Assembly: GCA_946413525.1 (NCBI GenBank)
Contig: CAMKKZ010000006.1
Span: 1 to 64,000 of the forward strand
Direction: 5' to 3'
Origin: an uncultured Oribacterium sp.
GTDB taxonomy: Bacteria > Bacillota > Clostridia > Lachnospirales > Lachnospiraceae
DNA: 64,000 nt
This document shows positions 1 to 64,000 of the stretch, piece after piece. Position numbers and translations under genes: made by a program. Within the stretch, counting starts at the first letter, position 1. Each line of letters opens with the position of its first letter. The notes beneath the pieces are model-generated. The model ran no database searches. It saw nothing but the letters and a program-made list of their open reading frames with translations, and had not been told where the DNA came from.

Positions 1-71
1 GGGGAAATCTAATCCGGGGGAAATCTAATCCGGGGGAAATCTAATCCGGGGGAAATCTAATCCGGGGGAAA
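1..71. repeat. 16-bp direct tandem repeat (ggggaaatctaatccg), 4 full copies plus a partial; cut by window edge
   Basis: Exact copies at 1-16, 17-32, 33-48, 49-64, then ggggaaa. Confidence 0.95.
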
Positions 72-109
72 GCGGGGCTGGTGATATTCTGTATATCACC
101 AGCCCCGCT
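71..109. terminator. Perfect 17-bp stem hairpin, terminator-like
   Basis: AGCGGGGCTGGTGATAT-tctgt-ATATCACCAGCCCCGCT followed by tttccc. Confidence 0.6.
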
Positions 110-303
110 TTTCCCGTATAACCGCCTATACTTCCCTCTTGACAGTATTATTGAGAAAGGGGCAATTATCCTGATCAAACTGTTATTGTTATTATCAAAG
201 AGTCATGCTGTTGCTGTTCAGACTTCCACACCCCTGATATTATCTATTGATTGATGTATATGTAATTATTCATGCCATGAACGGCTTTTGTCCGCGGCCT
301 CTT

Positions 304-525
304 GGCAGGGGAAATGGGCCAATTGTCAAATTTTACTGCCCAGCCCCCTCTTCGGTCGTGGTTTTCTGGCAGGGGAAATGGGCCAATTGTCAAATTTTAC
401 TGCCCAGCCCCCTCTCCGGCAACGGTTTTCTGGCAGGGGAAATGGGACATTTGCCGATTTTTACAGCCCAGTCCCTCTCCTCCTGCAGACTTCGAGCGGG
501 GGAAATAGAACTATTGGCAAAAGGG
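304..525. repeat. 64-bp direct tandem repeat, 3 copies plus a degenerate fourth
   Basis: ggcaggggaaatggg(cc/ac).. begins at 304, 368, 432; degenerate copy near 496. Confidence 0.9.
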
Positions 526-624
526 ATGAGGTGTGAATTGTTTCATCAGGCTTCGCGTAGGTAGCCAACAGAATCAGTTCGGATTGAAAAGATACGATAG
601 TTATGCTAGAATAATTTAAAAGTT

Positions 625-1776
625 TTGCTAAATGGAAAATATACCCAGTTATGGAAAGAAAAAGAGAGGCAGAATTGGATGGCTTATAAAGGGACAGAAA
701 AGCCAGATTATGAAGAACTACTGGAAAGGGTGAGGGAGCTTGAAGAGAAGCTGAAGCAGAAGGAACATGGAAACCGTGAGTATAAGTCCAGGCTCTTCGA
801 ATTTATTTTTGGGAGGGAGGAGCATAAGGAGTGGACGATGTCCCTTTATAATGCAATCAGCGGGAAGGCACACAAGAATCCTGCAGACATCATGATCAAT
901 ACCATGGAAGATGTTGTCTACATTAATATGAAGAATGACGTATCTTTCCTTGTGTCTGAACTTGTTAGCCTATACCGTACTATGGATATGTATGAGCAAC
1001 AGTCAACATTAAATCCGAACATGCCTGTACGGGGTTTCATGTATGCAGGAAAGTTATATGACAAGTTTATGTATACATCGAAGCTGCACAGGTATGGGAA
1101 GAAATTGCTTCCGCTTCCTATTCCGAAACTTGTGGTATTCTATAACGGAGAGGATGAAGTGGAAGAGGAAGTGATTCTTCGTCTGTCGGATTCTTTCAAA
1201 GAGGAGATTCGGAAAGCTGTACGTGCAAGGGATGAGAAACTGACACCCGATCAGGTGGAACGTGAGGTGATGAGGCTTTACAAGGAGGCAGATCCTGATA
1301 TTGAGGTGAAGGTGCGGATGCTCAATATAAACTATGGCCATAATCAGGAAATATTGCGTTCATGCAAGCCCCTGAAGGAGTATGCATGGTTTGTAGAAAG
1401 GGTCAGGGAGAACAACATGCCCGATGCGGAGGGCAGACGGGTTGGAATCGAAGCGGCAATAGACAGGACGATTGATGAAATGCCGGATGAATTTTTAATC
1501 AAGGAGTTTATTGTTGCGAACAGGGCGGAGGTTAAGGATATGTGTCTGACTGAATATAACGAAGCGGAAGCTTATGAGATGTTTAAGGAAGAGGGACGTG
1601 AAGAGGGACGTGAAGAGGGACGTGAAGAGGGATTAAAAGAAGGGTTGGAGACGGGCGTTTTTTCAACTCTTACAGACCTGGTACAAAAGGGTTTGCTTAC
1701 GATTGAGCAGGCTGCCGGGCAGGCAGGAGTGAATGTAGCTGTTTTTAAACAAAAGATGGCCGTATATGCGAGCTGA
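625..1776 (+). CDS. Rpn family recombination-promoting nuclease / PD-(D/E)XK putative transposase
   Basis: Family-like N-terminal and core (AYKGTEKPDYEE.., VVFYNGEDE) and EEGREEGREEGREEGLKEGLETG tail; start could be 679. Confidence 0.75.
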   Translation: MLNGKYTQLWKEKERQNWMAYKGTEKPDYEELLERVRELEEKLKQKEHGNREYKSRLFEFIFGREEHKEWTMSLYNAISGKAHKNPADIMINTMEDVVYINMKNDVSFLVSELVSLYRTMDMYEQQSTLNPNMPVRGFMYAGKLYDKFMYTSKLHRYGKKLLPLPIPKLVVFYNGEDEVEEEVILRLSDSFKEEIRKAVRARDEKLTPDQVEREVMRLYKEADPDIEVKVRMLNINYGHNQEILRSCKPLKEYAWFVERVRENNMPDAEGRRVGIEAAIDRTIDEMPDEFLIKEFIVANRAEVKDMCLTEYNEAEAYEMFKEEGREEGREEGREEGLKEGLETGVFSTLTDLVQKGLLTIEQAAGQAGVNVAVFKQKMAVYAS

Positions 1777-1980
1777 TTTGCCCCCGCGGGCGGTTCGCTA
1801 TGTCAGAATTCAGAGTGACAAAACCTCGCTCTGATAGATGAGCCGATTTGCCCCGCGGGCGGTTCGCTATGTCAGAATTCAGAGCGGCAAACCCCGCTCT
1901 GATAGATGAGCCTTGCTGATGCGATGCCGCATCGGTTTGTCTTGAAATTAGAGTAGCAAAAACCCACTCTGATAGGGGAG
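1772..1980 (+). repeat. Three tandem copies of the ~70-bp two-hairpin leader element
   Basis: Units 1772-1841, 1842-1910, 1911-1980, each ending gatag(at/gg)gag; stem TCAGAGCGG/CCGCTCTGA in unit 2. Confidence 0.9.
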
Positions 1981-2130
1981 ATAATAGTGGAGAGTGTGTA
2001 AAACACAGTGAGCAGCCGACGTAAGGCCTGGGACCTTGCGCAGGCTGCCGAAAATCCATAGTCAGCTAGATTAGGAAGGTATATATTAAACCGTATTTAA
2101 ACTGTTTGCTGCGATTATTTTCATCTCGGC

Positions 2131-3210
2131 TTACCGCAGCGATGCTGATTTCAACATATTGTTATAAGAGTTTTCCACTGATTTCATCATGCTGTCATAG
2201 GAATTTTCTGTAGATTTCAGCATGCTGTTATAGGAATCTGCTGTTGATTTCATTATGCTGTCATAGGAATCTGCTGCTGACTTCATTGCGCTGTCATAGG
2301 AGTTGGAGTTTCCCGATGATTTTAATATGTTGTCATAGGAGTTTTCCATTGCTTTCATCATGTTGTCATAACTGTCTATGCTTGATTTTATTATCCCTGC
2401 GTATGCGTCTGTCGTTGCTTTTAGCGAATCCCTGTAGGATTTCAGGAAAGTGACAAGCTCATTCTTGCCGATCAGGGGAACATAACGCATTGCTCCATAC
2501 ATTTTCACCTGTTCTTCATAGGCTGTGTCCATCTCGGCCTTCAATTCCCGAAATGATTTCTCATCGTACAGCCCTGAGCCTTTAAGGGCGGCTTCATAAT
2601 CTGCCATGTAATTGTTGATTATTTTCAGGTACATATTGAGGTAATCGTCATATGTCTTGATGGACTCGATGGCTGCGTCAGATACATCCTGCCGCTGAAA
2701 AACGGTTCCTGATTGACTTGCCGTCTGCGCTGTTTGGGCAGACGGCGCTTCCTGTGCTGCTTTTGCGGCTTGGGCAGCCTGTGCCTCCTGTGCAGCTTTC
2801 GCGGCCTGGGCAGCCTGCGCCTCCTGTGCAGCTTTTGCGGCCTGGGCAACCTGCGCTTCCTGTGCAGCTTTTACGGTCTGGGTGTCTTGTACTGCCTGTG
2901 CCTCCTGGGTGGCCTGAGCGGAATTCGCTGATTGCCCGTTCTGTGCCGTTTGTGTCGGCATGTTCTGAACCAATACGCCGTCTGGACCTACATAATAACC
3001 ATCCGGAGTGAAGGCGTTGGTAAGCATGTATCCGTTTTCATCGAAATAATAATATGCCCCGTTGATTGTCTGCCATTGAGATTTGGCATAACTGCCGTCA
3101 TCATTTTGATACCACCATCCAAAACTGTCCTGCATCCATTGTCCTGCTGCCGCCGGGAAAGCCAGAACAACGATTGATGTAGCGATGATTGCCATTAACG
3201 TCTTTTTCAT
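2131..3210 (-). CDS. Secreted cell-wall-binding-repeat protein with Ala/Gln low-complexity linker and SYDSMMKS-type C-terminal repeats
   Basis: Signal peptide; GWWYQNDDGSYAKSQWQTINGAYYYFDENGYM choline/glucan-binding-like repeat; AAQEAQAAQAAK repeats. Confidence 0.75.
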   Translation of the reverse strand: MKKTLMAIIATSIVVLAFPAAAGQWMQDSFGWWYQNDDGSYAKSQWQTINGAYYYFDENGYMLTNAFTPDGYYVGPDGVLVQNMPTQTAQNGQSANSAQATQEAQAVQDTQTVKAAQEAQVAQAAKAAQEAQAAQAAKAAQEAQAAQAAKAAQEAPSAQTAQTASQSGTVFQRQDVSDAAIESIKTYDDYLNMYLKIINNYMADYEAALKGSGLYDEKSFRELKAEMDTAYEEQVKMYGAMRYVPLIGKNELVTFLKSYRDSLKATTDAYAGIIKSSIDSYDNMMKAMENSYDNILKSSGNSNSYDSAMKSAADSYDSIMKSTADSYNSMLKSTENSYDSMMKSVENSYNNMLKSASLR

Positions 3211-3389
3211 TAACTGTCACCTCCTGACAAAAAGAATATTTGGCCATTTTCATTACCGATGAAAAAATGCGGGGTCAATATCTGACACGTTCATCTGTCA
3301 AAGTGGACTTTTTGCTCTTATCGAACCGACTGCCGTGCAAATCGACTCAATAATGAAATGGTTGTTTTTGAATGCGCTGATTAATATTC

Positions 3390-3851
3390 TTAATTCTGTA
3401 TCCCGCAGCTTCGAAGGGGCTGCAGCCGTTTCTTCAGCAGCATCTCATTGACATCCAGGATTGTCCCCGGACGTTCGTTGAAAAAGGTCATGATCATGGC
3501 ATCCCTTGGCTCGCGGGCATACAGGGTGTTCATCTGGTAGATCCTGAGGGCCTGCTGGGTCTCTTTAAGGGTGAACTCGGCTGCGTAACAGATCCGCAGG
3601 ATGACGTCCCGCTGTCTGGTCATCTTTTCCTCGGACAGCAGCTTGTACCCATATCCGAGGGAAATGTCCGCCCTGAGAAGTACATCCTGTTTCCGGATTC
3701 CCTTTTCTTTGAATTTTTCATTCATATACCGCATGAAATCCCGGTCTCCGTCCAGTACCTCGCCCACATTTTTCTCTATATATTCATCGATATCATCAGG
3801 ATGAATCTTTTCCAGGACATCTTCCAGTTCTTTCGTTTTTTTTTGATACAT
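3390..3851 (-). CDS. Small HTH-like (XRE-type) protein divergent from kinase
   Basis: 153 aa; helix-turn-helix-like QDVLLRADISLGYGYKLLSEEKMTRQRDVILRICYAAEF. Confidence 0.5.
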   Translation of the reverse strand: MYQKKTKELEDVLEKIHPDDIDEYIEKNVGEVLDGDRDFMRYMNEKFKEKGIRKQDVLLRADISLGYGYKLLSEEKMTRQRDVILRICYAAEFTLKETQQALRIYQMNTLYAREPRDAMIMTFFNERPGTILDVNEMLLKKRLQPLRSCGIQN

Positions 3852-4016
3852 TATTCTTCTTCATCCCTCCTTTTTTTGTTATAATTGGCCTGTGTTCAGG
3901 CATCGGCATGTTTAAAATTCTCCGGGCTTTAGCGGACTGATATTTTGAGCAGATTCCAAAATAAGCTTGTTTTTATGCGGGGCTTCCCGCCATACCGAAA
4001 AAGACGGGTATTCATT

Positions 4017-4724
4017 ATGTTTGATTCAAGGCTGCCGGTTTCCTTTTATAAAGAGATTGCCGCGATGAATGAAGCTCATGGGATTTTCATTGTCCAGCAC
4101 AGGGAGAGCGGCAAGATTTATGTGAAAAAGCGGGTGGTATCCTACAATCTCTCAGTATACGAGGAACTGTTCAAAAGACAGCTTCCCGGCATTCCGCACA
4201 TCTATGCCATGTATGAAGAAAACCATGTTCTTACAGTCATCGAGGAATATGTTTCCGGGGATACTTTGGCGGAGGTCCTCAAAATTCTTGGGAAAATTCC
4301 TGAACCGGATGTAATTCAATACACCAGATCCCTGTGCGATATCCTGATCAGGCTCCATGCGCTGCATCCCCCGATCATTCACAGGGATATCAAGCCATCA
4401 AATATTATCCTGACAGAGGATGGAAGGATTATCCTGATCGATCTCAACGCCGCAAAATTTGCCGATGCATCCAAAGGCCAGGATACTCGCCTCCTGGGGA
4501 CTGTGGGTTTTGCGGCTCCGGAGCAGTATGGTTTTGGCTCCTCATCCCCGCAAACGGACATCTACGCGGTGGGAAAACTGATGCTTACGATGCTTGCTGT
4601 GGATGACGCGCCTGCCATTACCGGGAGGCTCCGTTCCGTTGTTCAAAAATGCCTTCGCATGGAGCCGAAGAAAAGATATCAGAGTGCCGCGCAGCTTAAG
4701 TCAGCACTTGGGCGGCTTCGGTGA
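4017..4724 (+). CDS. Hanks-type serine/threonine protein kinase, catalytic domain only
   Basis: IIHRDIKPSNIIL catalytic loop, IDLNAAK (DFG position), GTVGFAAPEQYG; ORF extends to 3945 but ATG at 4017 is likely. Confidence 0.85.
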   Translation: MFDSRLPVSFYKEIAAMNEAHGIFIVQHRESGKIYVKKRVVSYNLSVYEELFKRQLPGIPHIYAMYEENHVLTVIEEYVSGDTLAEVLKILGKIPEPDVIQYTRSLCDILIRLHALHPPIIHRDIKPSNIILTEDGRIILIDLNAAKFADASKGQDTRLLGTVGFAAPEQYGFGSSSPQTDIYAVGKLMLTMLAVDDAPAITGRLRSVVQKCLRMEPKKRYQSAAQLKSALGRLR

Positions 4725-4802
4725 TCAGCGGTGATCAGCGATAATTATAGTTTTCCCTGGCATACCCGCAATATGCTTAAGCATCGCATACCAGGCACAT
4801 GA

Positions 4803-4823
4803 GCAGTCGCCAAAGGCGACTGC
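4803..4823. other. Perfect 9-bp hairpin in intergenic region
   Basis: GCAGTCGCC-aaa-GGCGACTGC. Confidence 0.5.
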
Positions 4824-5021
4824 GAATAGGGTGCTGAACAGTTACTTCATTTTTTACATCGCACTTCTCCATTTCTTCATTTTTTGCTATACTCGTTTTC
4901 GTTCTTCTCTTTTGGATTAAGAGTCTTCCGTAATTACTGATTATTTTATCATGTTGTATTTTTATGTGCTACCACCGCTGCGGTGGGATTGCTCATATTT
5001 CTGGGGGTTTCTGGGATAATA

Positions 5022-6266
5022 ATGAAACTGATCAACTGCCCTGTATGCGGCACCCGGGTTTCGGCTGATATTGAAAGCTGTCCGGAGTGTGGGTTTGAAA
5101 TAAAAGAATATCTTGGGGATAATGGTCCTTCCGAAAAAGGGGCGGATTTCCGCAGAAGGAGATTGCCGTCATTGATTGCCGCACCCGCTGTCGCCGCATC
5201 CGTTGTCATGCTGTTGTTTTTCTTTTTCCTGCCTTTCAAAGCACCTACGATGGATCATCGTGCTGACGCAGCTGATGAAGGTGGGGAGGGCAATGAAACT
5301 GACGGAAGTGAGGATTCGGGTGCAGGTAATGGGGATGATGGGGATGATGGATCTGTTTTGGGCAATGGTGCCGATGGGGATGCTGATTCCGTTTCGGTCA
5401 ATGGCCCTGATAGGGGGGATGATGTTCGAAAAGATAATGATGGCGACAAGAACGAAGCATCTCCTGTTGGAGTCTACAATGGCAATGATAATGGGATGCT
5501 TGTTCTTCACGCGAATGGATATGCTTATTATTATTGTTCGCAGCCGGAGTTTACAGAGCTGGAATGTCCATGGACTTATTCCGATGAAACGGTTTCTATT
5601 GAATTTTCCAAAATGCATTGTACGGTTACAGCCAGGAAAATTGATAAGGATTTTTCGGAGTTGATTTTCAAGGCGGATAGCCTGAACTGGAATACGGAGG
5701 TGTTTACGCGGATGAACCTGGATCCGGATGAATACATTAACCGATATATTGCTGCCTATGATCCGGCTGTCACGATTCTTCGCGATGGCAGTATGCGCTT
5801 TGAATTAAACGGCATATATTTTACCATTCCAAAAATGTATCAGGATCGGGAAGACGAGTTCGATGAAAGGGAAGATGCCCTGTTATTTCTCGATACAAAT
5901 TCGGATTTCGATTATGTTTCCGCACTGCTGTTTTACAGAAGGAAAAATTATAACGAGATAAACGGCAGGAAGATTTATGAGGAGATCAATCAGGATCTTG
6001 CCGTGAACTTTATCGGATCATTCCTAAACAATCCGGCTGCGGTCTCTGCCGGGGAATGCTCGGTCGCGGGATATCCCGGACAGAGCTTTGATATTTCCGG
6101 CAACTTTAATAATGGTTTTCGTGCGACATATGGCGCTCCCTGCAGCGGAAAGCTCTATATTATACCAAATGGGGATGCAAATCTCTTTGTTTTTATGATA
6201 CAGTCGGATGGAAGGGGCCTGGACGCATCCGGAATCTATGAGGAGATAATTGCCGGAGCGGAATGA
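5022..6266 (+). CDS. Zinc-ribbon membrane-anchored protein with acidic linker and extracytoplasmic C-terminal domain
   Basis: CPVCGTRV..CPECGFEI, then TM VVMLLFFFFLPF, then Gly/Asp-rich linker. Confidence 0.7.
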   Translation: MKLINCPVCGTRVSADIESCPECGFEIKEYLGDNGPSEKGADFRRRRLPSLIAAPAVAASVVMLLFFFFLPFKAPTMDHRADAADEGGEGNETDGSEDSGAGNGDDGDDGSVLGNGADGDADSVSVNGPDRGDDVRKDNDGDKNEASPVGVYNGNDNGMLVLHANGYAYYYCSQPEFTELECPWTYSDETVSIEFSKMHCTVTARKIDKDFSELIFKADSLNWNTEVFTRMNLDPDEYINRYIAAYDPAVTILRDGSMRFELNGIYFTIPKMYQDREDEFDEREDALLFLDTNSDFDYVSALLFYRRKNYNEINGRKIYEEINQDLAVNFIGSFLNNPAAVSAGECSVAGYPGQSFDISGNFNNGFRATYGAPCSGKLYIIPNGDANLFVFMIQSDGRGLDASGIYEEIIAGAE

Positions 6267-6291
6267 GTGTAAAAAGTTGTCCGGTCATGAC

Positions 6292-6490
6292 CTGTATAAA
6301 TTGACTTGTCAATCAGTGCAATCAGCGAAAACCGCTCTTACAGGGGAGCCCGAATAGCCAGCGGCACCGTAGATGTTTGACAGGAATTAAGGTGACATAA
6401 TTACCACTTTGCCAACGGAGCCGTACAGCCAGCAGTATCCCGGATGTTTGTCAGGAATTAAAGCGGACAATAATCCATTTTAATAGAGGG
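6292..6490 (+). repeat. Three leader-element copies (first degenerate) before glycosyltransferase ATG
   Basis: Units ~6292-6347, 6348-6419, 6420-6490; last ends ccattttaatagaggg 5 nt before ATG. Confidence 0.85.
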
Positions 6491-6495
6491 AAATC

Positions 6496-8031
6496 ATGGA
6501 AAAGGAATTCAAACTGTTTTTGGGGAAACATATGTATATCATACTCGCGACGATGTTTCTATCATTTCTTTGTTTTTGGCATATGGCCTTTACAATGAAT
6601 ATCGGAGTTGATACAGAATGGTCAATTGCGGGAAATTATCTGAAAGAGCTGCATATGGATGTAGGACGGTTTGGGCTTTATTATTCAGAAATGCTGATTA
6701 ATGCCTGGCATTTTTCTCCTTATATAAATGGTGTTATGTTTTTTGCCTTATTTACAGCGGCCGCAGTGCTTTGGCTTTTCGTTATGTACAGAATCAACAG
6801 GCAGATAAGATTCCTGGTATTGTTTCCGATGCTGTTCTTAACGAATCCTCTGTGGATAACCCAATTTTATTTTACCTTGCAGGCAGGATCGATAGCCCTG
6901 GCTTTTTTTCTTCAGGGGCTTTCATTTTTGCTGCTCTTTGATGTGCTCCTTTCTGATCGTGAGAAGCCTGCCAAAATAATAGAAATGCTTATTTCTGTTT
7001 TTTGCGCGTTTTACGCAATCGGTACTTATCAGTCATTTCCGGGTCTTCACATTGTGGAAGGGGCAGCTTGCCTGCTTTTGCTGATGGATACGCTGAAGGG
7101 TGATCAAGATGAAAAGCATGCTTTGTTCTGGAAAAGCGCTGTGATTGTTGTTTCCCATTTTCTTCTGAGCTATTTACTGTATATCATTTTATGCAAAATC
7201 ATGCACTGGGGATCTTCCAGCTATTTATCAATTAGCTGGGGGAAAGAAGCGGCTTCGGATATTATCATCAATCTATTGAGAGATTTTTGGTATGTTCTTG
7301 CCGGAAAAGGAGATTATGTCGGATGGGCGATGGCAGCATCGCTGGTTTTGATTTTCCTGCTTGCTATATATATACTTTTCGGAAAATACAGCGCTCCGCT
7401 GAAATTTGATTATATGCTTCTTCTTGGCGGAAATGTTATCGCGTCGGTCTTACTGAATATAGTGATAGGATCCGTGCCCGCTGACAGGGCCAGAATGCCC
7501 TTGTTTTTCTCGATTGCTTTTTTAGGTATGTATTCTGTCAGCAGGTTTTCGCAAGTCTTTAAGGCCAGGTTTAAAAAATGTATAATTTTTCCGTTCCTTT
7601 TTGTGTTCTTCGTTTCGGCTTATTTACAGATGCATCGGCTGCAGGTATATGTCTATACCATGGATATCTGTAATGCGCAGCAATATCAGCTTGGGGTGGA
7701 TATTATTCGTCATATAGAAGCTGTTGACGGCAAGGATGACGGGACTGTCGCGGTAATTGGAAAATGGGACGCGCCCCTTAACCCATCCTGTATTCAAAGC
7801 GGATTGATCGGACAGTCCAGTTTTTCGTGGGATTATAATCCGGAAAAGCCTGCAAGCGCAACAAGGCGCTCAACTGGTTATTTAAACGCCGCGTTTGGAA
7901 AACACTATTCTTCTAAATTGTCAAAAAAACAGAAAAAACTTGCGATAGAAACAGCCGCTTCCATGCCCGATTATCCCAGGGAGGGATATGTCCGGAATGT
8001 AGATGGCTTGATAGTAGTTAAATTATCATAG
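6496..8031 (+). CDS. GtrII-like membrane glucosyltransferase
   Basis: Multi-TM 511 aa; GVDTEWSIAGNYLKELHMDVGRFGLYYSEM resembles GtrII family N-terminus. Confidence 0.65.
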   Translation: MEKEFKLFLGKHMYIILATMFLSFLCFWHMAFTMNIGVDTEWSIAGNYLKELHMDVGRFGLYYSEMLINAWHFSPYINGVMFFALFTAAAVLWLFVMYRINRQIRFLVLFPMLFLTNPLWITQFYFTLQAGSIALAFFLQGLSFLLLFDVLLSDREKPAKIIEMLISVFCAFYAIGTYQSFPGLHIVEGAACLLLLMDTLKGDQDEKHALFWKSAVIVVSHFLLSYLLYIILCKIMHWGSSSYLSISWGKEAASDIIINLLRDFWYVLAGKGDYVGWAMAASLVLIFLLAIYILFGKYSAPLKFDYMLLLGGNVIASVLLNIVIGSVPADRARMPLFFSIAFLGMYSVSRFSQVFKARFKKCIIFPFLFVFFVSAYLQMHRLQVYVYTMDICNAQQYQLGVDIIRHIEAVDGKDDGTVAVIGKWDAPLNPSCIQSGLIGQSSFSWDYNPEKPASATRRSTGYLNAAFGKHYSSKLSKKQKKLAIETAASMPDYPREGYVRNVDGLIVVKLS

Positions 8032-8120
8032 ATAATATGGCAAATCATAGAGTACTGCAGTCACAAACGGTCTCTGCGTATTGCTGAGAAGATTGGCGAC
8101 TTGCTTTTGGTATTAAATAT

Positions 8121-9380
8121 ATGAAAATTGTTTTTTTTTCCAGTGATAACAGTGTATCATCCGGCGCGTTTCTGTGCCTGGCGGAGCTTTCGGCAAGTAT
8201 TTTGCAATCCGGTCAGGATGATGCCCTTGTCATTTTGCCGCAGGATGGGAATGGGACGGAACTGCTGGATTATTACGAAGTTCCTCATAAGCAGATTAAA
8301 TCTTTTACATGGTGCGTAAAGAAGAATGAAAGGCATGCTATTCATTCTTCGTTTGGACTGTTGTCGCGCCGCAAAAAAGATGTCAATACATGCGATATCA
8401 AGTCAAAGGACGAAAGCGTGACTGTCCTGTTTATGCTCAAAAACCTTGTAAAAAGATGCATTAATCTGTTCTCTGTATTTCGTACCGTGCTGCTTCTCCT
8501 GCATGAAAAACCGGATGTCATCCATATCAATACGATTTACAATTATACGGGAGCGTTGGCAGGCTTCGCTTGCCGAATCCCTGTCGTTTGGCATTTGAGG
8601 GAATATCTAGGTCCTGATCAGGGAATGAAGATTTGGGATGAAAAGCAAGGATATAGCTTGATAAGCCGTGCCGACAGGATCGTCACTGTATCAAGATCCG
8701 TGGCAGATTATTACAGGAGCTTCATGCCGAAAGGGAATTTTACCGTTGTTTATGATGGCATTAGCAACGATGCCTTCTATAAGCCAAACAAGCGTATTTT
8801 CCAAAACCCGACAATTGTTCTGACGATGGTTGGCGCATTGTATCGGAACAAGGGTCAGTTCGATCTTGTAGACGCGGTTAATCTTTTGAGAAAGGAAACG
8901 ATATTCAACTGCTTGAGGATTCAGATTATAGGAGAAGGTGAGAGCAGGGAAGAACTGCAGGAATACATTAACGAAAAAGGCCTTCAGGAAAGCTTTGAGC
9001 TGACCGGGTATCAGAAGGATGTGGAGAAATGGCTGGAAGAAACGGATATTTTCTGTATGTGTTCCTGGTGTGAAGCCTTTGGGCGGGTCACCGTGGAAGC
9101 GATGCTTTCCGGTTGCCTTGTGATCGGCGCGGGAAGCGGCGGAACATTAGAGTTGATAAGGGATATGGATACAGGTGTTCTATTTGAAGTGAAAAATCCT
9201 GTTTCCCTTGCCGAAAAAATCCATTATGCCCTGGAACATAAGGACGAAATGCGGAAGCTTGCGGAAAATGGGCGCGTTTACGCAAAAAGAACATTTTCGA
9301 TGGAAGGAGAGACATCGGATATCCTGAAAATTTACAAGGAGCTTATCAGGAGAAGGGCGTTGAACGGGAAGCCTGAATGA
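8121..9380 (+). CDS. Glycosyltransferase family 4
   Basis: VTVSRSVADYY, GALYRNKGQFDLVDA, CSWCEAFGRVTVEAMLSGCLVIG. Confidence 0.85.
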   Translation: MKIVFFSSDNSVSSGAFLCLAELSASILQSGQDDALVILPQDGNGTELLDYYEVPHKQIKSFTWCVKKNERHAIHSSFGLLSRRKKDVNTCDIKSKDESVTVLFMLKNLVKRCINLFSVFRTVLLLLHEKPDVIHINTIYNYTGALAGFACRIPVVWHLREYLGPDQGMKIWDEKQGYSLISRADRIVTVSRSVADYYRSFMPKGNFTVVYDGISNDAFYKPNKRIFQNPTIVLTMVGALYRNKGQFDLVDAVNLLRKETIFNCLRIQIIGEGESREELQEYINEKGLQESFELTGYQKDVEKWLEETDIFCMCSWCEAFGRVTVEAMLSGCLVIGAGSGGTLELIRDMDTGVLFEVKNPVSLAEKIHYALEHKDEMRKLAENGRVYAKRTFSMEGETSDILKIYKELIRRRALNGKPE

Positions 9381-9515
9381 TTCATAATGCATTCTATTTT
9401 TGTTCATACTCGTCAACGTAATTCTATTCCAAACTACTGCGTAGAGCTTTCTGAGTTTCACAGAACTGTAAAATTGGTATAGGCAAAAGCTGGCATGAAC
9501 GAGTATAACTTATAA

Positions 9516-9545
9516 GCCGCCTGAAGAAAGTACAGGCGGCCTTTT
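9516..9545. terminator. Bidirectional terminator between convergent glycosyltransferases
   Basis: GCCGCCTG..CAGGCGGC then ctttt. Confidence 0.7.
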
Positions 9546-11365
9546 CATTTGAGTCCAAGATATTTTTCCCACATGTCTATGCTGCCCAGTTTTTGATATC
9601 CTTTTCTGTATTCTTTTGAGATGCTTTTGAAACGGCAGAGTAGAACTATTTCCATTTTCAAAATCATCCCTACAATACGTAATATGGCGCCCCAGTTCTT
9701 TTTGGCAATTGCTCCTCTCCTGTTAAAGGGTTCGTAAAGAAACGCTTTTTTCCTGCGATATGCCTTGAGCCGGGATTCTGTTGCGGAAATAGGGATGATT
9801 CCTTTTTTGGAAGGAAGGAAACAGCCATTAAGGGTATACAATTTCCATTTGTTTAAAAGGCCTGAAAACTCTGAGCAAAGGTAGCGTTCGCGTATTTCCT
9901 TAAGTCCGTATCCTGCCGTATAATCCTCTATTTCTTTTTCAAGACTGTCCGGAAGCTCCCATTCGGAATAGGGCTTCATGGGCATGCCTTTGCGATACAG
10001 GGCCATAAGGGAAGAATGCAGTTTCTCGGGATCGGTTCCGGAAAGCCAGTCCGGCCCTTTCATAAAGTCGCGGAGTCCAAGGCAGGCCAGCTCGGCCTCA
10101 GCATACCGGAAGGAAAGGAGCATGGAAAGAACCTGCTGAATGCTCCACCTGCCTATGTCCCGGAGCCGAACCCTGGGATCAAAAACTGCGGTATTGATCA
10201 GACCATTCCGCATATCGTAATATTTGTTCACGCCTGTAAAAGTCAGTTCGAAACCGCGATGCCAGACGCAGATTCCGTTCAGGAAGACTATCCCCGCTTC
10301 CCCGACACTGCGACCATAGGTCATGTCATCATAATGGATAAAGAGAGGCATTGGCAGCCCGGCCTGTCTGACGGTCTTGAGCGAGTAGCAGCAGCACCAC
10401 CAGCCACTGTAAGTGCCTTCTTCGCTTTTTGGAGATGTCATGTATTCAGCGCTGGCATTTTTGTATTCCCGCATATCGTCCAGCATGTGCCTGTTAACAA
10501 TACGGAAATCTTTATAGGATTCCCCGGAAGCATATTGCAGGTAGGGAAAATCTTCACGGAGCAGGGCTCCTCCAATGCTGATGCCGCGGTATTCATCCCG
10601 CAGCATGGCCAGCAGGGCATACAGCCTTGTGAAAAGGTCCCAATGAAAGACCGCATCGTCATCCATCAGAAGCACGTGGGATATTTTTTCTTTGGATTCC
10701 CTTTTCAGGGCTTCCAGTATTCCTCTCGTAAAGCCGCCGGTTCCTCCCGCGTTTTTGTTCGGGAAAACCTGAATTTTCCCATTTGTCGCCGTTGTCAGAT
10801 CCCGGATTTCATCAAGTCCCGGCAAAGTGTTTCCATTATCTATAATGAAAACGCTAAGATGCTTTCCGGCCTCCTCGCCGCTTTGAAAAACCTTATACAG
10901 GAGGGTTTTCATATTGCCGATCACGTAGTTTTCCCGGTGGAACGTGCAGATATCCAAGGCTATATTGATTTCAGACAGTTGGCTGGACTCTCCCGTAAAG
11001 CAGCCTTCCGCAAAGCACGAATCGCTTTCGCCGTTTTTTTGCAGTGAAATCCAGAATAAGCCTTTATCAAATTTACTATAAGGAAATTCTATATGGTAAT
11101 CCTTTGTTTCTTCTGCCAAAAGATCCACTCTTTTGATTTCATCCCGGTCATGCATAAGCCGGAGCCTGCTGTAGCCCCGGAGACGGATTTCTACGGCAAG
11201 GGATTGAAGGTTTGTATAAACCTTTCTCTTTTCGATATAAAATAGATTAAAATATCCGTCCAGATCGATCCACTGCCCGTCCTGGGAGATATGGTAATAC
11301 ATCTCCGGAATATTGCAGAATTCATTATCTGGAAAGAGGATGTTTTGTAAATGCATTGCTTTCAA
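9545..11365 (-). CDS. GlfT2-like glycosyltransferase family 2
   Basis: FPNKNAGGTGGFTRGI, VLLMDDDAVF, PLFIHYDDMTYGRSV, WHRGFE. Confidence 0.8.
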   Translation of the reverse strand: MKAMHLQNILFPDNEFCNIPEMYYHISQDGQWIDLDGYFNLFYIEKRKVYTNLQSLAVEIRLRGYSRLRLMHDRDEIKRVDLLAEETKDYHIEFPYSKFDKGLFWISLQKNGESDSCFAEGCFTGESSQLSEINIALDICTFHRENYVIGNMKTLLYKVFQSGEEAGKHLSVFIIDNGNTLPGLDEIRDLTTATNGKIQVFPNKNAGGTGGFTRGILEALKRESKEKISHVLLMDDDAVFHWDLFTRLYALLAMLRDEYRGISIGGALLREDFPYLQYASGESYKDFRIVNRHMLDDMREYKNASAEYMTSPKSEEGTYSGWWCCCYSLKTVRQAGLPMPLFIHYDDMTYGRSVGEAGIVFLNGICVWHRGFELTFTGVNKYYDMRNGLINTAVFDPRVRLRDIGRWSIQQVLSMLLSFRYAEAELACLGLRDFMKGPDWLSGTDPEKLHSSLMALYRKGMPMKPYSEWELPDSLEKEIEDYTAGYGLKEIRERYLCSEFSGLLNKWKLYTLNGCFLPSKKGIIPISATESRLKAYRRKKAFLYEPFNRRGAIAKKNWGAILRIVGMILKMEIVLLCRFKSISKEYRKGYQKLGSIDMWEKYLGLK

Positions 11366-11634
11366 CCCTGAAAAAATTTTGCTGTCTAATCGTTTTTCTA
11401 TTACGAGAAAATCGCTGAGAAAATAGACAAGAAGGAAGATGATGCTGATTTTATCCTATCTATGACGAATGGTCAACTTTTCCCTGAAAAGATTCGGGCG
11501 CGTTTAGGGAATTGCTGATGTTTTGACACGTCTTTTGACGCGTTTACTATATTTATCCTTATTTCTATGCTATAATCACAAAGTAAGGATGATTCTGTAA
11601 AGAGTCTGAATGGAATTAAGAGAAGTTCGGAGGG

Positions 11635-12618
11635 GTGTGGTTGAAGGCTGTTTTTACGGTTTTGCATTATAAAGATGACAGGGCGACAATACGCTGCGTT
11701 CGTTCTTTGCTTCGGCTGAAAGGCATTGAGGAATGCAGGATTCTGGTTTACGATAACGGCTCTTTGGACGGCAGCGGTGAGAGGGTTTCTGAATATTTTT
11801 CCGGGGTGCCGCTTTTTGAATGCCATATTTCTCACACCCCCCAGGGTTTCAGCAGGGGGAATAATGAAGTTTATGAAATGGCAAAGACGTTTTCGCCGCG
11901 TTTTATTATTGTCCTGAATAATGATATTTGCGTCAGGGACAGGGATTTTCTCATCCGGCTTGAGGAGCTTGACCAGGAAAATGGTTTTTTTATTATCGGG
12001 CCGGATATTTATAATCCCCTGGACGGGACGCATCAGGGACCGCTCTACGCGTCTTTTCCTTCCCGCGAACAGATTCTTCAGGATGTTTTTGCGCCCCGAA
12101 AAGAGCTTGAAGTATGGGAAAGATTGGAAGGGCAGAAGGATTTGAGATCAAGATTAAGATTGGGATTGAAATTGAAACGGGAGAGTTTTCTCTTCTTTTT
12201 AAAAAACCTTATGCCTGTTCCCCTGCTGGAAGCCGTCAGGACTTTTTTCAGGCAGATGTTTCCTTCCAATTATGTCTTGTCCGATTCCCAAAAAGACCGG
12301 TATGGCCGGGAACATAGAGATGCTGTGCTGCAGGGCTCCTGTATTATCGTCACCCGCAGATACATGGAGAGGGAGCGGGTGCTGTTTGAGCCGGAAACAA
12401 AGTTTTACCATGAGGAGCTGTTGCTGGCGCTGAAGTGCAGGACTCTTGGTTATAGTACCTTATATACACCGAGGCTGCAGGTATATCATTTTCATGGCGC
12501 CGCCACCAGGAAGCGTAATCACGGTGACATCCGGAAAAGCCTTGAATTTGCCTGTCGCAACATGGAGGAATCCTGGAAAATTTTTGATGGCGCAATGGAG
12601 AATAATCCATGGGAATAA
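11635..12618 (+). CDS. Glycosyltransferase family 2 (rhamnosyltransferase-like), GTG start
   Basis: VYDNGSLDGSGERV, GFSRGNNEVYEMAK, VLNNDICVRDRDF. Confidence 0.8.
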   Translation: MWLKAVFTVLHYKDDRATIRCVRSLLRLKGIEECRILVYDNGSLDGSGERVSEYFSGVPLFECHISHTPQGFSRGNNEVYEMAKTFSPRFIIVLNNDICVRDRDFLIRLEELDQENGFFIIGPDIYNPLDGTHQGPLYASFPSREQILQDVFAPRKELEVWERLEGQKDLRSRLRLGLKLKRESFLFFLKNLMPVPLLEAVRTFFRQMFPSNYVLSDSQKDRYGREHRDAVLQGSCIIVTRRYMERERVLFEPETKFYHEELLLALKCRTLGYSTLYTPRLQVYHFHGAATRKRNHGDIRKSLEFACRNMEESWKIFDGAMENNPWE

Positions 12619-14153
12619 AGATTCATTCGGTGGCTTACAATTATATTATGGATATCATTCTTAAGATATCCTCGATTTTATTTCCTTTGATTACTTTCCC
12701 TTACGTTTCCAGAGTGCTTCTTGCGGAGGGGACAGGGAAGGTGGCGTTTGGGGCGAGCATCATAAGTTATTTTTCCTTGCTTGCCTCTCTGGGTATTCCG
12801 GCTTACGGCGTAAAGGTGTGCGCCGAGTCACGGGGGGACAGGACGGAGCTCAGCCGTACTGTACAGGAACTTCTGATCATAAACATGGTCAGCGTGCTTT
12901 TTTCCTATGCCGCGTTTCTCGTGCTTCTTTTTCAGCTTCCGCAGCTCTCAGATGACAAGGGCCTTCTTCTCATCCAATCCGCGGATATTTTGCTGAGCGC
13001 CATCGGAGTGGAGTGGTTTTACAGGGCAATAGAGCAATATGATTACATAACCGTAAGGAATCTTTTTTTTAAGATTCTGGCGGTAGTGGCCATGTTTGTC
13101 TTTGTGAAAACAAAAGAAGATTATGTGATTTATGGGGCTACGACGATCATAGGGACCGTGGGCTCCAATTTTCTGAATCTGTTCAGGCTCCGTTCTTTTA
13201 TTTCCCTGCGTCCTGTAGGGGGCTACAGGATAAGGAGGCATATTAAGCCGATACTGATGCTTTTTTTTTATACGGCAGCCACTATGGTTTATACGAACCT
13301 GGATACGGTCATGCTGGGCTTTATCTCAGGGAAGGCGGAAGTTGGGATTTATAATGCTGCGGTACGCCTGAAGGTTTTGCTGACTGGCGTAGTTACCGCG
13401 TTGGGCTCAGTTACCCTTTCGAGGGTATCGTTTTACCTTTCGAGGAAGGACGGGCAGGAAAAGGCAGATTCCCTTATCCGTCGCTCGTTTGCTTTTGTGT
13501 TGTTCCTTTCCTTTCCCCTCACGGTTTACATTTTGCTGGAAGCGGAAGCGATCATTCTGTTTCTTGCCGGTTCCGCCTTTTTCCGGGCGGCCGTGGCGAT
13601 GAGATGGATCATGCCGACCCTGATATTTATCGGTCTTAGCAGCGTGACGGCCTGGCAGATTCTGATCCCCGCCGGAAAGAATGGGATTACTCTTTGTGGG
13701 TCGCTTATTGGGGCGGGGGTGGATCTTTTGCTGAATGCCGCGCTGATCCCACGCTTTGGGGCGGCAGGGGCGGCTATAGGGACATTGGCGGCGGAGGCTT
13801 GCGTTTTTTTCTTCCATGCTTTCGCGCTCCGGGAGCTTGTAGGGAGAACGCTGTCTTTTCGGGAAATGATTAAAATATCCACGGGATGCATCCTTGCTTT
13901 GATTTCGGCATTCTTTGGCCGTATGCTTGCGTCACGGTTCAATGCGCTTATACCGGATTCTGTCTGGTATCTTTTTTGGGAAATACTCATTACGGGAGTG
14001 CTCTTTTTTGGCACATATATTATTTCCATCCTGGCTTTGAAAGAAGAGTCGGCTGTCTATATTGCGAGGGGGCTTTTTAATCGTTTGGGAATTTCTCAAA
14101 GCCCGGAGGCAATGATCCGCAAAAAAAAGGAAAAAGAAAGGAATGAGAGATGA
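12609..14153 (+). CDS. Oligosaccharide flippase (Wzx/RfbX-like)
   Basis: ~14 TM; ISSILFPLITFPYVSRVLLAEGTGKVAFG, NLDTVMLGFISGKAEVGIYNAAVRL. Confidence 0.85.
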   Translation: MGIKIHSVAYNYIMDIILKISSILFPLITFPYVSRVLLAEGTGKVAFGASIISYFSLLASLGIPAYGVKVCAESRGDRTELSRTVQELLIINMVSVLFSYAAFLVLLFQLPQLSDDKGLLLIQSADILLSAIGVEWFYRAIEQYDYITVRNLFFKILAVVAMFVFVKTKEDYVIYGATTIIGTVGSNFLNLFRLRSFISLRPVGGYRIRRHIKPILMLFFYTAATMVYTNLDTVMLGFISGKAEVGIYNAAVRLKVLLTGVVTALGSVTLSRVSFYLSRKDGQEKADSLIRRSFAFVLFLSFPLTVYILLEAEAIILFLAGSAFFRAAVAMRWIMPTLIFIGLSSVTAWQILIPAGKNGITLCGSLIGAGVDLLLNAALIPRFGAAGAAIGTLAAEACVFFFHAFALRELVGRTLSFREMIKISTGCILALISAFFGRMLASRFNALIPDSVWYLFWEILITGVLFFGTYIISILALKEESAVYIARGLFNRLGISQSPEAMIRKKKEKERNER

Positions 14154-15517
14154 GCGAGATAAAAGGAATGGCATCCGCGAATCTGAATGAAAATGAAATA
14201 GAAAAGGGGTGCGTGGGGGAAAAGCGGTTTGATCAGGGATTTTGGGCAGTTTTAAAGGGGAAGCTAATACGATGGGGGCATATTATTCTTGCCCCGCTTT
14301 TGTTCGTGCTGGCAAATCAGGAGGGTATACGGAACGAGCGCCATGCTCCGTTTTATATGCTTTTGCTTCCCATGGCACTGTTTATTTTCTGCTTTCGGAA
14401 CAGGCGCCGCGGCTTTTCCCTGCATCCTGAAAACCGTATTTTTACTGTGGCAGGCATTACTTCTGTTGCGGGGAGCCTCCTGTACGCATTTTTCTTTTGG
14501 AAGAAGAACAAATATTCCTGGGGAATTGAGCCATCTGTGGATATCAATTATTTTCTGGGACTTCTGCTGCTGTTTTATGTATGCCGATATGAAGCGGAGA
14601 ACCATGACGAAGAATACTTCATTGGCATGTGCATAGTCGGTACGGTAATCCTCCTTTGTACGATTCCCGCTATTCGTGAATATATCATAAAAGCTTTTAT
14701 GGGAAGAAAGAAACGTATCTATTATCGTGCTAAAACGGTATTCCGAAACCCGATCCCCGGTGGGAATATGTTCATACTGGGCTTTTGGCTCCCTACGGTG
14801 CTGAAAAACAAAAAGCTTGAATTCTTTTTGAAATTCCTGCTGTATATACCGGCTGTACTTATCCTGAATACGAGAAGCTCCCAGGTCTCCATGCTCATAT
14901 CGCTTCTTCTGTTTTTTGCGCTGAACGCAAAAAATATTGTTTCGTGGATTCGGGAGACGGGCAGGAAGAAGCCGCTGCTTCTTTTGTTTTTATTGGTACT
15001 TTTGCTTGCCGCGGCTGCCGGGATTTATTCACAGCGGGATTTTCTGGTCAAGGGTCCCCTGCGCCGTCTGATTTACAGATCTTTGTCAAAGGATAAAGGG
15101 AGACTCGGCTTTATAAAGGTATTTATTCCCGCATACCTGCGACAGGATCTGATTTTCCAGTTCTTTGGGCATGGCTTTGATTCATTGAAGGTGCTAATTT
15201 ATAATTCCCCTGCCAATTTCGGGCTATATTATTGCGACAATATGTTTCTTACGATTCTTTATGAGCATGGATTGATCGCCATTGCCGCAATCGGTGCCAT
15301 CGTGCTTCGCGGGATGAAATACATAGCAAAAACTGGAATCATGAACCGGAAATCCGCCTTTGCCATGGCTTTCATAGCATCGATGTTTCCTGCGTTCTTT
15401 TATGAAATGCATGGTTGGGGGGCGCCGGTTTCGGTTTGTATCATGTGCCTGGCTATTATGGCGGATCCGGAGGGTTTGCGAGGGCAGCGGCAAGAAGAGT
15501 TGCCTCACGGCTTATAG
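14150..15517 (+). CDS. O-antigen ligase/polymerase-like membrane protein
   Basis: Multi-TM; ATGA overlap with flippase; large periplasmic loop. Confidence 0.65.
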   Translation: MSEIKGMASANLNENEIEKGCVGEKRFDQGFWAVLKGKLIRWGHIILAPLLFVLANQEGIRNERHAPFYMLLLPMALFIFCFRNRRRGFSLHPENRIFTVAGITSVAGSLLYAFFFWKKNKYSWGIEPSVDINYFLGLLLLFYVCRYEAENHDEEYFIGMCIVGTVILLCTIPAIREYIIKAFMGRKKRIYYRAKTVFRNPIPGGNMFILGFWLPTVLKNKKLEFFLKFLLYIPAVLILNTRSSQVSMLISLLLFFALNAKNIVSWIRETGRKKPLLLLFLLVLLLAAAAGIYSQRDFLVKGPLRRLIYRSLSKDKGRLGFIKVFIPAYLRQDLIFQFFGHGFDSLKVLIYNSPANFGLYYCDNMFLTILYEHGLIAIAAIGAIVLRGMKYIAKTGIMNRKSAFAMAFIASMFPAFFYEMHGWGAPVSVCIMCLAIMADPEGLRGQRQEELPHGL

Positions 15518-16122
15518 GTCTTCCTGCCGCTTGCGCCCGGAATGCCTTCTTCGTCCCGGTATTTCGCCACCGTGCGGCGGGAGATGCTGATGCCGCGTTC
15601 CGCCAGCTTTTCACATAACAGGCGGTTGCTGTAGGGCTTTCTCCGGTCCTCTTTTTCGATAATATCCTTCAGCTCGCGTTTGATGTCCTGGGGGGTGAAG
15701 CTCTGTTCCTCCATAGCTGCCGAGCGGGTGTCCCGGGATGTGGCTTTTCTCTGGAAAAAGATTTCCATCGGAAATATACCCCAGCTACACTGCAGGTATT
15801 TGCGGCCGACGGCGCGGCTGACGGTGGATTCATGGATGTCAAGGGCCTCCGCAACATCCGCTAGCTTCAGGGGCTTAAGCCTTCCGGGGCCGTATCGGAA
15901 AAAATCATATTGCCTGGCCAGGATTTCCTCGGAGACCTTCATTATGGTGGAATGGCGCTGCGAAATGCACTGGTGTACCCATTCCACCTGTCTGATTTTC
16001 TTTTTCAGGTATTCCTTGACATCCTTGTCTTCGCAATTTGTGGAAAGCTGCCGGTAATAGCTGTTGACATTGATTGCGGGCATGTCCCTGCTGTTTAGGG
16101 ATAAATCAAAGTGTACGTCCAC
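15505..16122 (-). pseudogene. rpoN: Truncated RNA polymerase sigma-54 factor (C-terminal part only)
   Basis: HTH VAEALDIHESTVSRAVGRKYLQC and RpoN box SRRTVAKYRDEEGIP; N-terminal regions missing; 5' end abuts repeat element. Confidence 0.75.
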
Positions 16123-16133
16123 TCGGATAGGAG

Positions 16134-16204
16134 CCGTATAGCCTGCGATGCCGCATCTGTTTGTCGGTAATTAAAATGGCCAAAAAACCACTTTAATAAA
16201 GGAG
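16134..16204 (+). repeat. Leader element (B type), preceded by the tail of another copy
   Basis: gccgtatagcctgcgatgccgcatctgtttgtcggtaattaaaatggccaaaaaaccactttaataaaggagg. Confidence 0.9.
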
Positions 16205-16209
16205 GAAAG

Positions 16210-16674
16210 ATGGGCACATATATTAATCCCGGGAATGAGAGTATGAAAAAGGCGGTCAGATCCCAGATTTATGTGGACAAAACAGGAATGCTCCGGGTCT
16301 TGAATGAGAATATAAACGGCGAGAAATGCTGTTTCGCCGTGAGCCGCCCCCGCAGATTCGGGAAATCCCAGGCGTGTGGAATGATTGACGCCTATTACAG
16401 CGTGGGCTGTGATTCCAGAGATCTTTTCGCGCCTTTTGAAATTGCCGGTGACGCAGGATTTGAGGAGCATCAGGGAAAGTGCCCCGCTATGATCGTGGAG
16501 CTTAAGTGGAACCGTTCCGCAAAGGCTGCTATCCGTCAAATTTAGGAGAAGAGATATGCGGGGGCGCTTTCCGGCTATCCTGGGGAAATCCTGCTTGTAG
16601 GGATTAATTATTCAAAAAAAACCGGAAAATATAGCTGTAGGATCGAGTCGGTTTGTCAGGAGGGCTCTGACTGA
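16210..16674 (+). pseudogene. Internally deleted AAA-ATPase/PD-(D/E)XK (DUF1703-type) gene with in-frame stop
   Basis: N-term YVDKTGMLRVLNEN..RPRRFGKS joined to C-term MIVELKWNRSAKAAIRQI*EKRYAGALSGYPGEILLVGINYSKKTGKYSCRIE; TAG at 16543; compare 34157-35845. Confidence 0.85.
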
Positions 16675-16843
16675 AAATGCTTCTATTATTCATCATATCT
16701 TGCGTCATTATTAAGAATATATTAATGATTGATGTGTTATAATGAAATGGTAAAATTTTTTTGGCTTTCCAAGTGGCAAAAAGTCATTTTAATGAGGAAG
16801 GAAAGCCGGAGAAACGGACTCGTAAATGCTTAGGGAGGACAAT

Positions 16844-18472
16844 ATGAAGATCAAGACACTTGCGGTAATCACGGCATCGTGCCTGATGCTGGCAGCCTGC
16901 GGCGGGAATGCCGGCAACACGGCGACGACAGCGGCTGAAACCACAGCGGCTGAAACCACAGCGGCTGAAACCACGGCAGCCGAAACTACGGCGGCCGAGA
17001 CTACGGCGGCGGAAACCACAGCGGCGGACAAAGCCGTGACAGAAGCGGCAGAAGAGTCCAAGGCTGAGGAAACGGAAGAGTCAAAGGCTGAGGAAACTGA
17101 GGCAGCCGGTGAAGAGAATAAAGACGCGGCTGAGGACGATGGCATTGTCGGCTATTACAAGCTGACGAATATGCTGGAGAATGGTGAGCCCAGCGAAGAA
17201 ATGGCTGAGTTTGCGGAATATGGCATGAATATGTACCTGGTCCTGGAGGATGGTGGTACAGGCTATATGGATTTCTTCGGCGAGAAGCAGGATCTGAAGT
17301 GGGACGATAAGTCTGTTTTCCAGGAAGAGGATGAGGAACCGGCTGCCTATGAATATAAGGATGGCGTTCTTACCTTGACTCAGGAAGAGCAGACGATGGA
17401 GTTCACCAGGCTGACCGAGGATGAGCTTAAGGATTATGAAGAGAATGGCTCCGGCAGTCTTGACGACATTCTTGCGGCGATGGGAGGCTCTGAGGATGGC
17501 ACAAACGCGGATACTGAAGCTGATGCTGAGTCCGGGGATGCCGATGCGGCGGAAACGACTGCGGAGGTTCGCAAGGTGAACTTCTCAGGGGAAGGTCCTG
17601 CCGGCTATTACAAGCTGACGAAGATGCTTGAGAACGGTGTGGAAAGTGAGGATATGGCGCAGGTCGAACAGCTTGGCATGAACTTCTACCTTGCGTTGGA
17701 CGAGGACGGCACCGGATATATGAACATTCTTGGTGAGATTACCGAGCTTACCTGGGATGACACGAACATTACGGCAGAGGACGAGCCGGTTCCGTATACC
17801 TATGAAGACGGCGTCATGACTTTTGGCGATGATGAAATGACCATGGAGTTCACGAAGCTGAACGATGAAGAGATTGCCGCGTATGAGGCAGGCAGCGCGA
17901 GTGAGTTTGACGTGGAAGCTTTCCTTGGGTTGTTGATGGCCGCTGAAGAGGCAAGCGGGGAGCAGAGGACCGTGGAAGTCCGCAAGGTGAATTTCTCCGG
18001 TGAAGGCCCTGCCGGCTACTACAAGCTTGAGAAGATGCTTACGAATGGCGAAGAGCCCGAAGAGATGGCGGAGTTAGAGAAGCTTGGGATTAAGTTCTAC
18101 CTTGCGCTGGATGAGGACGGCACCGGTTATATCAACATGTTCGGAGAAATGTCGGATCTGACCTGGGACGATGCAAATGTCACTATGGATGACGAAGCGG
18201 TTCCTTATACTTTTGAAGACGGCACCCTGACCATGGCGAATGACGAGGAGACGACCATGGAATTTGTGAAGCTGACCGAAGAAGAGATTGCCGAGTATGA
18301 GGAAGGCAAGGTTCCCAGCCTTTCGACCCTGGTTGGGGCGATGGAAGCTCTTGAGGGCACTGACGCGGCAGAGGATGCTTCGGAAGAAGCTGTTGAAGAG
18401 GAAGCGGAAGACGCTGAAAGCGCAGCGGACGAAAGCGCGGAAGCAGAGACCGAGGCAGCCAAGACTGAATGA
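16844..18472 (+). CDS. Lipoprotein with three homologous ~140-aa repeats
   Basis: Lipobox LMLAACGG; TTAAE pentapeptides; three GYYKL(T/E)(N/K)ML..NG units. Confidence 0.75.
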   Translation: MKIKTLAVITASCLMLAACGGNAGNTATTAAETTAAETTAAETTAAETTAAETTAAETTAADKAVTEAAEESKAEETEESKAEETEAAGEENKDAAEDDGIVGYYKLTNMLENGEPSEEMAEFAEYGMNMYLVLEDGGTGYMDFFGEKQDLKWDDKSVFQEEDEEPAAYEYKDGVLTLTQEEQTMEFTRLTEDELKDYEENGSGSLDDILAAMGGSEDGTNADTEADAESGDADAAETTAEVRKVNFSGEGPAGYYKLTKMLENGVESEDMAQVEQLGMNFYLALDEDGTGYMNILGEITELTWDDTNITAEDEPVPYTYEDGVMTFGDDEMTMEFTKLNDEEIAAYEAGSASEFDVEAFLGLLMAAEEASGEQRTVEVRKVNFSGEGPAGYYKLEKMLTNGEEPEEMAELEKLGIKFYLALDEDGTGYINMFGEMSDLTWDDANVTMDDEAVPYTFEDGTLTMANDEETTMEFVKLTEEEIAEYEEGKVPSLSTLVGAMEALEGTDAAEDASEEAVEEEAEDAESAADESAEAETEAAKTE

Positions 18473-18539
18473 TTCCTTTTGATGCCTGAAATGTTTCCGT
18501 GGAAATACGGATTCATTAAGTTCTGAAAGAGGTCCGATA

Positions 18540-18585
18540 TAGGAAGCTCATTGCATAAAATGCAATGGGCTTCCTGTTTTTGTTC
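18540..18585 (+). terminator. Rho-independent terminator
   Basis: AGGAAGCTCATTGCAT-aaa-ATGCAATGGGCTTCCT then gttttt. Confidence 0.85.
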
Positions 18586-18789
18586 GAATTTACAAAATTT
18601 TTTACGATTCTTTAAAAATATGCTTTCCTTTTTGCATAAGACATGATAATATATAGCACGCATTTATAGTAATATTTAACATATCTTGACACTCTGGAGT
18701 CAATGTCAGATTGGGAAACAGATGAGACCCGGAAATCGTCTGCAACGATGAATCGTATATCATAATGCGCAAAGAGAATCCAGGGGGAG

Positions 18790-18857
18790 ACGATTTGCCT
18801 TCAGGCGGTTTGTAATGTCAGAACTCAGAGCTCTCAAAACTCACTCTGATATATGAG
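18790..18857 (+). repeat. Leader element (A type) upstream of cupin gene
   Basis: cgatttgccttcaggcggtttgtaatgtcagaactcagagctctcaaaactcactctgatatatgag. Confidence 0.85.
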
Positions 18858-18888
18858 TATTAGAATTATAAGATAAGGGAGGAATTGC

Positions 18889-19236
18889 ATGGTAAGGAGA
18901 AAGGACACTGTAACAAGCGTGCGGAAGCCCAGCCCTTTCGATGGCGTTGGGGAAATCACGGTACGCAGCCTTCTGGAGGGACCGGAGGAGATGTATGAGA
19001 AGGGCCGCGTGTTTGCCCATACCACGGTTTACCCGGGAAGCGCAATCGGCTTTCACAAGCATACAGGCGACGCTGAGACCTATTATATTATGAGCGGCTC
19101 GGGGAAGTATAATGACAATGGCACCATCGTGGATGTCCATCCCGGGGATGTCTATTTTTGCGGGGACGGCGAGAGCCATGGGATCGAGGCGATCGGCGAA
19201 CCGATCGAGATGATCGCCCTTATCCTTTATCATTGA
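18889..19236 (+). CDS. Cupin-domain protein
   Basis: GSAIGFHKHTGDAETYYIMSGSGKYNDNG..HPGDVYFCGDGESHGIE. Confidence 0.85.
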   Translation: MVRRKDTVTSVRKPSPFDGVGEITVRSLLEGPEEMYEKGRVFAHTTVYPGSAIGFHKHTGDAETYYIMSGSGKYNDNGTIVDVHPGDVYFCGDGESHGIEAIGEPIEMIALILYH

Positions 19237-19357
19237 GCTTTTTGCCATGTTGAGAGTTTTGCGGGATTCCCGAGAGAGCCGTGAAGGCCGGGGTGGGGAT
19301 GTCCGTGAATCATAGTTTCCAAAATCTCTTTTTTTTATGTGCGAATGGAGGAAAAGA

Positions 19358-20398
19358 ATGAAAAAGAGAATTTTAGCTATTATGTTGACTGCGGCTATGG
19401 CCGTCGGGCTTTTCGGCTGCGCCGGCGGGCAGACGACGACCCGTGAGGATGCAAATGCCGGTGCCGCGCAGCCTGCCGCTGCCAGCACAAGCAACAAGGT
19501 GAAGGTCGATCCGTACAACGGGGAGCCTGTCAAAATCGCGTATGTTGCCCATGACCTGGGTACGCCAAACAACCAGGGCTGGAAGGAAGGCATTGAGCGT
19601 GAATGCGCGTCCTGGGGCAATATCAAGGTCGACTCCTACAGCGGCGAAAGCTCCGCGGAGACGCAGGTCCAGATCATGACCGACGTCATTAACCAGAAAT
19701 ACAATGCCATCATCCTGCAGTGCTCCGACGGCACCGCCCTGGCACCGTCCGTGAAGCAGGCGGAAGAGGCTGGCATTCCTGTCATTACACTCAACCTGGA
19801 TGCCGATACGGTCCACAGCGCATTGGTCATGGCGGTGGATTACGACGCAGGCCGCATGGCAGCGGAGAAGATGGCTGAGGAAATCGGTGAAGCCGGCGAG
19901 ATCGCCATTATCCAGGGCGTTCCCGGCCTGAAGCGTACCGACCAGTTGGAGCAGGGCTTCCGTGACACGATCGCGAACTATTCCGGAATCGAAATCGTGG
20001 ACGCCCAGTCCGCCTCTTTTGAAAAGGATACGGCCATTACCGTTATGAACAGCTTCCTGCAGAGCCACCCGGATCTGAAGGGCGTTTTCGCCATCAATGA
20101 CGCGATGGCCGAGGGCGCGGCGCTTGCTGCCGAATCCGCAGGAAAGAAGGGCCAGCTTTCCATCTGGGGCGCCGATGGTGAGAAGGATGCCCTGGCCATG
20201 ATCGAGAGCGGCGACATGAGCGGCACCATCTATACGAACAGTTGGGATGAAGGTTCCACGGCCGCGAAGATCGCCCTCCTTATGATCGGTTCGGAATACA
20301 GCTATAATGTGCTCACAGAGACCCCGAAGGTCATCATGGAGCCCATCGTTGTTACGAAGGATAACGTGGCGAGCATTCCTGAGGAGGACCGCTGGTAA
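19358..20398 (+). CDS. Sugar ABC transporter substrate-binding lipoprotein (RbsB-like)
   Basis: Lipobox LFGCAGG; periplasmic-binding fold AYVAHDLGTPNNQGWKEGIERE, GVFAINDAMAEGAALA. Confidence 0.85.
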   Translation: MKKRILAIMLTAAMAVGLFGCAGGQTTTREDANAGAAQPAAASTSNKVKVDPYNGEPVKIAYVAHDLGTPNNQGWKEGIERECASWGNIKVDSYSGESSAETQVQIMTDVINQKYNAIILQCSDGTALAPSVKQAEEAGIPVITLNLDADTVHSALVMAVDYDAGRMAAEKMAEEIGEAGEIAIIQGVPGLKRTDQLEQGFRDTIANYSGIEIVDAQSASFEKDTAITVMNSFLQSHPDLKGVFAINDAMAEGAALAAESAGKKGQLSIWGADGEKDALAMIESGDMSGTIYTNSWDEGSTAAKIALLMIGSEYSYNVLTETPKVIMEPIVVTKDNVASIPEEDRW

Positions 20399-20550
20399 TG
20401 TCGGCGTTTCGTTTTTTCCGCGCATCATAAGGGAAAACTAACATATAGCTATTCGGCTTGACTGAACAAATACATTTTCCTGAAATAAGGGAAGCCGGGA
20501 CGCGGGGCTGGAGGATTCCCCTGTTTCCCGGCTTTTATGACAGTTCAATC

Positions 20551-21585
20551 ATGGAGGCAATTGTGAATGGAATAAATCAAAACACGCTGCGCCGGCTGAT
20601 CTCGATCGGCATGCTGGCGGTGCTGCTTGTATTATTTACGATCCTTATTGGAGCGGGCTCCGGGAAGTTCCTGAGTCAGGAGAATCTCATCGCCATCGTG
20701 CGGGATGCTTCCGTGCCGGGGATCATTGGCGTAGGCATTACCTATGTCATCATCACCTCAGGCATTGACCTGTCCACCGGCAGCGCCATCGCGCTGGTGG
20801 GCATGGTCATGGCCAATATTTACGCTTACACGCTTCTGCCCATTCCAATCATGATTTTGATGGGCATATTGACGGGTCTTGCCTGTGGTCTTGTGAACGG
20901 CTATATCGTGGCCAGGATGGAGATTCCCGAATTCATCGGGACACTGGCAACCATGAGCGTGTTCAGGGCGCTGACCTATGTGATCGCCATAAGGGACGTG
21001 AACGGCGTGATCAAGAGTCAGCCGATGAATGTGAGCCAGTATACATTCCTTGGCAATACGATAGACGGCACCCCCTCCGGGCTCCCCTATGTCTGTATTG
21101 CTCTGGCGCTTTTTGTCATCGTGGGACAGATCGTGCTCCGGCACACGCGCTTTGGCACATATATTTACGCAGTAGGCGCCAATAAGAAGGCCGCGACCCT
21201 TTCCGGTATTAATGTGGAAAGGGTGAGGATGATGGTCTATGTCATTACCGGTTTCTGTGTTTCCATCGGCGCGGTATTCACGACGGCCCGCCTGCAGAGC
21301 GCGACCACGGCCCTTGGGACGGATTTTGAATTCTCCCCCATCGCGGCGGCAGTCGTCGGCGGCGTGGCCCTTTCCGGAGGCAGCGGCGACGTGGTCGGGA
21401 CGCTGATCGGCGCCCTCTTCATGGCCGCCCTTGAGAACGGCGTCCGGAAGCTCGATATGAACACGGCTTTCCAGTACATCATCAAGGGCGTGATCATTGT
21501 TCTCGTCGTCATGTTTGACGCGACCTACAAGGCCCGGATGGATCGGATAGCGAAGGAAAAAGGCGCAAAGGAGGGACTGGAATAA
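20551..21585 (+). CDS. Sugar ABC transporter permease (RbsC-like)
   Basis: ITSGIDLSTGSAIALVGMV, GTYIYAVGANKKAATLSGINV; GTG 20563 after GGAGG is an alternative start. Confidence 0.85.
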   Translation: MEAIVNGINQNTLRRLISIGMLAVLLVLFTILIGAGSGKFLSQENLIAIVRDASVPGIIGVGITYVIITSGIDLSTGSAIALVGMVMANIYAYTLLPIPIMILMGILTGLACGLVNGYIVARMEIPEFIGTLATMSVFRALTYVIAIRDVNGVIKSQPMNVSQYTFLGNTIDGTPSGLPYVCIALALFVIVGQIVLRHTRFGTYIYAVGANKKAATLSGINVERVRMMVYVITGFCVSIGAVFTTARLQSATTALGTDFEFSPIAAAVVGGVALSGGSGDVVGTLIGALFMAALENGVRKLDMNTAFQYIIKGVIIVLVVMFDATYKARMDRIAKEKGAKEGLE

Positions 21586-23123
21586 TGGCTGAACTGAATC
21601 AAACTAATTTGGAAACCATCCTGGAAGCCAAGGGGATCTACAAAAGCTTTTCCGGTGTTCCGGTCCTGCAGGACGTTCACTTTGAAGTGGCAAAGGGCGA
21701 GGTTCATGCCCTGATGGGTGAAAACGGCGCCGGAAAGTCAACGCTGATCAAAATCATTACGGGCGTATACTCAAAGGATCAGGGACAGATCTACTGGGAA
21801 GGGAAGCCCGTGGAAATCAATAACTATCAGGACTGCCAGAAGCTGGGGGTGGCCTGTATTTATCAGGAATTGTCCGTCATTCCACCTCTGACCGTTGCGC
21901 AGAATGTCTTCCTTGGCAGGGAGCCCAGGAACGGGAAGCTTATCGATTTCCGAAAGATGAACAGGATGACGCAGGAACTGATCGACAAGTATGAGTTCCC
22001 GCTGAAGCCCACGACCATTGTGGACAATCTCGGAATTGGGCAGAGGCAGTTGATTGAGATCCTGAAGGGGCTTTCCCAGGATTCGAAGCTCCTGATTATG
22101 GACGAGCCGACGGCTTCCCTTTCCGGAAAAGAAGCTGAGATGCTCTTCAAGATCATCCAGACGCTCCGCAACCAGGGCGTGTCCATTATATACATTTCCC
22201 ACCGCCTGGAGGAGGTTTATATGCTGTCCGACAGGCTGACCATTTTGAGGGACGGAAAGAACGCGGCGCTTCTTCAGAAGCACGAGATCATCCCGGCGAA
22301 GGTGATTGAGACCATGATCGGGAAGGTTGTGGACGAGTCCTCCGGGTCCCGGAAAATGCTTCAGTCCAGGGAAGGCGAGGTAAGGCTGGACGTGAAAGGC
22401 CTTACGGACAAGTCTGACCGCTATCGGAATATCAGCTTCCAGGTTCACAGGGGCGAGATCCTGGGGCTTGGCGGTCTGATTGGCGCCGGCCGGACGGAGG
22501 TGGTCAGGGCTATCTACGGCGTGGACAAGGCCCAGAGCGGCGAGGTCTGGCTGGACGGCGTCAAGCTGAACCCTTCGCCCAGGAACAGCATTAACGCAGG
22601 CATCGGCTTTGTGCCGGAGGACCGGCGGAACCAGGGCTTCATCCCGCTGCTTTCTACGACAAGGAATGTGGCGCTGACGAATTATGACATTGTGAAGAAG
22701 AACGGGTCAGCCGTCTCCGACAAAGATGAGCTGGAAATGAGCAAGCGCGCGATTCAGGCTATTGACATCCGTCCGTCCGATCCGAACAAGGAGGTCGGGG
22801 TCATGTCCGGAGGAAACCAGCAGAAGGTCGTCCTCGGAAAATGGCTTATGCGCGACCTTAAGCTTCTGATCGTCGATGAGCCGACGGCCGGCATAGACGT
22901 TGGCGCAAAAGATGAAATCTATTCAATTCTGGAAGATCTGGCCAGCAAAGGGGTCGCCATAATTGTCGTGACCTCGGATCTGCAGGAGCTTCTGCGTGTT
23001 TCCCACAGGATCCTTGTGATGCGGAAGGGGAATATCGTAAAGGAATTCAAGAACGTGGAGGTTACGCAGTCGAAAGTTCTGGCTGCCGGCCAGGGCGTTG
23101 AAGAAGTGGAGGAGGCAGGATGA
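21585..23123 (+). CDS. Sugar ABC transporter ATP-binding protein (RbsA/MglA-like)
   Basis: Two ABC cassettes: GENGAGKST, DEPTASLS, VPEDRRNQGF, SGGNQQKVVLGKWL. Confidence 0.93.
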   Translation: MAELNQTNLETILEAKGIYKSFSGVPVLQDVHFEVAKGEVHALMGENGAGKSTLIKIITGVYSKDQGQIYWEGKPVEINNYQDCQKLGVACIYQELSVIPPLTVAQNVFLGREPRNGKLIDFRKMNRMTQELIDKYEFPLKPTTIVDNLGIGQRQLIEILKGLSQDSKLLIMDEPTASLSGKEAEMLFKIIQTLRNQGVSIIYISHRLEEVYMLSDRLTILRDGKNAALLQKHEIIPAKVIETMIGKVVDESSGSRKMLQSREGEVRLDVKGLTDKSDRYRNISFQVHRGEILGLGGLIGAGRTEVVRAIYGVDKAQSGEVWLDGVKLNPSPRNSINAGIGFVPEDRRNQGFIPLLSTTRNVALTNYDIVKKNGSAVSDKDELEMSKRAIQAIDIRPSDPNKEVGVMSGGNQQKVVLGKWLMRDLKLLIVDEPTAGIDVGAKDEIYSILEDLASKGVAIIVVTSDLQELLRVSHRILVMRKGNIVKEFKNVEVTQSKVLAAGQGVEEVEEAG

Positions 23124-24112
23124 AAGGATTTAATATAAGTAAATACAGCAAGCCCTTTATTCTGGTAGCTTTCGTCCTGATCCTTACGGCACTGCGTCCG
23201 ACGACGTTTCCGACCGTGGGTAATATCGCGAATGTCCTCTGGTCGGTATCCGTTATCGGGATCATGGTCTGCGGGACGATATTTGTTTTTCTTGTCGGGG
23301 GAATCGATCTTTCCATTGCGACGCTATGCGGTTTTTCCGCGGTTGTGGTAGTCGAAGTCATACATTTCTTCGGGGATACGACCCTTGGGGTTTTGGCAGG
23401 GGTAATAGCCGCGATCTGCGTCGGGGCGATGGCGGGCTGCGTGCATGGCTTCATCATTACTACCTTTAATATCCCGGCATTCCTGGTGACCTTCGCTTCC
23501 CAGAGTGTTTTCCTTGGATTGTCCATGGTCATCACGAATAACAAGATTGTGAGCTGTACGGCACCCGCCGCGTTCACAGCCATCGGGGCGATGAAGGTCT
23601 TCGGATTCCCGCTTCCGATTTACTTCATGCTTGTGATCGCGATTGCAAGCTGGTATGTTCTCCGGAAGACGGAGTTTGGACGGTATATTTACGCAGTCGG
23701 AGGCAACGCCACGGCTTCTGAAATCTCCGGCATTAATGTCAAGAAGTCAACAATTCTTTGCTATGTCTTCTCCGGCATCACAACGGCTATCGGTGGTATT
23801 GTCCTCGCGTCCATGACGCAGCAGGCTGCGGCGGCTACGGGCTCCGGCTATACAAATGATGTGATCACGGCCGGCGTTATCGGAGGCGTCAGTCTTCTGG
23901 GCGGTGTCGGAACGGTGCCCGGCGCGATCTTCGGCGCCGTACTCATGGGGCTTCTGAATAATGGGCTGAACCTGATGAGCGTCCCGTCCACCCACGCGGG
24001 ATTGGTCAAGGGCCTTGTGATCATTATTGCCGTTGGCTTTGACGCGATGCAGCATCGCGACCAGTCCAGGAAGAGGGCAGGCTTCCGGCTTTTCAAGAAA
24101 AAGGCTGCCTGA
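23120..24112 (+). CDS. Sugar ABC transporter permease (second)
   Basis: GGIDLSIATLCGFSAVVV, GRYIYAVGGNATASEISGINV. Confidence 0.88.
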   Translation: MKGFNISKYSKPFILVAFVLILTALRPTTFPTVGNIANVLWSVSVIGIMVCGTIFVFLVGGIDLSIATLCGFSAVVVVEVIHFFGDTTLGVLAGVIAAICVGAMAGCVHGFIITTFNIPAFLVTFASQSVFLGLSMVITNNKIVSCTAPAAFTAIGAMKVFGFPLPIYFMLVIAIASWYVLRKTEFGRYIYAVGGNATASEISGINVKKSTILCYVFSGITTAIGGIVLASMTQQAAAATGSGYTNDVITAGVIGGVSLLGGVGTVPGAIFGAVLMGLLNNGLNLMSVPSTHAGLVKGLVIIIAVGFDAMQHRDQSRKRAGFRLFKKKAA

Positions 24113-24143
24113 TGGGAACGTTGGCGAGGAATGCCCACGGCCA

Positions 24144-24215
24144 GCCTTGTTGACGCGATGCCGCATTGATGTAGCAAGAAATCAGGGTGGTCAAAGACCA
24201 TTTTGATAAAGGAGG
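24144..24215 (+). repeat. Leader element before amidohydrolase
   Basis: Stem ATCAGGGTGGTC-aaa-GACCATTTTGAT then aaaggagg, ATG at 24221. Confidence 0.9.
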
Positions 24216-24220
24216 ATTTA

Positions 24221-25138
24221 ATGAAGAAAATAGATGCGCATCTTCATCTTGCGAAGGTTCTCGCAGGATATTGCAGGAGGGGGGAACTCAGGGCGGCCGG
24301 TAATGGCAAGGCCGTATGGGGCACCGGCGAGGAATTCCAGCTTTTGCCTCAGAACGGCGACTATGGCGAGGATCATTTCTATGCCGAGGAAGCTCTGAAG
24401 ATCATGGACAGGAACGATGTGGAAAAGGCCGTGCTGATGAACGGCAGCATGTATGGTTTCCAGAATCTGTACCATATCGAGCTCCTTCAGAAATATCCGG
24501 ACAGGTTCTGCCCGTCCTGCACCATTGACCCTTTTATGACCAACTACATGGAAGCCATGGAGCGGTTCTTCGAGGAGCTGCATTTCCATCTGGCAAAGTT
24601 CGAGGTCAGCTCGGGCGGCGGGCTTATGGGCTGCCATGAGCCGTTCTCGCTTTCCGGTGATAAGATGTCCCCAATTTATGCCCTGGTGGAGAAGCATCAC
24701 GGCGTAGTGGCGCTGGATGTCGGGGATATTTATATGGACAGCCATCAGACAGCCGCTCTTCTCCGTATATCGGACCGTTACCCTGAACTGAAACTGGTGG
24801 TATGCCATCTGCTCGCTCCGGACAGGAATATGCATGACGCCTGGGCGGCGGAGCTTCGGATGCTGAAGCAGGCGAATGTCTGGTTTGACATTGCCGCCAT
24901 GCCGAAGATCATGGGGCCGGACAAGTATCCTTATCCGGAAACCTGCCAGTATTTAAGGGAAGCGGCCGACATCCTCGGAGCGGATCGGCTGATGTGGGGG
25001 ACGGACGCGCCCTTCGCGGCCACGCAGGACAGCTATGAGCACCTGACGGATTATCTCGGGAAGACGGATCTGTTCACAGAAGATGAGCTTCGGAAGATTT
25101 ATTATGACAATGCCTATAAAGTTTATTTTGAGAAATAA
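24221..25138 (+). CDS. Amidohydrolase-2 family metal-dependent hydrolase
   Basis: IDAHLHLAK, LKLVVCHLLAPDR, LMWGTDAPFAAT. Confidence 0.8.
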   Translation: MKKIDAHLHLAKVLAGYCRRGELRAAGNGKAVWGTGEEFQLLPQNGDYGEDHFYAEEALKIMDRNDVEKAVLMNGSMYGFQNLYHIELLQKYPDRFCPSCTIDPFMTNYMEAMERFFEELHFHLAKFEVSSGGGLMGCHEPFSLSGDKMSPIYALVEKHHGVVALDVGDIYMDSHQTAALLRISDRYPELKLVVCHLLAPDRNMHDAWAAELRMLKQANVWFDIAAMPKIMGPDKYPYPETCQYLREAADILGADRLMWGTDAPFAATQDSYEHLTDYLGKTDLFTEDELRKIYYDNAYKVYFEK

Positions 25139-25286
25139 CAGCAATAGGCGACAGACAACAGGGAACGGGATGGGATAGATAGTAGGCAGATAATAGATAG
25201 TAATAGATAAAGGAGACGTTTTCATCGGCGTTTCCTTGCGTTATATCATGTGATGCAAAAACACTATAATGTACGAGGAGGATAAC

Positions 25287-25976
25287 ATGCAGACAGTTTA
25301 TGATTTGGGGAATGGCCTGAGGTTGGTTGACTTGTCGAAGCTGGTGGATCCCGCGACGGAGACACGCCGCTGCAAGCTTCATCGTTTCAATACCGGCGGT
25401 CCGATTCCCGATTTTCATACCAATGTGGATATTATGACGCATCTCGGAACCCATGCGGAGTGTCCTTATCATCATGACGACAACTGGCCGGATGTGACAG
25501 GCGTGCCGCTCACGACCTTTGTTGGCCGCGGCGTTTATGTGGATTTCAAGGAGAGCGTCAAGCCGAACACTCATATCACGGCAGCCGATCTTGACAGGGA
25601 GGCCGGCAAGGTGCGTGAGGGCGACATCGTGATCATCGACTCTTCCTACAAACTGAATCCTTTTACCCCGGATACGAACACGGAAAAAGACAAGAGGCTT
25701 TTCGTCAACGGCGAGACGGCAGAATGGTTCAAGGCAAAGAAGGTCAAGGCTGTTGGTTTCGGCGATGGCGTTTCCATTGAAAACTGCAATGAGGATGTCA
25801 AGCCCTTCCATGACATACTGCTTGCTGTGAATATTATCTTCATTGAGGTCCTGAAGAACCTGGAGCAGCTTCAGAAGGATGTGTTCTTTATTTCCTTTGC
25901 TCCGCTGCCGATCAAGGGTCTGGATTCCAGCCCGGTGCATGCGTATGCCATTGAAGGCCTGCCGGAGTTTTCATAA
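25287..25976 (+). CDS. Cyclase family protein (kynurenine formamidase-like)
   Basis: FHTNVDIMTHLGTHAECPYHHDD metal-binding motif. Confidence 0.85.
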   Translation: MQTVYDLGNGLRLVDLSKLVDPATETRRCKLHRFNTGGPIPDFHTNVDIMTHLGTHAECPYHHDDNWPDVTGVPLTTFVGRGVYVDFKESVKPNTHITAADLDREAGKVREGDIVIIDSSYKLNPFTPDTNTEKDKRLFVNGETAEWFKAKKVKAVGFGDGVSIENCNEDVKPFHDILLAVNIIFIEVLKNLEQLQKDVFFISFAPLPIKGLDSSPVHAYAIEGLPEFS

Positions 25977-25977
25977 T

Positions 25978-26143
25978 TTGACGTGATGCCACAGGCATTG
26001 AGGCCCATTTGTGGCGCGTCTGCGGCACAAATCAAGTATGAAAAGCTTGCCTTTCATACTTTGACTTAATGCCGCAGGCGTTGAGTCCCATTTGTGTCGC
26101 GCCAGCGGCACAAATGAAGTATGAAAAGCTTGCTTTTCATACT
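25978..26143 (+). repeat. Tandem pair of ~83-bp repeat family 2
   Basis: 25978-26060 and 26061-26143, each ending in AGTATGAAAAGCTTGC(C/T)TTTCATACT. Confidence 0.92.
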
Positions 26144-26273
26144 TGCAGCCATGGAGCCTCGCTCCACAAAAGATTATGAAAGATTCCTTTCGTATTTATG
26201 TGGGTCATTGATCAATTGTTATTCACAAAACATTTATAAATAATTCCGAAGTATTTCAAAGGATTTAATTGAT

Positions 26274-27191
26274 ATGAAAATAGCAGTAATCGGCGCGGGC
26301 GCGATGGGTTCCATTTATGGCGGCCATCTCTCGCTCCATAACGAAGTTTACCTTGTGGATACAAACCAGGAAGTTGTCAAGACGGTAAATGAAAAGGGCA
26401 TTACACTGGAAGAAGACGGGAAGGATAATGTTTACCGTCCAAAGGCCGTGTCCGATACGTCCGGGCTTCCCGAGATGGATCTGGTCATTCTTTTCGTAAA
26501 GGCTCTGTTCTCCCGGGCGGCTCTTTCCGGGAACAAGAACCTTATCGGCAAGGACACGTATATTATGACACTACAGAACGGATCCGGACATGAGGATATT
26601 CTGGGAGAGTTCGTGGATCAGAATCACATTATCATCGGAACCACGGAAGATCAGGGAACAATCCTTGGAATGGCGCATATCCGTCACGGCGGGACCGGCG
26701 GCACGAACCTTGGAATGCTGGTGCCGGACGAGGGAGGAATGCTTCCCAGGTTGAAGGAAACCCTGGATGCCTGCGGCTTCAGGGCAAAGATTCATGAAAA
26801 TATCCAGCAGTTGATCTGGAACAAGCTGTTCACGAACGTTACCCTGAGCGCGGTTACGGCAGTGCTCCAGGTGAAAATGGGATACATTTCCGGGAATGAA
26901 TATGCCTTTGCCATGACGAAACAGCTTCTTCACGAGGCAGTGGCCGTGGCGCACGCCATGGGTCTTTCCGCGGACGAGGACGAGCTGCTTTCCGAGATCA
27001 AGGCAACGTCCGAGCGCGTGCCGGAGGGGGTGACCTCCATCTGTGCGGACATTATGAACGGACGCAGGACTGAGGTGGACACCATCAGCGGATCAGTGGT
27101 CCGGGCCGGGAAGAAGCACGGCGTGGCGGTTCCGACCCATGAGTTTGTCGTCAATACGATCCATGCCCTGGAGAGCCGGGAGAAGAAGTAG
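26274..27191 (+). CDS. Ketopantoate reductase (PanE/ApbA) family oxidoreductase
   Basis: MKIAVIGAGAMGSIYGGHL, QNGSGHEDIL, NKLFTNVTLSAVTAVL. Confidence 0.85.
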   Translation: MKIAVIGAGAMGSIYGGHLSLHNEVYLVDTNQEVVKTVNEKGITLEEDGKDNVYRPKAVSDTSGLPEMDLVILFVKALFSRAALSGNKNLIGKDTYIMTLQNGSGHEDILGEFVDQNHIIIGTTEDQGTILGMAHIRHGGTGGTNLGMLVPDEGGMLPRLKETLDACGFRAKIHENIQQLIWNKLFTNVTLSAVTAVLQVKMGYISGNEYAFAMTKQLLHEAVAVAHAMGLSADEDELLSEIKATSERVPEGVTSICADIMNGRRTEVDTISGSVVRAGKKHGVAVPTHEFVVNTIHALESREKK

Positions 27192-27309
27192 TCAGGTGGC
27201 GCCGCGGCGACAATAGAAAGTTGTATGGATTTGCGATATCTATGGCTTTTTATTAGCAGCATAAGGAGAATTAAAAGTCTGTTAAAGCGGTTCCAAAATC
27301 ACATTAAAA

Positions 27310-27342
27310 GGGAGGCTGTTGAAAAGACAGTCTCCTTTTTGT
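27310..27342 (+). terminator. Rho-independent terminator
   Basis: GGAGGCTGT-tgaaaag-ACAGTCTCC then ttttt. Confidence 0.75.
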
Positions 27343-27348
27343 TATACT

Positions 27349-27484
27349 TTGATTTGATGCCGCAGGTATTGAGTCCGATTTGTGTCTCGCTGGCGGCACG
27401 AATGAAGTATGAAAGAAACCTTTCATGATCTTCTGTGGGGTGGGACCCTATGACCGTAAGTATGAAAGGCTTGCCTTTCATACT
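27349..27484 (+). repeat. Family-2 repeat copy split by ~25 bp inside the terminal palindrome region
   Basis: tttgatgccgcaggtattgagtccgatttgtgtctcgctggcggcacgaatgaagtatgaaag; second palindrome aagtatgaaaggcttgcctttcatact. Confidence 0.8.
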
Positions 27485-27646
27485 CATGAGCATATTGGTC
27501 ATGAAACGATGCGTCAGGAAACCTGCGCTGACAGCAAAGGAGCTGAAAGTAATCTTATCCTTGATGAAATAGAGATTTTGTTATAAGATGGTTTGTTGGA
27601 AATTTGCAAATCAGCGATCAAGACACCCGGAAGTCTTTTTGGCTTA

Positions 27647-27720
27647 GGAGCAGTATGAATCGCCATACCGCAGATGTTTGTCAGGAATTAAAGCGGCCGG
27701 AAGCAATTGATTTTATATGG
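27647..27720 (+). repeat. Degenerate leader element before oppB-like gene
   Basis: cgccataccgcagatgtttgtcaggaattaaagcggcc core, 3' half decayed. Confidence 0.7.
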
Positions 27721-27747
27721 ATTCAGGGGATATCGGGGGGATTTTAG

Positions 27748-28665
27748 ATGGTCAGATATATTATAAAGCGCATTCTGGCGGGGCTTTTGACGGCGCTTGC
27801 CGTTGCCACGCTGACTTTTTTTATCATGAATCTGGTGCCCGGCGGACCTTTCCTTGCGGAAAAGGCGGTAACGCCCCAGGCACAGGCAGCCATGGAGGCC
27901 AAATATGGGCTGGATAAGCCGCTTTTTGTGCAATATCTGACGTATATGAATGACCTTCTCCATGGGAATATGGGTATGTCCCTGAAGAAGAGGGGCTTTA
28001 CGGTCAATGACATTATCCGGAACAAGTTTCCGGTATCCGCGAGGCTCGGCGGGATGGCGGTGCTTGTCGCCGTCCTTATCGGCGTGCCGTTGGGGGCCAT
28101 TGCGGCCTATAAGAGGGGAGGGACGGCGGATAACGTCATTATCCTCTTCTCCACGGCGGGAATCGCGGTTCCGAGCTTCCTGACCTCCACGCTCATGATG
28201 TATCTTTTGTCGGTCAGGCTGAAGCTCCTTCCGTCCCTTGGACTGGATTCCCCCGCAAGCTATATCATGCCGGTCATCGCTCTTGCGTTGTACCCTTCCT
28301 GTTATATTGCCCGTCTTATGCGTTCTTCCATGCTGGATGTAATCGGGCAGGATTACATGAGGACGGCCCGGGCGAAGGGGGTCAGTCCGTTCAAGTCCAT
28401 TTTCAAGCACGCGCTTCGGAATGCCATTCTCCCTGTAGTGACTTATCTGGGGCCCCTCCTTGCCTCTTTGATGACGGGGAGCTTCATTATAGAGAAGATT
28501 TTCACGATTCCGGGTCTTGGCCACGAATTTGTCAGCGCGATTCCTTCCCGAGATTACCCGCTTATTATGGGAACCACGATTTTTTTGGCCACTTTCATTA
28601 TATTTATGAATGTACTTGTGGATATCGCTTACGCCTTTATAGACCCAAGGATCAAGCTGAAATAG
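27748..28665 (+). CDS. Peptide/nickel-type ABC permease (OppB/DppB-like)
   Basis: MVRYIIKRILAGLLTALAVATLTFFIMNLVPGGPF; DYMRTARAKGVSPFKSIFKHALRNAILPV. Confidence 0.92.
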   Translation: MVRYIIKRILAGLLTALAVATLTFFIMNLVPGGPFLAEKAVTPQAQAAMEAKYGLDKPLFVQYLTYMNDLLHGNMGMSLKKRGFTVNDIIRNKFPVSARLGGMAVLVAVLIGVPLGAIAAYKRGGTADNVIILFSTAGIAVPSFLTSTLMMYLLSVRLKLLPSLGLDSPASYIMPVIALALYPSCYIARLMRSSMLDVIGQDYMRTARAKGVSPFKSIFKHALRNAILPVVTYLGPLLASLMTGSFIIEKIFTIPGLGHEFVSAIPSRDYPLIMGTTIFLATFIIFMNVLVDIAYAFIDPRIKLK

Positions 28666-28694
28666 CGGAGGCGGATGGGCTCTTTGACAGAAGA

Positions 28695-28767
28695 GCCGAT
28701 TTGTCCCGCAGGCGGTTCGCCATGTCAGAATTCAGAGGGGTCAAAAACCCACTTTGATAAAAGAGGA
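28695..28767 (+). repeat. Leader element between oppB-like and oppC-like genes
   Basis: gccgatttgtcccgcaggcggttcgccatgtcagaattcagaggggtcaaaaacccactttgataaaagagg. Confidence 0.9.
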
Positions 28768-28782
28768 AAGGAATGCTCATTT

Positions 28783-29829
28783 ATGGAAAATGGAAAGAAT
28801 TTCTTGTCCCTGCAGCTCAATGCGGAGGATTTTCTCCCTGCTACGGAGGATGAAAAGGAGTCCCTGGTCGTCATGCGCGAGTCGGTCGGCTTCTGGAAGG
28901 ACGGTTTCCGCCGTTTCCGGAAGAACAGGATCGCCATGGCCGCGCTGGCCGTGGTCGTCCTGATTCTCGTGTTGGCTTTCCTTGTGCCGCTGATATATCC
29001 CTATGCCTATGAGCAGCAGATGAAGGGTTCCGAGCGTCTCGGGCCGTTTCAATATTCACAGAAGGAGCTGGAACGGATGGCAGGGGGCGAGGCCGTCTTT
29101 CCCCATTTCCTTGGGACGGATCAGAACGGGAGGGATTACACCATCCGCGTGCTGGTTGGCGCGAGGGTTTCCATGACGGTCGGTATCATCGCCTCGACCC
29201 TGATCCTCCTGATCGGAGCGGTTTACGGAGCTGTGGCCGGGTATTTCGGCGGGAAGGTGGACATGGTCATGATGAGGATCGTGGATGTGCTTTACACGAT
29301 CCCGGACGTCCTCATTATCATCCTGCTTGCCCAGGTTTTGAAGTTCCCGCTGCAGAGCCTGTCGAAGGTCCCGGGCTTCGGGTGGATCACGGCAATGGGG
29401 CCGAACATGGTGTCCATGTTTCTTGTCTTTGCCCTGCTCTATTGGGTGGGGATGGCAAGGATCGTTCGGGGCCAGATCATGGTGCTCAAGCAGAATGAAT
29501 ATATTACAGCCGCAAAGGCTCTTGGGGCGACGGATGGAAGGATTATTCGGAAGCACCTCATTACCAACTGCATCGGGACACTGATCGTTACAACGACCCT
29601 GCAGATTCCTTCTTCCATTTTCACGGAATCGTTCCTCAGCTTCCTGGGGCTGGGCGTGCAGGCACCAATGCCGTCCCTGGGATCGCTGGCTTCAAATGCG
29701 CTGAATGGCCTGCAGACCTATCCGGAGAAGCTGTTCGCGCCGGCGTTTATGATCTTCATCATTATCCTGAGCTTCAATCTTCTGGGGGATGGGCTGCGGG
29801 ACGCCTTTGACCCGAAGATGAAGAAATGA
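28783..29829 (+). CDS. Peptide-type ABC permease (OppC/DppC-like)
   Basis: FLGTDQNGRDYTIRVLVGARVSM, EYITAAKALGATDGRIIRKHLI; ATG follows the element. Confidence 0.92.
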   Translation: MENGKNFLSLQLNAEDFLPATEDEKESLVVMRESVGFWKDGFRRFRKNRIAMAALAVVVLILVLAFLVPLIYPYAYEQQMKGSERLGPFQYSQKELERMAGGEAVFPHFLGTDQNGRDYTIRVLVGARVSMTVGIIASTLILLIGAVYGAVAGYFGGKVDMVMMRIVDVLYTIPDVLIIILLAQVLKFPLQSLSKVPGFGWITAMGPNMVSMFLVFALLYWVGMARIVRGQIMVLKQNEYITAAKALGATDGRIIRKHLITNCIGTLIVTTTLQIPSSIFTESFLSFLGLGVQAPMPSLGSLASNALNGLQTYPEKLFAPAFMIFIIILSFNLLGDGLRDAFDPKMKK

Positions 29830-29845
29830 GGTAACTACTCAGGTA

Positions 29846-29965
29846 GCCGCTTGCACTCGCTGCAAGCGGCGTACACATAAGCCGAAAAGCAGGCAAAAGA
29901 CGCATGGGAATGCGCTTAAGCGCCGCGTCTTTTGCCGTAACTGCTCAGGGAACCTGAGCAGTTAC
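29846..29965. terminator. Cluster of three perfect hairpins
   Basis: GCCGCTTGCA/TGCAAGCGGC (29846-29870), GGCAAAAGACGC/GCGTCTTTTGCC (29892-29936), GTAACTGCTCAGG/CCTGAGCAGTTAC (29937-29965). Confidence 0.6.
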
Positions 29966-29977
29966 GAAATGAGATTT

Positions 29978-30135
29978 AAGCACTTTGATAGAGGAACTGT
30001 ATAGATTGTTTCCGCAGATTTTTGTTGATATTTAGAATGGCCAGAGAACCACTTTGATAGAGGGACCGTGTAGCTTTCGATACCGCAGCTATTTGTCAGG
30101 AATTAAAATGGCCAAAAACCACTTTAATAGAGGAG
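29978..30135 (+). repeat. Tail plus two full leader elements before oppD-like gene
   Basis: Units 29996-30064 and 30065-30135; ends ccactttaatagaggag, ATG at 30144. Confidence 0.92.
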
Positions 30136-30143
30136 TTCGGTTT

Positions 30144-31298
30144 ATGAGCGAGTATTTGGTGGATATCCGTCATGAGAGGCTATCCTTCTTCACGCCGGCG
30201 GGGGAGGTCAAGGCCTTGAATGATGTTTCCCTCCGTATGAAGGATGGGGAGGTGCTGGGGATCGTCGGTGAATCCGGATCCGGAAAGTCGGTTACGGCGT
30301 ATTCATTAATGGGACTGACGGCCGATAATGGAAAAATTATCGGAGGGGAGGTAAGCTTCAACGGACATCGAATCGACCAGATGGTAGAGAAGGAGATCCG
30401 CCGGATCCGGGGGAAGGAGATCAGCATCATCTTCCAGGATCCGATGACTTCCCTGAATCCGGTCTATACGATCGGGAACCAGATTGAGGAGGCCGTGCGC
30501 GTACACGGGGACAAGAGCCGAAAAGAGGCCAGGGCAAGGGCCCGGGAGCTTCTTGAACTGGTGGGGATCAATGAGCCGGACAAGCGCCTCAGGCAGTACC
30601 CGCACGAGCTCTCCGGGGGGATGCGGCAAAGGGTGATGATTGCCATCGCGCTGGCCTGCGAGCCCAAGCTCCTCATTGCCGACGAGCCGACAACCGCTCT
30701 TGACGTGACTATCCAGGCACAGATCCTCGAGCTTATGAACGAGTTGAAGAAGAAGCTGGGGATGGGGATCATACTGATTACCCATGACCTGGGCGTGGTG
30801 GCTTCCATGTGCGACAATATCGCGGTAATGTATGCGGGGGAGATCGTGGAATACGGCTCCTGTGACGACATTTTCTATAATCCGATGCATGAGTATACCA
30901 AGGGACTTTTGAAATCCATTCCGAAATTTCAGGAAAAAGAGTACTCAAAGCTGGTTCCGATTGAAGGGCAGCCCGTGGATTTGCTGAACCCACCGAAGGG
31001 ATGTCCCTTCGCGCCGCGCTGCCGGAGCTGTATGCGCATCTGCCTCTCCAGGAAGCCGGAAAGGATGGAGTTTGGAGACGGAGGACATTATTCGAGGTGC
31101 TGGCTGAGGCAGAAGGAAGCATTTGAAGCCGGAGGGCTTAATGGAATGCCGTCGGTGGGAGGAGTGACGGTGGCTGGCGCGGCGCCGGCGGGGGCAATAC
31201 CGAATGACGCGGTGTCGGCAGGAAGCGGAATGGAAACCGCCGTCTCCGAAAAGCCGGAAGGGGCGTTTCCTCAGGAGACGCGGGAGGTGGACTCATGA
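30144..31298 (+). CDS. Oligopeptide ABC ATP-binding protein (OppD-like)
   Basis: [49 protein letters not shown]. Confidence 0.93.
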
Positions 31299-32278
31299 GT
31301 GAAAAGCTTCTTGAAATAGAAGGGCTGAAGCAGTATTTCCCGGTGGCGGGATCCAAAAAAGTGGTCAAGGCCGTAGATGATGTTACCTTCTTTATCAAGA
31401 AAGGGGAGACCCTGGGGCTTGTGGGGGAGTCCGGCTGCGGTAAGACGACCACGGGGCGTTCCATCCTGAGACTTGTGGAACCGACGGAGGGGAAGATCGT
31501 CTATGACGGGAAGGTTATCTTTGACAGCGCTTCGGGGACAAAGGCCGACATGCTCCCGTACCGGCGGAAAATGCAGATTGTTTTCCAGGATCCCTATGCC
31601 TCTTTGGATCCCCGGATGACTGTTGGGGATATTGTGGGGGAAGCATTGGATATACACCGCCTGTACAAAAACCGGAAGGAGAGGTATGAGAAGGTTATCG
31701 GCCTTCTTCAGAGAGTAGGACTTAATTCAGAGCATGCGAACCGTTATCCCCATGAGTTTTCCGGTGGTCAGAGGCAGAGGGTCGGCATTGCCAGGGCGCT
31801 GGCTGTGGATCCGGAATTCATTGTCTGTGATGAGCCGGTTTCCGCGCTGGACGTGTCAATTCAGGCGCAGGTCGTCAATATGTTTGAGGAGCTGCAGAAG
31901 GAGCTGGGACTGACCTATCTTTTCATAGCACACGACCTTTCCGTAGTAAATCATATTTCGGACAGGATTGGGGTAATGTATCTCGGGCATTTGGTGGAGC
32001 TTGCGGACGCGGAGGAGCTTATTTTCCATTCACTGCATCCTTATACAAGATCCTTGATCTCCGCCGTACCTGTAGCGGACCCGAAAACTGCCAGGAATTC
32101 AAAGAGGATTATCCTGCAGGGGGATGTTCCGAGCCCTGTGGATCCTCCCAGCGGCTGTGCCTTTCGTACGCGCTGCCCCTATGCGGATGAACGATGCCGG
32201 ATGGAAACTCCTGAATTCCGGGAGGAGGCAGCGGGACACTATTGTGCCTGCCACCACCTGGACCGGGTAGGCGCATGA
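31295..32278 (+). CDS. Oligopeptide ABC ATP-binding protein (OppF-like)
   Basis: [49 protein letters not shown]. Confidence 0.93.
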
Positions 32279-32417
32279 CGGCTAAAGTGAGAGCTTTTCC
32301 GTTATAGATATCTCATGCGTAAGAGCGGGTTTTGACCGCTCTGAATTCAGGTGAGCCGTAGCGCCTGAAGTCAAGATACTTTCAGTACTGTTGTTTTACG
32401 GCATAAGGAGGAAATGT

Positions 32418-34109
32418 ATGAAGAAAAGTAGTGTGAAGACTCTGGCTTTATCGCTGGCAATGTCCCTGCTCGTCCTGTCCGGCTGCGGCGGAAGCGGCTC
32501 CGGAAATGCCTCTTCCGGGGGTTCCGGGACGACGGAGGCAGGTGGGGGCCAGGAGGCCGGGGACAGCTCGGCGGAGGCTAATACGCTGGATGTGCAGGTT
32601 GGTCCGTCCCCGGAGACGATTGACCCGGCGCTTAATTCCGCGGTGGACGGCGCCAATATGATCATCCACGCCTTCGAGGGCCTCCTTAAGTTCGACAAGG
32701 ACAATAACATTGTCGAGGGCCTGGCTGAAAGCTACGAGGTTTCCGAGGATGGAACTACCTGGACTTTCCACCTCAGGGATGGCCTGAAGTGGTCGGACGG
32801 TTCGGACCTTACGGCGGAGGATTTCGTCTATGCCTGGAAGAGGGTGGCGGATCCGGCCACGGCGGCTCCCTACGGTTATGATCTTCTTAATTACGTCAAG
32901 GGTTATGATGAGGCGGCGGAAGGCAATCTCGATGCCCTGGCGGTATCGGCTCCGGATCCCTCCACTTTTGTGGTGGAGCTGAAATCCCCCTGCGTATACT
33001 TTGACAAAATCTGCGCCTTCGCGGTCATGGTGCCGGTGCAGAAGGCGACCATTGAGGCGAACGGCGAGTCTTGGTCCGTGAATCCGGAGACGTACATTAC
33101 GGATGGCCCGTATCTTATGACCGAGTATACGGACGGCTCTCAGATCGTCTTTGAAAAGAACCCGAATTACTGGGACGCCGACAGCATTACCTTCGACAAG
33201 ATCGTCTGGCACCTGATCGAGGATGCGAATGCCTCCTATTCTGCTTATCAGAACGGCAACCTTGCGATGATCAAGGACGTTCCGACAGAAGAAATCCCGT
33301 CCCTGGAAGGGAACAGCGAGTTCCATGTGGAGCCGATCATGGGCACATATTATGTAAACTTTAATACGAAGAAGGCACCCTTTGACGACGCCCGTGTCCG
33401 CGAGGCTCTTTCCCTGGCGATTGACAGGGATTATGTCGCAAATACGATCATGCAGGGAACCTATTCCCCGGCAACGAATTTCGTGGGTCCCGGCGTTTCC
33501 GATGAGGCGGAAGGCTCTTCTTTTGAAGAAGTGACCAGGGAGAAGTACGGCGACTTTTTCGATGTGGAGAATTATGAGGAGGATCTGGAGAAGGCAAAGA
33601 AGCTGCTTGCGGAGGCCGGTTATCCCGATGGCGAGGGCTTCCCGGAGGTTTCTTATCTGACCAACGACAGCGGCTACCATAAGCCGGTCGCGGAATATCT
33701 GCAGGGCGCATGGGCAGAGCTTGGAATCACGATGACAATCAATATTCAGGAATGGAAGACGGTTACGGCTGATCGCCGGGCCGGAAATTATGACATTGCC
33801 CGCAACGGCTGGGTCTATGACTGGGACGATCCCTCCAACATGATCAATCTTCTGGAGACCGGGAACGGGAATAATGACGGGAAGTACTCCAACCCTGATT
33901 TTGACAAGGCCGTGGACGACGCAAGGAACACCACAGACCTTAAGGAGCATTATGAGAAGCTTCACGAGGCGGAGCAGATCATGCTTAAAGACGCAGGCAT
34001 AGCCCCGGTCGCCTATTATAATGACTTCTGGCTGCAGAAGGAAAACCTGAAGGATACCTGGCATTCACCTTACGGCTATTGGTACTTCATGTACGGCAGC
34101 CTGGCCTGA
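32418..34109 (+). CDS. Oligopeptide ABC substrate-binding lipoprotein (OppA-like)
   Basis: Lipobox LVLSGCGG; PETIDPALNSAVDGANMIIHAFEGLLKFD; WSDGSDLTAEDFVYAWKR. Confidence 0.92.
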   Translation: MKKSSVKTLALSLAMSLLVLSGCGGSGSGNASSGGSGTTEAGGGQEAGDSSAEANTLDVQVGPSPETIDPALNSAVDGANMIIHAFEGLLKFDKDNNIVEGLAESYEVSEDGTTWTFHLRDGLKWSDGSDLTAEDFVYAWKRVADPATAAPYGYDLLNYVKGYDEAAEGNLDALAVSAPDPSTFVVELKSPCVYFDKICAFAVMVPVQKATIEANGESWSVNPETYITDGPYLMTEYTDGSQIVFEKNPNYWDADSITFDKIVWHLIEDANASYSAYQNGNLAMIKDVPTEEIPSLEGNSEFHVEPIMGTYYVNFNTKKAPFDDARVREALSLAIDRDYVANTIMQGTYSPATNFVGPGVSDEAEGSSFEEVTREKYGDFFDVENYEEDLEKAKKLLAEAGYPDGEGFPEVSYLTNDSGYHKPVAEYLQGAWAELGITMTINIQEWKTVTADRRAGNYDIARNGWVYDWDDPSNMINLLETGNGNNDGKYSNPDFDKAVDDARNTTDLKEHYEKLHEAEQIMLKDAGIAPVAYYNDFWLQKENLKDTWHSPYGYWYFMYGSLA

Positions 34110-34141
34110 TGAAAAAGAACTGATATCCTTTCATGATACCA

Positions 34142-34174
34142 GGAGTCAACTATGCATCAGGCATAGTTGACTCC
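34142..34174. terminator. Perfect 14-bp stem hairpin between convergent genes
   Basis: GGAGTCAACTATGC-atcag-GCATAGTTGACTCC. Confidence 0.7.
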
Positions 34175-35845
34175 GTATTTGATGAACTTTACTTTTGCTT
34201 CTTTTTGAAAAAAGGCTATGCCGCAGCATATTATCTGTTCATATCCGTATAAGCCGTCCGCGTATCTTCGTTCTTGAATCTGATTTAAGGCTTTGCCACA
34301 ATCCCTGTCCAGATCGCTTTTCTTTCCTGAGCGTTTTGCTTCTATTATAATTGCGCGCCGGCGGGCCGTATCTTTCAAAAGAATGTCCGGCCTTCCCAGG
34401 CCTGTTTCCTTGTTTGATTGTATTTCGTAGCCAAGCCCGGTAAATATCCCGGAAAGGAAAGCGTGGTAATAGTCCTCATGATAGTCGTTATAGCTGATGG
34501 TCTTCCATAAAAGGCTGGATATGGCTTTCCCAGCCTTTTTTTCTTCGCTGTTCCAGAAGGCTTCCATCATGGTCTTCTGGATGCTGCTGTCCAGGTTGTC
34601 TTCAAAGAGCCTTGCGACAGCTTCCTCAAAAATCCCCATTATTTCCCTGTTCGGAATTTTAAGGTGCACGGTTTCACCTTCCTCCCCGGCCCTTGCCTTG
34701 GTGAGGTACCCGGTCATGAGAAGTACGCTCCACAGCTTATCCTCTGAGGAATGCAGTGTGTCGTATGTGAGATCGTCCTTTATACTTTGGATAATGCTTC
34801 CGCCGTTCATCAGGATTTCAAATTTGCCGTTAATGTTGAAATCGGTCCTTTTTGCAAAAGTAAGAAGAATGCCGTTGTGGCTTGTATTTTTCCAATAATT
34901 CTTCGGCACGGCGTTTTCTCTTTTTATCAGGGCTGAAAGATAGTTGATCACATCCCAGGGGCAGTAGAGACGGTTATTTCCGAAGAGATAACCATCATAC
35001 CATTCCTTTATCATCTCCGCTTTTTCGCTGTGGCCCGCGGCTTCAAGCATAGAAGCTATATCCTCTTCCGAAAAACCAAAATATCCTGAAAAATCCTCGT
35101 CCAGAACGGAATAGGACGAAAAATTATTCGTTCCGGTAAAAATGCTTTCCTTCGCGACTCGCAGGCACCCGCTCACCACGGCAAATTGAAGGAATTCGTT
35201 ATCCTTAAGCGCGGTACCCAAAATCCCTCTGATTACATCGAGCATGCTCCTGTAATATTCATTACCCTTCGTATCCTTTTCACCTGCCATCGCGAGGGGC
35301 ACGTCGTATTCGTCTATCAGCAGGATGACAGGCTTCCCATACACCGCGTATAACATGCGCGTCAGTATTTTCAGGGAGTTTTTGACATCCGACCTTTTTC
35401 CGGATTCCGATTTGATTCTTCGGAACAGGACCTTGTCATCCGCGTCAACTCTATCCGCGTCCAGCAAATAGGCCATGTTCTTGCAAAGATCCGCAAGCCT
35501 GGCCTGCAGCATTTCATAGGCGCCATCGAAATCCTCTGCCTCAATATCCTTGAAGGATACGGACAGGACGGGGAACTGGTTCATCCACTCCCGGCAAAAT
35601 TCTTCATGTCTGCTTACGGCCAGGTCTTTGAACATTGTCCGGCTGTCTTTCCGAATATCAAAAAAATTCTCCATCATACTCAGCATGAGCGTTTTCCCGA
35701 ATCTGCGGGGTCTGGTGAAAAGTGACACCTTGTTCTTCGTATCATGGACAAGTTCGTAAATAATTTCCGTCTTGTCTACGTAATATGCCTTTTCCTTTCG
35801 AAGGGCAGCGAAATTGGCTTCCCCTACGCTTACCGTGAAAGACAT
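34157..35845 (-). CDS. AAA-ATPase-like / PD-(D/E)XK nuclease (DUF1703-type)
   Basis: YYVDKTEIIYELVHDTKNKVSLFTRPRRFGKTLMLSM; LLIDEYDVPLA; GRPDILLKDTARRRAIIIEAK. Confidence 0.88.
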   Translation of the reverse strand: MSFTVSVGEANFAALRKEKAYYVDKTEIIYELVHDTKNKVSLFTRPRRFGKTLMLSMMENFFDIRKDSRTMFKDLAVSRHEEFCREWMNQFPVLSVSFKDIEAEDFDGAYEMLQARLADLCKNMAYLLDADRVDADDKVLFRRIKSESGKRSDVKNSLKILTRMLYAVYGKPVILLIDEYDVPLAMAGEKDTKGNEYYRSMLDVIRGILGTALKDNEFLQFAVVSGCLRVAKESIFTGTNNFSSYSVLDEDFSGYFGFSEEDIASMLEAAGHSEKAEMIKEWYDGYLFGNNRLYCPWDVINYLSALIKRENAVPKNYWKNTSHNGILLTFAKRTDFNINGKFEILMNGGSIIQSIKDDLTYDTLHSSEDKLWSVLLMTGYLTKARAGEEGETVHLKIPNREIMGIFEEAVARLFEDNLDSSIQKTMMEAFWNSEEKKAGKAISSLLWKTISYNDYHEDYYHAFLSGIFTGLGYEIQSNKETGLGRPDILLKDTARRRAIIIEAKRSGKKSDLDRDCGKALNQIQERRYADGLYGYEQIICCGIAFFQKEAKVKFIKYGVNYA

Positions 35846-36559
35846 AGGACGTCCTCCTGTTAGCTATTCTAATGAATTCTTGTTAATGTAGTATTAATAA
35901 TGTACTTGTGGCGATTGGATGTCTTCTTATTGCTGGTTAATTTGTAAATTAATTGCTTATTAAGTCCAAAGCCAGGTTTTTTGCGGCTTTGAAGAACTTC
36001 ACTTAACTGGAAGGGACTAAGCAATCCATTGTATTCTATATGACGAACAGTTTTCACAATGGTCTGGATTGCCGCGTCTGCTTTCATTATAGATGGAAGC
36101 AGGCGTTTACGCAAGACGGGACAGGAGGGTGGTATTTTTTGTTATTCGCATTTTGCATGACGAAAGAGTATATACCAGGCCTGTGCAAAGGACTTGACGT
36201 TGACTTTTCCTATTGACAAGAAGGGGGAAAGGTTGCAAAATTTGTTTTATAGGGGCTGGCTTTGGTATGGGCCGGGCCTTTGTGGCGGCTCTATGAGGAA
36301 CTGAGAGTCAGGATGCTCTTTTGCAGCCAGGCATTGAAGGCTTGTTCTGAGTATTTTTTCCTGGAAATGGATGTGTCAGGATACGCATCTGCAGGTCGGC
36401 AATGAAGGCAGCAGGGCGGTTGAAACTCCGTTCTGATTGAGAGTTGCGGGACAAAATTTCGCCCTTTGTTTTTTTGTCCGTAGAAACGCGTTTTTTGCAC
36501 AGGACTTAAGTCCGGCGTGAAGTAAGAAAACCGGAAAGTCAGAAAGGAATGAGCGGGAA

Positions 36560-39500
36560 ATGTTAAAACGAAAGCTTTGGAAGAAAAAGCTTGCCCGGCT
36601 TGCCGCATTGGCACTCTCGGCGAGCATGATGCTTTCCAATGCCAGTTCGGCTTTTGCGCAGGGAAGCGCTTCAGAGGCCGTTGACATGGAGGAGCAGACG
36701 GAAGGGGAGCCTGATGAAAAATTGGGGCTCCTGGAAGAAGCGGAGGAGTTTTCTGAGGAATCCTTTGAAGAGGGTGAGGACGCTCTGGATGAGGGTTCGG
36801 AGCAGGAAGCTGCTGAAGATGCGGAAAATGAAGGGGAAGAGAATACGGCCAATCCGATGGAAGAGGGCGGAGATGCCGGGGATGAGGTCGCTCCTGAAGA
36901 AAACGAGGATGCCGAATCCGAAATAAGCGGCGAGACGACCGATGGGGAGACAGTCGAAGCCACGGATGAAACGTCTGATCCGGAGAATGCGGCAGGTAAT
37001 GAATCAAACGATGCTTCTGCCGACGGGACTGAGGATGCCTTGGATTCCGAGGGGGACGTTGCTGACGAATCCCTGTATTCGGAGGATGGAAACGACGCGG
37101 CAGGCGAGGCAGAGAACCCGGATGACGCAGGGGACGATGCCCTGAATGACGCGGAGACGGAAAGCACAGAAGCGGATGCCCTTGTTAATGACGAGAGCGC
37201 GGAAGCCCTTCCCGGGGATGAAACCGGTGATGCTCCTGAATCCGTTGAATCTGAAGAGGAAACGGGAGAGGGGCAGGCCGATGTTTCCGGAGAGGCAGCC
37301 GGAGAAGCCGCGGATGCCGGGGCAATTGATGCAGCGGACGGCGCAGGACTGCCGGAAGAGGCCGATGGTCAAAATGATGAATCGGAGGAGGCTCTGACCG
37401 GAGAAGAAACTCTGGACGGGGAAAGCGAAGAGCTTCCCGCCGAGGATACATCGGAGGATGGAGCATCCGATGCGGGTGAAGAAACATTAACGGATGAATC
37501 CACAGAGGATGCGAACGCCGAGGAAAGCGGAGAGCTTCCGGCTGAGGAAGCTTCTGAGGATGGCGCATCCGGCGAAGGCGAGGAGGCAATCACGGAAGAG
37601 TCCGGCGAAGTCGAGGAAGCCATCGCGGAAGAGTCCGGAGAGGATACCGAAGCAATCGCGGAGGAGTCTCCGGAGGATGCTGTCTCCGAGGAGTCTACAG
37701 AAGGCGCAGCAGAGGAATCCGATGGTGAGGTAGAGGCGGAAGGCGAGGCTGCGTCAGAGGAAGTCGGGGATGCTGTCATTCAGGAGGAAGCCGCCGGGGA
37801 AGAAACGGCCGCAATGGCCGAGGATTCGGAGGCTGAAAGCGCGGAAGCCGAAAGTACGGAAGCGGAGAGCATGGAAGCGGCATCAGAGAGCGCAGAAGCA
37901 GCCGGGGAGCTTCAGGACATCGCCCTTGACGAAAACGCCGTATCCGGCCAGGCCGGCAGCGTGAACCCGATCAGCAGCGTCAGCTTTACGGGGGAAGGGT
38001 ATGACGAGGATGACAGTCTCTACAATATTGGCCTTTCTGGCGTGACCACGATGCAGATCGAACTGGAGATAGAGTACGACAAGAGCGGCGGGTACAGCAC
38101 GGATCAGGTGGTCGTTTACGAAAGTGCAAATGAAAATATATTCACTGTCAGCAGCACGGGACTTCTTACGGCGGTCGGTACAGGCACCGCGGATGTCAGC
38201 GTACTTGCGATGAATCCCGGGGATGAGGAAAGCAAGGACTTTATAAGATCAGCCAACGTGCAGGTAAGCGATTCGGTCTACAAGGTTTCCTTTAACGCAA
38301 ACGGCGGGAAATTCCTCGAGGGGCAGGGGAAAACAATATACGTTCCGGGCAATTCGAGTAAATCTATCGATTATGGTGAAACGGTGGCAACGCGCGCTGG
38401 TTACGAAATGAGAGGCTGGGCTACCACGGCCGACGCGGCATATGCCGAATATTACAGTTTTTTAGATTCTGTAAGCCAGGATATGACGTTGTATGCCGTA
38501 TGGAAGAAGCCGTATACGGTGAAATACGATGCCAATGGCGGCGCCTTTAATGATGGCTATGGGGATGACCGGGTGGTTTATGAAGGGGATTCGGCATATC
38601 TTTATGGAGATTATGCAGCCACCCGTGATGGTTACAAATTAGTCGGCTGGGCCACAATGAAAACAGCGACGGAGAAAGAATATCCCATCATAGTTACAAA
38701 GAACATAACGCTGTATGCTGTCTGGAAGAAGCCGTGTACGGTGAAGTTCGATGCAAACGGGGGTACATTCACAAGCGAGGATTACGGCGAGCCGGAGGAA
38801 GGCGCAGTAGGAGAGCTCATGTACCTTAACGGCGACTATGTGGCAACGAAAGACGGCTACAAGATGGTAGGCTGGTCCGAAAGCAAGGATGCCTCATCTG
38901 CTTCGTATACTGATAGCTTCACCCCTTCAAAGGATACGACGCTCTATGCCGTATGGAAGAAGATGCTCAAGGTCACCTTCGACCCGAATGGCGGCAAATT
39001 CACAAATGGGGACAAGACGAAGGTGGAAGAGACTGCCGAGGGCGAGGAAATCTACGTCAATAGATACTCAAATGACATTGAAAACGGCAGCTATACCCTT
39101 GTGGGCTGGACGGAGGCAAAGGACGGCTCAGGCCGGGTCTATTCCGGGGCTAACTATGATTCATATATTCCCACTGGCGATGTGACATTATATGCGCAGT
39201 GGTCCTATCCTTATACCGTGAAGTTCAACAAGAACGGCGGCAAGCTGTCCGAGTATGTCAAGGATGAGTCCGTGGGCTACGGTGATTCCATTTATCTCCA
39301 CACGGGCGAAAACGGAGGCACGAGGAAGGGCTATAAACTGGTCGGCTGGACCGAGAACAAGAAGGGTACCGGCACGGTCTGGACCGACAGGTACCTGGTG
39401 AAGAAGGACGTCACTCTCTACGCAAAATGGGAGAAGGTAAAGACCCAGTACAAGATCAGCTTCAATGTGAACGGCGGGACATGGGCCAGCGGGGACAACG

Positions 39501-41746
39501 CTTATTATAATGTAGAAAATTACAAGAAGGGCATGACCCTTGAGGCCGGCGAGACATTCTACCTTGCGACGGGCGGGTCCGTTGCCACGAAGAAGGGCAA
39601 GCTTCTTACAGGTTGGACGGAAAAGAAGAATAAGGGCGAGGTATTGACCGGCGAGTATGAGGTGACGAAGAAGGTCACGCTCTATGCCTATTGGGAGACT
39701 GCCTATACGGTGACCTTGAACGGGAACGGCGGTGTGGATTCCAATGGGGCAAAAACACAGAGTTCCGTTGTTTTGAAAGGGAATACCATCTGGCTTCCCG
39801 ACTCCTCCGCTTTCGCGAAGGAAGGCTATACCCTGGCCGGCTGGACGGTCAAGAAGAATACGGGGACGGTTCTGAACGGCGAGTACAAGCCCGCGAAGAA
39901 CGTTACCCTTTACGCGAAGTGGATCAAGAACGTCACGGTCACCCTGAACGCAGGCAAGGGCTGGTTCGATTTTACCAGCGAGTCCAAAGCCCATACCAAA
40001 AAAGTTGGCCTTGGGAAGGGTATGAGCGCCGGCAATGCCTTCGTTACACCGTACCTTTCCGGCAAGGTTTTCGGGGGCTGGTACTCTGACAAGGCCCTGA
40101 AAAAGCCGGTGAAGCGTTCAGCCGTGGTCAGCAAGAATGTGACTTATTACGCGAAATGGCTGGACAAGCAGTACAAGGTCACGGTGAAAAACCTGGCCGG
40201 CGCGAATTACACCAACAGGGCCACTGGGGAATATGTGGAGAATTCCGGCGTTGACAGCTATTCCTTCTATATCCAGAAAGGGACGAAGATCGGCAGCTTT
40301 GAGGCCAGGAACAAGCGGTACAAAAATGCTGATTTCTACTTTGACAGTAAGTTCACCAAACCTGTTGACTCAAGCTTTGTGCCGACAGGAAATGTGACGG
40401 TTTACGCGTCCTGGCCGGAGGATTCGGGAAATATCTATATCTTATGGGATGCGAACGGCGGCTACTATGCCGGCAGCTCCAGTAAGTCTTCTTCCGGTTA
40501 CTGGTATATGGAACCGGGCGACATGCTTGCAAAGCGTGGATATGACGGCAGCGAAATGAGGAAGGATGGTTATTATTTCGTTGGCTGGTATGACGCGGAG
40601 GATGTGTACGCAAAGGTCCTTCCGAATGCCCACGTATTCACAAAGTCCACCTGCCTCAAGGCAAAGTGGGCGAAGGGCGTCAAGGTCACATTGAACCTTG
40701 CCGGCGGAAAGTTTGGTTCGTATGACAAGAGAAGGTACCTGCCTTCCTTCACCGTGAAGAAAGGACAGAGGTTGGGGGATGCGGATCTGTATTTGCCGAT
40801 TCCCAGCAAGGAGAACTATGCGTTTGTCGGCTGGAAGAGTTCCCTGACCAAAAAGACTGTTGAGTCTCTGTATAATGAGACGATCACGAAGGCGGTCACC
40901 TATACCGCGGTATGGAAGAAGGCTGCTGCGGCTACGACCAAGACAGTTACGCTGACCCTGATGGGCGGGGATGGATCCATTTATGACCCCGTGACCGGGC
41001 AGTATGTCACGAAGCTCCAAGTCAAGGTCCGGAAGGGAACTACTTACAGCAGCGCGCTTAATGGTGGTTCTTTCTATGTCTTTAACGGCAATTACCATAG
41101 CATTGACCATAGCATTGACTATGAGTCAATACATAATACGGACAAAACCCTGGAGAATACCGGCTGGTCCCTGACAAAGAAAGGCAAAGCGCTGGATTGG
41201 GATTATAAGTTTAACAAGAATGCGACGCTTTACCCGGTATTTGAAAAGACGGGCTATCATATCGTACTGGTCATGAACGGAGGACTGCAAGGCCGATCCT
41301 CTTATAATCAGCCGTTCAACACATATACTGTGAAAAAAGGCAACACGACGTACCTTCCTGATGCGAATAATATGTCGAAGGAAGGCTGCAAGTTCGCCGG
41401 CTGGTATACCGACGCGGCGCTTAAGAAGGCGGTCAAGAATCCGAAGAGCTTCAAGCCGACAGCCGACACGCATCTCTTCGCGAAATGGACAACGGTGGCC
41501 GTAACGAAGATCACCCTGAAGAAGTCCAGCACCACGCTGGGGCTCTACAAGTACTTTGACCTCAAGAATTACCTGGATGTGAAGCCGGCCACGGCTTCCA
41601 GGGAGTGCCTGAGCTACAAGAGCAACAAGCCGGCGGTGGTTTCTGTTACCGATGATGGCCTTGTCAAGGGTCTCAAGAAGGGTACCGCGAAGATCACGGT
41701 GAGTTACAAGAAGAAGACAGCGACCTTCACGGTAACTGTGAAGTAA
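36560..41746 (+). CDS. Giant surface protein: signal peptide, ~430-aa acidic region, InlB-type (flg_new) repeats, C-terminal Ig-like Big_2
   Basis: Many VKFDANGGTF...GYKLVGW..TLYAVWKK repeats; C-term SYKSNKPAVVSVTDDGLVKGLKKGTAKITVSY. Confidence 0.9.
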   Translation: MLKRKLWKKKLARLAALALSASMMLSNASSAFAQGSASEAVDMEEQTEGEPDEKLGLLEEAEEFSEESFEEGEDALDEGSEQEAAEDAENEGEENTANPMEEGGDAGDEVAPEENEDAESEISGETTDGETVEATDETSDPENAAGNESNDASADGTEDALDSEGDVADESLYSEDGNDAAGEAENPDDAGDDALNDAETESTEADALVNDESAEALPGDETGDAPESVESEEETGEGQADVSGEAAGEAADAGAIDAADGAGLPEEADGQNDESEEALTGEETLDGESEELPAEDTSEDGASDAGEETLTDESTEDANAEESGELPAEEASEDGASGEGEEAITEESGEVEEAIAEESGEDTEAIAEESPEDAVSEESTEGAAEESDGEVEAEGEAASEEVGDAVIQEEAAGEETAAMAEDSEAESAEAESTEAESMEAASESAEAAGELQDIALDENAVSGQAGSVNPISSVSFTGEGYDEDDSLYNIGLSGVTTMQIELEIEYDKSGGYSTDQVVVYESANENIFTVSSTGLLTAVGTGTADVSVLAMNPGDEESKDFIRSANVQVSDSVYKVSFNANGGKFLEGQGKTIYVPGNSSKSIDYGETVATRAGYEMRGWATTADAAYAEYYSFLDSVSQDMTLYAVWKKPYTVKYDANGGAFNDGYGDDRVVYEGDSAYLYGDYAATRDGYKLVGWATMKTATEKEYPIIVTKNITLYAVWKKPCTVKFDANGGTFTSEDYGEPEEGAVGELMYLNGDYVATKDGYKMVGWSESKDASSASYTDSFTPSKDTTLYAVWKKMLKVTFDPNGGKFTNGDKTKVEETAEGEEIYVNRYSNDIENGSYTLVGWTEAKDGSGRVYSGANYDSYIPTGDVTLYAQWSYPYTVKFNKNGGKLSEYVKDESVGYGDSIYLHTGENGGTRKGYKLVGWTENKKGTGTVWTDRYLVKKDVTLYAKWEKVKTQYKISFNVNGGTWASGDNAYYNVENYKKGMTLEAGETFYLATGGSVATKKGKLLTGWTEKKNKGEVLTGEYEVTKKVTLYAYWETAYTVTLNGNGGVDSNGAKTQSSVVLKGNTIWLPDSSAFAKEGYTLAGWTVKKNTGTVLNGEYKPAKNVTLYAKWIKNVTVTLNAGKGWFDFTSESKAHTKKVGLGKGMSAGNAFVTPYLSGKVFGGWYSDKALKKPVKRSAVVSKNVTYYAKWLDKQYKVTVKNLAGANYTNRATGEYVENSGVDSYSFYIQKGTKIGSFEARNKRYKNADFYFDSKFTKPVDSSFVPTGNVTVYASWPEDSGNIYILWDANGGYYAGSSSKSSSGYWYMEPGDMLAKRGYDGSEMRKDGYYFVGWYDAEDVYAKVLPNAHVFTKSTCLKAKWAKGVKVTLNLAGGKFGSYDKRRYLPSFTVKKGQRLGDADLYLPIPSKENYAFVGWKSSLTKKTVESLYNETITKAVTYTAVWKKAAAATTKTVTLTLMGGDGSIYDPVTGQYVTKLQVKVRKGTTYSSALNGGSFYVFNGNYHSIDHSIDYESIHNTDKTLENTGWSLTKKGKALDWDYKFNKNATLYPVFEKTGYHIVLVMNGGLQGRSSYNQPFNTYTVKKGNTTYLPDANNMSKEGCKFAGWYTDAALKKAVKNPKSFKPTADTHLFAKWTTVAVTKITLKKSSTTLGLYKYFDLKNYLDVKPATASRECLSYKSNKPAVVSVTDDGLVKGLKKGTAKITVSYKKKTATFTVTVK

Positions 41747-41854
41747 GGCTTTTCGGCTTTGAAGGAGAGTGGAAAGCAGGAATAGCGGAGTAGTTCCGAA
41801 AGTGCTTTAAGCCGGAATGGCTTAAAGAAGCGGAATTTGGAAAATAACAAAAGC

Positions 41855-41902
41855 AAAAATGGCAGGAATCTGGGATTTCATCCCGGGTTCCTGCCATTTT
41901 TT
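41855..41902. terminator. Rho-independent terminator
   Basis: AAAATGGCAGGAATCTGGGAT/ATCCCGGGTTCCTGCCATTTTTT. Confidence 0.8.
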
Positions 41903-42266
41903 GTGAGACGGATTGTTTTAGCTGTATGGAAGTTCCTGAGACGAAAAGAAAAAGATACGCCTGGGGAGTGCCAGAAGATGCAGCGTGCTCTGTGATTACC
42001 GAATTTGCAAATATTCGAATCGTTTTTGCTAATGTTAACAATTAGTGCAAATGGTATAATGGGTATAGAGAATTCGGTTCGGGACATCAAGAGGGAAGGC
42101 GGGGGACACTGGTATTCAGGAGAATAATTGAAATTTGCGGACATGGCTGTGGAAATGGAAGGGGAGTTTTGGTTTTCGGATGAATAGCGCTGGCTTGGGA
42201 TGATTGCTGTACGGAGTATTAAAAGGGAGTGTTGCAATTTTAGGGAGTGATGGGGAGGGTGAGGGC

Positions 42267-46614
<4,348 letters not shown>

Positions 46615-46629
46615 CTGCGGAACGGTTTT

Positions 46630-46806
46630 TCTGAGCGGATTAGCGAAAACCCACTCTGACAGGGAAGTCGATCAGTCACACAATCGGGTCGCTATGAAAG
46701 AATCTGGAGTTAAATAAAAATCAATTTGATAGATGAGCCGATTAGTCACGCAGGCGGGGCACTCTGTCAGAATTTAGAGAAAAAATACCAATTTGATAGA
46801 TGAGGA
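46630..46806 (+). repeat. Leader elements (partial plus two) before GPH symporter
   Basis: Units 46667-46736 and 46737-46806, ends atttgatagatgaggag, ATG at 46816. Confidence 0.85.
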
Positions 46807-46815
46807 GAAGATTTA

Positions 46816-48255
46816 ATGGAAGAAAAGACCTATTTAAAATGGTATAATAAAGTTGGTTACGGTTCCGGGGACATTGCCGGCAACGTGGTATATGCGCTGC
46901 TGTCAGCCTTTGTTATGATTTTCCTGACGGACACTGTGGGGATGAATGCGGGTGTGGTGGGCACGCTGATCGCGGTCTCCAAGCTTTTTGACGGGATCAG
47001 CGACATTCTTTTCGGTTCCCTGATCGACAAGACCAAAAGCAGGATGGGCAAGGCTCGTCCGTGGATGTTCTATGGGTATTTTGGCTGCGCGGTCTGCCTG
47101 GTGGCCATTTTTTCCATACCGGCGGGGATCAGTCCCTTTGCCAAATACGCCTGGTTTTTCATTGCGTATACGTTGCTGAATGCCGGTTTCTATACGGCCA
47201 ATAATATCGCTTATTCCGCATTGACGGCCCTCATTACCAAAAATAATCATGAGCGGGTGCAGATGGGATCCATCCGGTTCATGTTTGCCTTCGGAACAAG
47301 CATGCTGATCCAGACGATTACCGTGGGAATGGTGGCTCATTTCGGGGGCGGTGCTGCGGCCTGGAGGACTGTGGCCATCATCTATGCCATTGTGGGGCTG
47401 ATTTCCAATACACTTTCAGTCATGTCCGTCCGGGAGCTTTCGCCGGAGGAGCTTGAGGACGGGGAAACGGTGAAGGATGGTGAAATCAAGGGCGGCGAAA
47501 TAAAAGGTGGAGAAATTAAGGGTGGTGAAATGAAGATAGCCGGCGGGCAGGAGGAAAAATACAGCCTTGCGGACGCTTTTGGTCTGTTGGCGAAGAACAA
47601 GTATTTCCTTATGATCTGTGGAGCCTATTTGTTAATGCAGATTTATTCCGCTACCTTGAATATGGGCATTTATTTCATGACCTATGTGTTGAAAAACGCG
47701 AACCTGCTGGGGGTTTTCTCCTGGGCCATCAATATCCCGATGATCATCGGTCTGCTCTTCACACCGACGCTGGTCGCAAGGTTCCACGGCATGTACAGGC
47801 TGAATATCTATGGATATACCTTGGGGACGATCGGGCGGCTCGGGACGGCCATTGCCGGCTATATGGGGAGCGTCCCGCTGATGCTGGCCTGCACCGCCAT
47901 CGCGGCCCTGGGAATGAGTCCGCTCCAGGGGGACATGAATGCCCTGATCGCGACTACCTCGGAATATACTTACCTTACGACGGGAAAGAGGGTGGACGGC
48001 ACCATGTATTCCTGTACTTCCTTCGGGACGAAGGTGGGCGGTGGTCTGGGGACGGCCATTGCCGGATGGCTGCTGGCTCTCAGCGGCTATGTCGGCGGAG
48101 CCGCGGAGCAGTCCGCCTCCTGCATGAACATGCTGCATGTCATGTATCTGTGGCTGCCGATGATATTCAACCTCCTGATCACGCTGCTCCTTACAAAGCT
48201 TGATGTGGAAAAGGCAAACGAACGGCTGAAGGCCGGACACGCCAGACAGCAGTAA
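46816..48255 (+). CDS. GPH family sugar:cation symporter (MFS)
   Basis: KVGYGSGDIAGNVVYALLSAFVMIFLTDTVGM; DKTKSRMGKARPWMFYG; GGEIK repeats in loop. Confidence 0.9.
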   Translation: MEEKTYLKWYNKVGYGSGDIAGNVVYALLSAFVMIFLTDTVGMNAGVVGTLIAVSKLFDGISDILFGSLIDKTKSRMGKARPWMFYGYFGCAVCLVAIFSIPAGISPFAKYAWFFIAYTLLNAGFYTANNIAYSALTALITKNNHERVQMGSIRFMFAFGTSMLIQTITVGMVAHFGGGAAAWRTVAIIYAIVGLISNTLSVMSVRELSPEELEDGETVKDGEIKGGEIKGGEIKGGEMKIAGGQEEKYSLADAFGLLAKNKYFLMICGAYLLMQIYSATLNMGIYFMTYVLKNANLLGVFSWAINIPMIIGLLFTPTLVARFHGMYRLNIYGYTLGTIGRLGTAIAGYMGSVPLMLACTAIAALGMSPLQGDMNALIATTSEYTYLTTGKRVDGTMYSCTSFGTKVGGGLGTAIAGWLLALSGYVGGAAEQSASCMNMLHVMYLWLPMIFNLLITLLLTKLDVEKANERLKAGHARQQ

Positions 48256-48396
48256 GCGGAAGCTGCGGCGCTGCTCAAGACGCTGGCTAATGAATCTATG
48301 AAACCGGCATGGCTTATGCAGAGAGGTGAAAGGAGAGCTCAATTCTATAAAAGGACGGGTCTGTCCTGCATCAGCGACGGTCCGGGGAATAGAGGA

Positions 48397-48469
48397 GCCG
48401 TATAGCTTGCGATACCGCAGATGTCAGTCAGGAATTAAAACGGTCAAAAAACCACTTTGATAGAGGAGG
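48397..48469 (+). repeat. Leader element before methyltransferase gene
   Basis: ccgtatagcttgcgataccgcagatgtcagtcaggaattaaaacggtcaaaaaaccactttgatagaggagg, ATG at 48476. Confidence 0.92.
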
Positions 48470-48475
48470 GCGAGG

Positions 48476-50362
48476 ATGGAATCGGTAGACTTGACGGTGC
48501 GGAACATTGAGAAAATCGAGGCGCTGTTTCCGAATTGCGTTACGGAGACGATGGACGCCGAAGGGAAACCGCGGAAAGCAATTAATTTTGACATGCTTCG
48601 GCAGATGCTTTCCGCGGACGTCCTTGATGGCGGTGAGGCGTATGAGTTTACATGGGTTGGAAAGAAGGCCGCTATTGCAGAGGCGAACAAACCCATAAGG
48701 AAGACATTACGACCATGCAAAAGCCAAAGTGTAAACTGGAACGGTACGGGGAATCTCTACATAGAGGGGGACAACCTTGAAGTTCTCAAGCTGCTTCAGG
48801 AAAGCTATCCTGGCGCGGTGAAGGTCATATATATAGATCCGCCGTATAATACGGGCAATGATTTCATATACAGGGATGATTTTTCCATGTCGGCTGATGC
48901 TTATGAAGCCGGGAGGGGAACATACGATGAGGAAGGGAATAAATTATTCAGGAACACCGATTCCAATGGGAGGTTTCACTCCGACTGGTGCTCCATGATT
49001 TATTCCCGGCTTCTTGTCGCGAGGAATCTTCTTTCAGAGGACGGGGTCATTTTCATTTCCATTGATGATAATGAAGAAGGAAATTTAAAGAAGATCTGCG
49101 ATGAGATATTCGGCAGTGAAAACGCGATCGCGGTATTTCCGAGACTTGCGACGAAAAGCGGAAAAACTCCGCTAACGTATATGGTGTGCCATGATTATGT
49201 ATTGTGCTACGCGAAATCCCGGCATGATATCTTTGTCGGACAGGCCTTTGAGGACGAGAGCTATAAGTATTCCGATGAGTTCGTGGAAGAAAGGGGCCGT
49301 TACAATTTAAAGCAGCCGTTGGATTGCAATTCAATCAGTTACTCGGCCTCTTTGGATTATCCCATAGAGCATGACGGGGTCACATATTATCCGGGCTCGG
49401 ATTATGAAAAGTATCTGAAAAGGAAGGAGGGCAGGCACCTGCCGAAGGATTACGCGTGGCGATGGTCCAGGGATCTTTTCGAGTTTGGCCTGAAAAATGG
49501 ATGGATCGTTTTTCAAAATGGAAGAATTTATACAAAGGGCTATTTGAATGCCGCAATCGAAAAATCGAAGGACGGATCATATTCAATCATAAAAAGAGAA
49601 AAGACGAGGAGGATGTCCACTATTGATTTTGTGTCAAATGAATATTCCAATGATATGGCAAAAAAACAATTGGCATCTTACAAAATCCCAGTCCGATTCG
49701 ATTTTCCGAAGCCGGTTGAGCTGATCGAAAAGCTGATTTCTTCCCATTATGATCGGAATGCCCTGGTAATGGATTTCTTTAGCGGCTCCGCGACGACGGC
49801 AGAAGCGGTCTTCAAACAAAATGAAGCCGATGGTGGTTCAAGACGATTCATCCTGATCCAATTGCCGGAAGATACGCGGGACAAAAAATATAAAACGATT
49901 TGTGAAATCGGGAAAGAACGCATCCGAAGAGCCGGCACGAAATACAAGGGTCAGGATGTCGGCTTCCGTGTATTGAAGCTTGATGAGAGCAATATGCGGG
50001 ATGTCTGTTTCAGCGCGGACGAATACGATCAGGAGATGCTGGCCATGCTGGAGTCCAGCATCAAGGAAGACCGTACGGATCTGGATCTCCTGTTCGAATG
50101 TCTTCTGGAATGGGGACTCCCGCTTTCCCTGCCCTATACATCTGAGGAAATTGATGGCTGCAAGGTGCATACGTATAATGACGGGGACTTGATTGCCTGT
50201 TTTGACGAAAATATCTCGAACAAGGTAGTAGAGGTCATGGCAAGGCGGCAGCCGTTCCGGGCTGCATTCCGGGACAGCAGCTTTCCGAACAGTGCCGCCA
50301 GGATCAACTCGAGAGAAATATTCAGGCTTCTTGCCCCGAATACCAGGGTGAAGATTATTTAA
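48476..50362 (+). CDS. Type III-style (Mod-like) adenine-specific DNA methyltransferase
   Basis: YIDPPYNTGNDFIY, SIDDNEEGNLKKICDEIFG, MDFFSGSATTAEAVFKQN. Confidence 0.9.
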   Translation: MESVDLTVRNIEKIEALFPNCVTETMDAEGKPRKAINFDMLRQMLSADVLDGGEAYEFTWVGKKAAIAEANKPIRKTLRPCKSQSVNWNGTGNLYIEGDNLEVLKLLQESYPGAVKVIYIDPPYNTGNDFIYRDDFSMSADAYEAGRGTYDEEGNKLFRNTDSNGRFHSDWCSMIYSRLLVARNLLSEDGVIFISIDDNEEGNLKKICDEIFGSENAIAVFPRLATKSGKTPLTYMVCHDYVLCYAKSRHDIFVGQAFEDESYKYSDEFVEERGRYNLKQPLDCNSISYSASLDYPIEHDGVTYYPGSDYEKYLKRKEGRHLPKDYAWRWSRDLFEFGLKNGWIVFQNGRIYTKGYLNAAIEKSKDGSYSIIKREKTRRMSTIDFVSNEYSNDMAKKQLASYKIPVRFDFPKPVELIEKLISSHYDRNALVMDFFSGSATTAEAVFKQNEADGGSRRFILIQLPEDTRDKKYKTICEIGKERIRRAGTKYKGQDVGFRVLKLDESNMRDVCFSADEYDQEMLAMLESSIKEDRTDLDLLFECLLEWGLPLSLPYTSEEIDGCKVHTYNDGDLIACFDENISNKVVEVMARRQPFRAAFRDSSFPNSAARINSREIFRLLAPNTRVKII

Positions 50363-50374
50363 GGGGCCATATAG

Positions 50375-50401
50375 GGAAATGCTGATTTAATCAGCATTTC
50401 C
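50375..50401. terminator. Perfect 13-bp stem hairpin after methyltransferase
   Basis: GGAAATGCTGATT-t-AATCAGCATTTCC. Confidence 0.6.
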
Positions 50402-50466
50402 TTAGCTTGCGATACCGCATCCGTATGTCGGCAATTAAATGGCAAAAACTACTTTGATAGAGGAGG
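50401..50466 (+). repeat. Leader element with no downstream ORF
   Basis: cttagcttgcgataccgcatccgtatgtcggcaattaaatggcaaaaactactttgatagaggag. Confidence 0.9.
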
Positions 50467-50495
50467 TATCCTGAATATTGCGCGGATTGGATCAT

Positions 50496-50607
50496 CTCAT
50501 TTATCAGGACGGGCTTTGGCACTCTGAATTCTGACATAACGAACCGCCTGCGGGGCAAATCAGCTCATTTATCAGAGCGGGCTTTTGTCGCTTTGAAAAT
50601 GGGCTGA
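50496..50607 (-). repeat. Two inverted leader elements (second partial)
   Basis: Reverse complement reads gagctgatttgccccgcaggcggttcgttatgtcagaattcagagtgccaaagcccgtcctgataaatgag. Confidence 0.9.
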
Positions 50608-50637
50608 GCGGCTGCGTTAATATCGGATCAACAAAGC

Positions 50638-52872
50638 TCATCGGAATTTGTCCCAGCTTCTGACGCGCTGCTTCATGCCCTTCACGTCCAGCACTCCGTA
50701 GGCAAAGCCCTTGCGTACCAATTCCTCCGGCACATATACATCATATTTTTCAAACACCGGCACCTCCCTTTGGTAAAGCAGCTCCATCGCGTCAAAATCT
50801 TTTTCTGCCTCTTGGCAGACGATCTCATAAAATTCCGCTTCGTCTGTCTGCATGGTGAACTGCATATAGTATGGGCGGGAGGACTGCAGCCCCTTAAGGC
50901 CCAGCCTTTTCCCGCAGCACAGCTTCAAAAAACGTTCCATGGCCAGAAAAGCGTATGTTCCCACCCAGGGGAAAAGCGACCACATCTTTCCGCCCAGATG
51001 GACGAGGGGCCTTTCTGACATCAGTGACTTACGGAAGGTGTCCCGGGCGTCCGCCAGACGGCAGACGGCATGGGGCATCAGATAAGGATGCTTCGAGTCC
51101 TCCTTCAGCACCCGGTACATCCGCTCCAAAATATGGGTGTGGATATCGCCTGCCACATCGCCGAAATAGGCGGGAATATTGCCTTTTACCAGGGTACAGA
51201 AGAGCTCGTGGCGCTTGTGATCGACTTCTTCCACCACCCAGACACGGCCCGCGATGGCAATCTTGTCCCCTATGGGAGGCGGCTTAACGATGGTGCCAAG
51301 CTGTTCCGAACCGGAGCGAACGGTGTATTCTACATTTTCCTGAAACACCGCGTAGAATTTGTAATTATTCACCACCCGCTCCCCGGAAAGGCCCAGGATC
51401 AGCCCGCCGTTTTCCGTACGGTTCACGTGGTCGATCTCCAATAGATGCCGCAGCAGGAGGCGGTAGTCCTCTTTCGTCACGCGGTGAAAGCAGCTCAGGG
51501 TCAACACGCGGGACGCCAGCTCGCCTGGCGTCATCTCGCCGTGGGAGGCCAGGGTGCTCATGGTCTGGTGATATAGAAGGCTGAAGGGCAGGCGATCCAT
51601 GCGCGGCGGCTCCACAAAGCGTTCTTCAATATAGAGTTGTACCAAAGCGATGCCCTGAATGAGATACCAGGGGATGCTGTCGGGCAGCATGGCCCGGGCT
51701 TCCTGATGTTCCTCCCGCATGATGAAGCACATCTCCGAAGGATTACCTCGCCGTCCGGTGCGGCCCAGGCGCTGGAGGAAACCGGAAACGGTAAACGGAG
51801 CATCGATCTGAAAGGCCCGCTCCAGCCGTCCAACGTCTATGCCCAACTCCAGCGTGGCTGTGGCACAGACGGACATGAGCGAATCATCATCCTTCATTTC
51901 ATCCTCGGCGCTCTCCCGATAGGAGGCCGAGAGGTTACCGTGGTGGATGAGGAAGCGGTCCGGTTCGTGCCTGGCCTCGCAGTACTGACGGAGCTGCTGA
52001 CAGACGGATTCACATTCCTCCCGGGAATTGGTAAATACCAGGCACTTTTTCCCCCGGGTATGCTCAAAGATGTATCCAATGCCCGGATCAGCAGCCTTTG
52101 GGGCGGTATCGGTGGGAGCCTCCGCGGGCGGAGCTTCCGCCGGGAGGAGCTTGCCCTCATCGGCCTGAGGAGGGGAATTGTAGAAATGCTCCATGCTCAG
52201 CCGCCAGATTTCCTTGCCTCCGTTGAATTTCGGGATGACCGTTCCCCTGCCGCTGCCTGCTGAAAGAAACTGTCCCGCAAGCTCCGGTTTCCCGATGGTG
52301 GCGGAGAGGCCGACGCGCCGCGGATCGCAGCCCGCCAGCCTGCAGAGCCGTTCAATCAGGCAAAAGGTCTGCAATCCCCGGTCCGCCCTCAGCAGGGAGT
52401 GGATCTCATCGATAACGATAAAGCGCAGGTCTCCGAATAAAGACGGTATTTCCATGTGCTTGTTGATCAGCAGTGATTCCAGGGACTCCGGCGTGATTTG
52501 CAAAATGCCGGAGGGCTTTTTCAGCAGCTTCCGCTTTCCGGACCGTGCCGCGTCCCCGTGCCAGCGGGTTACGGTAATGCCCTCCTCTTCACAGAGCTCA
52601 TTTAAGCGCCCGAACTGGTCGTTGATAAGGGCTTTGAGCGGGGCGATATAGAGGATGCCGACGCTTTGGGATGGGTTTTCATCCAGCAGTGTCAGGATCG
52701 GGAAAAAGGCCGCTTCCGTCTTTCCCGAGGCAGTGGAGGCAGTCAGAAGCACATTCTCATTTGTATTGAAAATCGCGTCACCGGCAGCGTTCTGCACCGC
52801 CCGCAGGCTCTGCCAGCCGGATCGGTAGATATAGTCCTGAATAAATGGCGCATAGCGCTCAAATATGTTCAT
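50638..52872 (-). CDS. DEAD/DEAH-box helicase, Lhr/BrxHI-like
   Basis: ASTASGKTEAAFFPIL, VIDEIHSLLRADRG, VGLSATIG, GFLQRLGRTGRRG. Confidence 0.88.
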   Translation of the reverse strand: MNIFERYAPFIQDYIYRSGWQSLRAVQNAAGDAIFNTNENVLLTASTASGKTEAAFFPILTLLDENPSQSVGILYIAPLKALINDQFGRLNELCEEEGITVTRWHGDAARSGKRKLLKKPSGILQITPESLESLLINKHMEIPSLFGDLRFIVIDEIHSLLRADRGLQTFCLIERLCRLAGCDPRRVGLSATIGKPELAGQFLSAGSGRGTVIPKFNGGKEIWRLSMEHFYNSPPQADEGKLLPAEAPPAEAPTDTAPKAADPGIGYIFEHTRGKKCLVFTNSREECESVCQQLRQYCEARHEPDRFLIHHGNLSASYRESAEDEMKDDDSLMSVCATATLELGIDVGRLERAFQIDAPFTVSGFLQRLGRTGRRGNPSEMCFIMREEHQEARAMLPDSIPWYLIQGIALVQLYIEERFVEPPRMDRLPFSLLYHQTMSTLASHGEMTPGELASRVLTLSCFHRVTKEDYRLLLRHLLEIDHVNRTENGGLILGLSGERVVNNYKFYAVFQENVEYTVRSGSEQLGTIVKPPPIGDKIAIAGRVWVVEEVDHKRHELFCTLVKGNIPAYFGDVAGDIHTHILERMYRVLKEDSKHPYLMPHAVCRLADARDTFRKSLMSERPLVHLGGKMWSLFPWVGTYAFLAMERFLKLCCGKRLGLKGLQSSRPYYMQFTMQTDEAEFYEIVCQEAEKDFDAMELLYQREVPVFEKYDVYVPEELVRKGFAYGVLDVKGMKQRVRSWDKFR

Positions 52873-53020
52873 ATCGCAAACTCCACAAAGTTACCTGGGC
52901 ATTTTCTATGCGGAACGGGGACTGGCAAAGCCCGTATACATTCATATCGTAAACTCTACAAATTCCCCTGGGCATTGTATGCAGAACGGGAGCCGGTAAA
53001 ACCCGTATATATTCATATCG
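52868..53020. repeat. Tandem triplication (71-73 bp) of the ATPase/helicase ATGA junction
   Basis: ttcatatcg(t/c)aaactc at 52868, 52941, 53012; minus strand GAGTTTACGATATGAA. Confidence 0.92.
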
Positions 53021-54341
53021 TAAACTCGACAAAGTCCGCGGCCGTCTCATCCGAGACGGCTTCTGATTTGGCATAGCTGAATTCATCGGAGGAAAGCAGT
53101 GCCGCAATATCCATGTCCGCATGCTGGTACAAAAGATCCAGGAGCTCGATGAAATCGCGGATCACCTCCCGGGGGGTAATGTTCTGATCCGCGCCAATGC
53201 GCCCGTACTCGATTTTAATGAAGCCTGCCAGATCCTCCGTCGTGACCCTGCGGGGATATTCATACAGCCCGGCGTGCATCTCCGCCAGCTTTTCGCACAG
53301 CACCAGCATCTCCTCGGCCGTCAGCGGTTCCAGACGGATCACCGGGGCCAGCAGGTCGCGTGCTCCCGGCCTGGAGAAGCGGCCCTCGCTGAGACGGGAG
53401 CGCAGTGCCTCATAGCTGTAGATGCCCCTCCGCCTGTCCTCCAGCGCCTGGGGCGTAGAGCCCATGATGATGCCCAGGTATTTCGCTTTGCCCTGCAGGG
53501 CGTCGTTATACATGGTCAGCATCTTCTCGTAGTTGTTCTGCCGGGTGATGGAGTTGGGAATTTTGTAGATGTTCACCAGCTCGTCCACCATGATCATCAT
53601 GCCGGTGTAGCCCGCCAGCCGGAAGAAGGCGGCAAAGAGCTTGAGGTAGTCATACCAGTCATCATCCGAGATAATTATATTGACCCCGAGAGCCTCTTTG
53701 GCTTCGCTTTTCAGCGCGTATTCGCCCCGGAACCAGCGCGCAACCCTGGCCTTGCTTTCATCATCGCCATTTACATAGGAGTGGTAATACAAAGATAACA
53801 GTTTCGCGAATTCAAAGCCATGCACCAGCTCGCTGACAGAGGCCGTCACTGCGTAGATTTTCCTGTTTGTGGCGGCGGCCAGGGCGGGATCGCCGGGGGA
53901 GAGCCCCGTCTCCTGTATTGCCTCGCTCTGGACCGCGTTGATCCAGCGGTCCAGAATCAGCGTGAGCGCGCCTCCCTCCGGCTTCGTTTTTGTCGACAGA
54001 TTGGAAATCAGTTCGCGGTATGTGGCAAGCCCCTGGCCCTTCGTCCCCTGCAAACGTCTTTCGGGTGAAAGATCCGCGTCCGCCACGATAAATCCCCTAT
54101 CCATCACATAATTTCGGATGGTCTGAAGCAGAAAGCTCTTGCCGCTTCCGTAACGGCCCACGATAAAGCGAAAGGACGCGCCGCCTTCCGCGATGATATC
54201 CACATCCCGCAGCAACGCTTCAATCTCGTTTTTTCTTCCCACAGTGATATAGGGCAGACCGATGCGGGGCACCACGCCGCCCTTCAAAGAATTCAGTACC
54301 GTCTGAGCAATGCGTCTCGGCACTTTTTTATGTCCATCCAT
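53013..54341 (-). CDS. P-loop ATP-binding protein, BrxD-like (DUF2791-type)
   Basis: RRIAQTVLNSLKGGVVPRIGLPYITVGRKNEIEALLRDVD; Walker A VGRYGSGKSF; MMIMVDELVNIYK. Confidence 0.75.
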   Translation of the reverse strand: MDGHKKVPRRIAQTVLNSLKGGVVPRIGLPYITVGRKNEIEALLRDVDIIAEGGASFRFIVGRYGSGKSFLLQTIRNYVMDRGFIVADADLSPERRLQGTKGQGLATYRELISNLSTKTKPEGGALTLILDRWINAVQSEAIQETGLSPGDPALAAATNRKIYAVTASVSELVHGFEFAKLLSLYYHSYVNGDDESKARVARWFRGEYALKSEAKEALGVNIIISDDDWYDYLKLFAAFFRLAGYTGMMIMVDELVNIYKIPNSITRQNNYEKMLTMYNDALQGKAKYLGIIMGSTPQALEDRRRGIYSYEALRSRLSEGRFSRPGARDLLAPVIRLEPLTAEEMLVLCEKLAEMHAGLYEYPRRVTTEDLAGFIKIEYGRIGADQNITPREVIRDFIELLDLLYQHADMDIAALLSSDEFSYAKSEAVSDETAADFVEFTI

Positions 54342-54418
54342 TCCGTATCCTTTTATAATAAAATTTTTTGCCTGCTTTTTTTGCTGATAAACAGAATTGT
54401 CCGCGAGACAAATTCCTC

Positions 54419-56206
54419 TCATTCAAGGCAGCGTATAATATCTTCTCTATAATCCTCCATAAGGGAGAGAACGTCACCCTCGCAAAGCAGTACGTTATCG
54501 CCAATCTCGTCGAAGAAGGCTTCGTTAATGGTGTCTGCCTCGACTGCGGGCATCCGGTGATTTTCCCGGATGATTCCTGACGCGTCGCGACCCTTCAGCA
54601 GGGCGGTGAGAATCTGAATTTGAACACGGTCAAGGGGGATGCCTTTCGCCCCGGTATCCTCGCCTTTATATGCAAACGTCGCCGTTTTTTTGTCAGTAAT
54701 TGCAGTAGCCTCCCTCGTTACATCTGCCGTTACATCTGCCTCCTTTTTTTCCTTTGACTTTCGTTCTGCCTCAGGCGCTGCGTATTCCATTTTTGAGGCA
54801 TCTTCGATTTCTTCCTCCGTCAGCAGTCTGTCCCGCGTACCGTCCGCTTCCCGGCGGATCTGTTCCAGCCCGGAGAAATCAATGGTAATGATGGGTCTTG
54901 TGGATTTGGCAAGAAGCTTTTTGTCCGATTCAATGACGGCATCAATTAGGGGGATTGCCCAGGCATCCTCAGGCCTCTCCTTGAGATACCGCCCTGTTTT
55001 CAGGTAGCGGCGCAGTCTTGCGTCCGCAGTATGAAGGAACCCCTGCAATCTTGCCTTGTTAAAGGACAGGGTTTCAAAAGCACGTACAGTCCAAATTCCG
55101 TTTTTGCAGTGGAAGCTGCGGCACTGGTTCAGAACGTAGTCTTTGTCTTCGGGACGCTTTTTCTCATAATAGACGGCGTTGAAAAGCGGATACCAATGCC
55201 GGGTCTTTCTTTCACCGAAGCAGAGGGAAAACAGTTTTTTTTCATGACGGCGGAAGGTGGAGGCAGAGCGCCACGACTCGCTGAAAAGATGCCTCCCCCG
55301 TGCCGGGTCATGTTTAATTACCGGCGATTCGGAAACCTTTTTCCCACCGAATACGCAGAGGGCAGTGAAAAGCTCATCGTCTGAATGAGCCTCCGGTTTC
55401 CGCAATATTGCAAGGGAATTGTCCCGTGCCATCATATCCGGATCAGCATATTCCCGGACAAGCTCCGGAGGCAATCCCTTCACCACGGCATATTCCAGCA
55501 TCCAGCGGTGCAGATTGTTCCGCATCCGCTTGTCGCCAATGCCGGAATTAATATATCCAAGCTCAAAGGCCCGCAGCTTTTTCAGCGTATCCTCCGGTGA
55601 GTCCGTTCCAATGTCGTTCAGCAGTTCATAGAGATAGATGTAGGCCGCTGAGGCAGCAATCGGCTGAAATGATTCTCTGCGCACCGCGGCGCGCCAGGTG
55701 AAGTATCCGCGAAGCTGAGTCGGAGACAGATCATGATAGGTGGGGAAGTAACAGACGAAATCGCCGCCCGGCCATGGACAGTTATCTTCATATTCCTGCA
55801 TGAATAGAGCCTGCCTGTAGAAGTTTTTGGCTCTGGATTCGACGGATTCCCTGCCATATTTAAAAAGCCGGCGCATTTCGCGCAGCTTTTCCGGCAGAGG
55901 CTCCTTCAAGGAAGGGCAGTTGCCGACAAATGATGGGGGGAGTTCCGCTGCAGGCAGGTGGCTGCCGGAAAAGGGCAGAGAGCTCTCCTTAGCAGGCTGG
56001 TGGCCGCCGGAGAAGGGCAGAGTGGTCTCCTTAGCAGGCTGGTAGCCGCCGGGAAAGGGCAATGTGGTTTCCTTTGAAGACCGGTGGCCGTCAGCAAAAG
56101 GCAGGGAGGTCTCCTCGTAGGAGCTTTCGTCGGCTGAACACAGTGAGTCAAGGATGATAGTTTGATAATTTTCATCGGCATTTGCCGTCGTCTCTGAAAG
56201 CTCCAT
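54419..56206 (-). CDS. TerB_N / TerB_C domain protein with 14-aa repeats near the N-terminus
   Basis: MRRLFKYGRESVESRAKNFYRQALFMQEYEDNCPWPGGDFVCYFPTYHDLSPTQLRGYFTWRAAVRR; PAKETTLPFSGGHQ repeats. Confidence 0.8.
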   Translation of the reverse strand: MELSETTANADENYQTIILDSLCSADESSYEETSLPFADGHRSSKETTLPFPGGYQPAKETTLPFSGGHQPAKESSLPFSGSHLPAAELPPSFVGNCPSLKEPLPEKLREMRRLFKYGRESVESRAKNFYRQALFMQEYEDNCPWPGGDFVCYFPTYHDLSPTQLRGYFTWRAAVRRESFQPIAASAAYIYLYELLNDIGTDSPEDTLKKLRAFELGYINSGIGDKRMRNNLHRWMLEYAVVKGLPPELVREYADPDMMARDNSLAILRKPEAHSDDELFTALCVFGGKKVSESPVIKHDPARGRHLFSESWRSASTFRRHEKKLFSLCFGERKTRHWYPLFNAVYYEKKRPEDKDYVLNQCRSFHCKNGIWTVRAFETLSFNKARLQGFLHTADARLRRYLKTGRYLKERPEDAWAIPLIDAVIESDKKLLAKSTRPIITIDFSGLEQIRREADGTRDRLLTEEEIEDASKMEYAAPEAERKSKEKKEADVTADVTREATAITDKKTATFAYKGEDTGAKGIPLDRVQIQILTALLKGRDASGIIRENHRMPAVEADTINEAFFDEIGDNVLLCEGDVLSLMEDYREDIIRCLE

Positions 56207-56229
56207 GGACGCCCCCTTCTGTCATCATT

Positions 56230-56266
56230 TGATATAATATTATATCATATCTTCATTTGAAATCAA
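56230..56266 (-). promoter_or_regulatory. Predicted promoter of TerB-ATPase-helicase operon overlapping an 18-bp perfect palindrome
   Basis: Minus strand TTGATT-16 bp-TATAAT; palindrome TGATATAATATTATATCA at 56230-56247. Confidence 0.6.
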
Positions 56267-56610
56267 TTACGCAGCACTCCTCGCGCTGTGGATAAAGCAA
56301 ACTTCGGTTACATTCACACCCCCTCACCTCCCCGCCCCCACCGGGGGAAATACGCGGCAGAATCCTCCCTTTAGTAAAGCTGTGGGGTAATCCAATGGAT
56401 AAGATCAGGGGATGTGGAAGCTTGAACATTAATCTGGTATGATTTGCAGTACTGATTTTCTTACACGACAAGCTTGACCTTTGGCTTATATGTGGTTAAA
56501 CTAAACCGTGTGCCTGCGACATATAATAAGTTTCACTGGTATATCAGTGTCTCTTTGCATTATAGTGTCTGACACGCAAAAGCAATTAGGAAAGGAGAAC
56601 ATAAAAGATA

Positions 56611-58320
56611 ATGGATAAAAAGATTCTGATCAATGGCAAGATTTATACCGAGGACACCCGCAAGCCTTGGGCTGAGGCGGTTGCCATCGATGGTAAGATC
56701 TTCGCCGCGGTCGGCAGCAACGATGAGGTAATCAAGTACGCCAAGTTCAATTTCGGGGAGTATGAAACGGTCGATTTGGGAGGCAAGACCGTCCTGCCGG
56801 GGCTCATCGACGGCCACACGCATCCCTCCATGATCGCCAAGGCTTCCTGGCTCATCTTTGGGCCGGATACCTCTGACGAGCAGGAGCTTTACAAGAACAT
56901 CCGGGAGGCTGCGGAGAAGTACCCTAAGGACGTAAAGCCTTACTTCGTATATAGCTGCTATCACCATGAGACCTTCGGAACCGCGGGTCCCCGCAAGGAG
57001 GTTCTGGATGAACTGGTGCCTGACCGTCCTGCCCGCATCAACGATGACACCGGGCATGGCTGCTGGTACAATAGCATGGCGCTCGAAATGCTCAAGGACG
57101 AAAACGGTATTCCGCATTCCATCTCTCCCATTACCGGACAGACCTTCTTTAAAGATGAGAAGGGAGAGTACACCGGAGTCTGCTTCCAGAGCATTCAGAC
57201 CGGAGACGTGGGCGTGTTTGAAGCCACCGGTTGGACGCCGCCCTTGTGCATGGACGATGAGTGTGCGGAGCCGGTTCATAACATCTTCCGCCATTACGGC
57301 GACATTGGCTACATGGACGCATTCACCGAGACGGACGGGGACATTGCCTATCTCTCCAAGCTGGATAAGGAAGGGCGGCTGTATTTTTACTATGAAGGAA
57401 CTTCGATTCTGGATAATGTGAAGAACATTGATCAGACCATAGAACGCGCGCGCAAATGGCAGAAGCTCTATGGTTCCGACCACATCCGGGTGCGTATAGT
57501 CAAGTTCTTCGCCGACGGCTCCAATGAGGCGGGCGATACGCTGAGCCTGGTTCCTTTCGCGAATGACCCGGAAGGCAAGAATTACGGACACTGCAACTGC
57601 ACCATGGAGGAGATGCGCGATGTGATGGTGCGCCTTAATAAGGAACGCCTGGATCTGCACATCCACTGCGTCTGCGATGGCACGCTGCGTCTTCTGCTGG
57701 ATGCCGTGGAGGAAGCGAAGAAGATCTGCGGCGACGACTGGTGCATGCGCGTGACGATCGCGCATTTGGAGTGCATGCATCCCGATGACGCGAAACGCTT
57801 CAAGAAGCTGGATGTATACGCTGACATCAGCGCGCACTGGCTTGGTATGGGGGCTCCGGGGACACTGGCTTTTCTTGGTCAGGAGCGTTGGAGGCACAGC
57901 TATGATTTCTCGCAGTTTCGGAAGGACGACGTCAAATACGGCTTCTCCTCGGACAACATGAGCCCCCTCGGTAATGACCGCCATTCCGCGTTCATAGGCA
58001 TGCAGATTGCCAAGACCGGCATCGAACCGGGTATTGGATTAATGCCGGCGCTGGATTTGAATAAGTTCCGTTACGGCTGGCAGCCGGATTCCGCCAAGTT
58101 CACCATAGAGGAATGCATCCACGCCTTCACCTGGAAGAATGCCGAGCGCATGCGCCTTTTGGACAAGATCGGCTCCATCGAGGTCGGCAAGCGGGCCTGC
58201 CTCGTGGTGCTGGACAAGGACATCTTCACGATTCCGGACGAGGAGATCAGCACCATCGACCCCGTCTGCACATTCTTTGACGGTCAGGAGCTGCACATTA
58301 AAAATCCTTTGAAAGCCTGA
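56611..58320 (+). CDS. Amidohydrolase family protein (YtcJ-like)
   Basis: MDKKILINGKIYTEDTRKPWAEAVAIDGKIFAAVG; LPGLIDGHTHPSM; C-term IEVGKRACLVVLDKDIFTIPDEEI. Confidence 0.85.
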   Translation: MDKKILINGKIYTEDTRKPWAEAVAIDGKIFAAVGSNDEVIKYAKFNFGEYETVDLGGKTVLPGLIDGHTHPSMIAKASWLIFGPDTSDEQELYKNIREAAEKYPKDVKPYFVYSCYHHETFGTAGPRKEVLDELVPDRPARINDDTGHGCWYNSMALEMLKDENGIPHSISPITGQTFFKDEKGEYTGVCFQSIQTGDVGVFEATGWTPPLCMDDECAEPVHNIFRHYGDIGYMDAFTETDGDIAYLSKLDKEGRLYFYYEGTSILDNVKNIDQTIERARKWQKLYGSDHIRVRIVKFFADGSNEAGDTLSLVPFANDPEGKNYGHCNCTMEEMRDVMVRLNKERLDLHIHCVCDGTLRLLLDAVEEAKKICGDDWCMRVTIAHLECMHPDDAKRFKKLDVYADISAHWLGMGAPGTLAFLGQERWRHSYDFSQFRKDDVKYGFSSDNMSPLGNDRHSAFIGMQIAKTGIEPGIGLMPALDLNKFRYGWQPDSAKFTIEECIHAFTWKNAERMRLLDKIGSIEVGKRACLVVLDKDIFTIPDEEISTIDPVCTFFDGQELHIKNPLKA

Positions 58321-58351
58321 AAAATTTCTCCTGCATGGTTCCGGATAGTAT

Positions 58352-58499
58352 AGGACATGAATGTTCCTGATGGAACATTCATGTCCTGGGTTTTGACGCG
58401 CGCTAAGGAAATGCGCGTCAAAATCCGCCTTTGGCGGACAAACCCCTTCGGGGTTCGCCAGCTACGGATATGAATGTTCCTGATGGAACATTCATATCC
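58352..58499. repeat. Cluster of five perfect or near-perfect hairpins flanked by duplicate palindromes
   Basis: AGGACATGAATGTTCC/GGAACATTCATGTCCT; TTTTGACGCGC/GCGCGTCAAAA; CCGCCtttGGCGG; AACCCC/GGGGTT; GGATATGAATGTTCC/GGAACATTCATATCC. Confidence 0.9.
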
Positions 58500-59370
58500 T
58501 ATATTATGCTGTTATTTCACGGAACCTGAGATTTTATGTTGGGGTGATGTTATAGAAATTCAAATTACAGACGATTTCGATTTGGACCGGATCGCCGACA
58601 GCGGTCAGTGCTTCCGCTGGAATAAGGATAGCTCCGGTTCATATCGGATCATTCATAAAGGGCATTGCCTGCGGATACGGCCTCTTGGAAAGGACAGATT
58701 TGCCCTTTCCTGCAAAGAAGATGTGTATCAGGCTGTCTGGTACGATTACTTTGATCTTGGAGAAGATTATCGTTCCATCCGCGGGCGCGTGAACCGGGAG
58801 GTCGATCCTTTCCTTGCCAGTGCCTGCGAGTACGGGAAAGGAATCCGCATTCTCCGGCAGGATCCCTGGGAAATGCTGATCAGCTTCATCATTTCCCAAA
58901 ACAAGAACATCCCGGCCATCAAAAAGAGCGTGGAACTGCTCTGCGAGGCTGCCGGGAAGCATTGCGAAGCTTCGGAGGACGGCTATTATCTGTTCCCCAC
59001 ACCGGAGGAGATCCTTTCCCTGAGTGATGAAGCGCTTGCGGCCTGCCGGATCGGATATCGATGCCGATATGTAAAAGCGGCGGCCATGGATGTGGCGGAG
59101 GGAAAGCTGAATCTGGAAGGGCTGAAAAATGAAAGCGAAGGGACGACGATCAAGGCGCTGACGAGCGTCTGCGGCGTCGGAGCCAAGGTGGCAAACTGCG
59201 TGTCATTGTTTGGCCTTCATCATGTTAACGCGTTTCCAATCGACGTATGGATCCGCAGAATCCTGGAAAATGAATATCCGGACGGATACCCAATGGAGAA
59301 TTACAACCCCTATAACGGCATTTACCAGCAATACATGTTTTACTTTTACCGGACAGGATACGGAAGCTGA
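58474..59370 (+). CDS. 8-oxoguanine DNA glycosylase-like HhH-GPD protein (start uncertain)
   Basis: SGQCFRWNKD, QDPWEMLISFIISQNKNIPAIKKSV, LTSVCGVGAKVANCVSLFGLHHVNAFPIDVWIRRI. Confidence 0.85.
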   Translation: MFLMEHSYPILCCYFTEPEILCWGDVIEIQITDDFDLDRIADSGQCFRWNKDSSGSYRIIHKGHCLRIRPLGKDRFALSCKEDVYQAVWYDYFDLGEDYRSIRGRVNREVDPFLASACEYGKGIRILRQDPWEMLISFIISQNKNIPAIKKSVELLCEAAGKHCEASEDGYYLFPTPEEILSLSDEALAACRIGYRCRYVKAAAMDVAEGKLNLEGLKNESEGTTIKALTSVCGVGAKVANCVSLFGLHHVNAFPIDVWIRRILENEYPDGYPMENYNPYNGIYQQYMFYFYRTGYGS

Positions 59371-59560
59371 TTTGCCCCACCATTCGGAGCGGTATGTCAT
59401 GAAATCAGAGCAGCCAAAACCTGCTCTAATAGGGAAGCCATAGAGCTTGCGGTACCGTGGGCTATTTGTCAGGAATTAATGCGGTCAAAAAACCACGATG
59501 CGATGCGGCATCGGTTTGTCATGAACTCAGAGTGGCCAAAGCCCACTCTGATAGGGGAGA
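59365..59560 (+). repeat. Three leader elements, middle one truncated by the third
   Basis: Units 59365-59435, 59436-59495, 59496-59560 (TCAGAGTGG..CCACTCTGA), ends gataggggag, ATG at 59569. Confidence 0.9.
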
Positions 59561-59568
59561 AAGCAATT

Positions 59569-59703
59569 ATGTTCACAGCTATCTATTGGACACATCTTGA
59601 GAGTAACAGGTACATAGGGGCGCCGCGCAAGGATGAGCGGGGCTTGTACTTTGCGTGCTCATACAGGATGAAGCAGGAGCATAGAGGCTGTGTTTGGGAT
59701 TAA
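59569..59703 (+). CDS. 44-aa ORF of unknown function behind leader element
   Basis: MFTAIYWTHLESNRYIGAPRKDERGLYFACSYRMKQEHRGCVWD; SD ggggag upstream. Confidence 0.4.
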   Translation: MFTAIYWTHLESNRYIGAPRKDERGLYFACSYRMKQEHRGCVWD

Positions 59704-59756
59704 TAATCATCTTGACAGGAAGAGAGGGTTATAATCCCGTAACAGGAACTATCTGC

Positions 59757-59788
59757 CGCTTGCCTTGTATGAGGCAGGCGTTTTTTTG
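59757..59788 (+). terminator. Rho-independent terminator
   Basis: CGCTTGCCT-tgtatg-AGGCAGGCG then ttttttt. Confidence 0.8.
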
Positions 59789-59810
59789 TTCTCACGGAGC
59801 CGTTTACAGG

Positions 59811-59953
59811 AGCTATAGAGATTGTGATACCGTAGTTGTTTGTCGATAATTAAAATGGCTAAAAGCCATTTTGATAGAGAAGCCATATAGCCTGCGATAC
59901 CGCGGCTGTTTTTCAGGGATTAAAATGGCTCAAAAACCACTTTAATAGAGGAG
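59811..59953 (+). repeat. Two tandem leader elements upstream of XRE gene
   Basis: 59811-59880 (ATTAAAATGGCT-aaa-AGCCATTTTGAT) and 59881-59953 ending ccactttaatagaggag. Confidence 0.92.
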
Positions 59954-60020
59954 TTGTTGTAATTTCAAGTCATCCGGTTGGGATTTTTGATTCGGCCGGG
60001 CGTCAGAAAAGGAGGGAAAA

Positions 60021-60290
60021 ATGAATATGAATTTCCCGACCATCAATTTGGAGGAGACGGGACGGAATATTGAAAGGCTTCGAAAGGAAGCGGGGCTGTC
60101 GGTGAGGGATCTGCAGGATATCTTCGGATTTACTACTCCTCAGGCAATTTACAAGTGGCAGAAGGGCACAGCCATGCCAACGATTGATAATCTGGTGGTG
60201 CTGGCAATGATTTTTCAGGTGAAGATGGATGACATCATTATTGTTGATGCCTGTTCCGATCTTGTGGATGCTTTGATGAGAAGCGCATAG
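60021..60290 (+). CDS. XRE-family helix-turn-helix protein
   Basis: GRNIERLRKEAGLSVRDLQDIFGFTTPQAIYKWQKGTAMPTIDNLVVLAMIF. Confidence 0.9.
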   Translation: MNMNFPTINLEETGRNIERLRKEAGLSVRDLQDIFGFTTPQAIYKWQKGTAMPTIDNLVVLAMIFQVKMDDIIIVDACSDLVDALMRSA

Positions 60291-60511
60291 GACGGACGGG
60301 GATCCATGTTCCCATATTATTTGCTTTCGTATATCCTGTATAGAAAAGTTCTATCACAGATTGCTATTCACAGGCAGTCATGAGACTTTTGCATGAAGAG
60401 TCTTTAGGTGGACAAGCAGGATATAATCCTGTGGGGGCAATAAGTTGATCATGACCTGCTGAATCCTATATGTACTAACATGAAAAACTTTCTTATCTGT
60501 TACTACTATGT

Positions 60512-60606
60512 AAGTATGAAAAGCAGGCTTTTCATACTTCATTTGTGCCGCTGGCGCGACACAAATGGGACTCAACGCCTGCGGCATTAAGTCAAAGTAT
60601 GAAGAA
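60512..60606 (-). repeat. Inverted copy of ~83-bp repeat family 2
   Basis: aagtatgaaaagcaggcttttcatacttcatttgtgccgctggcgcgacacaaatgggactcaacgcctgcggcattaagtcaaagtatg. Confidence 0.9.
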
Positions 60607-60693
60607 ACCTATTTCCAGGAGAATAAAGACGGAAAAGATCCTGGCTGTTTTGTGTCCAATACTCACTTCTCTGCGATGATAGCACACGCAGGG

Positions 60694-61007
60694 GAGTTTT
60701 TCTATATAGAGAATTGTTACTGCTTACTTTCAATTGACTTATTTGAAACATTTTGTGTTTGGTGGAAGCGATATTGCTGGAATTGCATTCACTGATATGA
60801 CAAAAGATGAAGTTAATCATTGTATAGAAGAACTGGAGTTAATGTAATTTGATGTATAAACACTATGCAAATATAGTTTGGGATGATGAATGTATTTTTC
60901 ACTGCCCTATTTCAGTGTATAGGGAAAAAACGATTGAAGTAGGAAAATGCCTGGTGATTAATGGTCAGTTCACACGTTTCATCATTCTGGAATGGCTACG
61001 CAGATAG
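60694..61007 (+). pseudogene. Gene remnants, two short adjoining reading frames of unknown family
   Basis: ..LTYLKHFVFGGSDIAGIAFTDMTKDEVNHCIEELELM* then MYKHYANIVWDDECIFHCPISVYREKTIEVGKCLVINGQ..*. Confidence 0.35.
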
Positions 61008-61363
61008 GGAGAAGTTTGAGAATAGATTTACCGATGCTGTTGAGAACCTATATTGTCCGTGGGAGTAATTCATGGAATGATCAATCACCCTGTATTTCCT
61101 GTTTGCGCTTGCTCTTATAGCATGATAGAATAAGATGCGGAAGCATAAGAACAGGCTGTGGCATAGTGACATTGTCATAGAGGATGTGACATAGAGGCAT
61201 TGTACCAGGGAAAAAAGTAATGCGTGTCTGCGAATCTGATGCGTGAATGCTGATTCAGGGGCAGGGCAGACTACATGGATTTTATGGTTTGAGATTGATT
61301 TAAGCTCAGGAAAGGATGCCGTAATCAGGAAGGCATATGAGCTAAGGAAAGGTTGGGAAAGGT

Positions 61364-62497
61364 ATGGTCTACAGGGATTTTCAGGGAATGAAGCTGTCCG
61401 CGCTTGGTTTTGGAGCGATGCGCCTGCCGGTGATCGATGGGGATGACAGCAGGATCGATGAAGCGGCTACATTCCAAATGGTAGATACCGCGATGGATGC
61501 AGGCATTAATTATTACGATACAGCCTGGGGTTATCACGGAGAAAACTCGGAAACAGTCATGGGCAGGGCGCTGAAGCGTTATCCGCGGGAGAAGTTTTGC
61601 ATCGCTACCAAGTTCCCGGGCTACGATCCCTCAAACTGGAGTCACGTGGAAGAAATTTTTGAAAAGCAGCTCGAAAAGCTGCAGGTGGAGTACTTTGACT
61701 TCTATCTCTTCCATAATGTCTGCGAGATGAACATAGATGCTTATCTGGACGATGGGAAATACGGCATTTACAGCTACCTGATGGAGCAGAAGAAAAACGG
61801 AAGGATCAGGCACCTGGGCTTTTCCTGCCATGGCAGCATGGATGTGCTGAAGCGTTTTCTTGATGCCTACGGAAAGGACATGGAGTTCTGTCAGCTGCAG
61901 TTAAATTATCTTGACTGGACCTTCCAGAACGGCAAAGGGAAGGTGGCACTGCTTGATGAGTGGAAGATCCCGGTATGGGTCATGGAGCCGCTCCGCGGCG
62001 GGAAGCTGGCGGGCCTGAAGGAAGAGCATGAAGAAGAGCTGAAAAAGCTTCGTCCGGATGAGGAGATTCCGGCCTGGGCGTTCCGTTTCCTTCAGAGCAT
62101 CCCCTCCGTTACGATGATCCTCTCCGGCATGTCCAGCCAGGAGCAGCTTGAGAAGAATATAAAGACCTTTGAAATGGACAGGAAGCTGGATGACGGGGAG
62201 ATGAAAACGCTGCTTGGCATTGCCGACAGCATGCTCTCTGTGGGGACAGTGCCCTGTACCGCATGTCACTATTGCGTGAGTCATTGCCCGCAGGGGTTGG
62301 ATATCCCGCATCTCATTTCTCTTTATAATGAACATATTTATACGGGCGGCGGGTTTATTGCGCCCATGGCGCTTTCCGCGCTGCCGGAGGACAAAAAACC
62401 GCAGGCCTGTCTGCATTGCCGGAGCTGCGAGCAGGTATGTCCTCAGCAGATAAAGATTTCCGAAGTATTCACAGACTTCTCGGAAAAGCTTGGATAA
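61364..62497 (+). CDS. Aldo/keto reductase with C-terminal 4Fe-4S ferredoxin domain
   Basis: LGFGAMRLPVIDGDDSRIDE; CTACHYCVSHCPQGLDIP; CLHCRSCEQVCPQQIKI. Confidence 0.92.
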   Translation: MVYRDFQGMKLSALGFGAMRLPVIDGDDSRIDEAATFQMVDTAMDAGINYYDTAWGYHGENSETVMGRALKRYPREKFCIATKFPGYDPSNWSHVEEIFEKQLEKLQVEYFDFYLFHNVCEMNIDAYLDDGKYGIYSYLMEQKKNGRIRHLGFSCHGSMDVLKRFLDAYGKDMEFCQLQLNYLDWTFQNGKGKVALLDEWKIPVWVMEPLRGGKLAGLKEEHEEELKKLRPDEEIPAWAFRFLQSIPSVTMILSGMSSQEQLEKNIKTFEMDRKLDDGEMKTLLGIADSMLSVGTVPCTACHYCVSHCPQGLDIPHLISLYNEHIYTGGGFIAPMALSALPEDKKPQACLHCRSCEQVCPQQIKISEVFTDFSEKLG

Positions 62498-62532
62498 TGT
62501 AAGAACCGGCAAATTTTAACAGGGGAATTTTG

Positions 62533-64000
62533 ATGAATGCTAAAGAGGCGTTAAAGCAGTATTTTGGATATGATTCGTTTAAGGCCGGGCAGGAGGAGGT
62601 CGTGAATTCCGTCCTTTCGGGGCGGGACGTTCTGGCCGTCATGCCGACGGGCTCCGGCAAATCAATCTGTTATCAGGTCCCGGCCATGCTGATGGACGGG
62701 ATCACGCTTGTGATATCGCCTTTGATTTCCCTCATGCAGGATCAGGTAAAGGCTCTGAACGACGCGGGAATCCATGCGGGATATATCAATTCCTCCCTTA
62801 CGGAATCGCAGATCGCAAAGGTTTACTCCCTGACATTGGACGGAAGGTTCAAGATACTGTATGTTGCCCCGGAGCGTCTCGAAAGCCAGGGATTTCTGGA
62901 TTTTGCGAACAGGGCGTTGGTGTCCATGGTGGCGGTCGATGAGGCGCACTGCATCTCACAGTGGGGGCAGGACTTCAGGCCGAGCTATCTGAAGATTATT
63001 GGATTCATTAACAGTCTTCGGAAAAGGCCCGTTGTGAGCGCCTTTACCGCTACGGCAACGGAAGAAGTGAAGACGGACATTTCCTGCGTGTTAATGCTGC
63101 GGGATCCGGCGCTTGTCACGACGGGCTTTGACCGGGAAAATCTGTATTATGTTGTGGAAACGGTCAGGAAAAAGGATGCCTATGTGCTGGATTATGTACG
63201 GAAGCATCCCGATGACAGCGGGATCGTATATTGCGCGACAAGGAAAAATGTGGACGCCCTGTTTGAACAGCTCCGAGATGCGGGAATCCCCGTGGCCAGG
63301 TATCATGCCGGGATGAGCACGGAGGAAAGAAAGCAGAGCCAGAACGATTTTATTTATGACAGATCCCCGCTGATCATCGCGACCAACGCCTTCGGCATGG
63401 GCATTGACAAATCCAATGTCAGGTACGTCATTCATTATAACATGCCCCAGAGCATGGAAAATTATTATCAGGAAGCGGGCCGGGCGGGGCGGGACGGGGA
63501 ACCCTCCCAGTGTATCCTTTTGTTTTCCGCGCAGGATATCATGATCAACAAGTTCCTGCTTGAACGGAAGGATTTCACGGATATCCCGGAGGAGGATATA
63601 GAGCCGATCCGGCAGCGCGACGCGAAAAGGCTGCGGGTAATGGAGAACTATTGCCGTGCCGCGGGCTGCCTTCGGAATTACATACTGGAATATTTTGGGG
63701 AAAAGAGGAACGAGCCCTGCGGGAATTGCGGCAATTGTCAGCGAAAGTCCGTGGAAACCGACATGGCGGAGGAGGCCAGGAAGGTCTGCAACTGTGTTTA
63801 CGAGGCCAGGGGTAGGTACGGGCTGAACGTGATTCTGGGAACGCTTGTAGGAGCGAACAGGGCAAGATTGAGGGAGCTCGGCACGGTGAATTACAAGTCC
63901 TACGGGATTTTGAAAAATCGTTCGGAAGCAGAGCTAAGGCTCCTCATCAGCAGGATGATTGCGGAAGGCTATCTTCATCAGACGGAGGATCAGTATAGCG
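62533..64000 (+). CDS. recQ: RecQ ATP-dependent DNA helicase (3' end outside window)
   Basis: MPTGSGKSICYQVPAML, VDEAHCISQWGQDFRPSY, EAGRAGRDGEPSQCILLFS, CGNCGNC; open to window end, so absent from ORF list. Confidence 0.93.
   Translation, partial: MNAKEALKQYFGYDSFKAGQEEVVNSVLSGRDVLAVMPTGSGKSICYQVPAMLMDGITLVISPLISLMQDQVKALNDAGIHAGYINSSLTESQIAKVYSLTLDGRFKILYVAPERLESQGFLDFANRALVSMVAVDEAHCISQWGQDFRPSYLKIIGFINSLRKRPVVSAFTATATEEVKTDISCVLMLRDPALVTTGFDRENLYYVVETVRKKDAYVLDYVRKHPDDSGIVYCATRKNVDALFEQLRDAGIPVARYHAGMSTEERKQSQNDFIYDRSPLIIATNAFGMGIDKSNVRYVIHYNMPQSMENYYQEAGRAGRDGEPSQCILLFSAQDIMINKFLLERKDFTDIPEEDIEPIRQRDAKRLRVMENYCRAAGCLRNYILEYFGEKRNEPCGNCGNCQRKSVETDMAEEARKVCNCVYEARGRYGLNVILGTLVGANRARLRELGTVNYKSYGILKNRSEAELRLLISRMIAEGYLHQTEDQYS

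Follow-up and report, generated by a model that had tools for sequence, protein, structure and literature searches.

We have found that the hairpins lying beside Shine-Dalgarno (SD) sequences in this DNA, here called H2, form the 3' half of a dispersed repeat of ~70 nt. With a probability that we would put at roughly 0.6, this repeat is a lineage-specific, non-autonomous mobile element, REP- or MITE-like, that inserts 3' of an SD-like motif and whose own 3' end then provides an SD anew. In doing so it appears to place a new ribosome-binding site before the next gene, essential genes included. The repeat is best described as one that works like a REP or an IS200-type MITE and is new in sequence, as judged from the open-access subset of the literature that was searched. 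The DNA comes from an uncultured Oribacterium sp. (GCA_946413525.1), a Lachnospiraceae genome of rumen type, and we refer to positions 1-64,000 of contig CAMKKZ010000006.1, the whole stretch analysed, as the window. We document below the copy number, orientation and position of the repeat, its restriction to one lineage, its gapless insertion at one site and its arrival within conserved operons.

Each unit runs from GAGCC through a first hairpin (H1), a conserved TNTGTCAGRAATTA and the H2 hairpin (a TYARARYGG arm, an A-rich loop and a CCAYTYTRA arm) to a terminal RATAGAGGAG, which is an SD. Three subfamilies share this plan and differ in their H1 sequences, which read TTGCGATACCGCA in subfamily A, CCCCGCAGGCGG in subfamily B, where the unit ends in GATGAG, and GATGCGATGCCGCATC in subfamily C. 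A profile seeded from nine copies and then iterated found 26 copies in the window, with E-values down to 4e-19, far above chance (Table 1). Profile searches found 182 copies in 862 kb of the genome and 376 copies at E<=0.01 in 1.69 Mb, which is 42% of the 4.02 Mb assembly and from which ~900 copies genome-wide can be extrapolated. Units often stand in tandem, head-to-tail, with a period of 68-71 nt; among 251 arrays, 146 are single units and 105 hold two to five, arrays of at least four units being rare (7/251). The copies are strongly diverged from one another, so that mobility at present is no more than possible. No Rfam 15 family matched the window above its gathering score.

Table 1. Copies of the repeat in the window
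Feature	Position	Strand	Context
Array of three units (two subfamily B, one C)	1768..1980	+	no + strand gene start after
Array of two subfamily A units	6341..6491	+	terminal SD 4 nt before GtrII-like glucosyltransferase gene at 6496
Single subfamily A unit	16125..16204	+	left flank ATAGGAG; SD before ATG 16210 (AAA-ATPase-like ORF)
Subfamily B unit	18783..18857	+	
Subfamily C unit, three G-U pairs in H2	24141..24214	+	SD 6 nt before amidohydrolase gene at 24221
5' part of subfamily A unit	27642..27702	+	upstream of OppB-like permease gene (27748-28665)
Subfamily B unit	28682..28765	+	between OppB-like and OppC-like permease genes; short plain-SD gap in relatives
Array of two subfamily A units	29986..30135	+	terminal SD 8 nt before Opp ATPase gene at 30144
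Partial unit, H2 only	32322..32349	-	
Array of two or three decayed B-like units	46638..46804	+	SD 11 nt before MFS transporter gene at 46816
Single subfamily A unit	48389..48468	+	left flank ATAGAGGAG; SD 7 nt before DNA methylase gene at 48476
Subfamily A unit	50391..50465	+	methylase gene 3' end, convergent region
Two subfamily B units, one partial	50496..50597	-	convergent region
Array of three units (C/B-like, A, C)	59364..59559	+	
Array of two subfamily A units	59806..59953	+	first unit holds the hairpin noted earlier at 59811-59880
H2 hairpin noted earlier, TTAAAATGGCTAAAAGCCATTTTGA	59850..59874	+	

The repeat has a marked preference for one orientation and one position with respect to genes. 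Over 0.9 Mb, a start codon follows within 25 nt of the terminal GAGGAG in 68 of 128 arrays, as compared with 6.7% of random intergenic positions; this count took ORFs of at least 80 aa from simple ORF calling, and its array-to-start distances are one base short (the profile has 63 positions where 64 were assumed), which leaves the result unaffected. For about half of the 128 arrays no start codon follows directly; 19 arrays stand between convergent genes. Where arrays lie between co-directional genes in the same 0.9 Mb, 78 are in the sense orientation versus 4 antisense. By simple ORF calling 139/182 copies are intergenic, several of the others falling in the 5' overcall of the next ORF, and ~9% of genes have a unit just upstream. 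In predicted folds the SD is unpaired. The genes behind the arrays are unrelated: in the window they encode a glucosyltransferase, an amidohydrolase, Opp permeases and ATPase, an MFS transporter and a DNA methylase, and elsewhere, from reading of the N-termini, we take them to include leuS, alaS, secA, tsaB, tsaD, miaA, clpC and flagellar genes.

The two ends of the element resemble each other and resemble an SD. Across 52 first copies the left flank is SD-like up to the junction (G at -2 in 79%, A at -1 in 65%, G at 0 in 73%) and conservation is gone within about five bases; in several first copies this flank is ATAGAGGAG-like. Of 96 left junctions, 63 agree with GGAG in at least three of its four positions, where chance would give 5%. 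At the right end RATAGAGGAG is followed by G in half of cases, with nothing conserved beyond. At a given locus the left end agrees with the right one slightly more than expected (p<=0.0005 over all copies; p=0.002 when 6-mers of subfamily A are compared), a hint that favours a short duplication of the target over an IS200-type rule. The left GGAG may be the native target, or it may be what is left of a decayed end, either the element's own or an earlier unit's; the right motif may be part of the element or, again, a short target duplication. Terminal inverted repeats were absent by eye, the 5' end (CCGTATAG/CCGATTTG/CCTTGCTG) not being the reverse complement of the 3' end (GATAGAGGAG), and GT[AG]G or CGTC is absent from the hairpin foot, the end consensus being GGAG/TGAG.

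Searches of related genomes place the repeat in one lineage. BLAST against 60 relatives returned nothing save a 23-nt match in genome G013, by the look of it due to chance; a profile search with strict filters did not find the repeat in the other 396 genomes of the family, and 800 kb of the relative G005 held no units. A pattern scan of genome contigs for the repeat gave no match, and none was found in the plasmid and phage records searched. Two exact-pattern matches in viral contigs we regard as chance, there being no full unit there.

At several loci the arrival of the repeat can be compared with sites that lack it. Two gaps of a flagellar operon measure 258 and 214 nt here (three and two units) versus 17 and 27 nt in G005. 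The cleanest case is the Opp operon of the window, where the arrival of the repeat is visible against the short plain-SD gaps of relatives: the OppB-OppC gap here holds one unit and the OppC-ATPase gap two units plus another hairpin repeat, and in relatives, whose OppC is 70-93% identical, the gaps are mostly 9-29 nt with a plain SD (for example TAGGAGGGATTTGGGAAATG), three relatives having longer gaps of 58 and about 110 nt. Among public records, Lachnospiraceae MAGs come nearest, several of them from ruminants. Upstream regions of leuS in relatives were too diverged for the junction to be aligned. Within the genome itself, one copy (~L149:14415-14490) sits inside another dispersed repeat, several copies of which have an empty site that reads uninterrupted, GGCAAAGCCAGATTGAG|TCTGGCCACCCGG. 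The filled site reads GGCAAAGCAGGATCGAA|[element]GATAGATTGAG|GCCAGCCACCCGG and both sides align without gaps; GATCGAA stands left of the unit and GATTGAG right of it, the insertion point being directly after GATTGAG. This site is compatible with a 5-7 nt duplication of GATTGAG, and the right end of the unit has the extra T of the target. It is the sole set of related empty sites in the part of the genome read, which we count against our preferred explanation. The host repeat, of ~110 nt with the palindrome CTCAATCTGGCAAAGCCAGATTGAG, occurs at G000:C4 (L149:14330-14510) and at loci L182-L193, with 79 partial or full matches in the genome, and the insertion lies directly behind its hairpin foot.

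We propose that an element of ~70 nt, with two small hairpins, no terminal inverted repeats and no gene, would insert immediately 3' of (A)GGAG or TGAG, in the same orientation as that motif, and would carry or duplicate the target motif at its own 3' end. The native SD would be left upstream of the element, and the terminal RATAGAGGAG, being at normal spacing from the downstream gene, would serve as its SD, so that insertion could be nearly silent for translation. Because each new 3' end would again be a target, head-to-tail arrays with their 68-71 nt period could build up. We infer that the mobilising enzyme may read the hairpins as single-stranded nucleic acid, that SDs are probably targeted and not merely tolerated, and that the element's own SD is likely to be the one in use.

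The hairpin itself had been read differently in an earlier note on this DNA, which took the changes on both sides of its distal stem as a sign of selection on RNA structure. The stems named there are present at their positions or within a few bases of them (AGAGCGG/CCGCTCT, AGAGCAG/CTGCTCT, AGAGTGG/CCACTCT and AAAATGGCT/AGCCATTTT), as is AGGGTGGTC/GACCATTTT with its three G-U pairs; the loops are A-rich, the element does end in an SD-like GAGGAG, and the changes on both sides of the stem are real. The hairpin is likewise genuinely beside an SD, but the one at 59811-59880 belongs to an inner unit whose own SD has no start codon after it. The A-C mismatch named for 30065-30135 is indeed there but is no exception: in subfamily A most copies have A-C at that pair (52/82), and at the next pair C-A is the commonest state in subfamily B (16/32). 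Covariation above the phylogenetic background, the lack of which would by the note's own criterion refute its reading, was not seen: in an R-scape-style test on 133 copies, whose null moves substitutions between columns on the tree, 0/9 H2 pairs were significant (best E = 32), because most double changes are differences between the three subfamilies and so represent few events.

A weaker, aggregate test, in which substitutions stay in their column and are reassigned to branches of similar clade size, put paired cells at 85.7% versus 79.3% in the null (SD 3.8; 16/500 nulls as high), Watson-Crick cells at 78.3% versus 69.9% (4/500 nulls as high) and A-C cells at 8.7% versus 15.1%; short columns give poor trees, so that this excess carries little weight. 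A null with substitutions placed on any branch was dropped, being biased to deep branches. Over 144 copies, H2 cells are 78% Watson-Crick, 8% G-T and 8% A-C, and the overall counts of G-T and A-C (99 vs 109) are so nearly equal that RNA and either DNA strand are not separated. For subfamily A the folds are mostly not better than those of shuffles (z -0.19, 0.08, 0.75), and for several copies of subfamilies B and C they are good (z -2.2 to -3.7). When 20 copies were aligned with MAFFT, RNAalifold returned no consensus structure, probably owing to a one-base shift between subfamilies A and B/C in that alignment; the pairing counts used subfamily-anchored arms in its place. These patterns suggest that pairing is under modest constraint, whether as RNA or as single-stranded DNA.

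Of the suggested selection on RNA structure, then, what stands is this modest constraint on pairing; no pair is significant and a mobile repeat is favoured. We consider it unlikely that the hairpin is a cis-regulatory RNA kept upstream of the SD by selection for control of translation or mRNA stability in a set of genes. The sense orientation, the location before start codons, the slight aggregate excess of pairing with its deficit of A-C cells, and the good folds of several B and C copies are what such an RNA would lead one to expect. Against it, no pair rises above the phylogenetic null, the majority state of subfamily A is a mismatch and most of its copies fold no better than shuffles, the downstream genes share no common function, and the units in tandem arrays and between convergent genes have no start codon to act on. 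The repeat is also missing at orthologous genes in relatives (the Opp loci and G005) and in other genomes of the family. It is this strong lineage restriction, taken with the evidence for insertion and the unrelated downstream genes, that argues for a mobile repeat over a conserved cis-regulatory RNA. We find it less likely again that there has been no transposition at all and that the repeat has spread among SD-containing leaders through replication slippage, unequal recombination and gene conversion. Such processes would fit the regular tandem period and the strong divergence among copies; the copies in conserved operons that are missing in relatives, and the gapless insertion into an unrelated repeat, call for insertion at new sites, which local recombination does not supply.

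If the element is mobile, it is possible, though we suggest it tentatively, that it is the REP of a lone Y1 (HUH) transposase and moves as single-stranded DNA in the manner of IS200/IS605, the hairpins marking its left and right ends and GGAG serving as both cleavage and target site. The genome has exactly one Y1 transposase (PF01797) gene, at G000:C9:6677-7414 (L056:1135-1875, minus strand). Its 246-aa product scores 82.2 bits against NCBIfam NF047646 REP_Tyr_transpos (cut-off 80) and has HVH and Y-x-x-x-NP motifs and an HTH-like C-terminal region. A tandem four-unit array, of a length rare in the genome, ends ~100 nt upstream of the gene start, and the two subterminal hairpins, lack of terminal inverted repeats, and target motif on the left with a like motif on the right are in keeping with this mechanism. 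With a unit upstream of ~9% of genes, however, an array beside the Y1 gene is weak evidence. In addition, the protein resembles those of subclass 2.1 (TIRYT; Bertels group 1), also in its HTH-like C-terminal region, a placement made by resemblance, and Quentin and co-workers found no REP-like sequences with proteins of this subclass, whose genes are associated with GGGG[AT][CG]A[CG] inverted repeats (PMC6006769). The Y1 gene here, too, has GGACCGTCCCC repeats downstream, as in subclass 2.1, and several tandem CCCGGGGTCTTGTTATTACAATAAT repeats further upstream, and similar genes in the relatives G004 and G002 are flanked by GGGGACGG-type repeats and are without the ~70-nt element. No autonomous partner element with the same ends was identified. 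The GTAG/CGTC foot being missing, and the link to the transposase being a candidate one, we do not file the repeat as a REP.

The mobile repeat that we favour shares features with several known systems. Like the REPs of REPtrons (RAYT, TnpA-REP), it has small imperfect hairpins, several hundred mostly intergenic copies, subfamilies within one genome, tandem clusters and one REP-associated transposase gene with adjoining copies, which here may be chance neighbours. It differs from them in having GGAG/TGAG in place of a GT[AG]G or CGTC foot, two hairpins in each unit of ~70 nt, a strict orientation to the downstream gene, an SD-like target and an SD at its end, and in that its candidate transposase looks like a subclass reported to be without REPs (PMC6006769). 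With IS200/IS605 ends and the MITEs derived from them it has in common two subterminal hairpins, no terminal inverted repeats, and a target motif kept in the left flank with a like motif at the right end; here, however, there is no transposase between the ends, no parent IS was found, the target is an SD, and the agreement of left and right ends at single loci might reflect a short target duplication. REP2 of Neisseria includes a ribosome-binding site. The Correia/NEMIS elements (MITEs) and REP2 of Neisseria, like the repeat described here, bring expression signals into leaders through many intergenic copies. REP2 copies are located upstream of genes, whose expression they affect, and in Correia elements there are inverted repeats of 26 bp and duplications of TA (PMC3898611). 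Our repeat is unrelated to these in sequence and host, and its target, unlike theirs, is itself SD-like.

Mobile repeats of bacteria are usually held to settle where they do least harm. The repeat described here settles at the ribosome-binding site, which is a required signal, and is seemingly tolerated because it brings that signal along. If so, this would account for hundreds of tolerated insertions before genes such as leuS, alaS and secA, would provide a natural set of parallel leader replacements for studies of translation initiation, and would point to a candidate substrate for a class of REP-associated transposases that have no known repeats. A fuller picture, which we put forward with slightly more doubt than the link to the Y1 gene, is that a transposase of a supposedly REP-less, REP-associated subclass moves a two-hairpin element that targets the SD itself, and that a mobile ribosome-binding site has in this way replaced the native one in roughly a tenth of genes, essential ones included, giving them one shared leader.

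We note that the genome carries other repeats as well. A second dispersed repeat of ~95 nt (AAGTATGAAAAGCTTGCTTTTCATACTT ... CGGCACAAATGAAGTATG) lies at 25969-26147, 27337-27485 and 60509-60607 of the window; it is among the most frequent 14-mers of the sampled genome and is also present in the flagellar operon gaps and beside the empty-site locus. A third dispersed family, a long hairpin repeat (ACTCAGGTAGCCGCTTGCACTCGCTGCAAGCGGCG ... CCTGAGCAGTTAC), occupies 29831-29985 between OppC and the Opp ATPase and has a near-copy in another operon gap on contig C1. At the start of the contig, positions 1-80 are made up of short tandem GGGGAAATCTAATCCG units, and positions 303-494 hold three 64-nt tandem units (TGGCAGGGGAAATGGG...) with relatives elsewhere in the genome. 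Lastly, positions 36560-41746 encode a protein of 1728 aa with eight Listeria-Bacteroides (InlB-type) repeats and bacterial Ig-like domains.
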